Made by a program: the position numbers and the translations under genes
NCBI GenBank assembly: GCA_003224525.1
Contig: QHZB01000104.1
Coordinates: 1-49,010, forward strand
Source: Acidobacteriota bacterium
Lineage (GTDB): Bacteria > Acidobacteriota > Terriglobia > Acidiferrales > UBA7541
Reading direction: 5' to 3'
Length of the DNA: 49,010 nucleotides
In this document: positions 1-49,010 of the stretch, piece after piece
Numbering within the stretch: the first letter of the stretch is position 1
Layout: each line of letters begins with the position of its first letter
Notes under the pieces: model-generated
Databases searched by the model: none
The model's input: the letters and a program-made list of their open reading frames with translations, nothing else
What the model was told of the DNA's origin: nothing

Positions 1-2
1 AA

Positions 3-101
3 ATTCTCAATTTCCGTTGGTCGCCGGACGGAAAGAGCCTCTGCATACTCCGCGGCCATACCGACTCCGACGTCGTCCTGCTGCAGGAATCCAACCGTTA
101 A
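3..101 (+). CDS. C-terminal end of a PD40/WD40-like (TolB-type propeller) protein, partial
   Basis: The window opens inside a gene. The third forward frame is open from the edge to a TAA at 99-101 and gives 32 residues containing FRWSPDGKSLCILRGHTDSD. The SPDGKxL signature is the hallmark of a PD40/TolB-type propeller blade, and in Acidobacteriota such blades often end serine/threonine kinases or winged-helix regulators. Only the last blade is visible, so the N-terminal function cannot be told. A longer overlapping reading frame (17-601) in another phase is unrelated to any family I recognise and is not preferred. Confidence 0.55.
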   Translation: MLNFRWSPDGKSLCILRGHTDSDVVLLQESNR

Positions 102-192
102 GCTTAACGCGTATGATCTGCCCTGGTGCTCCGCAAAAACTCCATCAAGCAATTTTCAACCAATATAACAATGTTACAGGGGGTCGAAAGAA

Positions 193-203
193 CAATTCGC
201 CAG
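193..203 (-). repeat. Solo IS-end motif CTGGCGAATTG
   Basis: One of nine exact copies in this window of CTGGCGAATTG or its complement, the shared terminal motif of a decayed IS family. Here it is flanked by a CCTGTCC-type extension (AACCTGTCC when read on the minus strand). No transposase is attached, so this is a solo end in the gap between the partial propeller gene and the TPR gene. The rest of that gap (102-344) shows nothing else recognisable. Confidence 0.7.
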
Positions 204-344
204 GGACAGGTTCCAGCGAGTCAGGGGATGCTCCTGATTCTATCACCTCTAGATTGAACGTGACGACCGCAATTCTCTCGACTATAATAACGAATGTCGC
301 GGCGGATTCCGGGGCGCTTAACTATAGTCTTGCGCTTTACAGCC

Positions 345-1919
345 ATGCCGGCGAGAACTCCTTACCGTGCGAAGTTGACTCACGTCACCGCTGCCTTTAT
401 TTGTCTTTCCCTGTTCCTGCTCTCCAGCTGGAGTACTGTCCGGGGGGACTCGGACCACATTCAGCAATCGATGCAATTTATGAGCAGCGGCAATCTGGCG
501 GAAGCAGAGAAGCAAGCCAGACTGGCCGTTCGCGATCCTTCAACCCGCGCGCTGGGATGGGCGACTTTGGGCACGATCAGAGTTCGCCAGAAGAAATATG
601 AAGAGGCCATAACATTCTTAAGAACCGCCGTGCGACTCGATCCCCGCCTGGCGGATGCTCGAATCGCGCTGGGTGAAGCCTATGTACTGACGGGAAGGAA
701 ACTTCAGGCCCGAGGACAGTTTGAGCAGACTCTTCGCGCTGATCCGGAAAATCAAAAAGCCCGTTTTGCCCTTGCGCAGCTCGAGACCGCAGACGGCAAG
801 TTCAGCGTTTCGCTTCGAGTAGCCGGACCGGCCCTGGCTGAGCTACATCATTCGGCCGATGGTATCCTGCTCCTGGCAAAAGACTATGCCGGCCTCAACC
901 AAATAGAATATCTGCTGGAGTTAGTGCCCGACTGGAAAGCTCTGCCCGAGGTCTCAGCCCGGGTTTCGCAGGACTTTGCATCATTACTTTCAGGCCGTGG
1001 TCTGAATCGGCAAGCACTCGAAGTTCTGGACACGGCTGCTAGTAACGGGAATGTTTCCTATGAGTTGGCGTTAGCCCTCGCCGATCTGTATTTGTCGACG
1101 GGCGACCTGAGTAAGGCCTTCAGCAACTACGAGGCGGCTCTGACTTTAAAACCGGATTGCATTGACTGCCTGAGGTATCTCGCTAAGATCGCCAGTCAGC
1201 AAAAGGATGCAGAAAGGGCTTTGGCCTACCTCATCAAAGCGAAGCGAATGCAGCCGGAAAACCCGGATGTTCTATTCGCGTTCGGGAAAGCCTGCCTTGA
1301 GCTGGAACTCCTGAACGACGCGGTCCCCGCCCTTGAGAGAGCAGCACAGTTGCGACCTGACAACGACTCCTACATCTATGTGCTGGGTTCTGCACACGTT
1401 TCCAAGAAAGAATATGATGCTGCCCTGAAGTTATTCCAGGCACTATTAAAGAAACACCCGGATGATTCCGTTCTGAACTATGCCATCGGATCGGTGTTTT
1501 TTCTTGAGGTAAAACTGGCTGACGCGGCAGAGTATCTTCAAAAGAGCATCCAGCTGAACCCGGATCAGAACGCCGCCTACTACTATCTGGGCTTGATAGC
1601 GGAAGGCAACGGTCACAATGACGAGGCTGTCGCGATACTGCGAGACTTATTGCGACGTTATCCTAATTACAGTCCGGCTTACGAAGCGCTGGGTGCGATA
1701 CTGCTAAAACAAAGAGATTATCCTCGAGCGCAGGAAGCCCTCGAGAAGGCAGTTCTTCTCGATCCTAATTCCGTGAAAGCACATTATCAACTTGGAATCT
1801 TGCTGGGACGCATTGGTAAGCAGGACGATGCGAATAAGGAGTGCGACATTATGAAACAGCTGGACGCACAAGAGGCGCGAAGAGCCGGCGTGCAGTTGCG
1901 TCTCCTGACTCCGCACTGA
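345..1919 (+). CDS. Secreted tetratricopeptide-repeat (TPR) protein
   Basis: TPR proteins are helical scaffolds for protein-protein contacts. The chosen ATG at 345 gives about 524 residues beginning with a signal peptide (basic PYRAKL, hydrophobic FICLSLFLLSSW), so the product is probably exported or periplasmic. An in-frame start at 294 would put 17 residues before the signal and is less likely. About a dozen 34-residue TPR units follow, with the typical A at position 8, G/Y at 11 and P at 32 (AVRLDPRLADARIALGEAY, SIQLNPDQNAAYYYLGLIA). No catalytic domain is seen. It stands alone: the next gene is convergent and 460 bp away. Partner unknown. Confidence 0.85.
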   Translation: MPARTPYRAKLTHVTAAFICLSLFLLSSWSTVRGDSDHIQQSMQFMSSGNLAEAEKQARLAVRDPSTRALGWATLGTIRVRQKKYEEAITFLRTAVRLDPRLADARIALGEAYVLTGRKLQARGQFEQTLRADPENQKARFALAQLETADGKFSVSLRVAGPALAELHHSADGILLLAKDYAGLNQIEYLLELVPDWKALPEVSARVSQDFASLLSGRGLNRQALEVLDTAASNGNVSYELALALADLYLSTGDLSKAFSNYEAALTLKPDCIDCLRYLAKIASQQKDAERALAYLIKAKRMQPENPDVLFAFGKACLELELLNDAVPALERAAQLRPDNDSYIYVLGSAHVSKKEYDAALKLFQALLKKHPDDSVLNYAIGSVFFLEVKLADAAEYLQKSIQLNPDQNAAYYYLGLIAEGNGHNDEAVAILRDLLRRYPNYSPAYEALGAILLKQRDYPRAQEALEKAVLLDPNSVKAHYQLGILLGRIGKQDDANKECDIMKQLDAQEARRAGVQLRLLTPH

Positions 1920-2383
1920 TCTTCCTAGGTGCCCTTCTGGCGCGAGGTGGGCGGATTTTGTACGCAACGTTGTCCTCTTCGCCTTGAAATCTCTTTTGGG
2001 AAGCTGCTTGCGGCATTGGCGAAAACTTGGTGCTTCGAAACCCGGTCTGTTCATTCCACCGTAGTTAAGGAGACTTGAGTAAGCTGGTTGCGGTTTCCAG
2101 TAACAAAGGACACCAGATTAGAGTGCGCCAATTGAGGGTCCCGATATACTTCCCGCGGTCCTCCGCAGTAGATCCGGATTTTTCGGCGGCCTGCGGATGC
2201 AAGCAATAGAGTTCGAGTCCGTCTGAGTTCATGTACCGACAGGGGAAGCAAGTGGCATTGATTTCCACCCTCATTACTATTCGATTGTTTTTTGCAGGAA
2301 GTAGATTCCTCGCTCGGAATAACAATCCACGCCTTTTTCAGCAGTCAGCTAGGCCATAAAGACTCTGCTGTGAATCTACCCAG
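1920..2383. other. Intergenic gap with no recognised feature
   Basis: This 464-bp gap separates two convergent genes. Short open frames exist on the minus strand (for example 2065-2325, with a cysteine-rich start ATCFPC), but I recognise no family and see no convincing ribosome binding site. No strong terminator hairpin with a T-tract was found. Confidence 0.4.
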
Positions 2384-4483
2384 CTAGTGTGACGTGGCGG
2401 ACCATTTCTTCCAAGTTGCATCCTTCTTCAGAAGAGGGATGTACACACCTCCAACGACAGAACGTGCCTGAAAGCCAACTTGCTTCCCGTCGGTCGTCCA
2501 GTACCAATCCGTGAGCGGGACGCGGCTCGGAGATTCATTCAAAAATCGCTGCACTGGGACGATAATAGCATCGAAATCCTCGCGGCTGCCCGCGAGTGTT
2601 GCCGTCCAAACCTCCCAGTCTAGTTTCGTGTAAGCGCTTCGATTATCCAGCGGCAAGCCGTATTTGCTGAGGTGAGCCTTGTAAAAACCGAATTCGGTTC
2701 TCTCGACGCTAGGCGGAAAAACATTTAAATCGAGAATCTGGTCCCAAACAAGGTTATATTTCTGACTCCAGCTTCCCGGCTTGTCAAAAGCCAGACGGAA
2801 ATGGTCGCCGTCCGCTGCGAGTTGCAGCCACTGCTGTGCCATATCCCGAGCGCGAGAGTGATATTTGCTGGCCTCGGAAGCGTGACCCGTCTTTTCGGCT
2901 AACTTGGCATATCCATCGAGAGCCAGAATCGCTTTGATCGACAGGTTTGCGTTGTGAGCGAGGTGGCCGGCGAAATCGTCCGTCGAAAGCTGGTTTGCCG
3001 GATCCATTCCTTCACGCTCGAGGTACTCGGCCCATTTCTGCAATTCAGGCCAATACTGGCTAGCAAAATCAGCCTTGCCCTCAGCCTTGGCCAGCGCAGT
3101 AAACAGCAACAGCATGTTGCCGCTCTCCTCCACCGGCATCTGGTCTTCGTCGGTTCGCTCTCCCCCGCCGTAAACCTGGCCGTTCGCTTTGGGGTAAGTG
3201 CCAAGGTCGTGCGGAGCAAAGGGAAAATGCCAACGGCCCGTTCGTGTGTACTGCATCAGAGGACGCAATTGAGCCTTCACCAGCTCAGGGTTGAAAAGGA
3301 GGAAAAATGGGGAGGATGGATAGATCACATCAACGGTGGAAATGCACCCATTACTGAAATTCTCTTTGGGAAACAACATTGGCTGTCCGTCAACATCCAC
3401 GGCCAGCTTATGCGCCGCAATGGTCTGCCGAAATGCCAGGGTAGCCAGCTCTGCGTATGCAGAGCCGCCCGCCTCTCGCAAATCCCCCAGCAGCTGATCA
3501 TCGAATCGGCGTGCGCGGCGTTCCAGATCGGGGTACTCCCGCTCCGCGGTTTCCAGGAGCTCGCCAATGCTCATTCCCTTCCGGCGCCAGTATGGGCGCA
3601 GCCAGCGGTTCAAGTACTCAATCGAATAGAGATCGTCATACCCGAGCAGAACGTGCCGCGAAACAGATGCCGTACCCACCTCAGCGAGATCAAATGCGGC
3701 CGCGAGTACTGCTGCTCGATCTGTACGCTGCGGCATGTCAACTTCGTCCGCCGGAAGCGCTTTGCCGGCGGCGAACGCTGGTTCGATTGCCTCTGCCGTT
3801 TGCGTCACCTCGGTAGCGCCAGGCTGATCAGGGATTGCTAGAAGCGCGTATCCCCAATCAATACGCAAATCGTCCCCGGATCTAGCCAGCACCGGCTGCT
3901 CGAAATTGGAGGTCCGCAAGACAGTCATTCCTTGCAGCCGCGAACGCGACCAGACGGACTCTTGCGTCCCTATATCAGTGGCCAGTCTACTGGACACTTC
4001 GAACAGGAGCCGTACGCTGTGTTTGGCCCCGTCAATTCCGGAAGCGGTCATCGTGATGTAACTGACAGGTCGCGAAAGGACATCGAGGTCAGAGGGCAAA
4101 AGAGGCGAAAGAAAGCTGACCTCAAATCTCACTCCTTGTTCTTCGAAGCGGTAAATCGTATGCGTAGGAGCGATTTCCAAGCTAGTCTGCTTCATTGCCG
4201 GAATAGAGCGAGGCCAAGCACCCATCCACCGAAAAGTTCGCCCATCAAGCTTTATCAGACCAGTTAACGGCTGAGGCGCTCCCGTCCAATGCCGTGTTGG
4301 TCCGTCGGTCAAATTATCATTCATCGACCAAATGCTGAAGTATGGATCGTGGGTGATGAGCGGGACGGCCGGCGCATGGCTCGATTGTGCGCGCGCGCAA
4401 ACAGATACTAATAGAATCACCGTCATTGCAGCCGATGGGAGAAAGGTGCCGGGGTAGGCGCGGATCCGCGCATTTGAGTGCAC
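2384..4483 (-). CDS. Exported GtaA-like protein (DUF4964/DUF5127/DUF4965/DUF1793)
   Basis: About 699 residues. The start is taken as GTG at 4483, because AGGAG (complement of 4491-4495) sits 7 bases upstream and this start yields a clean signal peptide ending ARA-QS; an ATG at 4426 is the alternative. After the signal, PLITHDPYFSIWS and LTDGPTRHWTG mark the N-terminal DUF4964 module, followed by a beta-rich DUF5127 region and an alpha/alpha-toroid C-terminal half (DUF4965/DUF1793) with KENFSNGCISTVDVIYPSSP and QVYGGGERTDEDQMPVEESG. The family is named after fungal glutaminase A, but its bacterial members have the fold of glycan-active enzymes, so the substrate is uncertain. It is divergent from the sensory operon at 4924 and may be one of its targets (inference). 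Confidence 0.85.
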   Translation of the reverse strand: MHSNARIRAYPGTFLPSAAMTVILLVSVCARAQSSHAPAVPLITHDPYFSIWSMNDNLTDGPTRHWTGAPQPLTGLIKLDGRTFRWMGAWPRSIPAMKQTSLEIAPTHTIYRFEEQGVRFEVSFLSPLLPSDLDVLSRPVSYITMTASGIDGAKHSVRLLFEVSSRLATDIGTQESVWSRSRLQGMTVLRTSNFEQPVLARSGDDLRIDWGYALLAIPDQPGATEVTQTAEAIEPAFAAGKALPADEVDMPQRTDRAAVLAAAFDLAEVGTASVSRHVLLGYDDLYSIEYLNRWLRPYWRRKGMSIGELLETAEREYPDLERRARRFDDQLLGDLREAGGSAYAELATLAFRQTIAAHKLAVDVDGQPMLFPKENFSNGCISTVDVIYPSSPFFLLFNPELVKAQLRPLMQYTRTGRWHFPFAPHDLGTYPKANGQVYGGGERTDEDQMPVEESGNMLLLFTALAKAEGKADFASQYWPELQKWAEYLEREGMDPANQLSTDDFAGHLAHNANLSIKAILALDGYAKLAEKTGHASEASKYHSRARDMAQQWLQLAADGDHFRLAFDKPGSWSQKYNLVWDQILDLNVFPPSVERTEFGFYKAHLSKYGLPLDNRSAYTKLDWEVWTATLAGSREDFDAIIVPVQRFLNESPSRVPLTDWYWTTDGKQVGFQARSVVGGVYIPLLKKDATWKKWSATSH

Positions 4484-4923
4484 GAGGCTGCTCCTGCTGG
4501 TGTAAGGTCGTTTACAGAAATGACTGCGGTTTCTAAGAGTTGAATTTTCCCGTGCGCCGCGAGTAAAGCGCAATCAGTTGTCTTCGCTATCCAGGAATAG
4601 TATGAATGTACTACGCCACGCTCCAACTTAGTGGCTTCTCTACGTTCTGCGCCAGTCAACGTGAATCACGTTCAAGGCTGGCTCGCTCAGGGGACCCGGA
4701 TTGCCTCGCGACAATTCGGATCGCAGGTCACGGTAGGTCACTCAAGCGTTTACGGAAAAAGTTTAATGTACTATAGTTCGCCGGTGCAGGTTTGCGGAAC
4801 CACGAAGGGTCTTCGCACAGCCTCAAGATCGTGGCATTTGAATTCCCCGATCGGTGGCGTGCCACTGCTGTTCTAGAAAGGCGCGGCGACGTGGTGTCAA
4901 TTCTGCGGCCTAAGGAGTTTTGA
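4484..4923. promoter_or_regulatory. Divergent intergenic region between GtaA-like gene and response regulator
   Basis: The 440 bp between the two start codons must hold the promoters of both divergent units. I could not identify convincing -35/-10 boxes or an operator palindrome, so only location and divergent arrangement support this call. AAGGAG precedes the response-regulator ATG at 4924 with a 6-base spacer. Confidence 0.35.
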
Positions 4924-5577
4924 ATGCGCTCCGCCACCACGGCTCGCAAAGAAGAGCGTAGCGGGTCAGTACGCATCTTCATAGTTGATGATCACGTGGC
5001 AATCCGCATTGGTCTAACGAGCATGCTTAGAGTGCAATCTGGCCTCGAGGTGCTGGGGACCGCCGCAAGCGGCAGAGACGCTCTGGCCTGCTTCGAATCC
5101 GGGGTCCCGGATATCGTGCTGGTTGATCTGAGAATGGCAGATATGGACGGGATCACTCTCCTTCGAGAACTGCACAAACGGTTTCCTTCAGTCCGCACAA
5201 TTGTTCTTACGAGTTATGACGCCGACGAGGATATCTATAACGCCGTCTGTGCCGGCGCCAAAGGCTATGTCGTGAAGGATGCACCCGAACAGGACCTGCT
5301 CGATGCTATATGTGCAGTCCGTGATGGTCGAACCTATTACCCGCCGCTGGTTGCATCGCGGCTTGCCGAACGACTCCAGCGTGCATCGCTCTCGTCGCGC
5401 GAGTTGGAGGTGCTAGAGATGTTGTCCAAAGGCCTGACGAACAAGGAGATCGCTGGCGCACTCAATTTAAGCAGACACACGGTCAGGTGCCATGTCGCTA
5501 ATATAACGGCCAAATTGAGCGTATCTGATCGAACCGAGGCGGTGGCCGTCGCATTCAAGCAGGGTATTATTCACTAA
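4924..5577 (+). CDS. NarL/LuxR-family response regulator
   Basis: 217 residues, ATG preceded by AAGGAG. Receiver domain about 17-130 with the acidic pair D22/D23 (FIVDDH), phospho-acceptor D68 (IVLVDLRM), T/S switch at LTSYD and the conserved lysine K118 (YVVKDA). C-terminal LuxR helix-turn-helix about 150-215 (LSSRELEVLEMLSKGLTNKEI, then a recognition helix around LSRHTVRCHV). This is the classic transcription-activating partner of HisKA_3 kinases. It is the first gene of a unit continuing with a binding-protein-like lipoprotein (82 bp downstream) and a HisKA_3 kinase, so it is almost certainly the cognate regulator. Targets are not known; the divergent GtaA-like gene and the downstream TonB locus are candidates by position. 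Confidence 0.93.
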   Translation: MRSATTARKEERSGSVRIFIVDDHVAIRIGLTSMLRVQSGLEVLGTAASGRDALACFESGVPDIVLVDLRMADMDGITLLRELHKRFPSVRTIVLTSYDADEDIYNAVCAGAKGYVVKDAPEQDLLDAICAVRDGRTYYPPLVASRLAERLQRASLSSRELEVLEMLSKGLTNKEIAGALNLSRHTVRCHVANITAKLSVSDRTEAVAVAFKQGIIH

Positions 5578-5659
5578 CAGGCAGGAGTTACTCTTCGAAT
5601 TTGTTCCTGATTGCGTCGCTGCAAATGGCATCTTTCGGTTGATTGGGCTTGGATGACTA

Positions 5660-6652
5660 TTGGATACAAGCGCGATTATTTCGAATAAGCGTAATCCCTT
5701 CCGTGACATTCACGCCGGAGCGCTGTTGGCTCTAGTCTTGACCTTGCTCGGGTGTGCACATCAACCGCCCACAATCGCATTTATCCCTGAGGAACCAAAT
5801 GATCTGTGGGAACCTGCACACATTGCTGCCACGAATGCTGCGCGTGGAAGTGGATTTGACCTTTATTGGAATGGACCTACGCGCAGGCACGATGTTCAAA
5901 GGCAGATTCTTATCCTTGACCATGCAATTCAGAAAGGAGTTCAGGGCATACTGATTGCCCCCACTGAGCCGCTGGCCCTAATGACACCGGTGCAACGAGC
6001 GGTTTCAAAGGGGCTGCCTACCGTAATTTTGGGATCCCCACTTCCGCTACCTGCGACTGGCACATTGTCTTATGTTCTTAATGACGAAGATGAGGAAGGA
6101 AAGCTCGCTGCCGTGCGTCTAGGGGAACGGTTGCACGGACGAGGCTCAGTTGCCGTATTAGGAGTCCATCCAGGCAGCGCAAGTCTCTTCCTTCGTTTGC
6201 GAGCTTTTGAGAATGCACTCGCTGTTGAATTCCCAGGCGTGACGATTACCTCAGCTCGCATGGGCTCTGCTGACGAAGCTGAAGCTGAACAGACTGCACG
6301 CGAGCTTCTAAATAGCGAGCCGAATATTGACGCGATTTTCGCATTAAGTGCGGTCGCCACGCTGGGCGCCTTTCGTGCACTCCGAGACGAACAAAATAGC
6401 AAAGTGCTGCTTGTCGGCTGTGACCAGCAGTACGATCTCCTCTATTACTTGAGTCTCGGCAAGATTGATTCCATCGTTGCTGAAAATACATATGAAATGG
6501 GCGAGCTTGGGATGAAGATAGTCATTGCGAAGAAACGCGGCGAAAATCCATCGCAGGTCATAAAGGTCAAACCGGTGCTAATCACACTAGAGAACATGTC
6601 CGCACCGGAGTTCGTTCCCATCCTCATCCATGACTGGAGACCTATGCCGTGA
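5660..6652 (+). CDS. Periplasmic sugar-binding-type (RbsB/LacI-fold) lipoprotein
   Basis: 330 residues starting at a TTG. No in-frame ATG or strong ribosome site is visible, so the start is the weakest part of the call. A lipobox LTLLGC places the lipidated cysteine at residue 32. The body is a type I periplasmic binding protein of the ribose-binding class: IAFIPEEPNDLWEPAHIAA (first strand and helix), a QKGVQGILIAPTEP hinge segment, RLGERLHGRGSVAVLG, and a C-terminal lobe with DAIFALSAVATLGAFRALRD and VLLVGCDQQ. No ABC permease or ATPase is near. The gene is instead followed with a 4-base overlap by a histidine kinase, so the protein probably senses a sugar-like ligand and signals to the kinase rather than delivering cargo (inference, by analogy with ChvE-VirA and XylFII-LytS). 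Confidence 0.85.
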   Translation: MDTSAIISNKRNPFRDIHAGALLALVLTLLGCAHQPPTIAFIPEEPNDLWEPAHIAATNAARGSGFDLYWNGPTRRHDVQRQILILDHAIQKGVQGILIAPTEPLALMTPVQRAVSKGLPTVILGSPLPLPATGTLSYVLNDEDEEGKLAAVRLGERLHGRGSVAVLGVHPGSASLFLRLRAFENALAVEFPGVTITSARMGSADEAEAEQTARELLNSEPNIDAIFALSAVATLGAFRALRDEQNSKVLLVGCDQQYDLLYYLSLGKIDSIVAENTYEMGELGMKIVIAKKRGENPSQVIKVKPVLITLENMSAPEFVPILIHDWRPMP

Positions 6653-8787
6653 CGCGTATCAGACGGATCCGTCGATGGATTATCCTCTCGAGCGCTGTTC
6701 TCGGCGGCCTCGTTATGTTGAGTATCGCTTTGTGGCAGGCACTGCGGACCGGCCTGCCGTACCACGATTCTTTTTCGGTGGGAAGAACGACAGAGTGGGA
6801 AAGCTATGACGGTACCTGGAGTGTCGCTGGAGGGGCTGCCCGCAACGATTCGGACGACCGCGGTGCGAAGTTCATGACGGGTTCTCCGAACTGGCGGGAC
6901 TACTCGGTGGAGGCAGATGTTGAACTTTTAGGACACTCGGGAGACGCTGGCCTCGTCATAAGGGCAACCGACGAGGAACAAGGTATTGACTCGTATCGCG
7001 GATACTACGCCGGCCTTCGCGTGCCGGATGGGACTTTGACTATTGGGCGTGCTAATTACGGGTGGGCGGAATACCAAAATTCGGTCATGCCGGGAGGGAT
7101 CAAGCCTTTTCGATGGTACCACGTCAAAGTGGTTGCATATGGCTGCACCGTCGCTGCATCCGCGGTGAACCCCGATACAGGTGAATCAGCGATTGCGGCT
7201 CTGGAGGAAGATCTCAATTCATGTTCCCGCACTGGTCGCATCGGGTTGAGATCATTTATGACCGGAGGTGTTTGGAAAAATGTCCACGTCGTTCCTGCAG
7301 CTGAGGCGGATCTTCTGCAAATGGCGGGCACGCACGATATTTCGCATTCAAGGCTAGTACCACTCACTTTACAGCAAGTGCTCGACGGTTGTAAACGCGC
7401 GCTCAAATCCCAACTCGACCGGCCTTCAGTACCACGGGTTCCTGCGCATACGGAGCCAATTCGGAATCTCCTGGTTGCTGCAGAGATGAAGACTTCCCCA
7501 ACATCGATCCGGGGCGCAGTCATTCTCGCTAAGCCCGCCTTGTATGTCGAGGATTCCACTGGTGGTGTGTCAATACCACAGGCAAACGATGCACCATTAA
7601 AGGTGGGTGATGAAGTTGAGGTCACTGGCATTGTCAAACAGAATGAGTTCAGCGCAACCATGGTGAACGCCACAGTTCGCTTGCTCTGGGCAGGCACAGC
7701 AAGTCCGCCTCTGGCGATCACGGTTTCTCAGGCGGCGACAGGAGCTTTTGACGCGCGTTTTGTTGAGTTAGAAGCTTTTCTCGACACAGTTGAAGAGACG
7801 GTGGATAAAAGCTTGATTCTCAGTCTGCATGATCGCGAGCAGCGTTTCCGAGCAATACTGAAGGGCTCCTCTGAAAACCAAAGGACTTCCTCACTCACTG
7901 AAGGCAGCCGGCTGCGCGTTCGCGGGGTTTGCGTCGCTTCTCCCGAATATACGAACCACCTTAGCCCATTCGTTGTGCTACTCCGTTCAATGGGCGACCT
8001 GCAACGAGTTGCCGGCCCGCCTTGGTGGAGCAAACGAAACATTATCGCGATTGTGAGTGGCATCGTTTTCTTCAGCCTTCTAGCTTGCATGTTTTACATT
8101 CGCGCAGAGCAATGGCGACTTCGCGCCATCCTTCAGGAGCGACAACGCCTCGCCCATGAATTGCACGACACGTTGGCACAGAGTTTTGCTGGAATCGGTT
8201 TCCAATTGAGAGCTATCGCAAAGCGAATGCCGAGAGATCTTCACGCCCTCCACGAGCAGCTTGAGGTCGCATCTCAATTGGTTGCACAAGGACATCAGGA
8301 GGCAAGGCGAAGTATTTCTACGTTGCGTCCGGGCGGGCTTGATTCAATCGAACTTCTGCCTGCGCTGGCTCACACCGCCCAAGCCATGGTTGCGGGTGGT
8401 CCCGTCACAGTCGACGTCATGGCAAAGGGCTCTTCGTGGCAGATACCGTTGAAGGTGGCAGACGTTTTGTATAGGGTCGGTGTGGAAGCCATCGCAAACG
8501 CCGTTCGCCATGCACAGGCGACGCGTATCGGCGTCGTCGCAGAGTACAAGGCCCAAGAGCTAATTCTCACAGTTGAAGACAATGGAATCGGATTTGTCAG
8601 AGAAGAAGTGTCAGAGGGTTTCGGGTTATTGGGCATGACGAAGAGAGTGGAGAGTGTGGGCGGAGCAATCTGCATAAAGAGCGTCCCCGGGGCCGGAACG
8701 AGTGTCCAGATCGCGGTTTCGCTGCCAAGACCATTCATGTCAGGCTGGCCTTCTTATCGAAAATACGACCGAGCCGCCATGAGCTAG
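6649..8787 (+). CDS. Hybrid-ectodomain sensor histidine kinase (HisKA_3/HATPase)
   Basis: 712 residues from a GTG that overlaps the previous stop by 4 bases (GTGA), implying translational coupling. Order: TM helix about 11-30; a ConA/LamG-like beta-sandwich about 37-215 (YHDSF, WESYDGTWSVAGGAARN, VEADVELLGHSGDAGLVIRA), related to the 3-keto-disaccharide-hydrolase/DUF1080 fold; an OB-fold-like region about 270-450 (YVEDSTGGVSI, LKVGDEVEVTGIV); TM helix about 463-484; HisKA_3 dimerisation domain with phospho-acceptor H506 in ERQRLAHELHDTLAQ; HATPase with N617 and D644-NGIGF. The periplasmic part between the two membrane segments is over 400 residues and looks built to contact a glycan or the lipoprotein encoded just upstream. 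Partner of the regulator at 4924. Confidence 0.93.
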   Translation: MTRIRRIRRWIILSSAVLGGLVMLSIALWQALRTGLPYHDSFSVGRTTEWESYDGTWSVAGGAARNDSDDRGAKFMTGSPNWRDYSVEADVELLGHSGDAGLVIRATDEEQGIDSYRGYYAGLRVPDGTLTIGRANYGWAEYQNSVMPGGIKPFRWYHVKVVAYGCTVAASAVNPDTGESAIAALEEDLNSCSRTGRIGLRSFMTGGVWKNVHVVPAAEADLLQMAGTHDISHSRLVPLTLQQVLDGCKRALKSQLDRPSVPRVPAHTEPIRNLLVAAEMKTSPTSIRGAVILAKPALYVEDSTGGVSIPQANDAPLKVGDEVEVTGIVKQNEFSATMVNATVRLLWAGTASPPLAITVSQAATGAFDARFVELEAFLDTVEETVDKSLILSLHDREQRFRAILKGSSENQRTSSLTEGSRLRVRGVCVASPEYTNHLSPFVVLLRSMGDLQRVAGPPWWSKRNIIAIVSGIVFFSLLACMFYIRAEQWRLRAILQERQRLAHELHDTLAQSFAGIGFQLRAIAKRMPRDLHALHEQLEVASQLVAQGHQEARRSISTLRPGGLDSIELLPALAHTAQAMVAGGPVTVDVMAKGSSWQIPLKVADVLYRVGVEAIANAVRHAQATRIGVVAEYKAQELILTVEDNGIGFVREEVSEGFGLLGMTKRVESVGGAICIKSVPGAGTSVQIAVSLPRPFMSGWPSYRKYDRAAMS

Positions 8788-9221
8788 TTCGCAGCCATTT
8801 GACGGAGTGAAGTATCACGGCGGAACCTTGCATCTTTTGGGAACTCGGTGCAAGAACGCGGAAGATCCGAGAGACCGGCTAAAACCACAAAATCTCCGCC
8901 CATTCATCTTACCTTCCCCACACCGTTCGCGAACCAGGTGGCTTGGATTTCTGCGCGGCCCGCGGCAATGCACGTTGCCAGCGGGCATGCGATTCTTATT
9001 AAGAATGCCCGATCCAATGCCCCATTGCGCCGCGGTGAGGTGCGATGGTTTTAGTCGCGAGACATAGAACAAAATAGAAGGAATCTGATCTGACGCTCTA
9101 AGCTCTAGTACAGATGTACTAGACAAAAAGAACACAAATAAGCGATTGCACCCATTCGTAAAACTGCATATATGAGGTTACAAGTTTTCGACGAAGGCCC
9201 GGGGGTCAAAGGATTCGCGGG
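8788..9221. other. Intergenic gap with an imperfect stem-loop
   Basis: Between the kinase and the TonB locus. The only structure I see is an imperfect inverted repeat at 8982-9011: CGGGC and ATTCTT pair with AAGAAT and GCCCG around a 3-base loop, with a 5-base bulge (ATGCG) on the left arm. There is no T-tract, so it is not a standard terminator. Short reading frames here show no family resemblance. Confidence 0.35.
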
Positions 9222-9233
9222 TTAAGCGCTTAG
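9222..9233. promoter_or_regulatory. Putative LacI-family operator 1 (TTAAGCGCTTAG)
   Basis: The palindrome TAAGCGCTTA centred on CG has the form expected for a LacI/GalR-family operator. It is followed by GCT, making AAGCGCTTAGCT identical over 12 bases to site 2. The centre lies about 105 bp upstream of the receptor ATG. The LacI regulator encoded at 16693, downstream in the same locus, is the natural candidate to bind it. Confidence 0.6.
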
Positions 9234-9299
9234 CTTCTGGGTTAAAAAGCAGACCAATCCGTCAGCGCTCTTACCATCTCGGCTTGGGCTTTTTGAAGC

Positions 9300-9311
9300 A
9301 AGCGCTTAGCT
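9300..9311. promoter_or_regulatory. Putative LacI-family operator 2 (AAGCGCTTAGCT)
   Basis: Second copy of the AAGCGCTT palindrome, centred 76 bp from site 1 and about 28 bp before the receptor start codon, close to the ribosome site GGGGGAGG (9317-9324). Two near-identical sites in one promoter region suit repression by a tetramer or a pair of dimers. An 8-base palindrome alone occurs by chance about once per 65 kb; the 12-base repetition in one leader is what supports the call. Confidence 0.6.
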
Positions 9312-9331
9312 AGCTTGGGGGAGGATGCAAG

Positions 9332-12300
9332 ATGAGGCATCGCTGCGTATTCTTGTCATTTGTGCTGACGCTAGCGTCTTTGCTGGGCTTCACCGGTTCG
9401 CTTTTCGGGCAAGGACAGGACCGCGGTATCATAACCGGGCTTGTCACTGATAACACGGGGGCGGCTATCCCAGAAGCGGTGGTCACGATCACGAACGAGG
9501 CCACCCAAGACAAAACCGTGGTAAGCACGTCTTCGGCGGGCAATTACAGTACCCCTCCGCTTATCCTCGGTACTTACAGGGTGCAAGTCGATAAGACAGG
9601 TTTCAAGCCCTTCGTCCGCACGGGCATCCCACTTGTAAGTGGCGCCACATATCGTATGGATGCCACCCTTGACGTGGGCTCTACTACAGAGAGCGTCGCC
9701 GTAGAGGCTTCGGTAGTCGACATCAACGTATCGAATCCAGAGGTTTCGAGCATTCTTGGGGCGAAGTACTACGAGGACTTGCCCGTAGTAATGGGCTCCG
9801 ACATCCGTTTGGCGGAATCGTTATTGAACGTGCAGCCCGGCTATGTTCCGATGCGCCCGAATGGTGACCCCATTTTTCGCGGGAGCCAGTTTATGTCCCG
9901 CATGAATGGCGGCCAGACCATGGCCATGGAGAATTATCTGGATGGAGCTTCGTTTGGAAGCGCCATCGACCACAACAACACTCAAGAGCGCTCGGTCCCG
10001 TACGACTCCGTACAGGAGATGAAGATCATTGACAGCAACTTCTCTGCTCAGTATGGGCGAACAAGCGGCGGCTTCGTCGAGTACACAACCAAGGCCGGTA
10101 CTTCGACATTTCACGGCAGTGCTTACGACTACTATAACTATCAGGGCCTAAATGCTAAAGGGGAACTGGTTGCTGCGGTCTCCCCGCAGCACAAGGAGAA
10201 CTGGGGATTCAGTGCGGGCGGCCCGGTCTTGATCCCCCACCTCTACGACGGCCGGAAGCATCAGACATTCTTTTTCGTAAACCTTGACGACCTCCACTTC
10301 ATGCAGGGCGCCCTTCCGAGTTTCGGCAATACCAACCCGATTCCTGCTTTCTTGCAGGGGAACTTTTCCCAAATCCTGAACACCGGTGCGGTCCTTGGGA
10401 CGGACGCGTTAGGCCGGCCGATCTACAGCGGTGAGATCTACAACCCGTCGACGACGCGGACTGTGAATGGAATATCGGTACGGGATGGCTACGGCTTTGA
10501 CGCAACGACGGGGCTTCCCATAGCTGGGGCCGCCAACATTATTCCAGCCAATGATCCTCTGAGGAGCGGTATTGCCGGCAAGTTGGCTGCGCTTATTCCG
10601 GCTCCGGACCGCTCTGGTCTGACAAACAACTCGTTTGTCCCGTCGGGAAACAAGTACATCAATCCCAAGACGTTGTTTGTCAGGGTGGACCAGTCTCTTG
10701 GAACCAACCTTAAGATGTCAACTTCGGTAAATGTAAATACTCGGCCTTCGTTGAGGCAGTGCGCGAGCTTCTCGAAAGGCTGCAACTTTACCGATCCTTC
10801 GAAATATTTCGGAGAAGGTTTTTATCAGGACATCACCACTCGGACCGTCCATCAGCAATTCAACTGGATTATCCGCCCCAACTTGTTCAATCACACCACT
10901 CTTTCGTTCGACCGCTGGGTGCTACCTGCTCATCCGGTCTCCGCAGGACAGCACTGGGTGTCCAGTCTGGGCCTAAAAGGGCCTATCAGCGATGAAGGAG
11001 GTGCTCCGAGGGTCTCATTCAACAGCCCTACTATCCCGTATTCGCATTACGGTGAGGCTGACCACGTCGCCGAGGGGGATATTGCCAACCGCTGGCAACT
11101 CCTCGACGATATTACCTGGGTGAAAGGTCGGCATACGATCACAGCTGGCTTCGAATACCGGCACCACCAATTTCCGACCATCGGTGATGGAAATGTAACC
11201 GGTAGTTATAACTTCAGCTACGCGGAAACGGCGGGATACAACGCCAATGGCGTCCAACAGATTCGCACCGGAGATCCGGTGGCCTCCTTCCTACTCGGTC
11301 AGGTGGACAACGCCAATTTCAGCATCAACTATCGGCATCTGCTCAATGAGCAGTACATCTCGCCTTGGGTGAACGACAATTTCAAGGTCACCTCGAACCT
11401 GACCCTAACGCTCGGATTGCGCTTTGACTACCAGGGGTGCTTGTCCGATTCCCGCGGTAACGAATCAACGTTTGATCCTAAAGCTGCGAATCCGGGGGCC
11501 GGTGGTCACCTCGGAGCGATGATCTTTGCGGGCAACGGCACGGGCCGGACCGGTAAGAATTGCTTCGAGGATCCCCCAAAGGACGCTTGGGGTCCGCGTC
11601 TCGGGTTCGCGTATCGTGTCGACAGCAAAACGTCGATTCGCGGCGGCTACGGCATCTACTATGGAGGTATTGCGGCCAATCAGTTTACAGGGTTTCCGGA
11701 GCTCGGCTTCTCCACGAACCCCACTGTCCCTAACTTCACCAGTGGTTTTGCCCCTGCCTTTTATTGGGACAATGGTTTCCCGCAGTCAGTGATCAAACTC
11801 CCACCCAGCATCGATCCAACCATAGCCAATGGACAGGGTCCTATCTGGGTAACGAAGGACAGTAAGAATCTGCCGCGTTATCAGAACTATTCCCTCACCG
11901 TGGAGCGCCAAGTCGGAGCAAGCCTGCTGCTCAGCGGGTCCTATATCGGCAACCACGGGACGCGGCTGCCTTCGAATGCTCCCACACTTGGACTGCTCGA
12001 TAACATGAACAATCCTTCTTTATTAGCCAAGTATGGGGAATCACGCCGCCTTACCCCGGCTTTCAGGGAGACGTGGCCCAGGCTCTGCGTCCCTGGCCTC
12101 AGTACACAAGGCTGAACGTTAAGAGTGTTCCGACCGGGTACAGCACGTACAACTCTTTCACAGCCAAGCTGGAAAAGAGATTCATGGGCGGACTCATCGG
12201 CCGTGTGGCTTATACCGTCTCCAAACTGATTAACAGCGGTGCCGATGACGTACTCGTGGGAGACAGTCCCGGGATCCAGAATCCACTCCTTGGCTCTCAA

Positions 12301-12882
12301 GATCGCCGCTCGCTAAGCAGAGACGACCTGCCAAGGTCCCTTATTCTTGCATGGTCTTATGAACTTCCCTTCGGGAAGGGCAAGAAATTCGCTGGAAATG
12401 CGAACCGAACTTTGGACGCGTTTATTGGGGGATGGACAATGGCAGCCACCCAACGCTACGATGCGGGACGTCCACTGAGCATAACTATGGCTTGCGACTT
12501 CTGCAGCGTTCTGTTCAGCAACACGAAACGGCCCAACAAGGTTGGGGATGGTTACAGCCATACCTCCAATGTCTTGACGCCCGGCGGTTATTTGAATCCG
12601 AGCGGCTGGGCTGATCCCGGCTCGTATGCGTTCGGTAATGCTCCATTACATGACGGGTCGGTCCGCAGCTTCCCGTATTACAACGAGGATCTCAATATCG
12701 CGAAACGGTTCCGAGTGACCGAGGGCGTGGGTATGCGGTTTGAGAGCCAGTTCGGCAATCTTTTCAACCGCCATCTGTGGTGCGATCCGGACACGAATTG
12801 GAGTAGTCCTACATTCGGCGAAGTGTTCGGACAATGCGATCAGCCACGGAACATTCAGTTCGGTTTGCGATTGGAGTTTTGA
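9332..12882 (+). pseudogene. TonB-dependent receptor with carboxypeptidase-regulatory-like N-terminus, frameshifted
   Basis: Signal peptide (FVLTLASLLGFTGSLFGQ), then a CarboxypepD_reg-like domain (GIITGLVTDNTGAAIPEAVVTI, GNYSTPPLILGTYRVQVDKTGF), a plug-like region, and a 22-strand-type barrel ending in the aromatic GLRLEF. The ATG at 9332 has GGGGGAGG 7 bases upstream. The reading frame breaks: frame one runs to 12115 but loses family sense after LLAKYG (about 12033), while another phase, open from before 12031, resumes with ITPPYPGFQGDVAQALRPWP and continues to the stop at 12882. The usual linker between these motifs is shorter than expected, so a small internal deletion of 1+3n bases is the likely cause. 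It would be an outer-membrane importer for glycan-like ligands; if truncated at 12115 it lacks the last strands and would probably not insert. Confidence 0.85.
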
Positions 12883-12936
12883 GCGCACCAGGACAGCCAT
12901 TTCAGCGGCGGGATACTGAGAGGGTCCTGCCGCTGC

Positions 12937-15900
12937 TTGTTGGCCGAGCGCAGGTGTTTCTCGCCTATGGTTTCCGGAGCCTCTTATCGTCGAGCTCGAT
13001 GCATTCAGACTGTTCTCGCTGGTGCTGGCCTAGCCTCATTGGTTTTTTGCTTTCCGTTACGTGCCGCACAAACACCCAACGCCGCCGACCAGTCCTATAA
13101 GCAGGCCGTACAGGCCTTGCAACACACGCAATGGGACACGGCAGTTTCGCTTTTTGAAGAAACGCTCCGGCTGGATCCGCACCGCGCTGCTGCTCAGAAC
13201 GGTTTAGGTGTCGCGCTTGGAAAGCTGGGTAACCGGGACGCGTCAGTTGCTGCGTTCCAGCATGCGATCGAAATCGATGGCCGCTATGCTGAAGCGCATT
13301 ACAACCTAGGGCTATGTCTAGAACAATCCGGCGATCTAGAACAGGCCATTTCTGAATTGAAAGTCGCTAATCAATTGAAGCCTGACTACGTGGATGCCCA
13401 GTACGCGTTGGGCATTACTTTTCAACAAAAGGGAGACGTAGATCGGGCCGTTGAATTTTTTGAGATTGTGTTGAGGGAGGATCCGCGCTCGGCTGAAGCC
13501 CACAACGCCCTTGGACTTGCCTACGTTCAGAAGAATCGCGTGTTAGAGTCTCTCGCCGAGTTCCAGCAGGCGGTCGATGTGGCTCCAGAATACGTCCCAG
13601 CGTATGAGAATTTGGCTTCAACGCTTGCCCAGTCCGGAAAATTCACTCAAGCTGCGGGTGTCCTTCGCTCGGCGTTGGCTTTCGAGCCCGATGCAACGGA
13701 ATTACACTTCAAGTTGGGTCACGCGCTCCGCGCTGCGGGAGATCTAGACGGAGCTCTGCGCGAGCTGATGCCCTTAGCTAAATCTCGCGACAGCGCTCAG
13801 GTAGAGAGCGAAATAGCCGCAACTCTGCGCACCAAGGGGGACTTTCGTGGAGCGCTTGATGCATCGGAGAAGGCTCTAAGCCTAGCTCCGAGCGAGCGCA
13901 GTGCATATGTAACCCTCGGTTTGGCCTTGAGAGACGAAGCCGCCTACACAGGCACTCGACGCGCCCGATCTGAACGTCATCTCCCGAGCCCAAAAGCTAA
14001 AGCTCACTACAACGCGGGAAGCGAGCTCCTTTCCCGAGGAGATCTGGACGGCTCGGAAAAGGAACTTGAGAGAGCCGTACAGCTGGATCCGACTTATGCA
14101 GAAGCTCATAACCTGCTTGGATTTGTGCTTGGAAATTCGGGCGACCTTCCAGCAGCGCTCAAGCACTTGCATAGGTCTGTGCAATTGGCGCCCAGCCTTG
14201 CGGAATCTCACTATAACCTTGGGGCGGCGCTCTGGTATAGCGGACAAAAGGCCGAAGCCATATCGGAATTGGAAACCGCCATACATCTGGATCCTACATT
14301 CGTCGAAGCCTATTCCTTCCTAGGCACGGCCTGCCGGCAGAACGGTGACCTGGAACGCGCACGCAAATATCTCGATCGCGCCATCAGTCTTAATCCGGCT
14401 CTGCCTGGCCCACACGTTGACGACGGCTTAATCCTTCTCAAGACGGGACAGCACAAGGTTGCGTATGAACAGTTTCGGTCAGATTCCGGACCTGGAAGCG
14501 GCCGTTGCGGAACTACAACAAGCAATCAAAGAAAGAACTGAGGACCCGCTAGCCTTTGACACTTTGGGGGTTCTGATGGGGAAAGCCGGGAACGCCTCGG
14601 ACCTCGTCATCGAGCAGTTTCGCAAAGCTATTCAGCTGCGTCCAGAGTTCCCCGAGGCCCACAATCATCTTGGTTTGGCGCTTATTCAGATCGGAGAAGA
14701 TCAAGAGGCCATTAAAGAGTTTCGAGAGGCGTTGCGGTGGGATTCGTCCTACGCCGAGGCTTACGCGAATCTCGGGGGAATACTCACGTCCACCGATGTG
14801 GAGGAAGCAATACCCCAACTGCAGCGCGCGATTAGCTTGCGACCAGATCTGGTGAAAGCCCAGTACAACTTGGCAATGGCATACCTGGGAAAATACGGGG
14901 TTGATAGGCATATCGAGCAGTTGCAAAAGGTAATCGCGCTGAATCCAAAGTTCTCTGAGGCTTACTACACGCTTGGCAAGGCGTTCATGCAGAAAGGACA
15001 AGCCCAGGAAGCCATCGCCGCATTACGTAGGGCGATAAGCATCGACCCGACCTCGGGCAGTGCCCATTACCAGCTGGGGTTGGTGCTGGCGAGGACGAAG
15101 AAGGTCGAGGAAAGCAAACAGGAGTTGGAGAAGGGATTGAGCCTGGTACGTGCCAATGATAACAATCGCAAAGCTAATTCCCTAATGGCCCAGGCCAAAA
15201 TGCAGATGGAGCAGGGGGACATTCAGGGCGCGATCGAAAACTCAGCTAGAGTCATTGCCTTGGTATCGGATTATGCGGAGGGGCATGCGCTCCTGGCTCA
15301 GGCATTGGGCAAGCATGGCGATCTAGAAAGCGGTGTCGGTGAGTTCAAGCGCGCTTTAGCACTTCAGCCAAAACTCTATTCGGCGCAACTGGGCCTAGGT
15401 CGTGCCTTGCGTTCCAAGGGGGACCTCCGCGAAGCCGAATCGGCGTTTCGTGAGGCCATCCGCTCACACCCCGATTCTCCGGAGGCCTATTACGATTTGG
15501 GTTTGGCTTTGTCGGAACTGCACAATGAGAAAGAAGCGGCGGCCGCTTTTCAGAAGGTCCTGCAGCTCGATCCGGGTAACACCAAGGCGCAAGAAAATCT
15601 AAACGCCATCGCAAAATCGACTTATCCAGACCAAACCGCGCAGGCTGTCCTAGGAGCATCTGACTTACAGCCTGGACCAGCCGTTTCCCCAGGCGGGGTC
15701 CTCGCAAGCACCGACAACGACAATTTCGACCAGATCAAAAATTTCGAGGGTTTGGTTCAGCAGGAGAAATGGGATGAGATCCAGCCTCTACTTCGGAGCT
15801 ACTTGGCGGAGCATCCGCATTCATGGCGAGTTCATTATATTAGCGGATATGTCTCATTCAGGATTCTCAAAATCGGTGATTCGATTCGTCAACTGGCCAA

Positions 15901-16627
15901 GTCCCTCGAATTAAATGCAAACAATGCCGATGCGCACAAGGTTCTCGGTCGCGATCTGATGACGATTGGAAGATTCGACGCCGCCCAGGCGGAGTTTGAA
16001 CAGGGGATCCGGTACAACCCGCAATCTGCGGAAATGCACTTCAACTTGGGCAAACTATTTTCGATACAGGACAACTGGATTGCTGCGCGCAAGGAATTCG
16101 AAGCGGCACTCCGTATCGACCCTTCATACCTGGAAGCTTTGGATGGCGTTGGCCTTGCCCGGGAGGCTTTGGGAGATGACAGCGGGGCCGTTGCGAGTTA
16201 TGAGAAAGCCATCGCAATTAACGATGCCCGAAAGGGAAAGTTTGTTTCGGCGCACGTGAACCTTAGCGCCCACTACAATCAGAAGAGTGACCCCCAAAAG
16301 GCGCTCCAGTACGCTCGCGCGGCACTGCAAGTCGATCCTAAATCGGACACCGCGTGGTTTCAGCAGGCAAAAGCAAACGAGGCCCAAGGTCAACTACACG
16401 ATGCGGTCAATGCACTGAATCGAGCCATTGCCCTAAATCCGCATACCTCTTCGTATTACTACGTTCTGGCTCGCGTCTGTCGGCGGCTAGGAAAGTTGGA
16501 CGAAGCTCGCAAGGCATTGGATTCGTTCGTGCGCTTGGAAAAGGAAACAAACGACCTGGAAGAAATGCGGCGAAATCTCGCCAATCGCCCTGGCAATCCC
16601 TCAGAACGGAGAAGTCAACGCGACTAG
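12937..16627 (+). pseudogene. Giant secreted TPR protein, split by a 1-base frameshift
   Basis: Read as one gene of about 1,229 residues interrupted near 14479. The first part (TTG start at 12937, or ATG at 12967) carries a signal peptide (TVLAGAGLASLVFCF) and about 14 TPRs, ending normally at HKVAYEQFR before running out of frame to a stop at 14541. Removing one T at about 14479 joins it directly to QIPDLEAAVAELQQAI, the start of the second open part, which holds at least 15 more TPRs (AIQLRPEFPEAHNHLGLALI, ALRIDPSYLEALDGVGLARE) up to 16627. It begins 54 bp after the receptor gene, so the two are likely co-transcribed. TPR partners of such receptors are common in Acidobacteriota; their role is unproven. 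A sequencing error would restore one intact gene. Confidence 0.8.
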
Positions 16628-16692
16628 GGCCCCCAACAACGAGGAGGCAGTACCCCTTGGGGCTAGGAAAAATCTGAACTGCTTGGGGACGG

Positions 16693-17721
16693 GTGAATGC
16701 TCGGGTTATGGGTTTAACCATTCGTGATGTCGCGAAGGCTGCAGGGGTTTCCACTGCCACGGTCTCCAACGTCTTGAACAAGACAGGTAAAGTGGGTCGG
16801 CGCACGCACGTGCTGGTGCTCTCGACCGTCAAGCGTCTCGGGTACTTCCCGAACGTTCACGCACGTCACCTCGCTTCGCGCGATAGCCGCACACTGGGGA
16901 TCATTGTCTCGGACATCGAGAATCCGTTCTTCCCTGAAGTGATCAAGAGTTTTGAAACTCGAGCCCAGCAGCTTGGTTATGACGCCATACTCAGCGATAC
17001 CAATTATGATCCCCGGAAGACCCGGAAGGCTGCCGAGAGAATGATGGAGCACAATGTCCGCGGCGTTGCAGTGATGACCTCCGAAATCAGCTTGCGATTG
17101 ATCCACGAACTTGCCCGAAGAAGGATTGCTGTGACTTTCCTCGACCTCGCGCCAGTACGCAGTTACATGAGCAACTTGAGAATTGATTATTTCTCTGGAG
17201 TCCAGCAAATCGTCAAATACCTTTATCAACACGGACATCGGCGAATCACCTTCATCGCGGGGAGGCCCGGGCTCAAGTCCAACAATGCCCGGCTGGAAGC
17301 GTACGAGAAGTGCATGCTGGATTTGGGACTCGAGCCGGGACCGATACTGCGCGGCGACTTGCGCTTCGAAGGGGGCTTGGCGGCGGGCCTGGCTATTGCG
17401 AAGCTATCTCCCAGACCCACCGCAGTGGTGGCCGTCAACGATCTAACTGCCGTTGGCGTCATCAAGGGTCTGTCGAAAGCCGGCTGCCGTGTCCCGCAGG
17501 ATGTTTCTGTTACGGGATTCGACAACACGCGCCTGGCCGAATATAGCAATCCCTCAATCACCACAGTGGACGTGCACCGAGACATGCTGGGCCAGATGGC
17601 CGCCGACGCTCTTCATGAACTCTCCTGCTCCGCCAATCCTCTGGGCAGGGAATATCAAATTCCCGCTGAGCTGATTTTGGGAGATTCCTCGGGACCCGCT
17701 CCCACTGAACAGATGCCTTAG
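16693..17721 (+). CDS. LacI/GalR-family transcriptional regulator
   Basis: 342 residues from GTG 16693; ATG 16708 (MGLTIRDVAKAAGVS) is an equally plausible start. N-terminal HTH about 8-27 (LTIRDVAKAAGVSTATVSNV) and hinge helix around YFPNVHARHLAS, then a periplasmic-binding-protein-type effector domain (RTLGIIVSDIENPFFPEVI, GVAVMTS, HRRITFIAGRPG, AVVAVNDLTAVGVIKGL, VSVTGFDN). The gene lies 65 bp downstream of the TPR gene and closes the receptor locus; the paired AAGCGCTT sites before the receptor are its likely operators, giving ligand-relieved repression. The effector is unknown, probably a sugar or sugar derivative. Confidence 0.93.
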   Translation: MNARVMGLTIRDVAKAAGVSTATVSNVLNKTGKVGRRTHVLVLSTVKRLGYFPNVHARHLASRDSRTLGIIVSDIENPFFPEVIKSFETRAQQLGYDAILSDTNYDPRKTRKAAERMMEHNVRGVAVMTSEISLRLIHELARRRIAVTFLDLAPVRSYMSNLRIDYFSGVQQIVKYLYQHGHRRITFIAGRPGLKSNNARLEAYEKCMLDLGLEPGPILRGDLRFEGGLAAGLAIAKLSPRPTAVVAVNDLTAVGVIKGLSKAGCRVPQDVSVTGFDNTRLAEYSNPSITTVDVHRDMLGQMAADALHELSCSANPLGREYQIPAELILGDSSGPAPTEQMP

Positions 17722-17740
17722 TGTTTGGATCAGTCGCACC

Positions 17741-17764
17741 TGGGTGCTAGCATGGGTGCTAGCA
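17741..17764. repeat. Tandem 12-bp repeat TGGGTGCTAGCA x2
   Basis: Two perfect adjacent copies of TGGGTGCTAGCA just after the LacI gene, followed by the palindromic repeat module at 17784. It may be part of the decayed mobile-element border that begins here. Confidence 0.75.
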
Positions 17765-17783
17765 TGCAAAAGCTGACCAGTGC

Positions 17784-17853
17784 CTCGCCGAAATTAAGAA
17801 CGCATTTGAAATCAATAACATACAAAGAGGTCCTGTAACATGCGTTACAGGAC
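17784..17853. repeat. Dispersed repeat module with GTAAC-palindrome (copy 1)
   Basis: This module, beginning GCCTCGCC and containing TTGAAATCAATAACATAC, recurs at 40523-40592 and more loosely at 28670-28746. At 17831-17852 it holds an inverted repeat with 9-bp arms, TCCTGTAAC and GTTACAGGA, around ATGC. The matching site at 28729 is a perfect palindrome of the same GTAAC...GTTAC type. Probably an end or att-like piece of a mobile element. Confidence 0.6.
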
Positions 17854-18530
17854 GGCACCTCCCCTAAAAATTCGGATGATCTAATTCCAGCTGATGTTGT
17901 AACGAGCACCACGATGCCGTAGGTAATCTGCTTTCAATCACTCGCGCAACGGTGCCCGCGAATAGCGGCTTGGCCATCCTGGGCTTCGTTCCCCAGACAG
18001 GATTTGTTGAGCGCCAAAGCGCGCTTTTCACTCGAACGGAGCGTCCACAACCTTGCTATCGGACATACCCAAAACCTAGCTAGTGCCTAGCCTCAGCTCA
18101 GATATACTGCGGCTATGCTAATGGTCATCTTCGGAGCCGGCGCTTCCTGTCACAGGAGCGACTCGGAGGGCTGCACCATCGTTACAATCGAGCGGCATAG
18201 TCCGGATCGATTTTCGACCGGTCCTTATATATGTGTATATGTATGTATGTGCGCTCCACGCACGCGCGGGTTCGCCCCCTGCAGAGTCTTCTTGCTGTAT
18301 CGTATTCACGCCTACTCCACCAAGAACCGCCCCGTTTTGGGGCTCGGCTGAAGTTTTGGCGAACGACAGCTGGTGTGAAAAGAAACGCATGCGCGCCTCC
18401 GGAAGGCCTGAAGAAAGACTATCTCCATCGCCGATGGCAATTCAATCGAGAAACGGACAGAGGTCTATTTTGCTCTCGCACATGACTTGGCTAAGTCCTC
18501 GAAAGCTGCTTGAAAGGCACCGTTAGGATT
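17854..18530. other. Gene-free stretch with a second dispersed repeat (18026-18070)
   Basis: No convincing gene. At about 18026-18070 a segment beginning TTTTCACTCGAACGGAGCGT matches 40662-40707, showing that this whole block and 40.5-40.7 kb derive from the same repeat. A TA/TG-rich simple-sequence tract sits at about 18228-18253. Short overlapping frames around 18115-18526 have no family resemblance. Confidence 0.45.
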
Positions 18531-18660
18531 CTCTCCGACGGCGGGAGACCGACGCGGCGGACAAGGTCGGCGTAGCGAGGGGCGGAATGGAGACCGTCAA
18601 AGCCTCGGATCCACTTTGAGGAAAGCCATCATCCAAAAGTGATCCTCATAGGCTTTTTCG
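18531..18660 (+). terminator. Structured region ending in a terminator-like hairpin
   Basis: 18600-18655 forms a long imperfect hairpin: AAGCCT pairs with AGGCTT, and GGATCCACTTT pairs nearly fully with AAAAGTGATCC. It is followed on the plus strand by TTTTTCGTTTT, as for a Rho-independent terminator. Just upstream, GACGG (18537) can pair with CCGTC (18594) around an inner CCGAC/GTCGG pair. No plus-strand gene lies near, so this may end a small non-coding transcript, or serve the convergent aminotransferase gene from the other side. Confidence 0.4.
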
Positions 18661-18698
18661 TTTTGAGCCCACGGGAAAACCGATTTGTCATTGATTAA

Positions 18699-19847
18699 TT
18701 ATTTCCCGAACTGTGTATCCCATTCCTTGACCTTGGCGATTGTGTAATTCACTTCTTCGGCAGTCAACTCGGGGAACATCGGCAAAGAAACGCATTGTGC
18801 TGCGTTCGCCTCGGCGTTTGGCACGTGCGGGTTCGGATCCGCCGGCTTGTTCCACGGATAGCCTTCCTGTTTGTGAATCGCAATAGGGTAGTGCATCTTC
18901 GCATCGATACCCGCCGCAACCAGGAATTGCGCGAGGTGATCGCGCTTGGGGTGCTCCACAACGTAAAGGTGATATGCGTGGCGATATCCTGGCATTTCCT
19001 TCGGAAGCTTCAGACTAGTGCCTATAAGTCCCTCGGTATAGCGTTCGGCCCACGCTCGTCGCTGATCGGTCCACTTCCTAATATGCTTTAGCTTCACGCT
19101 CAGGAATCCTGCGTGGAGATCGTCCAGCCGACTATTGAACCCAAAGGTGTGCACGGATCGCTTCAGCGATCCGTGGTTGCGCATCCGCCGCAAGGTTTCG
19201 TCAATCTCCGGCCGGTTGGTGGTGAGCGCGCCGCCGTCGCCAAAGGTCCCCAGGTTCTTCTGGATGATGAAGCTGATGCACACTGCATCGCTCAATTCAC
19301 CCTGTTTGAATCCGTCTCCATGTGCATCAACGGACTGCGCGTTGTCCTCGACAACCCATAGCTTGTGTTTTTTCGCGATCGCGCTGACCGCCTTCATGTC
19401 GGCGCAATGTCCGTAAAGATGCACGGGCACGATGCCCACCGTGCGCGGCGTGATCGCGGCTTCAATCTTCGTGGGATCGATGTTATTGGTCGCCCGATCG
19501 GAATCCACGAACACCGCTCTACCCCCTGCGATCCAGATGGCTTCAGCCGTCGCAAAGAAGGTGTTCGCGGTTGTGATCACTTCATCGCCAGGACGGATGC
19601 CCAGCGCCATGAACGCAAGCCACAATGCGTCCGTACCCGAGTTCACCCCGACGGCGTATTTCAGGCCAAAATAGTGGGCGAGTTCCTTTTCGAAGCGCTC
19701 CAGCGTCGGACCCATTACGTAGGATTCGCTTTCGATGACGGCGTGGAAAGCTTCGTCAATCTCGCTCTTAATGCTGTAGTACTGGCGGGCGTGACCATAG
19801 AATGGGACCGTCATTTTCGGAGCGGGCGCCGGTTTGGACGTGGTCAT
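18699..19847 (-). CDS. DegT/DnrJ/EryC1-family sugar aminotransferase
   Basis: 382 residues. The ATG at 19847 is chosen because GAGGAGAAG precedes it; an upstream ATG (19901) adds 18 unrelated residues. Fold-type I PLP enzyme: GTDAL (71-75) binds the phosphate, VEDNAQ supplies D168 for the pyridine nitrogen, and K197 in IIQKNLGTFGDGG is the aldimine lysine. The C-terminal half has RHAYHLYVV and IDAKMHYPIAIHKQ typical of the family. Members transfer an amino group to nucleotide-linked keto-sugars (NDP-amino-sugar synthesis for LPS or exopolysaccharide); the exact sugar cannot be told. No other nucleotide-sugar genes are nearby, so it stands alone, divergent from the gluconolactonase. Confidence 0.92.
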   Translation of the reverse strand: MTTSKPAPAPKMTVPFYGHARQYYSIKSEIDEAFHAVIESESYVMGPTLERFEKELAHYFGLKYAVGVNSGTDALWLAFMALGIRPGDEVITTANTFFATAEAIWIAGGRAVFVDSDRATNNIDPTKIEAAITPRTVGIVPVHLYGHCADMKAVSAIAKKHKLWVVEDNAQSVDAHGDGFKQGELSDAVCISFIIQKNLGTFGDGGALTTNRPEIDETLRRMRNHGSLKRSVHTFGFNSRLDDLHAGFLSVKLKHIRKWTDQRRAWAERYTEGLIGTSLKLPKEMPGYRHAYHLYVVEHPKRDHLAQFLVAAGIDAKMHYPIAIHKQEGYPWNKPADPNPHVPNAEANAAQCVSLPMFPELTAEEVNYTIAKVKEWDTQFGK

Positions 19848-20273
19848 GATTCTTCTCCTCAAATTCACGAACCAACGGAGTGGTGCCCGCTGACCCAGCA
19901 AATTTATTCGGAGGAAGCAGTGCGGGTCAAGTATTAAATCGGTTCAGTGAGGGTGTTGCGAAATCCCGGTTTAATGGAGACTTCGGCAGACACGAAGACC
20001 TAGGCGGTTTCCTCGGATTGCGACTCCCAGGCGATTGCGCGCTGCGTCTCGCTGTCGCAGGAGAGATGTCGAAGTCCAGTGCCCGCCGCGCTTACCGGAC
20101 ATCGTCACAAAACCACGTGGTCGATTATCTGACTACATTCAGGTGAAAGCTGACCGTTTCTGAACTGGGCAGGGGACATCTAATCGCCCAGAGTTAACGG
20201 AAACGGGTATGTCACGACAGAACAGGCCGTGATAATGTGCGTCGGAGCGGATTTTCCCGCCGGAGGGAGACCG
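19848..20273. other. Divergent promoter region, no motif identified
   Basis: The 426 bp between the divergent aminotransferase and gluconolactonase genes. Both have good ribosome sites at its edges (GAGGAGAAG on the minus strand, GGAGGGAGA on the plus strand), so two promoters must lie here, but I see no distinct operator or hairpin. Confidence 0.35.
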
Positions 20274-21308
20274 ATGCAGAGACGAACGTTTATGAACGTT
20301 GCGGCGAGCGCTGCAACGGCACTGGCATTCAATCCTTTGGCGCTTGCCGAGGAGCAAGAACGGAAAAGTCCGGTCGTCTATCCCGATCCCGCGGTTGAGG
20401 AGACTGACCCGCGCTTCGCAAAATACAGGGTCGGCAATGCGGCTGTCGAGCGCATATACACAGGCACGCGGTGGGCGGAAGGGCCGGTGTGGTTTGCGGA
20501 TAGCCGGTATTTGCTCTTCAGCGATATCCCCAACAACCGAATGCTGCGATGGGTCGAGGAGACCGGAGAGGTCAGCGTCTTCCGCAGCCCCTCGAACTAC
20601 AGCAATGGCAATTACCGGGACCGGCAGGGAAGGCTGCTCACCTGTGAGCACGACGCGCGCCGGGTAACGCGAACCGAATACGATGGCACTATCACCGTGC
20701 TCATGGACCGTTATCAAGACAAGAAACTCAATGCGCCGAATGACCTGGCAGTGCATTCCGACGGAGCGATCTGGTTCAGCGATCCGGGCTACGGCATCAT
20801 GTCGAATTACGAAGGACATAAAGCGGCGTTCGAGTTGCCCGCGGTCGTTTACCGGCTGGACCCGAAGACCCGCGAGGCGACCGTCGTTGCCAGCGACATG
20901 GATAAGCCCAATGGCCTGTGTTTCTCTCCCGACGAGAAACTGCTCTACACTGTGGATACGGGAGTTCCACGACACCCCGGCGACCCGCGTCCGATTCGCG
21001 TGTATGACGTTGTGGATGGCGTACGGCTGAAGAATGGCCGGACGTTTGTGAATATGTCGCCGGGCTCATCCGATGGCATCCGTTGCGATGTGGACGGCAA
21101 CGTCTGGTCCGCTGCCGGATGGGCAGGAGAAGGCTACAACGGCGTGCATGTTTTCGCGCCCGACGGCAAGCTCATTGGCAAGATTCATCTTCCGGAAACG
21201 TGCGCAAACCTCTGTTTTGGTGGCGCCAAGAAAAACAGGCTATTCATGGCGGCGAGCCAGTCTCTCTACGCGGTCTACGTCGAGACCCAGGGCGCCCAGT
21301 TGCCCTGA
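20274..21308 (+). CDS. Tat-exported SMP-30/gluconolactonase-like protein
   Basis: 344 residues from ATG 20274 (GGAGGGAGA upstream). MQRRTFMNVAASAATALAF is a twin-arginine signal, so the enzyme is exported folded. The six-bladed SMP-30/Gnl/LRE propeller is shown by WAEGPVW (metal-binding Glu), NNRMLRW, LNAPNDLAVHSDGAIWFSDPG, DKPNGLCFSPDEKLLYTVDT and SSDGIRCDVDGNVW. Family members hydrolyse sugar lactones such as glucono-1,5-lactone with a divalent metal. In the periplasm it would act after a membrane or periplasmic sugar dehydrogenase, which is not encoded here. It is followed by a repeat mosaic rather than a pathway gene. Confidence 0.9.
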   Translation: MQRRTFMNVAASAATALAFNPLALAEEQERKSPVVYPDPAVEETDPRFAKYRVGNAAVERIYTGTRWAEGPVWFADSRYLLFSDIPNNRMLRWVEETGEVSVFRSPSNYSNGNYRDRQGRLLTCEHDARRVTRTEYDGTITVLMDRYQDKKLNAPNDLAVHSDGAIWFSDPGYGIMSNYEGHKAAFELPAVVYRLDPKTREATVVASDMDKPNGLCFSPDEKLLYTVDTGVPRHPGDPRPIRVYDVVDGVRLKNGRTFVNMSPGSSDGIRCDVDGNVWSAAGWAGEGYNGVHVFAPDGKLIGKIHLPETCANLCFGGAKKNRLFMAASQSLYAVYVETQGAQLP

Positions 21309-21360
21309 CAACATAAATGTTTTCGGAGGATCCCTCGGCTTCGCGATTTGCTGTTCTGTG

Positions 21361-21640
21361 CCTCTGGAAAACCTCGAACTGTCTGAGCCGATGAGAATTA
21401 TACCGTCCCGCATTATTCTCCTCTGATGCTCATTTCTCTCGCGACACTCCTCGCAACTCTGTTCTCGATCGTCCGTTCGCGTGCCGCCGTCCAGCTCGAG
21501 AACTTGGCTCTGCGCCACCAAATCGGCGTGCTTCGGAGGTCCGCAAGAGAAGGCCCGAAATTGACCTCGGGCGACCGCCTGTGGATCTGTCTGTCCCGCT
21601 TCTGCCGTGACTGGGCCAGAATCGGCTGACCATCGCCAGC
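21361..21640 (+). pseudogene. N-terminal fragment of an integrase-type IS transposase (module A, copy 1)
   Basis: From ATG 21426 it encodes about 60 residues (MLISLATLLATLFSIVRSRA, LENLALRHQIGVLRRS), the start of a common acidobacterial rve-type transposase, then stops; the catalytic DDE domain is missing. The leader and this fragment are repeated at 46228-46510. Sequence continues directly into another repeat module at 21619. Confidence 0.75.
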
Positions 21641-21830
21641 CGGAACCCGCCAACTGGACCGAATGGACCGAGACGTGTTGGGGCAAGTTGAAGGGCTCGC
21701 TGTAACGGCATGGCCGAACTCGGCTTTTTCGGATTGAACTCATGAAGTGTTCGGTACAAGTTTCGATATAACTCGGTTGTGGGCGCAACGTTGGGTGCGG
21801 CTAAATGAGGGAAGAATGGCGTTTCCAGTC
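21619..21830. repeat. Dispersed repeat module B, copy 1
   Basis: This roughly 200-bp segment (AGAATCGGCTG, CCATCGCCAGCCGGAACCC, then AAGTGTTCGGTACAAG) recurs at 41030-41235. Here it is followed by the tRNA-like module, whereas in the other copy it comes after it. No gene was recognised inside. Confidence 0.75.
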
Positions 21831-21872
21831 CGTAAGCGACGCCAAATAGGGCATTTAGCATCTTTACTCTTA

Positions 21873-21920
21873 TGGCTACGAACCAGAAGGCCGGGAGTTC
21901 GAGTCTCTCCGGGCGCACCA
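21873..21920 (+). repeat. tRNA-Arg(ACG) 3' half, copy 1 (att-site-like)
   Basis: From the anticodon loop CTACGAA (anticodon ACG) through the T-arm (GGGAG, loop TTCGAGT, CTCTC), the acceptor strand CGGGCGC, discriminator A and encoded CCA, this is the 3' half of a tRNA-Arg. The upstream bases do not form a D-arm or a matching 5' acceptor strand (GCGCCCG), so it is not a functional tRNA. Such 3' halves are typically left where an element integrates into a tRNA gene. Confidence 0.8.
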
Positions 21921-22082
21921 CTTCTAGCAAATAAAACAAAGGCGATTTGAATATTTGAATAATACGGGGAAATAGGTGTGTCTGGCCGTGCCTTCATGCA
22001 ACGTTGTTGGAAGTTGGGCCGGATGGCGCATCGCCGAATGCAAGCAGGGCGGGGAATCATGGGCGAAATAACAATTCGCCAG
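21921..22082. repeat. Dispersed repeat module D, copy 1, ending in IS end
   Basis: The segment AATACGGGGAAATAGGTGTG through GGGCGAAATAACAATTCGCC matches 40856-41013. Its last 60 bp also match the 5' end of the IS at about 27765-27832, so this is a solo IS left end. CAATTCGCCAG lies at 22072-22082. Confidence 0.75.
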
Positions 22083-22226
22083 AGGCACACTCAAGCGTCC
22101 TTAAATATGCCCAACGTGGACTATTCCGCAACAGCAACCGCCTCAGACCGCCGCGACTAAGACGCATCAACATCCACCGGACATCCAGGCCGTTCTTTAT
22201 CGCGAGAACCTCGGCAAAAAGAAAAA

Positions 22227-22250
22227 GGGCCGGCACAATTGCACCGGCCC
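22227..22250 (-). terminator. Rho-independent terminator of the IPT/TIG lipoprotein gene
   Basis: On the minus strand GGGCCGG and CCGGCCC form a perfect 7-bp GC-rich stem with a 10-base loop, followed by TTTTTCTTTTT. It lies about 33 bp past the stop codon of the lipoprotein gene. Confidence 0.9.
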
Positions 22251-22282
22251 AGATTCTATATATCGCCGCTGACCCCGCGCTA

Positions 22283-25200
22283 TCACGGTATGGTGTAAGT
22301 GGTCGATTCCTGTGAACTATTCCCGTTGGCATCCTGAACCCCAACAAACCAGGTGTAGGTCGTCGCCGTCGGTAGGGATGTAATGGGCGTGCCGTTGCTG
22401 TTTGCGCTGCCGTCTGCGTTAAACAATATATTGGTCGTACCGCTCGGAATGCCATTGCTGTTCTGGCCGCCATAATCGTTCCAGAAGATGTTCGTCGAAC
22501 CGGTGGTGTTATAGAGCCCCACGTAATAGGTGTAAGACGACGGGGTCGATGTGGGAGTGATCCAGTTGAGCACTGGCACTGTTGCGGTGCCGGCGACAGG
22601 CGAATTCATCGCCATGCCGGTTACAAACGAATTGAGCACGGCGGTCACCGAGCTCGGTATGGTCAGTGTACTTCCGTCGGAGAAGGTAACCAGGAATTGG
22701 TAAGTATCCGACACCGCTGGAACTGCGCCGTTAAGGAAAGCCGGACCCTGGCCTCCACCATTGTTTTGATCAACACTCATGTCGAACGGCACGGACACGT
22801 TTGGCCCCGAGAATAGCGTAATGGCAACAGGGCGTTTGCTTCCCCAAGTTACACCAAAATTGAGACCGTATGTGTCCTGAGCCCCATTCGTCTGCTGGTG
22901 ATTCGTGGTCACATTGAGTGTCGTGACTGGGTTAGTGAGGGTGATATTGCCGGTTACGGGAGCGTTGTTCACCGTGATCAATGGGGGCTGACTATTGCCG
23001 CTGGCGTTAGTAATATCGCCTAAGTTAATTACACCGTCACCATTTCCGTCGATGATTGAAAAGTTGTTATAGGTGCCGTTCGGGACGCCCGGAACGCTGT
23101 ATGACTGCGGGCTCGATATGGACGTGAGCCTTACGGCGAAGATCCCGTTGTTACCATACACGCCCACATATAACGGCACTGTAGATGATACCGTGCCGGG
23201 GAACGTAACCGTGCCGGAAACGGTGCTTCCACCGCTTGAGGGGCCGATGGTCACTGGTCCCACCACATTAGACGGCCCGCTTTCCGTGGTGCCGACAAGC
23301 GCTGTCATTTTGAAGAAATAGTTAGGTACGTTTGTGAGACCGCTGACGATAAACACGTTATCGTGAGTGCCGTGGGCCGGAAAAGTTTGGAAAGTGGCGC
23401 CCGTGAAAGAACTGTTAGTGGCCGAGTAGATTCTGTAGGAGGTTGCGACCTCTTCGCCATTAGAATCCTGAGGAGGTTTACACTGGGCGACTGCGACGGT
23501 GCTTTGCGGAGCGATAGATAGAACGTTTCCGGTTGTTGAGCATGGCGCCACCGGCAAAGGAGGTGTCCTGTCGGAAACGGTAAAATTAATATTCGGAACA
23601 TTCGACGAGGGCACGGTAACTGTAGTCGAAGAGCCTATCGGATTCGATGCATTTGGTTGTCCCGTTCCCAGAGTATCTATCTCCGCGGTAACGACGTAGC
23701 TGCTGGGTCCGCCTCCGGTCCCGGTCGCCTGGAGACCTCTGACCGTATAGGGCGTGCCTGTTGAGGAAGGTACGGTAGCGATACTCATTTCGGCCGCGCT
23801 GTTGCACCCACCCGTGCAGCCGCTCTGGACAACGCGAATAAAAGTGGTGCCGGTCGTATGCGACCCGGCGTAACTCACCGTCCCAGAAATGCTATAGGAA
23901 GCGACTACTGGCACCTCCACGAAGTTCTGTACAGTGTTCGAATTAATGGCGATTGTCGGGGGGGTAGGGGTGTAGTTGTAGCCTGCCAGAGTGGGCGTGA
24001 TGGTATAGGTCCCAGCTGCCAGGTTCGCAAAGCTATAGGTCCCGTTCGCGGCGGTGGTGGTGGTGGCGGTGGCGGTACCGGTAAGCGAGATGGTCACGCC
24101 TGAGACCCACGGTCCGGTCACGGTGCCAGAAAGCGAGCAGTTCGTCGTACAACTTGCCGTTACAGTGAAGGCCGACCCGTTGCTGGCTGTGCCCAATACT
24201 GTCACGACCACGGTGCCAGTGGTGGCTCCCGCCGGCACCGACACCGTGATGCTCGTTGCACTCCAAGCGCTCGCTGCCGCGGCTGTGGTCCCATTGAACT
24301 TAACCGTGCTGGTCCCTTGGGTCGCCCCGAAGTTGGTTCCCGTGATGGTGATCGACGTTCCGGCTGGACCTGAGGTCTGACTTAGACTTGTAATGCTGGG
24401 CGGCAGGACAACAGTGAAGGGCGAACCGTTGCTGACCTGCGCGCCTACGGTCACGATCACGTTGCCCGTGGTAGCTCCGACCGGCACCAACACTGTGATG
24501 CTGGTCGTGCTCCAAGCGCTCGCTGCCGCCGCTGCGGTCCCATTGAAGGTGACCGTGCTTGCCCCCTGCGTCGTTCCGAAGTTGGTCCCGGTGATGGTGA
24601 TCGACGCGCCGCTCGCTCCCGAGGCCTGACTCAGACTGGTGATGGTTGGCGCAACAGTGAAGGGCGAACCGTTGCTGGCCGTGCCCAATACATTCACGAC
24701 CACGTTGCCCGTGGTAGCTCCGACCGGCACCGTCACTGTGATGCTGGTTGCGCTCCAAGCGCTCGCTGCCGCCGCTGCGGTCCCGTTAAAGGTAACCGTG
24801 CTGGATCCCTGCGCCGCTCCGAAGTTGGCCCCGGTGATGGTGATCGACACGCCCTCAGCTCCCGAGATCTGACTTAGACTCGTAATGGTTGGTGGCAAGA
24901 CTATTGTAAATGGCGATCCATTGCTGGCCTGCCCGGATACGGTCACGACCACGTTGCCCGTGGTAGCTCCGACCGGCACCGTCACTGTGATGCTGGTTGC
25001 GCTCCAAGCGCTCGCTGCCGCCGCTGCGGTCCCGTTAAAGGTAACCGTGCTGGATCCCTGCGCCGTTCCGAAGTTGGTCCCGGTGATGGTGATCGACGCG
25101 CCGACGGTTCCTGCGTTCTGGCTCAGACTTGTGATGGTCGGCGGCGGCGGTAGATTGATGAGAATACTCAAAGCCTGCGTCGCAGTCTGCACCGGATTGC

Positions 25201-26026
25201 TCGAGTCCGTCACCATCGCAGTGAAATTTGATGTGGCATTAGGGGTGGTGGGTGTCCCGGAAATCAGGCCCGCGCTGCTCAGGGTCAAGCCTGGTGGCAC
25301 CGCACCGGCGCTTGTCGTAAACGTGAGTGTTCCGAACCCCGTGGCCGCAACCATTTGGCTATATGCCGTTCCCGCGACACCGGGAGGCAGCGTCGTCGTG
25401 GTGATGGCTGGCGCGGGAGGCAAATTGACTAGGATACTCAGGGCCTGGATGGCCGTCATCGGAGTCATGGTGCTCGAATCTGTCACCTTAACTGTGAAAT
25501 TCGCTGTGCCGTTGGGGCCGGTCGGTTTTCCAGAAATCGTGCCGGCGCCGCTCAGGGTCAGACCTGCGGGCAACGTGCCCGCGCTGATGGAAAAGGTCAC
25601 CGTTCCGGCGCCGCCAGTCTTCGCGATCGCCTGGCTATACGCTGTGCCTTCGACACCTGCCGGGAGCGTGGTTGTCGTGATGGCCGGAACGGCAGTGACG
25701 GTTATCGTCACTGTAAATGTTTTCGTTATGTCAGTTACGGAAGTCGCCGTGATCACTGCGCTGCCTGAGGCGCCATTCGCGTTGTAGGTCACTGCAGTCG
25801 TGGTCTGGCTGGCGATTGCGCCTGGACCGCTCGCCAGGCTCCACGTAACTCCCTTGCTGGTCGAGTCATTTGCGACCGTGGCCGTAATGGTGACACTCTG
25901 CCCTTGGTCCAGCGCCTGGGTAGCCCCCGAAGACAGGGTCACTGCAATCGGCGCGGGCGTTGAATTGGCGCCGCAGCCCGATATAAATACCAAAATAAAC
26001 AAGGAGTAGAGTAGTGCATTTTTCAT
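22283..26026 (-). CDS. Large Ig/IPT-repeat surface lipoprotein
   Basis: About 1,247 residues from ATG 26026 (GAGAGGG upstream); a longer frame from 26152 adds 42 residues before the lipoprotein signal. LFILVFISGC is the lipobox. Order: a Big-type Ig domain; two putative-Ig (He_PIG) domains (TTLPAGVEGTAYSQ, GTLPAGLTLSGAG); four tandem IPT/TIG domains (PTITSLSQ..., SITITGTNFG) of about 80 residues; a carboxypeptidase-regulatory-like domain (CSLSGTVTG, GTYSFANLAAGTYTITP); then further beta-rich and fibronectin-like segments to the end. Probably displayed on the cell surface for adhesion or polymer binding. No enzyme domain is seen. The coding DNA is strongly repetitive, and long open frames on the opposite strand are a by-product of that bias. 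Confidence 0.88.
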   Translation of the reverse strand: MKNALLYSLFILVFISGCGANSTPAPIAVTLSSGATQALDQGQSVTITATVANDSTSKGVTWSLASGPGAIASQTTTAVTYNANGASGSAVITATSVTDITKTFTVTITVTAVPAITTTTLPAGVEGTAYSQAIAKTGGAGTVTFSISAGTLPAGLTLSGAGTISGKPTGPNGTANFTVKVTDSSTMTPMTAIQALSILVNLPPAPAITTTTLPPGVAGTAYSQMVAATGFGTLTFTTSAGAVPPGLTLSSAGLISGTPTTPNATSNFTAMVTDSSNPVQTATQALSILINLPPPPTITSLSQNAGTVGASITITGTNFGTAQGSSTVTFNGTAAAAASAWSATSITVTVPVGATTGNVVVTVSGQASNGSPFTIVLPPTITSLSQISGAEGVSITITGANFGAAQGSSTVTFNGTAAAAASAWSATSITVTVPVGATTGNVVVNVLGTASNGSPFTVAPTITSLSQASGASGASITITGTNFGTTQGASTVTFNGTAAAAASAWSTTSITVLVPVGATTGNVIVTVGAQVSNGSPFTVVLPPSITSLSQTSGPAGTSITITGTNFGATQGTSTVKFNGTTAAAASAWSATSITVSVPAGATTGTVVVTVLGTASNGSAFTVTASCTTNCSLSGTVTGPWVSGVTISLTGTATATTTTAANGTYSFANLAAGTYTITPTLAGYNYTPTPPTIAINSNTVQNFVEVPVVASYSISGTVSYAGSHTTGTTFIRVVQSGCTGGCNSAAEMSIATVPSSTGTPYTVRGLQATGTGGGPSSYVVTAEIDTLGTGQPNASNPIGSSTTVTVPSSNVPNINFTVSDRTPPLPVAPCSTTGNVLSIAPQSTVAVAQCKPPQDSNGEEVATSYRIYSATNSSFTGATFQTFPAHGTHDNVFIVSGLTNVPNYFFKMTALVGTTESGPSNVVGPVTIGPSSGGSTVSGTVTFPGTVSSTVPLYVGVYGNNGIFAVRLTSISSPQSYSVPGVPNGTYNNFSIIDGNGDGVINLGDITNASGNSQPPLITVNNAPVTGNITLTNPVTTLNVTTNHQQTNGAQDTYGLNFGVTWGSKRPVAITLFSGPNVSVPFDMSVDQNNGGGQGPAFLNGAVPAVSDTYQFLVTFSDGSTLTIPSSVTAVLNSFVTGMAMNSPVAGTATVPVLNWITPTSTPSSYTYYVGLYNTTGSTNIFWNDYGGQNSNGIPSGTTNILFNADGSANSNGTPITSLPTATTYTWFVGVQDANGNSSQESTTYTIP
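24160..25145 (-). repeat. Four tandem near-identical IPT/TIG coding repeats
   Basis: Four units of about 240-260 bp. The pair around 24735-24830 and 24975-25070 is nearly identical at the DNA level, including synonymous positions, which points to recent duplication or gene conversion. Such arrays can change copy number by recombination and are prone to collapse in short-read assembly. Confidence 0.85.
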
Positions 26027-26490
26027 GGCGCCCTCTCGACAAGAAGATTCGGTGTGTCTATTACGCGACTTGCGGCGATTCGACTCACGATAAGACCGGA
26101 GATTCCATAAACTTGACACACCACGACAGAAGAATCGAAAGGCGCTTAGCATCGCGGCTATCCTTTTCGGGCTAGAGGGGCTTCAGGGTACGAGGAAGAA
26201 TCGAAGCTGAAACCGGGCCCATAAGCTAGAGATGATTTGACCCCAGCGGTCAGTGCGATTTTCACTCTAGCTCCGAAAGGGGACAAGTATGTGTTTAGAC
26301 AACTTGTGAATGGGTGTGTCCTATCGAGCAAACGAGCATTTTGAGGAGGGAACTAGTGTGCCGTCCCGGAAATACGTTCACATCGTCGCTGGACTTTCGC
26401 AAAGATCGAATCGGCCGTGGCGGTCCAGACGAACGGCTGCGCGTGGGTGTTGGAAGCTCGCACCTATTGATCGATTTTCTCCACCTGTCA
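26027..26490. other. Upstream region of the lipoprotein gene, no gene recognised
   Basis: About 460 bp between the lipoprotein start and the first IS end. It should contain the minus-strand promoter of the lipoprotein gene, but I see no reliable boxes. Short frames on both strands (26295-26573) lack any family resemblance. Confidence 0.35.
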
Positions 26491-27902
26491 CTGGCGAATT
26501 GATACGGTGGAAGAGAAACGATCGGATCCGCGAAGCGCGCAGCGACCAAGAACGCAAACACCAGATGGTTTAGTTGGAAGTTTTCCCGAGGTTGACCGAA
26601 TTACGCAGCGATCGAGAGCCGTATCTGGCGAATTGTTATACGGGGGGCAATTTTACCGGTAATCGCGCTGCGAAAGTGAGCTGTGTCTCAGTTCCGGAAC
26701 GCACGAGGTGGCAGTGAACAGTGAATTGATCGGAGCCGCGGAATGCCTGCGGAGAAACACCGAATGATTTCTTGGAAGTCTTGCCGAGTTCGACCGAATG
26801 TCGCAGCGATCAAGAGTCTTTTGAAAATCACGCAGCCACTGGCGTCTGATATAGGTTCCGACAGTGAGATTGCGATCCAAACGAGCGGAGAGCCGAAGGG
26901 TGCCGATTAGCCTTTCCACGAACGGATGGGGAAGGGGAACGTAGGGGACGGTTTTGATTTCTTTCACTTCCAGTATCCGCAAGTTGGCCTGCCATTGGTG
27001 GGAAGCGATAGAGCGGATCATGGTCGGAGCTGAGGTACTTCGGCATCCCGCGTTGCCCTTGAATGGCGTGGTTGAACATCCGACACAGTACGCCCCCATC
27101 AACTGTTCCCGCCTGAACGCCTAAGCCAATGATCCGGCGCGTGAATTGATCCATGACGACCAGAACCCAATGGGTCCGCAACGTAGCCGACTCGCACCTG
27201 AACAGATCCATACTCCAGAGACTGTCTTTCATGTGGCCCAGGAACCTCAGCCAGGAGGGACCATCGGAGTTCTGTCCCGGTCGGTAGTGATGGGCGAGAA
27301 TCCTGCGAACCACGTCTTTGTCGATTTGGATGTTGAACGCAAAGGTGATCTGTTGTGCGATTCGCGGACAGCCCCAGTTGGGATTACGTTGCTTCATTTC
27401 GACCACCAAATGGATGAGTTCTGGGCTCGGTCCTTTCGGGCCGGGCTTCCGAGGGCATTTCAGTGAAAATAGCATGCGGTACTTTTGCTTGCTCATGGCT
27501 TTGTGAAGGCCCAGCAGTGTCGAAGGCTTCAGTAGGATTGCCGAACGAAGGAACGAAGCAGACGAGTTGGACCCACCAAGATCGCCATCCAGCCGGCAAG
27601 GATGCGGTCCCGCGCGGATAGATTCGGCGATCGTTGCCGGGAGCGATTCAAGATCAGGAGCTGATGCCTGAGGAGAAGCGACTCCGCAACTAGGGAACGG
27701 ACGCCACCAGGTCCAAGCAGGCGGGCCAGCGTGGCCAAGAAATGGATAAACAGAACGACCAAATGGCGCATCGAAGAATGGTAGCAGGACGGGAAATCCT
27801 GACGAATCATGGGCGAAATAGCAATTCGCCAGCCACAGGTATAATCGTGGCCATGATCACACGCCGCGATTCCCTCGTGGGAGCCAAATAACAATTCGCC
27901 AG
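26491..27902 (-). mobile_element. Decayed IS with doubled ends (nested insertion)
   Basis: CTGGCGAATTG occurs at 26491 and 26625, and its inverted form CAATTCGCCAG at 27822 and 27892, so each flank carries two IS ends. The right-end sequence after 26501 is repeated, with divergence, around 26700-26830 and again at 43235-43345. The simplest reading is one element (26625-27832) inserted next to or inside a relative whose ends remain (26491, 27902). The enclosed transposase reads on the minus strand and is broken. Confidence 0.75.
26810..27772 (-). pseudogene. rve/DDE transposase, copy 1, broken by frameshifts and an internal deletion
   Basis: The gene starts on the minus strand with MRHLVVLFIHFLATLARLL (ATG near 27772). 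At 27543-27558 GAACGAAG is duplicated in tandem; removing one copy joins LLRS to AILLKPSTLLGLHKAMSKQK, so this 8-bp duplication is the cause of the first frameshift. The middle frame (to 26828) has WSMDLF (first catalytic D) and YLSSDHDP (second D). A second shift near 27000 moves to the frame with HQWQANLRILEV and LPHPFVERLIGTLR (catalytic E). Compared with the copy at 43315, about 165 bp after GTLR are missing. Inactive as it stands. Confidence 0.8.
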
Positions 27903-28041
27903 CCACACCTCCCGTTGATTCTCAGTGAGAGAATCAGCCTGAAGACCGTCCGCCTGCTTGCCGGGGAAGGATGCGTGTGGGTTCCTTCTTCAGAACTGGA
28001 TAACAAACGTGGAACTGCGCTTTCAAAAGAGCGCCGAGGAA

Positions 28042-28313
28042 CTACCTGTCTTGCGCCGGGTGCCAGATATGCAGGATTTCAACGGCGTCGTGTTTCATGC
28101 GGTAGGCGATGATGTGCGGCAACCGCCGGTGCAACAGTTCGCGGGTGCTTTCCTCACGTCCCATGCGTCCACGCTGGGGAAACTTTTTAAGCGAGCGGAC
28201 GGATTTACGGATTTCAATGACGGTGGGTTTCGCTAAATGGGCTCGTGTTCTCTCAGGTAATCGTAGATGTTTTGCAAGTCCGCTGCGGCGGTTGGCGTCC
28301 AGCGGATACGCAT
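28042..28313 (-). pseudogene. RelE/ParE-type toxin, 1-base deletion
   Basis: ATG at 28313 overlaps the antitoxin stop (TGATG). The start MRIRWTPTAAADLQNIYDYL is the classic RelE/ParE beginning, but a stop follows EHEP because the C-run at 28239-28241 has three bases where four would continue as HLAKPTVIEIRKSVRSLKKF and on to HIIAYRM and ILHIWHPAQDR. With one C restored it would be a 90-residue toxin (ribosome-dependent RNase or gyrase poison; subfamily unresolved). It ends at 28042. Confidence 0.75.
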
Positions 28314-28536
28314 CAAGAGTTAAGCATCCGCTCGATACGCGCGTCCATCTCTTCCTCTTCGATAAATTCCCCCGGTCGGCTTGGGCGATGCCTTCCCGTA
28401 CGGCGGCGCGAAAACGAGCGTCCTGTTCAAGCAGGCGCAAGACCGCATCCTTTACTAGCCGCTCGGTATCCGTACCGGCATGACTGGCGATTTGGGACAG
28501 CTGCGCTTCCTGCTCGGGGTTGAAATGGACTTCCAT
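28313..28536 (-). pseudogene. Antitoxin of the RelE/ParE pair, 1-base deletion
   Basis: Starts MEVHFNPEQEAQLSQIASHA with a helical DNA-binding-type N-terminus (GTDTERLVKDAVLRLL). The G-run complementary to 28369-28373 has five bases; six would give GEFIEEEEMDARIERMLNS and a stop overlapping the toxin start, 74 residues in all. As sequenced, the shifted frame runs through the toxin and rejoins its C-terminal frame after the second deletion, giving one 164-codon open frame that fuses antitoxin N-terminus to toxin C-terminus. Confidence 0.7.
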
Positions 28537-28669
28537 GTCTGCCAGTGTAGGGACGCGAGTCTATGCTGTCAACGGGCGTTGCCTCGCCAGGGTCTCGGGG
28601 GATAAGAGCGGGTTTTCAGTAAAGCGCTTTGAAACTGTCCCTACCGAAAACCCTATACGGCGCGAACGC

Positions 28670-28780
28670 CTTTGAAATCAACGACATTCAAGAACAGGAA
28701 ACTTGGACCTCGCGAGTCAGGCCATTGCAATGTAACGCGTTACATTACGTTGAAACTTGCCCACCGTATCAATTCGCCAG
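28670..28780. repeat. Repeat module with 18-bp perfect palindrome and IS end
   Basis: At 28729-28746 AATGTAACGCGTTACATT is a perfect 18-bp palindrome, related to the GTAAC/GTTAC site at 17831. It is preceded by TTTGAAATCAACGACATTCA, resembling 17804 and 40545. At 28761-28780 the sequence is the exact reverse complement of the 20 bases at 26491-26510, so an IS right end is present in inverted orientation. Confidence 0.7.
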
Positions 28781-29048
28781 GGACAGGTTACAAAGGCAAG
28801 GCATCTAACATGCGTTACGCACGATTGAAAGGGCCAGACTGCATTTTCGGTAAGCACAGACAGGCGATTGCCATCACTCCTTGGTCGAATGCCGCGCGGC
28901 CTTCGTGGATCGTGACAGTCGGCGATTGTGCGTGGGACCTCGGTGCAACGGTGCAACCCCTTCCTTTGACTCCTCGTGCGGCGCAACGTACAATCCCGCC
29001 GGGTCGGTGGCCTTCGAGCCATCACACTTCGCAAGTGGGAGCAATCCG
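28781..29048. other. Gap upstream of the chimeric S10/ALDH remnant
   Basis: No gene recognised. It contains GGACAGGTT right after the IS end, as in the copy at 193, and ends with GGGAG 7 bases before the ATG at 29049. The palindromic AAAGCGCTTT at 28621 lies slightly further upstream; I do not link it to the LacI sites. Confidence 0.3.
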
Positions 29049-29264
29049 ATGAAAAAGAGTTTCTTACTGGGTCTGGCGGGATTTTTCTGTTTGTTGGCGG
29101 CGTCTTCGCGCGTGGTGGCGCAGGCGCCGGAAAGGGAATCGAGAGCCCCGGAAGCCAAGGCTCCGGACAAATGTGATCCGGCCACTTCCAAGGAAGAGTC
29201 TTCGGTAACCGAGCACACCATCAAGATCGGCTCGCAGACCATTCCCTACAAAGCCACGGCCAGC
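29049..29264 (+). pseudogene. N-terminal remnant of a peptidase S10 (serine carboxypeptidase) family protein
   Basis: MKKSFLLGLAGFFCLLAASS is a signal peptide with GGGAG before the ATG. It is followed by [20 protein letters not shown], the segment that opens acidobacterial secreted S10 peptidases. The family should continue for over 400 residues with GESYGG-type motifs; here the reading frame ends at codon 79 because sequence switches to an aldehyde dehydrogenase tail at about 29263. Confidence 0.65.
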
Positions 29265-29412
29265 GGGAACCATCGGCGTGAATGACGGCGCTCCGTCGAC
29301 CAGCCAATGCCCATTCGGCGGTATCAAGCAGAGCGGACGGGGACGCGAACTGGGCAGCGAAGGCATGGATGCTCTCCTCGAGACCAAGCACGTCTCGATC
29401 GCCGGAGTGTAA
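29263..29412 (+). pseudogene. C-terminal remnant of an NAD(P)-aldehyde dehydrogenase
   Basis: In the frame ending at TAA 29410-29412 the translation [26 protein letters not shown] and [11 protein letters not shown] is the unmistakable end of a succinate-semialdehyde/glycolaldehyde-dehydrogenase-type ALDH. The catalytic Cys and cofactor domain are absent. It lies 50 bp before the SuyA-like gene, so the complete ancestor may have been the first gene of that operon, for example oxidising sulfolactaldehyde to sulfolactate (inference). Confidence 0.8.
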
Positions 29413-29462
29413 TCGGGCCAAGGGTTCGTAGTGGAGGAATACAAAACGCGAGGAAGGGAATC

Positions 29463-29741
29463 ATGATCCATTTCTTAGTTCACGATCCATCCGACGATGT
29501 AGCGGTTGCGGTGGTCGATATCTCCGGCGGCACCAAATGCACGGGTCGCGATCTGGTCAAGAACAAGAAGATCGCGCATACCGTCACGCAGGACATTCCG
29601 CTGGGTCATAAATTCGCCCGGCACGACTGCGTCGTCGGCGACACGCTCAGGAAATACGGCACCGAGATCGGGAAAGTCGTGAAGCCGATCAAGGCCGGCC
29701 AGCACGTTCACGTTCATAACCTTAAGACGAAAAGGTGGTGA
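29463..29741 (+). CDS. suyA: UxaA-family small subunit, (2R)-sulfolactate sulfo-lyase alpha-like
   Basis: 92 residues with GAGGAAGGG upstream of the ATG. It is a stand-alone SAF-type domain, equivalent to the N-terminus of altronate/galactarate dehydratases: DIPLGHKFARHD, IGKVVKPIKAGQHVHVHNL and terminal KTKRW. In the fused sugar-acid dehydratases this domain is part of a roughly 500-residue chain; a separate small subunit followed at once by a roughly 390-residue large one is the SuyA/SuyB arrangement. SuyAB cleaves (R)-sulfolactate to pyruvate and sulfite. A split altronate-type dehydratase with another hydroxy-acid substrate is the alternative. Confidence 0.65.
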   Translation: MIHFLVHDPSDDVAVAVVDISGGTKCTGRDLVKNKKIAHTVTQDIPLGHKFARHDCVVGDTLRKYGTEIGKVVKPIKAGQHVHVHNLKTKRW

Positions 29742-29747
29742 TCGATC

Positions 29748-30911
29748 ATGGCTCGGAAAAAGATCCACGCATACCGCCGGGAAAACGGGAGAGTAGGGGT
29801 CCGCAATCATGTGGTGATTCTGCCCGTCGATGACATCTCGAATGCCGCGTGCGAGGGCGTTGCCAACAACGTGAAGGGCACGATGGCGCTACCTCACTCC
29901 TACGGCCGGCTTCAGTTCGGCGAAGACCTCGAGCTGTTCTTCCGCACCATGATCGGGACCGGCAGCAATCCAAACGTCGCCGCGGTTGTTGTGATCGGCA
30001 TCGAGCAGGGCTGGGCGCAGAAGATCGCTGACGGTATCGCCAAGACCGGCAAGCCGGTCGAGGCGTTCTCGATCGAGGGCCGCGGCGACATCGGTACAGT
30101 TGCCGCCGCTTCCTACTGCGCCAAGGAAATGGTGCAGTGGGCGACCGAGTTGCAGCGCACCGAGTGCGACTTCAGCGAGTTGTATATCAGCGTCAAGTGC
30201 GGCGAGTCGGACACGACCACGGGGCTGGCGAGCTGCCCCACCGTCGGCAATCTCATCGATAAGCATTGCGCGAGCAAAGGCACAGCCTCGTTCGGCGAAA
30301 CGACCGAACTGACGGGCGGCGAGCATATCGTTGCCGCGAAGGCCACGAATGCAGCGGTTCGCGCGCAGTTCATGGCGGCGTTCGACGACTATCAGAAACT
30401 GGTCTTCTCGGAGAAGACCGACGACCTTTCCGAGTCGCAACCGACGAAGGGAAACATCGCCGGCGGCCTGACAACGATCGAGGAAAAGGCGCTTGGTAAC
30501 ATCGAGAAGCTTGGTAAGAAGACTAAGTTCGTGGGCTGCCTGAAGCCGGCGGAAGCGCCGTCGAGTCCGGGACTGTGGTTTATGGATACGTCGAGCGCAG
30601 CCGCGGAAGCCGTGACGCTGTGGGCAGCATCCGGCGCCGTCGTGCACTTGTTCCCAACGGGTCAAGGCAATGTGATTGGCAATTCGATCGAGCCGGTGAT
30701 CAAGCTGTCGGGAAACCCGAAGACCGTCAAGACGATGAAAGAGCACATCGACCTCGACGTCTCCGCGATCCTGCAGGGCGAAATGACGCTGGATCAGGCC
30801 GGCGACGCGCTGATCGAGATGGTGGTCCGCACGGCAAACGGACGATTCACCTCGGCCGAAGCTCTCGGACACCGTGAGTTCGTCATGACAAAACTGTATC
30901 GCAGCGCATAA
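29748..30911 (+). CDS. suyB: UxaA-family large subunit, (2R)-sulfolactate sulfo-lyase beta-like
   Basis: 387 residues, 6 bp after the small subunit. Motifs: [114 protein letters not shown] and [11 protein letters not shown]. These belong to the UxaA/GarD iron-dependent lyase family, and the wording and length agree best, as far as I can recall, with SuyB rather than with UxaA or GarD. With the next two dehydrogenases it reproduces the known sulfolactate set. Cytoplasmic; no signal peptide. Substrate assignment is inference from family and neighbours. Confidence 0.65.
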
Positions 30912-30944
30912 CCGGGGGATACGAGCGCACTTGACGGGGGAATT

Positions 30945-32027
30945 ATGCAGAAACGTTTTCCGGCAGTTCAGTTAAAGAACTTGGTTGTCGAACTCTCCTG
31001 TGCGGCCGGAGTCTCCCGGGAAGATGCCGCGTTGTTTGCGAACGCATTGATCGACGCGGACCTCCATGGGGCTTCGACGCACGGGATTTCACGGCTGGCG
31101 ATTTATCTGAACCGAATGGAAAAGGGATTGATCGATCCGAAAGCGCAGTTGTTCATCGACCGCCGAGTTGGCAGCGCGCTCGCGCTCGATGCGGCGAATG
31201 GGCTCGGACAAGTGCAGGCGACCAAGGCCGTCGACATGCTGATGCCGATCGCCCGGCAGAATGGAGTCGCAGCGGCGACGATCCGGAGGTCGCAGCATTT
31301 CGGCGCTCTTTCGTTCTACTGCAACCGAGCCGCAGCGGAAGAGTGCATCTTGCTGGCGATGACGGCGTCCGAGCCGGCCATGGCGCCGGAAGGAGGCTCG
31401 GATGCTTTCTTCGGCACCAATCCGATCGCCAGTTCCTTCCCGACCTCCAAGGGGTATCCCGTCAAGATCGATCTGGCGACGTCGAAGGTGGCACGCGGCA
31501 ATATCATCGCCGCGAGCAAAGAGAATGTGCCCATCCCCGAGGACTGGGCTTTCGACGTCGATGGCGGTCCCACCACCGATCCGCATAAAGCACTCCTCGG
31601 AACCGTGGCCACCATGGCCGGCCACAAGGGCTACGCGCTCGCGTTGATGGTGGAAATGTTCTGCAGCGTGTTGTCGGGCGCCGCGATCGGTTCCGACATC
31701 GGTTCGATGTACAAGAATCTTGACCGCAGTCAGAACGTCGGCCATTTCTTCCTGGTGCTCGACATTAACGCGTTCATGGACCGGGAGCAGTTTGTGCAGC
31801 GAGTGGACGCAACGATCAACAAGCTCAAATCGGGACGCAAGCGTCCGGCGACCGACGAAATCCTTGTGCCAGGCGAACGATCGTCGCGTACCGCCAAGCA
31901 GATCGCCGAAATTGGCGTGCCAATTTCCGACGAAACCCTGGCGGAACTCCAAGACTGGTGCACTCGACTCCAAGTAGGGATTTCTCTCAAGCCGACTGAA
32001 TGCAGAGACACATGCGCGATATCTTGA
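30945..32027 (+). CDS. Malate/L-lactate (Ldh2)-family dehydrogenase, ComC/(R)-sulfolactate dehydrogenase-like
   Basis: 360 residues, GGGGGA before the ATG. The fold is that of the NAD(P)-dependent malate/L-lactate/ureidoglycolate dehydrogenases (LDH2/MDH2): HGASTHGISRLAIYLNRM near the N-terminus, the catalytic-histidine segment RRSQHFGALSFYCNRAA, FFGTNPIASSFPT, KIDLATSKVARGNI and GHKGYALALMVEMFCSVLSG. ComC, the (R)-sulfolactate dehydrogenase, belongs here. It overlaps the next gene by 28 bases; the last residues after LAELQDWCTRL may be read-through. In the Chromohalobacter pathway ComC and SlcC together convert (S)- to (R)-sulfolactate through sulfopyruvate. Confidence 0.8.
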   Translation: MQKRFPAVQLKNLVVELSCAAGVSREDAALFANALIDADLHGASTHGISRLAIYLNRMEKGLIDPKAQLFIDRRVGSALALDAANGLGQVQATKAVDMLMPIARQNGVAAATIRRSQHFGALSFYCNRAAAEECILLAMTASEPAMAPEGGSDAFFGTNPIASSFPTSKGYPVKIDLATSKVARGNIIAASKENVPIPEDWAFDVDGGPTTDPHKALLGTVATMAGHKGYALALMVEMFCSVLSGAAIGSDIGSMYKNLDRSQNVGHFFLVLDINAFMDREQFVQRVDATINKLKSGRKRPATDEILVPGERSSRTAKQIAEIGVPISDETLAELQDWCTRLQVGISLKPTECRDTCAIS

Positions 32028-32987
32028 TTTCAGAGAGCATTACCGGCGCCGCGGTGGACCGACTCTCGGCACGGTTCAACGTTGTGCACCTGCCGGAACT
32101 CTGGAAGAACCCCGAACTGCTGGCTGAGCGCATTCGCAATGCGAGCGCATTGATCGTGCGCAACCAGACGCGAGTCACGCGCGATGTGTTGCGCGCGGCG
32201 CGGGAGTTGCTCGTTGTTTCGCGGGCGGGCGCCGGACTCGACAATATCGACGTCGAAGCCGCTACCGAAGCCGGCATTCTCATCACCTATGCACCGAACC
32301 AGAACTCCATCAGCGCCGCCGAACACACCATGGCGCTGCTGCTCGCGCTGGCGCATCGCGTGACCGCCGCCGATGTGGACACCAAAGCCGGTGGCTGGAA
32401 CCGTCACCGCTTCTTCGGGCATGAGATTTACGGCAAGAGGCTCGGCATCATCGGCCTCGGAAAGATCGGATATCTAACCGCCATGCGCGCGCAGGCTTTC
32501 GGGATGAATATCCTGGCGTGCGATCCGCAGGTCAGCCGTGACAACGTGTATGTGGCGCAACTGAATGCCCAGCTGGTCGATCTCGAGGAGTTGCTGGAGA
32601 ACGCCGATTTCGTGTGGTGTCACGTGCCCTCGAACGTGCAAACGATTGGCATGCTGAACCGGGAGCGGATCGCGAAGATGAAACCGACGTCGTGCATCAT
32701 TAATACCGCGAGGGGCGAAGTGATTGAAGAAGCGGACCTAGGTCGATGCGCTGAAATCGGGCAGGATTGGCGGCGCCGCCCTCGATGTGCGCGCCTCCGA
32801 GCCGCCGGCCAGGGGCGAACTCGAAACCTTGCCGAACGTGATCCTCACGCCACACATCTCGGCTTTTACGGAAGAAGCCCAGGACCGCGTCACGCGGGCG
32901 GTTTGCGAGGATGTTGCGCGTGTGCTCGAGGGGAAGCCGCCGGAATATCCGGCCAATCGTCCGCGGTCGCGTCCAGTACTGGCCTGA
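32000..32987 (+). pseudogene. D-isomer-specific 2-hydroxyacid dehydrogenase, SlcC-like, frameshifted
   Basis: ATG at 32000 or 32012 (MRDILISESITGAAVDRLS). NAD-binding GxGxxG-type motif in LGIIGLGKIG, substrate-binding SRAGAGLDNID, catalytic arginine in INTARGEV and histidine in TPHISAF. At 32737-32743 the sequence CCTAGGT carries one base too many: without the A at about 32740 the frame continues as LVDALKSGRIGGAALDVRAS and ends PRSRPVLA at 32987, 328 residues. As sequenced the product loses the catalytic His. SlcC, (S)-sulfolactate dehydrogenase, belongs to this family. Confidence 0.75.
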
Positions 32988-32988
32988 G

Positions 32989-33807
32989 CCGCTACTCGGC
33001 AGCGCGCTCGACGCGAATCCTCGGATCTGCGGAGTCATCTCGTGGTGTGCATTTGACTACGCGAGCCTCGTCAATTCCTACAACACGGTCAAGACGCCCG
33101 GGGTCGCCGACGTGTTTCGCATCCCGAAGCTCGGCGCATCGTTCTACCTCGCGCAAGTCGATTCGAAACTCCGTCCCGTCATCGAGCCCAGCTTCTATTG
33201 GGATTTCGGACCGCACACACCGAATGGACCCGGCAGGCACGCTGCGATCTCCTCCAACTGCGATCAGCTGGAAGTGTTCGTCGTCGGCCAGCGCCACTCG
33301 ACACTCCGTCCAGATACCGAAAACTTTCCGTACTTGAAGCACGCGCCGTTCTTCCCAGACCTGGAATTGGAAGGCCCGGCACATCCCGAGCTTCGGATTG
33401 ACGGATAGGTGGGCAACCGAGCGGTGCTGTCCCGTTCATTCTCCTCGGATCCCGCGGCCGATCAGTTTTTCCTCGCCGCGGACGACTCTGTGCTCACCGG
33501 CGATGGCGCCGATTCAACACGCGTGGTCTTCAAGATCGTCGACAAGTACGGCGCCGATCGTGCCTTTGCTACCGGCGAAGTCAGGTTCGAAATGGACGGG
33601 CCGGCAGTCATCGTGGGTGACAACCCGTTCAAGCTCGACGATAGCGGTGGGGTTGGAGCGATCTGGATACGGACGGTATCGAATGGACGAGGGAAGGTCC
33701 GCTTCTCGGCCAGCCACTCTGTGCTAGGCGGCAAGAGCGTGGAACTCGAGGTGAGACCTGCGGGATCCGCTCGGCGCCAAGTCGATCAAAGCGAATTTCA
33801 TGATTAA
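32989..33807 (+). pseudogene. C-terminal remnant of a GH2 (beta-galactosidase-like) glycoside hydrolase with nonsense mutation
   Basis: Directly after the SlcC-like stop, the frame gives ANPRICGVISWCAFDYAS, FRIPKLGASFYLAQ and LEVFVVGQRHSTL, the end of a GH2 TIM barrel followed by its C-terminal beta domains. At 33406-33408 a TAG replaces what is likely TAC (Tyr) in LRIDG-Y-VGNRAV; the same frame stays open afterwards through DGADSTRVVFKIVD and SVELEV. The N-terminal sugar-binding domains and most of the barrel are absent. The final residues (AGSARRQVDQSEFHD) are just leader sequence of the next fragment. Confidence 0.7.
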
Positions 33808-34081
33808 TCGTTTCTCCCAGCCCGCTTCTCTCATCTTCATCGCCGGTGCAATCGCCTCGGTCACGTCGTTCGTCAGCCCGCCGCTCGCGCTCGGCCTGGT
33901 CTTCGGGTTGCTGTTTACGCATCCCTTCCGCTCCGAGAGCAGGCGGTTGACCAGGACACTGCTACAGGCCTCGGTCGTCGCGCTCGGCTTCGGCATGAAC
34001 CTCCACCAGTTGGTCGCGGCCGGACGCAGCGGTTTCGTCTACACGGCCGCGGCGTATGGTCAAAAATCTCAAACGCACTGA
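33800..34081 (+). pseudogene. N-terminal remnant of a YeiH-type putative sulfate exporter
   Basis: MINRFSQPASLIFIAGAIAS, SPPLALGLVFGLLFTHPF and LLQASVVALGFGMNLHQLV match the first membrane helices of the YeiH/Cons_hypoth698 family (putative sulfate exporter). Family members have about 330 residues; this one leaves the family after FVYTA and ends at codon 93. A sulfate/sulfite exporter beside a sulfite-releasing lyase is biologically sensible, but this fragment cannot be functional. Confidence 0.7.
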
Positions 34082-34104
34082 AAAGGCTTGGTTTCGGCCA
34101 AGCC
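34081..34104 (-). terminator. Rho-independent terminator of the minus-strand receptor operon
   Basis: GGCTTGG (34085-34091) pairs perfectly with CCAAGCC (34098-34104) around a 6-base loop; on the minus strand TTTT follows the stem. It lies about 70 bp after the stop codon of the last gene of the TonB-TPR-ConA operon. The T-tract is short, hence moderate confidence. Confidence 0.55.
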
Positions 34105-34175
34105 AGCGCACGCCTTCATGGGACGTCATCTTGAACCCGCAAACGTCGCGGAATCGTTACCTCTAGGAGCAAAAC

Positions 34176-34853
34176 TCAAGGCCGCACTCGCTTGGTAGTG
34201 ACTACACGCGCCGAGCTCCAGTCGTTCTCCGATGAACCATACCCGTAGAGCATCAGCCAAAAATTCTGGGGCAGGTTCTTTACCGTCTTCTGAAGGCCCA
34301 TCTGCCCATTGAGCATGAAAAGAAATTCGTCGCCCCGGCGCACAATTCCGAGCGTCGGATTGGGTATCTTGGTGGCCAATTTGCGATTATCAAGCCGTTC
34401 GCCCTGACCATTCACCACCGCCCAAGCTTCAAAGGTTCCTTCGCTGGTGTAGATCCATTCGACTCGGTTGCGGCCAGAATCGTCGAACAGCACCGTAAGG
34501 TTGGCATCACCCGGAGTCAAGCCACCACTGCCCGGCTCCGGCAGCGCGGCTCCTACTTTCGCAACCGTGGCTTCTGCAATAAAATGATCCCCAGTGAATT
34601 TTTGTTTGGAGCGCACACCCGAGCGCGAGCCATTCACACTTCGCATCCGCAACTCTCCATTTTCGACCTTGAACGTGCCGCCAGCGCCACCTTCGAAGGT
34701 GAAACGCTCCCATTTTCCGGCATCGAGCGAACTTCCCTCAAAGGCAGCATTCCACTCCTCCACCGCTGGATTCGTTTGCGAAAATGCCCACACGAGTGAA
34801 ATCAGCAGGCAATAGGTCAGCGCCATCGCGAGTAAGAGTGTCTGCCTCAGCAC
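34176..34853 (-). CDS. Exported ConA/LamG-like beta-sandwich protein
   Basis: 225 residues beginning with a signal peptide (LLLAMALTYCLLISLVWAFS). The rest looks like a concanavalin/LamG-like jelly roll related to the DUF1080 (3-keto-disaccharide hydrolase) fold: GKWERFTFEGGAGGTFKVEN, GELRMRS, DHFIAEATVAKVG, NLTVLFDDSGRNRVEW, LGIVRRGDEFLFMLNGQMGL. No catalytic acid pair can be assigned. It is the third gene of the minus-strand operon, 20 bp after the TPR gene, so it probably supports the receptor, for instance by binding glycan. A similar module forms part of the kinase ectodomain at 6649. Confidence 0.65.
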   Translation of the reverse strand: MLRQTLLLAMALTYCLLISLVWAFSQTNPAVEEWNAAFEGSSLDAGKWERFTFEGGAGGTFKVENGELRMRSVNGSRSGVRSKQKFTGDHFIAEATVAKVGAALPEPGSGGLTPGDANLTVLFDDSGRNRVEWIYTSEGTFEAWAVVNGQGERLDNRKLATKIPNPTLGIVRRGDEFLFMLNGQMGLQKTVKNLPQNFWLMLYGYGSSENDWSSARVVTTKRVRP

Positions 34854-34873
34854 AAAAAACCTCCATCAAAGTA

Positions 34874-36517
34874 TCAGTAGCGGACGTTGGCAAGGCGGCG
34901 TACGATCTCGCGCCGTTCGTTCTCGGACTGTTGCTTTTGGTCGTTGCTCAGTTGCTCGAATTTGCCGGCCGCCGTCTGGGCGTCCTCTCGCCTCTTGAGG
35001 CGCGTGTAGACTCGGCTCAGATGGTAGTAGGCCTCCGCCAGTTTTGGATCCGCTCGAACCACTCCTTCAAGTTCCTCGGCAGCGTCCTGGAAGCGGTTGG
35101 CTCGCAGGTAAAGTTTGCCTAGCGCTAGGTGAGCCTGCAGGAATCCCGGGTCGAGCTCCAGTGCGCGCTTCAGATGCTCTTGCGCATGATCATCGTCGGC
35201 TGAGGTGAATTTTGAAAAAGTTTCTGCAATAAGGTAGTGATTAACTGCGGAGGGTTCTTCAGCGGCTATGGCCTTCTGGTAGTACGCAACGGCATCCAAG
35301 ATTCTGCCCTCGTCGTCGCAGATCATCCCCAAATATGCAAGGGCCGGAGACATCTTGGGATCACGTTCCAGAGCACGGGAAAAAGCATTCGCTGCATCTT
35401 TGTTCTTATTATCGGTAAACTGCGCCACTCCCATGGCAAACCATAGCTTGGAGGAACCGGGAAATTCATCGAGAGCTTCCCGAAGACGGATGACTGCGGC
35501 CTGAGGGGCGTTTGCACTGGTCAATAACATGGCGTAGCGAAACCGTAATGCTTCGCTCGTGGGATCGAGCTGGATGGCCCGTCGCATTGCCGGGATTGCC
35601 TTCTCGATTTGGCCACTCACCTCGTAGATCTCCGCCAGGGCGGTGAACAGCGGGGCAGCTTCCACTCCCCGGGCCAGTGCGGATTCCAGTGCGCGACCCG
35701 CAGCCTCGTCGTTCTTCTGTTCATGGTATGCGCGCGCCAGCAGCACGATTTCGTTTACGCTCGAAGGATCAGCCTGCACGGCAGCATCCAGTTCGCCGGC
35801 AGCTTCCTTTGCCAGGCCCGCTTCGAGCAAGGCAGCCCCCAACTCGGCGCGGGCGGGCGGCGCAGCGACGGATTCCGGCGCACCGCCCAGGCGGGCAGAG
35901 TAATCGGGAAACTCCGCGGCGGCTTTCGCGGATTCATGAAGACGCAAGGCAATAACAATTAGAGCGCGAGCAGTTTCGGCGTCTGGCGCAATCGCGCGTG
36001 CACGCTCGAACAACTCCTGCGCTTCCCGCAAGCCCTGTAAGCTTCCAGCGGCAAAGCGAATCTGCGCCAAATTGACTAGCGCGGCGGGCTGTCTCGGATC
36101 GAGACGCAGGGAAGCTTTAAACTCGGCCGCTGCTTCTTGCTTGCGCCCCAGCTTCAGCAGTATCGCACCATGATTGTTGCGGACCTCCGGAGAAGAAGGT
36201 GCAGCCGCGGCAGCCGCAGCGAACTGACGTTCCGCCTCGGCAAGTTCACCGGCACGATCCGCAATGATTCCCAGATAGGTCCGTGCTGTGATGTTCTTCG
36301 GGTCCATCGCAAGCGCGCGCCGGAAAAAACTCTTGGCTGTGGTTGTCTCGCCGCGCTCTAGCGCGGCGGCACCGCCTGCCACCATCTTGGCGGCTCTTTC
36401 TTCGTCCCCTGGCCCGTTGTCCGGCAGATTGGGAGCGCGCGCCGAGGGCCGTAAGCCGCAAGTTAGAGTCACCGCCAGCATGAAAGGCGCCACCAGAAAT
36501 TTCAGGGAGCTGAACAT
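34874..36517 (-). CDS. Secreted TPR protein of the receptor operon
   Basis: About 547 residues from ATG 36517 with a signal peptide (LKFLVAPFMLAVTLTCGL). A GTG at 36589, directly touching the receptor stop (TGAGTG), would allow translational coupling but puts 24 extra residues before the signal. About 13 TPRs follow (ALAMDPKNITARTYLGIIA, ALERDPKMSPALAYLGMICD, ALELDPGFLQAHLALGKLY). The charged tail ends in a KFEQLSNDQKQQSENERRE helix. Second gene of the operon; the pairing of TonB receptor and TPR protein is seen again at 9332-16627. Confidence 0.88.
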   Translation of the reverse strand: MFSSLKFLVAPFMLAVTLTCGLRPSARAPNLPDNGPGDEERAAKMVAGGAAALERGETTTAKSFFRRALAMDPKNITARTYLGIIADRAGELAEAERQFAAAAAAAPSSPEVRNNHGAILLKLGRKQEAAAEFKASLRLDPRQPAALVNLAQIRFAAGSLQGLREAQELFERARAIAPDAETARALIVIALRLHESAKAAAEFPDYSARLGGAPESVAAPPARAELGAALLEAGLAKEAAGELDAAVQADPSSVNEIVLLARAYHEQKNDEAAGRALESALARGVEAAPLFTALAEIYEVSGQIEKAIPAMRRAIQLDPTSEALRFRYAMLLTSANAPQAAVIRLREALDEFPGSSKLWFAMGVAQFTDNKNKDAANAFSRALERDPKMSPALAYLGMICDDEGRILDAVAYYQKAIAAEEPSAVNHYLIAETFSKFTSADDDHAQEHLKRALELDPGFLQAHLALGKLYLRANRFQDAAEELEGVVRADPKLAEAYYHLSRVYTRLKRREDAQTAAGKFEQLSNDQKQQSENERREIVRRLANVRY

Positions 36518-36589
36518 GACCACCAGGCTAAGACAGAAAGAGCGGGCGGGAGAAACAATTCTCTCTCGCCGCTCGTTCTGGGAGAACAC

Positions 36590-39500
36590 TCAATAAATCA
36601 GCTTCAATCCAAACTGGATCACGCGCGGGTCATAGATGTAGGGCTGGTCGATGACACCGGACTTGCCGAAGTTTCCGCCGTCGCGTAAGTCATTGTCGGC
36701 GCCGAAGTAACGATGCCGATTGAATGGGTTGAAAATCTCAGTCCGAAATTCAATCGTGTATCTTTCCATGATCCTTGTCTTCTTCAAGATGCTCAAGTTT
36801 TCACTGTAGAAGGGTAACGAACGCGCGCTGCTGATCACTGGAGGAGCATTCCCGAAGAAGATATTCGGATTGGCGTAATAATTCTTGTACGGGGACAGAG
36901 TAACGTCTGAACCTGTTACAGCATCATTCCGGAACGTAGGCGGCGACGCGAACGCCGCTGGATTCAGAAGTTGGAAAATAGTGCCGCTAGGACTATTTCC
37001 CGTGAAAATCGGCTGACCCGTCAGATTGGGACGAATACTGCTATCGAATCCAACCAGATTAAGAAAGTTATCCGTGAACGCCGGATCTGAATTTAGGACA
37101 GTTGTAGGTAGCCCGGACTGATAGCGGTGGATGCCGCTGACTTGCCACCCGCCGACAATTTTGTCCACAACGCCCGGCCGTGAAAGCAGGCGACTGCCCT
37201 TGCCGAACGGCAGCTCATAGATGTAGCTGAACACCGCGACGTGCGCCGCGTTGTTCGGGGACACCGTGAGAAGCGATCGGATATCGTATGGATTTTGGAC
37301 AACATTCTGGATTGGCGAACGAGCCAGGAGATCTTCCGAGGCATCCGTGATCAGCTTGGAAAAAGTGTAAGAGAAGCCAAACTGGAACCCCTTGGAAAAG
37401 TGCCGGTCGATTTTGAGTTGCAGAGCGTTGTACAGACTGCGGCCTTGGCTCTCGAGTTGTTGATTGATGCGCCCGTACTGCGGGAACGGCCGCAAAGCCT
37501 GAGCCACCGTTCCGTCAAAACCCGGATACACCGCCGCCGTGCTAGCCGGCAACCGCGATCCCACACTGGAGGCATACGCTACTTGCGCGGGGTTGGCGAG
37601 TGCCGCGCTCAACGGTTCGGTCAAAAGAGGGTATCCTAGCTTCAGCGCATCCAATGGCAACGCATTCAGTCGTTTGAAGTTTGATCGCAGGCGCGTGCCA
37701 TGACTGCCTATGTAACCGATAGTCAATGCAAAATTTCCCGGAATCTCGCGCTGGTAATCGAGGCTGTATTGCAACGTACGCCCGAGCTTGAATCTCGGAT
37801 CGAAATAATCAACGTCGCTGCCAATGAACTGGCCATTGTGGTCGGGCACCGGGGCTGCGGGATAAGTGGACAAGAAGGCCACGGATTGTCGGCCATTTGG
37901 TGTTGTGAGCGCGTTAGGGGGATTACGAGTCGTGTCGTATCCTTCCAACCCTGAAACGATATCGCTGGACAAGAGAGGTGCGTAGTAAAGCCCAATACCG
38001 CCACGAACAACGCTCTTGTTGTTGAGCGAGTATGCGAGCCCGACGCGGGGCCCGACGTCACTGTAGTCAGGATTCACCAAGCCGCGGTTGCTGGCCTTCA
38101 AACCTCCCTGGCCGCTGGCACCAACGAGCGCTCCCTTATGAGTTCCCGCGACTAGAGGGTCGGGGTTGGGAACAGTCGGGTCAAATCCACGCATGTAGTA
38201 ATGGGCCTCGGTGCGCGGATAAGGAATCTCGTAACGAACGCCGACATTCAGCGTTAAGCGAGGCGTTACCTTGATGTCGTCGTTGGCGAAAAAGGACGGC
38301 GCGAAATAGCGCCACGCGGGCTTAACCGAGTGAATGTTCACGAAGGAAAACTCGGTTGCGCCGGTGACCAAGCTGGCGATCGGCCAGCCTCCACCTCCTG
38401 CGAAGTTGTTGGGACCTACATCGGATCCTGTCTGATCGCCGCGGAAATTGAACGTACCGGCGGGATCATTGACCTGGGTCACATTTAATTGTTGCCATTT
38501 CGCGTCGGCGCCAAATTTGAAGGTGTGGCGCCCCATGACCAAGGTGACCGCATCGGCAATCTGCACGGTATTATCGGGCAGGTGGTCGGAGAAAAATGTA
38601 CCCCCGATGTTTTGGTACGCTCGTGGGTCGGCGGACGTTACTTCGGAGCCATATCCCGGAAAGCCTGCACGCGGAAACCCCATGTTCTGAGTGGCATCTG
38701 CTGGCAGCCCGAGCTCCACCGAGGGAACATGATCAATCGCTGTATTCATGTTGGCCACATCGGCCCGGCTCCAACCCAAATTCAGGTGATTTACCAGGGT
38801 CGGGCTGATCGTGAAATCGTATTGCAGCCGTGCGTAGTGAGATTTGAAGATCTGGTGCCAGCGATCCTGGGCAATGTAGGGTAGTGGAAAGCGCGGAAAC
38901 CCACCTTTAATCGTGTCCTGAATACGATACGAGTAGCTCCCGGAAAGGCGCTGGCGATCCGAAATAACCTGGTCAACCTTCCCCACGTAGTTGTTCATAT
39001 CCGTGGGCACTGTGGTTGACGAATTGTAGTTGTGGAATACTCCTGTGCCGGTGGGCATCGGGAACTTGCTTAGGATTGCCATGCCCACGGGGTCGATCAC
39101 CGACTTGCCCGTGGTGGGATTCGTATAGGTGTCCAGATGGTTTCCCGAAATGGGGGTCGTACGAGAGGCCGGCGCGATTGTGGGATCGTAAATGGAAACG
39201 GGTCCCCCGAAAAAGCCGAGCAAGTAAGGGTCAGTCAGCAGTTCCGAGAAGTCTCCCGTATGCATTTTGGCGGTCGGGACCGTAAGAAGCACATTTTCGC
39301 CCTGTTTAAAACGATAACCCTCGTAATTGAAAAAGAAAAAAGTACGGTTGGTTCCTTTGTAGAGCTTGGGAATCCAGATCGGGCCGCCGACGTTAAAGCC
39401 GAAGTCATTTTCGCGATCCAGATTGCGCGGCAATTTGTTCGCATTGTTGACGTAGCTGTTGGCATTCAACGACGTATTGCGCAGCAAGTCATACGCTTCA

Positions 39501-40294
39501 CCGTGGTAACCATTGCCGCCCGACTTGAGAGTAAAGTTCACCACGCCGCCAGATGAACTCCCGAATTCTGCTGAGTAGCTGCTCGTGCTAACCGTAAACT
39601 CCTGGAAAGCATCCGGACCGGGCGCCACCTCAGAGAAAAATGTTCCGTTCTGCGCCCGTTGCGTGCCCGCCCCATCAATCAGAATGGAAGTGCCCAGGGC
39701 CTGGCCCCCGTTTACTCGAAAATTGGAGGCATCCGTCCCACGTCCGCCATTGCCCGGGGTACTGGCACCCGTTCCGGCAGTGACGCTGCTGTCGAGAAAA
39801 ATAAATGACAGCGGGGTGCGCCCGCCAAATTCGGCGCTCACTTGCAGGGGCAGTTCTCTAACCTGTTTTTCGGTGACGTTGGTCTGCTGGACCGCGCTTT
39901 CTGTCTGAAGGATTGGCGCGTCGCCGGAAACCGTCAGCTGGTCACTGGTGGCGCCCAACGTTAGACTAAAGTCCACGCGCCTTGTCACCTGCACGGGAAG
40001 CTGGATAGTCTGGGTGGTGGTCTTGAACCCGGGGGCTTCCACGGAAATCTTGTAGGGGGCCGCAGACAACTCAGGCAAGGTATAGCTGCCTTCGCTCGTT
40101 GTAGTGGTTTCGTGCGACGCTCCAGTGTTGGTATTGACCGCGGTCACTTTCGCATCTGCTACAGCAGCGCCGGACGGATCGGTCACCGTTCCGGTGATCG
40201 TGCCCCGGTCGCTCTGAGCAAAGCTTGTAAGCGCACCTGCACAAATCAGAGCCAGCAGGATCCACCCCATTCTGAAAAGTTGGCTTCTTTTCAT
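36590..40294 (-). CDS. TonB-dependent receptor with carboxypeptidase-regulatory-like N-terminus
   Basis: 1,234 residues, intact. Signal peptide ILLALICAGALTSFAQ, then the CarboxypepD_reg-like domain (GTITGTVTDPSGAAVADAKV, GSYTLPELSAAPYKISVEAP), plug region with FRVNGGQALGTSILIDGAG and SSYSAEFGSSSGGVVNFTLK, then the long barrel ending in the aromatic FGLKLIY. Internal YELPFGKGSRLL and EIFNPFNRHRYFG are typical of the acidobacterial Oar-like group. It would import large substrates across the outer membrane with TonB-ExbB-ExbD energy, or act like Oar proteins in surface contact. First gene of an operon with the TPR and ConA-like genes. The ribosome site GTGAGG is unusually close to the ATG. Confidence 0.92.
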   Translation of the reverse strand: MKRSQLFRMGWILLALICAGALTSFAQSDRGTITGTVTDPSGAAVADAKVTAVNTNTGASHETTTTSEGSYTLPELSAAPYKISVEAPGFKTTTQTIQLPVQVTRRVDFSLTLGATSDQLTVSGDAPILQTESAVQQTNVTEKQVRELPLQVSAEFGGRTPLSFIFLDSSVTAGTGASTPGNGGRGTDASNFRVNGGQALGTSILIDGAGTQRAQNGTFFSEVAPGPDAFQEFTVSTSSYSAEFGSSSGGVVNFTLKSGGNGYHGEAYDLLRNTSLNANSYVNNANKLPRNLDRENDFGFNVGGPIWIPKLYKGTNRTFFFFNYEGYRFKQGENVLLTVPTAKMHTGDFSELLTDPYLLGFFGGPVSIYDPTIAPASRTTPISGNHLDTYTNPTTGKSVIDPVGMAILSKFPMPTGTGVFHNYNSSTTVPTDMNNYVGKVDQVISDRQRLSGSYSYRIQDTIKGGFPRFPLPYIAQDRWHQIFKSHYARLQYDFTISPTLVNHLNLGWSRADVANMNTAIDHVPSVELGLPADATQNMGFPRAGFPGYGSEVTSADPRAYQNIGGTFFSDHLPDNTVQIADAVTLVMGRHTFKFGADAKWQQLNVTQVNDPAGTFNFRGDQTGSDVGPNNFAGGGGWPIASLVTGATEFSFVNIHSVKPAWRYFAPSFFANDDIKVTPRLTLNVGVRYEIPYPRTEAHYYMRGFDPTVPNPDPLVAGTHKGALVGASGQGGLKASNRGLVNPDYSDVGPRVGLAYSLNNKSVVRGGIGLYYAPLLSSDIVSGLEGYDTTRNPPNALTTPNGRQSVAFLSTYPAAPVPDHNGQFIGSDVDYFDPRFKLGRTLQYSLDYQREIPGNFALTIGYIGSHGTRLRSNFKRLNALPLDALKLGYPLLTEPLSAALANPAQVAYASSVGSRLPASTAAVYPGFDGTVAQALRPFPQYGRINQQLESQGRSLYNALQLKIDRHFSKGFQFGFSYTFSKLITDASEDLLARSPIQNVVQNPYDIRSLLTVSPNNAAHVAVFSYIYELPFGKGSRLLSRPGVVDKIVGGWQVSGIHRYQSGLPTTVLNSDPAFTDNFLNLVGFDSSIRPNLTGQPIFTGNSPSGTIFQLLNPAAFASPPTFRNDAVTGSDVTLSPYKNYYANPNIFFGNAPPVISSARSLPFYSENLSILKKTRIMERYTIEFRTEIFNPFNRHRYFGADNDLRDGGNFGKSGVIDQPYIYDPRVIQFGLKLIY

Positions 40295-40522
40295 TCCTCA
40301 CCCCGAGACCTCGCCCCCAGCACTCGCAATGGGAGGCAAAAGTTGACTGGCATGCTGCATTGCAACCGCCTGATAATCGTGGAGCCCGAAATGCAATCGA
40401 TTTCATTTTCCAAAAACTGTCGGAAAACGTACTCTTCGCAATCTAGCTTGTCAAACATTCTTGTGACAAAAGCTAGTTGTGAAGCGAACCGAAGCCCATT
40501 CGCACGTATGTTCCGGTTGTGC

Positions 40523-40707
40523 CTCGCCAAAACTAGGAGCGCCTGTGAAATGAATGACATACGAGGAGGTCGCATAACAAGACAGGTTCCTGGATCGAGT
40601 AACCTGGTCAAAGCCCTTAAAGCGGCGAACGGGGGGATCAATCACGTGCAGAGACTCGCATTTCACTCGAACGGAGCGTTCACAACCTTGCTATCAGACA
40701 TCCCCAA
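40523..40707. repeat. Dispersed repeat, second copy of the 17.8-18.1 kb block
   Basis: GCCTCGCCAAAACTAGGAGC through GAATGACATACGAGGAGGTC matches 17784-17850, and TTTCACTCGAACGGAGCG with CACAACCTTGCTATC matches 18026-18070. The palindromic arm present at 17831 is degraded here. The intervening lengths differ, so the two copies have diverged by indels. The adjacent 40295-40522 shows no gene. Confidence 0.7.
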
Positions 40708-40726
40708 AACAGTTTCGGTCCAGCTT

Positions 40727-40855
40727 CGGTCCAACTCAAGAGCGAGATAAATGGCGCGTTCCCCCGTAAGCGACACCAGAAGCAGCACTTAGAGTTTTGT
40801 ACTACCTTGCTACGAACCAGAAGGCCGCGAGTTCGAGTCTCTCCCGGGCGCGCCA
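40727..40855 (+). repeat. Repeat module C with tRNA-Arg(ACG) 3' half, copy 2
   Basis: The tRNA-derived part runs from CTACGAA (40810) to CCA (40855); one extra C lies between T-arm and acceptor strand, and the discriminator is G, so it is a degenerate copy. The upstream arm (GTCCAACTCAAGAGCGAGAT to TTGTACTACC) is shared almost exactly with 46548-46674 but not with a real tRNA 5' half. Some annotation pipelines report a false minus-strand protein here (GETRTRGLLVRS). Confidence 0.8.
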
Positions 40856-41013
40856 TAATAAAACAACGGTGATTTGAATAATACGGGGAAATAGGTGTGT
40901 CTGGCCGTGCCTTCATGCAACGTGGTCGGAAGTGATTCACGTTCAGAAGTTGGGCCGGACATCCCAGAATGCCAGCAGGGCGGGGAGGCATGGGCGAAAT
41001 AGCAATTCGCCAG
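40856..41013. repeat. Repeat module D, copy 2, with IS end
   Basis: Matches 21921-22082 over AATACGGGGAAATAGGTGTG and the GGGCGAAATAGCAATTCGCC end. CAATTCGCCAG at 41003-41013 is a solo IS left end followed by CCACAGGT, as in the IS copy at 27822. Confidence 0.75.
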
Positions 41014-41029
41014 CCACAGGTTTAGACGA

Positions 41030-41235
41030 GGGCAAGAATCGGCTGCCATCGCCAGCCGGAACCCGCCGACTGGGCCGAATGGACCGAGACTTGTTGGGGC
41101 AGTTGAAGGAGGCTCGCTGTAACGGCTTGGCTGAACTCAGCTTTTCGGATTGAACCCATGAAGTGTTCGGTACAAGTTCGATATACTTCGGTTTTGGGTG
41201 CAGGATTGGGTGCAGCTAATTGAGGGAAGAACGGC
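41030..41235. repeat. Repeat module B, copy 2
   Basis: Second copy of the roughly 200-bp module at 21619-21830. Here it follows modules C and D rather than preceding them, so module order is permuted between the two loci. Confidence 0.75.
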
Positions 41236-41393
41236 GTCAGCACCGCGAGCTGCGGAAGAACGATGGCCTGGTTCCGAGTGAGGGACTTTCGAGCCCGTGC
41301 TGCTCGCACTACCGCACCGGTGAAGTAGCTTGCCGGAAATGCGCAGAGAAGCATTCCAAGGAGAGTAGTGGCCACGAGTCTTGCGTATCGCAT
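41236..41393 (-). CDS. Possible truncated small exported protein
   Basis: On the minus strand an ATG at 41393 with GGAG 8 bases upstream starts MRYARLVATTLLGMLLCAFP, a signal-peptide-like sequence. After about 50 residues the frame runs into repeat module B, so the C-terminus is probably not native. I recognise no family. The neighbouring 41394-41801 has no other gene that I can support. Confidence 0.25.
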
Positions 41394-41801
41394 ATCGGGA
41401 ACTCCAGAACAGATTTGCGGAGCCTTATAATAGGCGCGCTCCCGCATCATTTGACTCTCGAAATGTAGCAACGAAGCAACCCAGTCCGCTTCTCACGATA
41501 TCCCCTTGTGAGAAATGCTTCGCTTCACGTAATTCTCTAGGCGGTCAGCGATAATCATGGATGTTCTCCTCGATTCGAAGGACCTAAATTCCCATCTAGG
41601 TTATGTACGGCAGAATTCCCTTGCACACCAGCGAGTAGAGGGGTCGGGTCCAAGTGAACGATAGCGAGCGACGTATGGGAATTGAGCAGAGAGCCTGGGC
41701 GTGCTGTCTCTGCGCTGGACTTCTGCGTTTTCGGTGGGCATCATACCCCGGAGCTAAGACAGCACTAAGTCCGTGCTCGGCGCGTGTAAGGAGGAAATTC
41801 C

Positions 41802-42572
41802 ATGATCTTCAAACTGGTTTTGGCTTCTGCGATTTCGCTGTTTCTGCTTTTGGGTACATCCCTTGCCCAGAATGAGGATGCGAACTGCCAAGGACTGCCG
41901 GATGGCGCCACGTTGCGCGCCAAGCTAATCGTTGCTCCTAACATTCCGGCTTCCGATCCCAGTGGAATTGGTGGCGATGTCGGCGGCCTGTTTGGAGGAA
42001 CCAGGATGTGGGTGGCAGTGGTGAATCGCGCAGGACATCTTTGTGGTTTTGTTACGTCGACCGCTGATCCCAGCCAAGTCTGGCCAGGCAGCCAGGCAAT
42101 TGCGAAGGCCAAGGCATACACCGCCAATGCTTTCAGCCTCGATAGCTTTGCGTTGTCGACGGCGAGGCTCTACACATTTACTCAGCCGGGCCATTCGCTA
42201 TGGAGTCTCGGCCAATCGAATCCGTTCAATCCGGTATTTCTGTCCGCTACCGGGGGCGGAACGGGAGGAAATGGCCAAATCACTGGCGGGTTGATCTTCT
42301 TCGGAGGCGGGGTGCCAATCTACGCAAACGGAGGCACCAAGATCGTTGGCGGTCTCGGCATCAGTGGCGACACTTCGTGCGCAGATCACGAGATTGCCAA
42401 GAGGGTGCGCCATCTGCTGGGTATGAACCCGTCGGGCGGTCCAAAGATTGATGATATTCAATATTCGGCAAGCGATGGACCAAGCGTGTTTACTCATCCG
42501 CAGTGCCTGAACGTAAAGAGGAACGGCGTTACCATCGGTACGGGAACCGAAGCGAACGCATCGGGTTATTAG
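41802..42572 (+). CDS. Secreted GlcG/HbpS-family (DUF336) protein
   Basis: 256 residues, AAGGAGG before the ATG. Signal peptide LVLASAISLFLLLGTSLA. The body shows the heme-binding-like GlcG/HbpS pattern: MWVAVVNRAGHLCGFVTS, QAIAKAKAYTANAFSLDSFA, GGLIFFGGGVPIY and KIVGGLGISGDTSCADHEIA. HbpS binds haem extracellularly in Streptomyces; other members accompany glycolate or alcohol oxidation genes. No partner gene is close, so its role is open. Two added cysteine pairs and a glycine-rich insertion (GGGTGGNG) distinguish it from the short 140-residue family members. Confidence 0.82.
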   Translation: MIFKLVLASAISLFLLLGTSLAQNEDANCQGLPDGATLRAKLIVAPNIPASDPSGIGGDVGGLFGGTRMWVAVVNRAGHLCGFVTSTADPSQVWPGSQAIAKAKAYTANAFSLDSFALSTARLYTFTQPGHSLWSLGQSNPFNPVFLSATGGGTGGNGQITGGLIFFGGGVPIYANGGTKIVGGLGISGDTSCADHEIAKRVRHLLGMNPSGGPKIDDIQYSASDGPSVFTHPQCLNVKRNGVTIGTGTEANASGY

Positions 42573-42802
42573 CGCGTTCATCGCTGAAGAACTGGAGGTC
42601 AGCTTCTATTCGGCAGGCACGAAACGCGGACAACGGACCTGCAGGTTGGGAAGGTTCGTTCTATCCAAGAGGCGTGCAGCCGCCGCTTCCGAAGGACCAT
42701 CGCTTTGCCGTCGAAATTCGCAACAAAACCTGACTTGATGCCCGTTTCGCGGACACGCTCCGAGAGCACAACGTTGCGCTCGCTCTGATAGATCAATCAT
42801 GG

Positions 42803-43063
42803 ATGCCGCGACCCAAGGTTTTCAGGAAGAAACGGGTAATGTCTGCCGCTGCGAGGGCGAAGATTTCGAAGGCAACAAAAGAGCGATGGGCAAATTTTAG
42901 GGCAGCGAAGGCGAAGAAACACAAGCGCTTCAGGGAAGATGAGTCAGCCCCTTTTTTGAGAAACATTTCACGCTGCCCGACAACCGTTGACCAGGCTTGT
43001 CGCAAGAGAAAAGGCTTTGGTCGATTCGCGTTGCCTATTGCAACGTCACGAGCACTTGAATGA
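42803..43063 (+). CDS. Small basic protein, possible nucleic-acid-binding
   Basis: 86 residues with a strongly basic start: SAAARAKISKATKERWANFR and AAKAKKHKRF, a pattern common in small acidobacterial proteins thought to bind nucleic acid. No good ribosome site. The last third (LRNISRCPTTVDQACRKRKG) looks unrelated and overlaps the antisense fragment at 43035, so the gene may be truncated. The gap 42573-42802 before it holds nothing recognisable. Confidence 0.3.
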   Translation: MPRPKVFRKKRVMSAAARAKISKATKERWANFRAAKAKKHKRFREDESAPFLRNISRCPTTVDQACRKRKGFGRFALPIATSRALE

Positions 43064-43231
43064 CGCCAGTGCCTTGCGGCAAAGGACCCAGCGCCTTCCC
43101 GACAACCGCGCCAAGCATTCGGTTCCTATCTCTTCCTTTCATCGCGTGACCGGGAGTGGAGGATGCAACCAGTAGATCGCCTGCTTGAATCGGACCGTTC
43201 TCCGCGCTGACTTTGCAAGGCACGATGCCTG
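43035..43231 (-). pseudogene. C-terminal remnant of a collagen/tail-fibre-type protein cut by an IS end
   Basis: On the minus strand IVPCKVSAENGPIQAGDLLV, ASSTPGHAMK and GKALGPLPQGTGVIQVLVTL match the conserved C-terminal domain of large acidobacterial surface proteins. The family resemblance begins exactly after the IS end CTGGCGAATTG (43235-43245), whose translation RINSPETG replaces the native upstream residues. So the IS end abuts and truncates the gene. Confidence 0.6.
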
Positions 43232-43234
43232 TCT

Positions 43235-43875
43235 CTGGCGAATTGATACGGTGGCAGTGAAACGATCGGATCCGCGAAACACGCTGCAACTAAGAACGCA
43301 AACTCCAGATGATTTCATGCGAGGTTTTTGCAGAAGTTGACCGGACACCACAGCGCGAGTCTTTGACAAATCAGGCGGCGGCTGGTGTTTGGTATAAGGA
43401 TCGACAGGGTGGTTGCCATCGAAACGAGCCGAGATTGGCTACTGGTCGTGACACGGTTGTATCCGGCGTTCGCCTCTAGTGAGGCATGCGTGCGATGGTT
43501 GTTGAAGTAGGTCCTGAAATCGAGCAGCTTGTTTTCGAGATCTGCCGTTGTCCAGAACAACGTGTGATCCAAGTACTCGCGTCGAAGGGTGCCGATGAGC
43601 CTTTCCACGAATGGATGGGACAGGGGAACGTAGGGGATGGACTTGATTCCTGTCACCTCCAGTATCCGCAGATTGGCTTGCCATTGGTGGAACCGATAAA
43701 GCGGATCGTTGTCGGAGCTGATGTACTTCGGCATCCAGAGTTGCCCTCGAATGGCGCGGTTGAACATCCTACAGAGTGCGACACCATTGAGCGTTCCCGC
43801 ATGGACGCCGAACCCAATAATCCGGCGCGTATATTGATCCATGACCTGCTGATGGGCTTTGAGCACCCTGTGCAT
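43235..43875 (-). mobile_element. Truncated IS, copy 2, with C-terminal half of the transposase
   Basis: CTGGCGAATTG at 43235-43245 is the right end. The minus-strand frame to 43315 encodes VMDQYTRRIIGFGVHAG, YISSDNDPLYRFHQWQANL (catalytic D), HPFVERLIGTLRREYLDHT (catalytic E) and FRTYFNNHRTHASLE, the second half of the same rve transposase as at 26810-27772. The N-terminal third, including HTH and first Asp, is replaced by unrelated sequence before about 43846. It keeps the segment deleted from copy 1. Confidence 0.8.
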
Positions 43876-43962
43876 ACCGAAAACAGAACTTGGCGAGAGA
43901 TTATCGTTCGTGCATCCACGATCAGGACCTCCATCTGTCGTAAAGGAGGCTGCCGCGTCCTC

Positions 43963-46155
43963 TTATTGCTCGTCCTCGTCAATGTCAACGATCTTCATGA
44001 GGAAAGCGTCGAACGGGCCACCTGAGTAAGCGGGTTGAAACGCATTGACTATCGGGAAGTCCTTCGACGACGTGCTTCCGGCAACCCAGACGCTGTTGCC
44101 TCTCCCAATCGTGATCCCATATCCGTAGTCATCGCCGCTCCCGCCCAGATAGGTCGCGAAGCGCAGCTTCTGTCCGCTTCGGTCGAGCATGGCAACGAAG
44201 GCATCGGCTGCGCCACCGCCATAAAAGGAATTCAGAGCGCTATACGTCGGTAAATCGGTCGAACTGGTGAAGCCGACTACGGAAGCTTCATCGCGCCCGT
44301 TCACGACAATGCGTAGAGGGACGTCGAACCCTGTGCCGCCCAGGTATGTCGAATAAATTAGTTCCGATGTCTGGGAATCGAGCTTGGCGATGAAGCCGTC
44401 GGTGAAGCCGCCTCGATTCTTCGATTGAAAAGGGCGAACAAGTGGGAAGTCCATCGAGTTCGTTGTGCCGGTCACGTACACTCTATCCCGATGATCTAAT
44501 GCAACACCAGTTGCGCCGTCAAAGCCGCTGCCGCCGAGGAAGGTCGAAAACACAACGTCGGTTCCCGTCGCGTTCAGCTTTGTCACGAATGCATCACTCG
44601 GACCCGAAAGCGAACTCTGGTAGGCATTACTCCGGGGGAAGTTGCTCGAGCTGGCCTGTCCGACGACATAGGCTTGACCTTGTTCGTCAACCGCAAGACC
44701 GGTTGCTGCGTCGTAGCCGGTTCCGCCAAGATACGTCGAATACACCATACTCTGCCCCGAGGCATCGAACTCAGTGACAAATGCATCTCCGATGCAGAAG
44801 CCTGTGTGGGCTCCGCCGTCACAATCCTTCTCGAACGCATTGGAGGTGATCGGGAAATCCGGCGAATTCGTCCCGCCCGCGACGTAAACATGATTGTCGT
44901 GGTCTATAGCCAGCGCAGCAACTTGGTCGAATCCCCGGCCTCCCAAATAAGTAGAGAAAACCAACTCCGAACCTGACGGGCTCAGCTTGGTCACAAATCC
45001 GTCTGCCCCTCCTCCGGGAAAGGGCTGCGATGCGTTTTTGACTGGAAAGTCCGTCGACAAGGTTATACCTGCAATATAGGCACTGCCCAACTCATCTATC
45101 TGGATACCAACTGCGTGATCATACAGACTGCCGCCGAGATAGGTGGAATAGATGAGCCTTGTCCCTGTCGGGTCGAATTTGGACACAAAGGCGTCGTAAT
45201 TGCCTCCGACATGGTTCTGAACCGCCTCTTTGTTTGGAAAGTCCAGCGATGACGTCTCACCCGCAACGTAGAGGTTACCTTCGTTGTCGAAGCCAATGCC
45301 GAAGATGCCCTCGTCGTCCGAACCTCCCAGATAGGTGGAGTAGGCAAGCGCTGGATCGACGATTAACGGCAACCGGCAATCGTAGTTTCCCACCTTGATG
45401 CCAAACTGGCCGCCGCCAAGCGGCAAAAAGCGTGCCGGCACCCTGTGCTTTTGAGCATGAACAATCTGGTATGCGATGGGTCTACGCAATGCAAACCGGG
45501 CCTCCCCAACTCGCATGGTGATGTTTCCGCTCCGTTCGATTTCGGTCCGGTGCGCGCCTTCAAGAGAGAATCTTATCGATTGCGGATCTCCGCCTGGTCT
45601 GATTACGAAGTCGTACTCTAGTTGTGCCTCATTGCCGTAGTACACGACGTCTACGTTCTTGTACACTGATCTGTAATGCACTCTCCCAAAGAGCGGAACA
45701 TGGGTACGCCATCGTCTAGGATCGCTGCCAAGGAAGTAATTTGCTTCCGCGAGCAGCGGTTCCTCGGCCAAAGGCACGGCTGTACGATCCGACTGCTGCA
45801 GACGCAAGGACACGAACTCGGTGTCTGCCACGCCCTTTGCGACCAAAGCCTGTTTCGGGACTGAGTGTAGGCCCGCCCCCGGGAATACGATGGTCGCCTC
45901 GTGAGCTTCGAGGAAGACCGTGTAGTGTGGCGCGCGGGAGATGAACTGAACTTCGCGAGCGCTCTGACCTTTGTTACTCTCAAACGCGAGTTGCAGGTTC
46001 TGAATCGAGGTGAGAGGATTCGGAGCAGAGTGATGAGACGCGTGCAAATCGATCGCGACAGGGGCTCTCGCAGTTAGATCCGCAAGAATGGCGGGCAGCA
46101 CGAGGAACGTTAATGAGGCAAACTGCGCGGTTCTATTTCCAGGAAAAATGTTCAT
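43963..46155 (-). CDS. SBBP-repeat beta-propeller protein
   Basis: 730 residues. N-terminal signal-like segment (FASLTFLVLPAILADLTARA), then the conserved N-terminal domain of this group (FESNKGQSAREVQFISRAP, EANYFLGSDPRRWRTHVPLF, NVDVVYYGNEAQLEYDFVI), and seven SBBP units each opening with YSTYLGGS-like sequence and containing AYIAGxTxSxDFP. The units form a secreted propeller of unknown ligand, very common in Acidobacteriota and related soil bacteria. It ends at GPFDAFLMKIVDIDEDEQ without the usual long C-terminal Ig tail, so it is on the short side, possibly cut during the rearrangement beside it. Confidence 0.87.
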   Translation of the reverse strand: MNIFPGNRTAQFASLTFLVLPAILADLTARAPVAIDLHASHHSAPNPLTSIQNLQLAFESNKGQSAREVQFISRAPHYTVFLEAHEATIVFPGAGLHSVPKQALVAKGVADTEFVSLRLQQSDRTAVPLAEEPLLAEANYFLGSDPRRWRTHVPLFGRVHYRSVYKNVDVVYYGNEAQLEYDFVIRPGGDPQSIRFSLEGAHRTEIERSGNITMRVGEARFALRRPIAYQIVHAQKHRVPARFLPLGGGQFGIKVGNYDCRLPLIVDPALAYSTYLGGSDDEGIFGIGFDNEGNLYVAGETSSLDFPNKEAVQNHVGGNYDAFVSKFDPTGTRLIYSTYLGGSLYDHAVGIQIDELGSAYIAGITLSTDFPVKNASQPFPGGGADGFVTKLSPSGSELVFSTYLGGRGFDQVAALAIDHDNHVYVAGGTNSPDFPITSNAFEKDCDGGAHTGFCIGDAFVTEFDASGQSMVYSTYLGGTGYDAATGLAVDEQGQAYVVGQASSSNFPRSNAYQSSLSGPSDAFVTKLNATGTDVVFSTFLGGSGFDGATGVALDHRDRVYVTGTTNSMDFPLVRPFQSKNRGGFTDGFIAKLDSQTSELIYSTYLGGTGFDVPLRIVVNGRDEASVVGFTSSTDLPTYSALNSFYGGGAADAFVAMLDRSGQKLRFATYLGGSGDDYGYGITIGRGNSVWVAGSTSSKDFPIVNAFQPAYSGGPFDAFLMKIVDIDEDEQ

Positions 46156-46227
46156 GGGTCACCCCGGCTACCCTACTCAAAGGTTAGACCGCAAGAGCCT
46201 ACTGCACAAATGATTCAAGGACAATCT

Positions 46228-46510
46228 GTGCCTCTCGAAAATCTCGAAATGTCTGAACGGATGGGAGTTATATTTCTTTCATAATTCTCACCGATGCTGA
46301 TTTCTCTCTCAACACTCCTCGCAACTCTATCCTCGATCTTCCGTTCGCGTGCTGCCCTTGAGCTCGGGAACCTGGCTCTGCGGCACCGAATCGGTGTGCT
46401 TCAGAGGTCCGTAAGAAAACGCCCCGAAATTGACCTCAAGGGACCGCCTGTTGTGGATCTGGCTGTCCCACTTCTGGCGCGACTGGCGCCCGGCGCTGGC
46501 CATCGTCAAG
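46228..46510 (+). pseudogene. N-terminal fragment of an integrase-type IS transposase (module A, copy 2)
   Basis: Same leader and start as at 21361-21640 (MLISLSTLLATLSSIFRSRA, LGNLALRHRIGVLQRS) but extending a little further: in another phase the LAIVKPETV motif of the family can still be read, showing a frameshift. It ends about 46520, where repeat module C begins. No catalytic domain is present. Confidence 0.75.
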
Positions 46511-46547
46511 CCAGAAACGGTCACCCCAGTCATTTCAGTCCACCTTC

Positions 46548-46674
46548 AGTCCAACTCAAGAGCGAGATAAATGGTGCGTTCCCCTGTAAGCGACACCAGA
46601 AGCAGCACTTAGAGTTTTGTACTACCTTGCTACGAACCAGAAGGCCGGGAGTTCGAGTCTTCCCGGGCGCGCCA
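46548..46674 (+). repeat. Repeat module C with tRNA-Arg(ACG) 3' half, copy 3
   Basis: tRNA part from CTACGAA (46630) to CCA (46674) with T-loop TTCGAGT and acceptor strand CGGGCGC; the discriminator is G as in copy 2. The upstream arm matches 40727-40809. No 5' tRNA half. From 46675 to the acyltransferase start at 46807 nothing else is recognisable apart from its GAGGGG ribosome site. Confidence 0.8.
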
Positions 46675-46806
46675 CTTCAAACCGTGTACTGGAATGGATT
46701 CGTCATCGAACCACTGGAAGCCGTTTGCTTCCCGAACGAGTCGTATATGTGTTCCACCCACCCGTTTTCCGTGTATGCTTGGACCAATTTGTAGCAGAGG
46801 GGCTTT

Positions 46807-48069
46807 ATGGCGACGGTGAGCCGAACAACGCCAATCACGGAAACGACGCCGATTCTACGGGAGGCGGCCCCCGTAAAACCAGCCGCGGTGCGCAACGTCG
46901 CAATAGACGCGTATCGCGGATTGGTCATGCTGTTGATGATGGCGGAGGTGTTGCAGCTTTCCCGCGTGGCTGTGGCGTACCCAACGAGCCTGTTCTGGAA
47001 AATTCTGGCCTTCAATCAGACTCATGTGGAATGGTTTGGCTGCTCTCTGCACGACACCATTCAGCCGGGCTTCTCTTTCCTGGTTGGTGTGGCACTGCCG
47101 TATTCCATAGCCAGCCGCATCGCGAAGGGTGCGCGCTTCGCTGAATTATTCGGGCACGCACTGTGGCGTTCATTGGTGCTGGTTGCGCTGGGCGTATTCC
47201 TCCGCTCGATGGACCACTCCATGACCTATTTCACTTTTGAAGATACGCTCTCACAGATCGGATTCGGCTATCCGTTTCTATTTCTGCTCGGATTCTATTC
47301 GTCGCAAGCCGGATCGGGGAAGCGGGCGTGGGCAACGCTCGCCTTGGTTCTCGTGGGATATTGGCTAGTGTGGGCGCGATATCCCGCGACGCCAGCGAAT
47401 TTTGACTGGAGGAGCGTGGGTGTTTCTCCAGAGTGGAACGCTCACCATAATTTCACTGGTTTCGCCGCGCATTGGAACAAGAACTACAATTTTGGAAACC
47501 GCTTCGACCAATGGTTCCTGAACCTGTTCCCGCGTGAAAATCGTTTCGAATACAACTCCGGTGGATACCTCACGCTGAGTTTCATTCCCACGCTGGGCAC
47601 GATGATCCTGGGCCTGATTGCGGGAGTCTGGTTTCGCGAATCGCGGCCCAAGATCCCGATGAAGAAGCTGTTGATTGCCGGTGTGTCGGGGATTGTATTG
47701 GGATTGGCGCTGCATTACTCGCACATTTGCCCGGTGGTGAAGCGGATTTGGACGCCGTCCTGGACTATCTTCAGCGGAGGCATCTGCTTCTTGTTCCTGG
47801 CCGCGTTCAGTTGGGTGATTGATGTGAAGGGTTTGAAAAAATGGGCCTTCCCGCTAGTGGTCATCGGCATGAACTCCATCGCTGCATACTGCATCGCTCA
47901 CTTCACGGAAGGGTTTCTGGAGAGCACTTTCCGAATCCACCTGGGTCCGAGTTTCTTTCAGTTCGCCGGCGCGGGGCTGCAACCATTTTTTCAGGGCGCC
48001 GCGATTCTGCTGTGCTATTGGCTAGCGCTGTTTTGGATGTATCGACGAAAACTGTTCCTGAAGATTTAG
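46807..48069 (+). CDS. Membrane acyltransferase, DUF5009/HGSNAT-like
   Basis: 420 residues, GAGGGG upstream of the [23 protein letters not shown] opens the heparan-alpha-glucosaminide N-acetyltransferase-like family. About ten hydrophobic helices follow, with [19 protein letters not shown] on the first loop (conserved His), [40 protein letters not shown] and [14 protein letters not shown]. Members transfer acetyl groups from cytoplasmic acetyl-CoA to sugars on the outer face of the membrane. Substrate unknown; the convergent deacetylase-like gene next to it might act on the same class of glycan, but this is only positional. Confidence 0.88.
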
Positions 48070-48119
48070 GGCCCGACATCCGACAAGTGCAGTTGCACAA
48101 ATTCGAGCGATGAGTACGG

Positions 48120-49010
48120 CTATTCGCTTGGTTTCGCTGGTTTGAGGGTCCAAGCTTGCAGCCGCGCCAGTTCCATCAGGTGCTCCGAATGGAATCCCGT
48201 CGGGAAGATCGGCCACGACCATATCTCCGGTGAGTCCAGAGCGACATACTTTTCGGTGGCAAGCCGCGCGGGCGCGACCGTCACGTTTTCCGGCGCCACG
48301 CCGCCATTCGCGCTCTTGCTGGCGATCTTCGCCATCGCCACAAGAAATACCTCGGGAGCTACGGGCTTACTGCCCAACCAAACTGCGTTAGGAATCTGGT
48401 GATGGCGCTGAATGAAACTGTGCAGGTCATGCACGCTACGCTCGAACTGCGACCAGGGCACTTCGATCGGCTCGCTCAGCGGCGGCGAGGGCAGGCTCGG
48501 TCCGTAGACGGTGAAGGGAAGAGTCACCTTCGCGTCAGCGCCGGGCTGGGATAGCATCCACTCGGTAACGAGCGTCATGACTTCGGCGGGAGAGAGCGTA
48601 TATGTCCCGCGAACCTGGAAGCTGACTTCCCATTCTACTTGGCGTGCGATTTCCGCGAGTTCGCTGGCGCTGAACCTGTGTCCGCGAGCGCCGTCCGCAT
48701 ACAGGCGCGTCGCCTGCGGCCCGGTGATGAACTGTACCTGAGGAAATGACTTCATGTAGCGTACGAGCTGTTCAAAGTAGCTGAACGCGCGCTCACGAGA
48801 ATCCGGAGGCCGCAAGGGATAGGTTCGCCATTGGTCGCGCGGCGGATTGGCGCCGCGGGCAAAGTTCATGTCCCAGAACTGGCTATGGATAAACTCGCAC
48901 GGGTGAAAGTAAAGGCTGACCAGCCCGCCGCCGTTACGGGTCATCTGTTCGTAGAACTGGCGAAACTTTGTCTTGCTCTCTTCAATGTTGGTCCACTCGT
49001 CATTGGGACG
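48120..49010 (-). CDS. C-terminal part of a polysaccharide-deacetylase-like protein (5' end outside window)
   Basis: Open on the minus strand from the window edge to a stop at 48120, 296 residues seen. GGLVSLYFHPCEFIHSQFWD followed by NFARGANPP and PPDSRERAFSYFEQLVRYMK resembles the final part of NodB/deacetylase-fold domains, where the histidine of FHP closes the active site. A second domain (TYTLSPAEVMTLVTEWMLSQ, VPWSQFERSVHDLHSFI, IPNAVWLGSKPVAPEVFLVA) is seen in large uncharacterised exported proteins of soil bacteria; I cannot name it. The N-terminal metal-binding motifs would lie outside the window. Confidence 0.5.
   Translation of the reverse strand, partial: RPNDEWTNIEESKTKFRQFYEQMTRNGGGLVSLYFHPCEFIHSQFWDMNFARGANPPRDQWRTYPLRPPDSRERAFSYFEQLVRYMKSFPQVQFITGPQATRLYADGARGHRFSASELAEIARQVEWEVSFQVRGTYTLSPAEVMTLVTEWMLSQPGADAKVTLPFTVYGPSLPSPPLSEPIEVPWSQFERSVHDLHSFIQRHHQIPNAVWLGSKPVAPEVFLVAMAKIASKSANGGVAPENVTVAPARLATEKYVALDSPEIWSWPIFPTGFHSEHLMELARLQAWTLKPAKPSE

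Follow-up and report, generated by a model that had tools for sequence, protein, structure and literature searches.

A sulfolactate gene module in an acidobacterial genome is probably the worn remnant of a horizontally acquired operon

What is a set of sulfolactate-degradation genes doing in an acidobacterial genome, and does it still work? The 49,010-nucleotide stretch of genome G000 analysed here, hereafter the window, encodes a SAF small subunit, a UxaA-type large subunit, an Ldh_2 protein and a D-2-hydroxyacid dehydrogenase in that order on the plus strand, as identified by Pfam and NCBIfam profile searches. The first-pass annotation had read the same genes in the same order; the last of them is frameshifted near 32,740 as assembled. 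We describe the module and the gene fragments around it by comparison with locus L004 of another acidobacterial genome:

26828–27496, minus strand: IS481/IS3-type transposase remnant on the left side of the module (bit scores of 36.8 and 35.3, both under the cut-offs)
29050–29262, plus strand: 5' part of a host-genus gene with a signal-peptide-like start, cut at 29262 (from the sequence; no Pfam family)
29263–29412, plus strand: 3' remnant of an aldehyde dehydrogenase (ALDH) gene, sulfolactaldehyde-dehydrogenase-like in intact relatives (L004 alignment starts at 29263)
29463–29741, plus strand: suyA, putative SAF-domain small subunit of (R)-sulfolactate sulfo-lyase, intact (PF08666, 28.6 bits; cut-off 21)
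29748–30911, plus strand: suyB, putative (R)-sulfolactate sulfo-lyase large subunit, intact (PF20629, 277.5 bits; PF04295, 115.3 bits)
30945–32027, plus strand: comC, Ldh_2-family (R)-sulfolactate dehydrogenase candidate, intact (PF02615, 370.7 bits)
32012–32987, plus strand: slcC, D-2-hydroxyacid dehydrogenase and (S)-sulfolactate dehydrogenase candidate, frameshifted (PF02826/PF00389)
33012–33765, plus strand: 3' remnant of a GH2-type glycosidase gene with one internal stop at 33406–33408 (PF18565)
33800–34081, plus strand: 5' remnant of a YeiH-type sulfate/sulfite exporter gene (PF03601, 19.3 bits, under the cut-off of 24.5)

The order suyA-suyB-comC-slcC is not due to chance, because 12 of 13 acidobacterial loci with the same SuyB type share it; slcC is not recognisable in the other (L008). 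The window SuyA is 90% identical to that of L004 (dN 0.056, dS 0.77). ComC has L-sulfolactate dehydrogenase as its top NCBIfam model (267 bits, under the cut-off of 500), and among PDB sequences it matches 1vbi first (229.1 bits), then the L-sulfolactate dehydrogenase 2x06 (214.7 bits). In L004 and other relatives slcC reads through in a single frame, but the window copy as assembled needs two, with its second half ending at the stop at 32985–32987. The ALDH tail seen in the first pass is real, with 46 of 48 residues identical to the L004 enzyme, and the GH2 remnant is 78% identical to L004 positions 13931–14684. The suspected exporter fragment is also borne out, both by its sub-cut-off PF03601 match and by an exporter-family gene of locus L014 that passes PF03601 (171 bits), to which the fragment is 55% identical over 74 residues. 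Locus L203 holds a comparable short exporter remnant after GH2 and DUF6259.

Sequence evidence supports the view that the SuyA and SuyB products release sulfite from sulfolactate. A separate SAF small subunit adjoins a GD_AH large subunit, as in SuyAB. In a tree of 38 rows of our choosing, several of whose outgroups are long branches, the window SuyB falls inside the SuyB clade (25 rows, support 100/100), with altronate and galactarate dehydratases outside. The tree thus agrees with the SuyA-SuyB-ComC-SlcC reading first given to these genes, and the check proposed with it, a phylogeny of the lyase, finds no clustering of the large subunit with those dehydratases. The window SuyB is 68% identical to the SuyB of P. 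versutus, where suyAB adjoins a sulfate-exporter-family gene, and to that of C. pinatubonensis, where suyAB, hpsN and hpsO lie within one stretch in strain HN-2. Relatives also occur on plasmids: 13 of 313 matching records reach at least 60% identity, and among the best 30 of the 313 identity falls from 61.0 to 39.9%.

Beyond suyAB-comC-slcC, the parent locus is the less expected part of the finding. Of the 13 acidobacterial loci whose SuyB is of this type, nine carry genes for a PFK, a fucose/arabinose-type isomerase, GntR, an aldehyde dehydrogenase, SuyA, SuyB, ComC and SlcC, in that order, and two more cannot be judged. By homology, isomerase, kinase and ALDH adjoin suyAB in all nine, although the kinase of one (L006) is cut by a contig end; GntR is in place in seven, a LacD-type aldolase lies near the operon in four and a transaldolase in one (L013). 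The isomerase occurs at these nine of 13 loci; among 69 other SuyB loci only L024 has it (25% identity), and it is missing from all ten acidobacterial loci whose SuyB is of another type. In L010 and L008, suy genes stand without isomerase and PFK. Judged by its genes, the parent locus appears to couple sulfoglycolysis to sulfolactate cleavage. The proposed tie of the ALDH tail and exporter to sulfoquinovose or sulfolactaldehyde use gains from these intact relatives, which carry such an ALDH with isomerase and kinase upstream.

How might such an operon work? The isomerase would convert a 6-sulfo-sugar, most likely sulfoquinovose, to its ketose, a PfkA-type kinase would phosphorylate this sulfo-ketose, and a LacD/DeoC-type aldolase (or a transaldolase) would cleave the product to sulfolactaldehyde and a C3 piece. 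ALDH would then oxidise sulfolactaldehyde to (S)-sulfolactate; inversion to (R)-sulfolactate via sulfopyruvate would fall to SlcC and ComC, and SuyAB would yield pyruvate and sulfite, the latter perhaps removed by a YeiH-type exporter. Gene content, order, homology and truncations are observed at these loci; from them we infer the substrates (sulfoquinovose or sulfofucose as the sugar), stereochemistry, activity and direction of transfer. Tentatively, and at somewhat under even confidence, we propose a horizontally moving acidobacterial operon through which a single cell would mineralise sulfoquinovose (or sulfofucose), yielding sulfite, pyruvate and a triose fragment. The hybrid pathway would comprise the fucose/arabinose-type isomerase, a PfkA-type (perhaps pyrophosphate-using) kinase, a LacD-type aldolase or transaldolase, ALDH, SlcC/ComC and SuyAB, with an adjoining DUF5054 protein that may be a new kind of glycosidase freeing the sugar.

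The front-end enzymes themselves point in more than one direction. For the L004 isomerase, the only one scanned against NCBIfam, the top model is the sulfoquinovose isomerase SftI (155.5 bits, under the cut-off of 700), and its matches among PDB sequences are four arabinose isomerases. The modelled isomerase of locus L144 matches arabinose (Z 27.1) and fucose (Z 25.7) isomerases. Among solved structures the L144 aldolase comes closest to tagatose-1,6-bisphosphate aldolase (296 bits), and it scores only 44 bits to sulfofructosephosphate (SFP) aldolase 7ag7. All nine acidobacterial and both Opitutae ALDHs examined keep the W-N-F and Arg171/Arg289 positions proposed to bind sulfonate in RlGabD, which, by alignment, E. 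coli succinate-semialdehyde dehydrogenase has too. A Chlorohelix plasmid brings together an isomerase relative (26%), a PPi-type PFK, an SSADH-type ALDH and a nitrite/sulfite reductase; among 13 matching plasmid records, no isomerase relative exceeds that 26%. We think it unlikely, if still worth weighing, that the substrate of the front-end genes is sulfofucose (through sulfotagatose) or an ordinary sugar and that these genes merely neighbour the sulfolactate module. The tagatose-type aldolase matches and arabinose/fucose-like isomerase would suit this, as would a PFK-isomerase-GntR set without suy genes in genome G330 (L143) and a published Paracoccus sulfofucose pathway joined to SlcC/ComC-SuyAB, though of the ED type (PMC12421959). 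Against it, the best curated family of the L004 isomerase is sulfoquinovose isomerase, and the Chlorohelix PFK, isomerase relative and ALDH stand with a nitrite/sulfite reductase.

Parts of the sulfosugar route have known counterparts. In Chromohalobacter salexigens, Denger and Cook reportedly proposed in 2010 that (S)-sulfolactate passes through sulfopyruvate to (R)-sulfolactate and on to pyruvate and sulfite. As that set is outlined, its SuyAB-ComC-SlcC are the same four gene types as in the window; the window differs in its frameshifted slcC and in that neither an importer nor SuyR was recognised beside the module, and the intact acidobacterial relatives have a GntR-type regulator, in place in seven of nine. 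Sulfonate catabolism had been called little described in this phylum, which does not hold for these genes: suyAB-comC-slcC is not new in Acidobacteria, as peatland MAG SbA5 is described as carrying all four and SbA4 suyAB (Hausmann 2018, PMC6018796). Those MAGs share phylum and genes with the window, but the paper credits them with a capacity for sulfite reduction, whereas in G000 no DsrA match passes the cut-off; the passages concerned do not mention isomerase, kinase or aldolase beside suyAB (PMC6018796). In titles and opening abstract lines of open-licence literature on sulfolactate or sulfoquinovose breakdown and Acidobacteria, only that paper concerns these genes there, and a search of such literature for sulfoquinovose with acidobacterial genus names gave no mention of sulfoquinovose among the matches listed.

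Sulfo-EMP2, as presented in excerpts of two reviews, consists of SqvD (PF02952), SqiK (PF00365) and SqiA (PF01116), and the 2026 review places it in Firmicutes only, with EMP1/2 hybrids in Proteobacteria and Actinobacteria (PMC9594981, PMC12890257). The intact acidobacterial loci resemble it in their fucose/arabinose-isomerase-type protein, PF00365 kinase and ALDH, but the aldolase near them belongs to PF01791 (LacD) instead of PF01116, and L013 has a transaldolase. SuyAB is also part of the extended sulfoglycolysis described for Thermotogae and Chloroflexi (PMC9594981) and of a tandem sulfofucose-SuyAB pathway, which includes SlcC/ComC as well, in Paracoccus wurundjeri (PMC12421959). Like the acidobacterial operon these join a sulfosugar front end to SuyAB; they belong to other phyla and have transaldolase or ED-type front ends, whereas the acidobacterial one has a kinase. 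A survey of sulfolactaldehyde dehydrogenases in sulfoglycolytic clusters names five phyla, Acidobacteria not among them.

Against this background, we consider it likely that the window module represents the tail half left from an acidobacterial operon joining a sulfoglycolysis front end to sulfolactate cleavage, acquired horizontally from an L004-like lineage and then eroded. Its left edge is abrupt (29262/29263), and relative to L004 it has lost DNA there and twice inside; 3,669 bases present in L004 from slcC to the 3' part of GH2 are absent. The locus has no SQ isomerase, SF kinase, aldolase or transaldolase, and its SLA dehydrogenase is reduced to the 150-base ALDH remnant. The isomerase is absent from the genome (best match 24%, 34.6 bits), and a DNA search of the genome with all of L004 for a second copy of the lost genes returned only two window stretches and two short, weak matches (98 and 190 bases). 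After acquisition, the lineage would have lost isomerase, kinase, regulator and nearly all of ALDH, together with most of GH2, DUF6259 and most of the exporter gene, while slcC became frameshifted. The remnants look as constrained (dN/dS 0.008 for the ALDH tail, 0.117 for GH2) as other window genes (0.07–0.14), so erosion would be recent relative to the split from L004. For the same reason dN/dS is uninformative on pseudogene status, and we dropped it as a test that cannot tell dead from alive window genes.

The window copy as a working racemisation set, as first envisaged, is unsupported, because slcC is frameshifted as assembled, ALDH is nearly gone and the isomerase is missing from the genome. 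At most, the copy could still cleave (R)-sulfolactate. A still-working module, with SlcC/ComC racemisation and SuyAB cleavage and the frameshift an error of sequencing or assembly, strikes us as improbable. It would draw on intact suyA, suyB and comC, on slcC halves that are both well conserved (each 78–79% identical to L004 slcC), and on L010, where suyAB-comC-slcC stands with only GntR, upstream, from the rest of the operon. The assembled frameshift, the three neighbouring remnants and the lack of any recognised sulfolactate source or importer among adjacent window ORFs count against it. A DsrA model for dissimilatory sulfite reduction reaches no more than 35.5 bits in the genome (cut-off 392.85), and gives sub-cut-off matches in 8 of 14 control genomes as well.

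Composition and flanks bear on how the remnant arrived. The module has 60.4% GC in a 55.8% context. Its ComC and SlcC are 80 and 78% identical to those of L004, against 61–67 and 56–63% for other loci, while rpoB of G000 is 75.3% identical to that of L004's genome, which itself shares 80.0–82.4% with nine other acidobacterial genomes. The flanks belong to the host genus: 20140–21309 is 91% identical to congener G008, 46731–48944 is 98% identical to G016, and the gene cut at 29262, which we take to resemble the start of an S10-type carboxypeptidase, matches four congeners over its last 140–154 bases (79–80%) and two over 280–309 bases (70–72%). The distinct GC, a closeness to L004 beyond what rpoB predicts, the lost DNA and the genus-native flanks together make horizontal acquisition, followed by recent erosion, the probable history of the module.

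As a draft in 516 contigs, the assembly itself could be at fault for the frameshift or for a junction. A chimera, in which a foreign 4.8 kb piece was wrongly joined into the contig, is decidedly improbable: the sharp left edge and nearby repeats would fit (pieces of the transposase remnant are 84–85% identical to 43228–43845), but a simple join would not make two internal losses relative to L004's genome plus a frameshift and a stop, and genus matches lie on both flanks. Hardly credible is the alternative first offered, a split altronate/galactarate-type dehydratase operon unrelated to sulfonates, since the tree rejects that identity at the sequence level and the 68% relatives' neighbours (hpsN/hpsO or an exporter-family gene) and the window's own exporter remnant speak against it, although SuyA and SuyB match galactarate dehydratase as their sole NCBIfam model (25.1 and 127.5 bits; cut-off 730.85), modelled SuyB has the GarD fold (6u7l, Z 40.8, 2.4 Å over 329 residues; non-GarD matches mostly partial, residues 18–138) and split UxaA pairs occur in other settings.

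The intact set in other acidobacteria looks able to take a plant-derived sulfosugar to pyruvate and sulfite, and the window holds what are probably its worn remains, which matter as a case of an operon passed on and then lost. If the intact operon works as its genes suggest, members of a major soil phylum could take the sugar to free sulfite within one cell, not by cross-feeding.

Seven genes and gene pieces make up a module on the + strand at 29263-34081.

Genes and remnants of the module, in order
From 29263, + strand: last 150 bases of an aldehyde dehydrogenase (ALDH) gene, remnant
Second, + strand: suyA, intact
Third, + strand: suyB, intact
Fourth, + strand: comC, intact
Fifth, stop at 32985-32987, + strand: slcC, two frames needed as assembled
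Sixth, + strand: 3' part of a GH2-type gene, remnant with one stop inside
Last, to 34081, + strand: 5' part of a YeiH-type exporter gene, remnant

The slcC reading changes frame at about ORF residue 247, and the second frame continues to the stop. The exporter remnant is a 93-residue ORF whose PF03601 match covers residues 27-83. Against L004, the closest related locus and our alignment reference, dN/dS is 0.07 for suyA and suyB, 0.12 for comC and the first part of slcC, and 0.14 for the second part. This ratio does not tell dead from living genes, since the ALDH and GH2 remnants themselves give 0.008 and 0.117. Elsewhere in the window, overlapping ORFs at 9332-12115 and 12073-12882 look like a single broken gene, interrupted near 12.1 kb, presumably for a TonB-type outer membrane protein.

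The identification of SuyAB, the (R)-sulfolactate sulfo-lyase, rests on a tree and on gene neighbours, because NCBIfam offers only galactarate dehydratase, as a weak match. In a tree of 38 rows that we selected, several of whose outgroup rows are long branches flagged by the program, window SuyB is sister to L004 SuyB (99/94) within an acidobacterial group of seven rows (100/100). Both fall in a 25-row group (100/100, stem 1.65) that includes SuyB of P. versutus, where suyAB adjoins a sulfate-exporter-family gene, and of C. pinatubonensis HN-2, where the gene shares one stretch with hpsN and hpsO. Outside this group lie the altronate and galactarate enzymes and also the large subunits of five split UxaA proteins (28-40% identity). 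The SuyB model superposes on E. coli GarD (Z 40.8, 2.4 Å over 329 residues), as any member of the superfamily would be expected to. For ComC, a candidate sulfolactate dehydrogenase like SlcC, the best NCBIfam match is the L-sulfolactate dehydrogenase model, under its cut-off, and L-sulfolactate dehydrogenase 2x06 ranks second in a PDB sequence search.

Among plasmids, 13 of 313 matching records reach at least 60% SuyB identity, which then falls from 61.0 to 39.9% among the 30 matches listed. Two plasmids carry split UxaA pairs just 34-37% identical to SuyB. Each pair has an Ldh gene beside it, as well as a sulfate-exporter-family gene in Haloarcula litorea (L217) or a hydroxyacid dehydrogenase in Variovorax (L216); both are possible distant sulfolactate lyases.

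Several lines of evidence suggest that the module is probably a foreign, eroded copy. Window positions 29263-33009 align to L004 at 79%, after which 3,669 L004 bases, with an MFS gene and most of a GH2 gene, are absent from the window. A second piece seems to be missing as well: in L004's genome a DUF6259 gene and then a short YeiH-like stretch come after GH2, whereas in the window the exporter remnant lies directly 3' of the GH2 remnant. While rpoB is only 75.3% identical between the window's genome and that of L004, which itself shares 80.0-82.4% with the genomes of L006, L008, L009, L011, L013 and L014 and with G188, G330 and G437, the window's ComC and SlcC are 80% and 78% identical to L004's, compared with 61-67% and 56-63% for the other acidobacterial loci measured, which for ComC include L144 and L145. 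The module has a GC content of 60.4%, against 55.8% for each flank measured; its counterpart in L004 reaches 62.1%. The window's SuyB type occurs in 0 of 35 congeners, some with incomplete genomes. The flanks match congeners, with 88% identity to G016 at 18661-20016, 91% to G008 at 20140-21309 and 98% to G016 at 46731-48944. The junction at 29262/29263 joins the ALDH tail to the beginning of a gene that has congener counterparts. Combining the losses, identities, GC content, absence from congeners and native flanks, we infer that the module was gained horizontally and then recently eroded. Repeat pieces at 26484-27157 and 43228-43845 lie on either side of it, 84-85% alike and in the same orientation; the left one contains an IS481/IS3-type transposase remnant.

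Intact relatives have a longer operon. A scan of a species-genome collection, from which the best 80 of 191 loci were kept, yielded eleven loci in acidobacterial MAGs (L004 to L014) with SuyB at 83-90% identity, and a phylum sample added L144 of G437 and L145 of G188, for a total of 13. (L146 repeats L014 and was left out: rpoB of G361 and of L014's genome have the same score and coordinates.) Nine of the 13 (L004, L006, L009, L011, L012, L013, L014, L144 and L145) carry phosphofructokinase (PFK) and isomerase genes upstream of ALDH, followed by suyA, suyB, comC and slcC; in L006 the contig ends within the PFK gene, which did not pass the coverage filter used in the control comparison. A GntR gene separates isomerase from ALDH in seven of the nine, lies downstream in L014 and was not found in L012. 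L005 and L007 cannot be judged for the isomerase, as their sequence stops within 0.8 kb upstream of suyB; none was found in 3.6 kb upstream in L008, or in 7 kb in L010, which has GntR only.

Control loci nearly all lack the isomerase. Among the other 69 of the best 80 (L015-L083), one has an isomerase relative (L024, 25%), and the gene was seen in none of ten acidobacterial loci whose SuyB belongs to another type (L147-L156), some of which lie on short contigs. Across 396 phylum genomes sampled, the isomerase occurs at 54-56% identity in four (G188, G330, G361 and G437), adjoined by suyAB in three; the next-best match is 22%. In G330 (L143, C150:77000-96000) PFK, isomerase and GntR are present, suyAB, ALDH and the dehydrogenases were not recognised within 19 kb, and the operon version there perhaps ends elsewhere. 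Another suyAB type, 69-71% identical to window SuyB, occurs in six of the 35 congeners (L147-L151 and L153, in G020, G019, G007, G009, G010 and G002), and L152, from class member G060, is listed with it; the L147-L152 stretches bear a GntR-family gene merely 25-29% identical to L004's.

The front-end genes, those upstream of suyA, may begin the breakdown of a sulfosugar. The best curated family for the L004 isomerase is the sulfoquinovose isomerase SftI (155.5 bits, far under the cut-off of 700), and a structural model of the L144 isomerase (mean pLDDT 77) can be superposed for most of its length on isomerases of arabinose (Z 27.1, 3.4 Å over 417) and of fucose (Z 25.7, 3.3 Å over 414). The substrate of the operon is most likely sulfoquinovose, less probably sulfofucose. 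The L004 kinase, at 367.5 bits, exceeds the PPi-PFK subfamily cut-off of 273, and a GGNG motif replaces the GGDG of typical PFKs in the six acidobacterial kinases examined. A LacD/DeoC-family aldolase lies inside the examined stretch in four of the nine isomerase loci (L009, L012, L144 and L145). L013 has a transaldolase, and the edge of L007 contains part of an aldolase gene; neither kind of gene was found within the stretch examined in L004, L006, L011 and L014. The L144 LacD aldolase scores 296 bits as tagatose-bisphosphate aldolase versus 44 as sulfofructosephosphate aldolase. In all nine acidobacterial ALDHs examined, the Arg and Trp-Asn-Phe residues put forward for the sulfolactaldehyde dehydrogenase RlGabD are conserved, but E. 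coli SSADH has them too. Two more distant isomerases lie on plasmids, both near an SSADH-type ALDH: one of Chlorohelix (26% identical to L144's), also accompanied by a PPi-PFK and a nitrite/sulfite reductase, and one on Zymomonas pZZM402 (24.6%), also accompanied by a class II aldolase and an epimerase.

DUF5054 proteins share a stretch with isomerase-PFK genes in four acidobacterial genomes, whole at L144:14209-16290 and L145:14545-16707 and in part at L004:11733-12176 and L143:5-295. Pfam identified no GH31 protein in the ORFs it was run on, which makes DUF5054 a candidate for the glycosidase freeing the sulfosugar. Outside Acidobacteria, three Opitutae MAG loci (L015-L017) each combine suyAB (76-80%) with one transaldolase-family relative and one from the ROK family, and L015 and L016 additionally have ALDH, comC and an exporter-family gene (Pfam on L015 only); these are likely a transaldolase version of the joined pathway.

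Parts of this picture are known. In the literature, suyAB, comC and slcC were reported in an acidobacterial MAG in 2018 (PMC6018796), reviews assign sulfo-EMP2 to Firmicutes (PMC9594981, PMC12890257) and SuyAB-extended clusters to Thermotogae and Chloroflexi (PMC9594981), and a dehydrogenase survey covers five phyla, Acidobacteria not included. Searches of open-licence literature turned up no description of such a joined operon in Acidobacteria. The order proposed in PMC9594981 and PMC12421959 runs from (S)-sulfolactaldehyde through (S)-sulfolactate and sulfopyruvate to (R)-sulfolactate, the substrate of SuyAB; the stereochemistry given there, with (S)-sulfolactate formed and (R)-sulfolactate cleaved, would explain a racemase of two dehydrogenases. 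Together with the front-end matches and gene neighbours, this stereochemistry suggests that the parent operon would couple sulfoglycolysis to sulfolactate cleavage.
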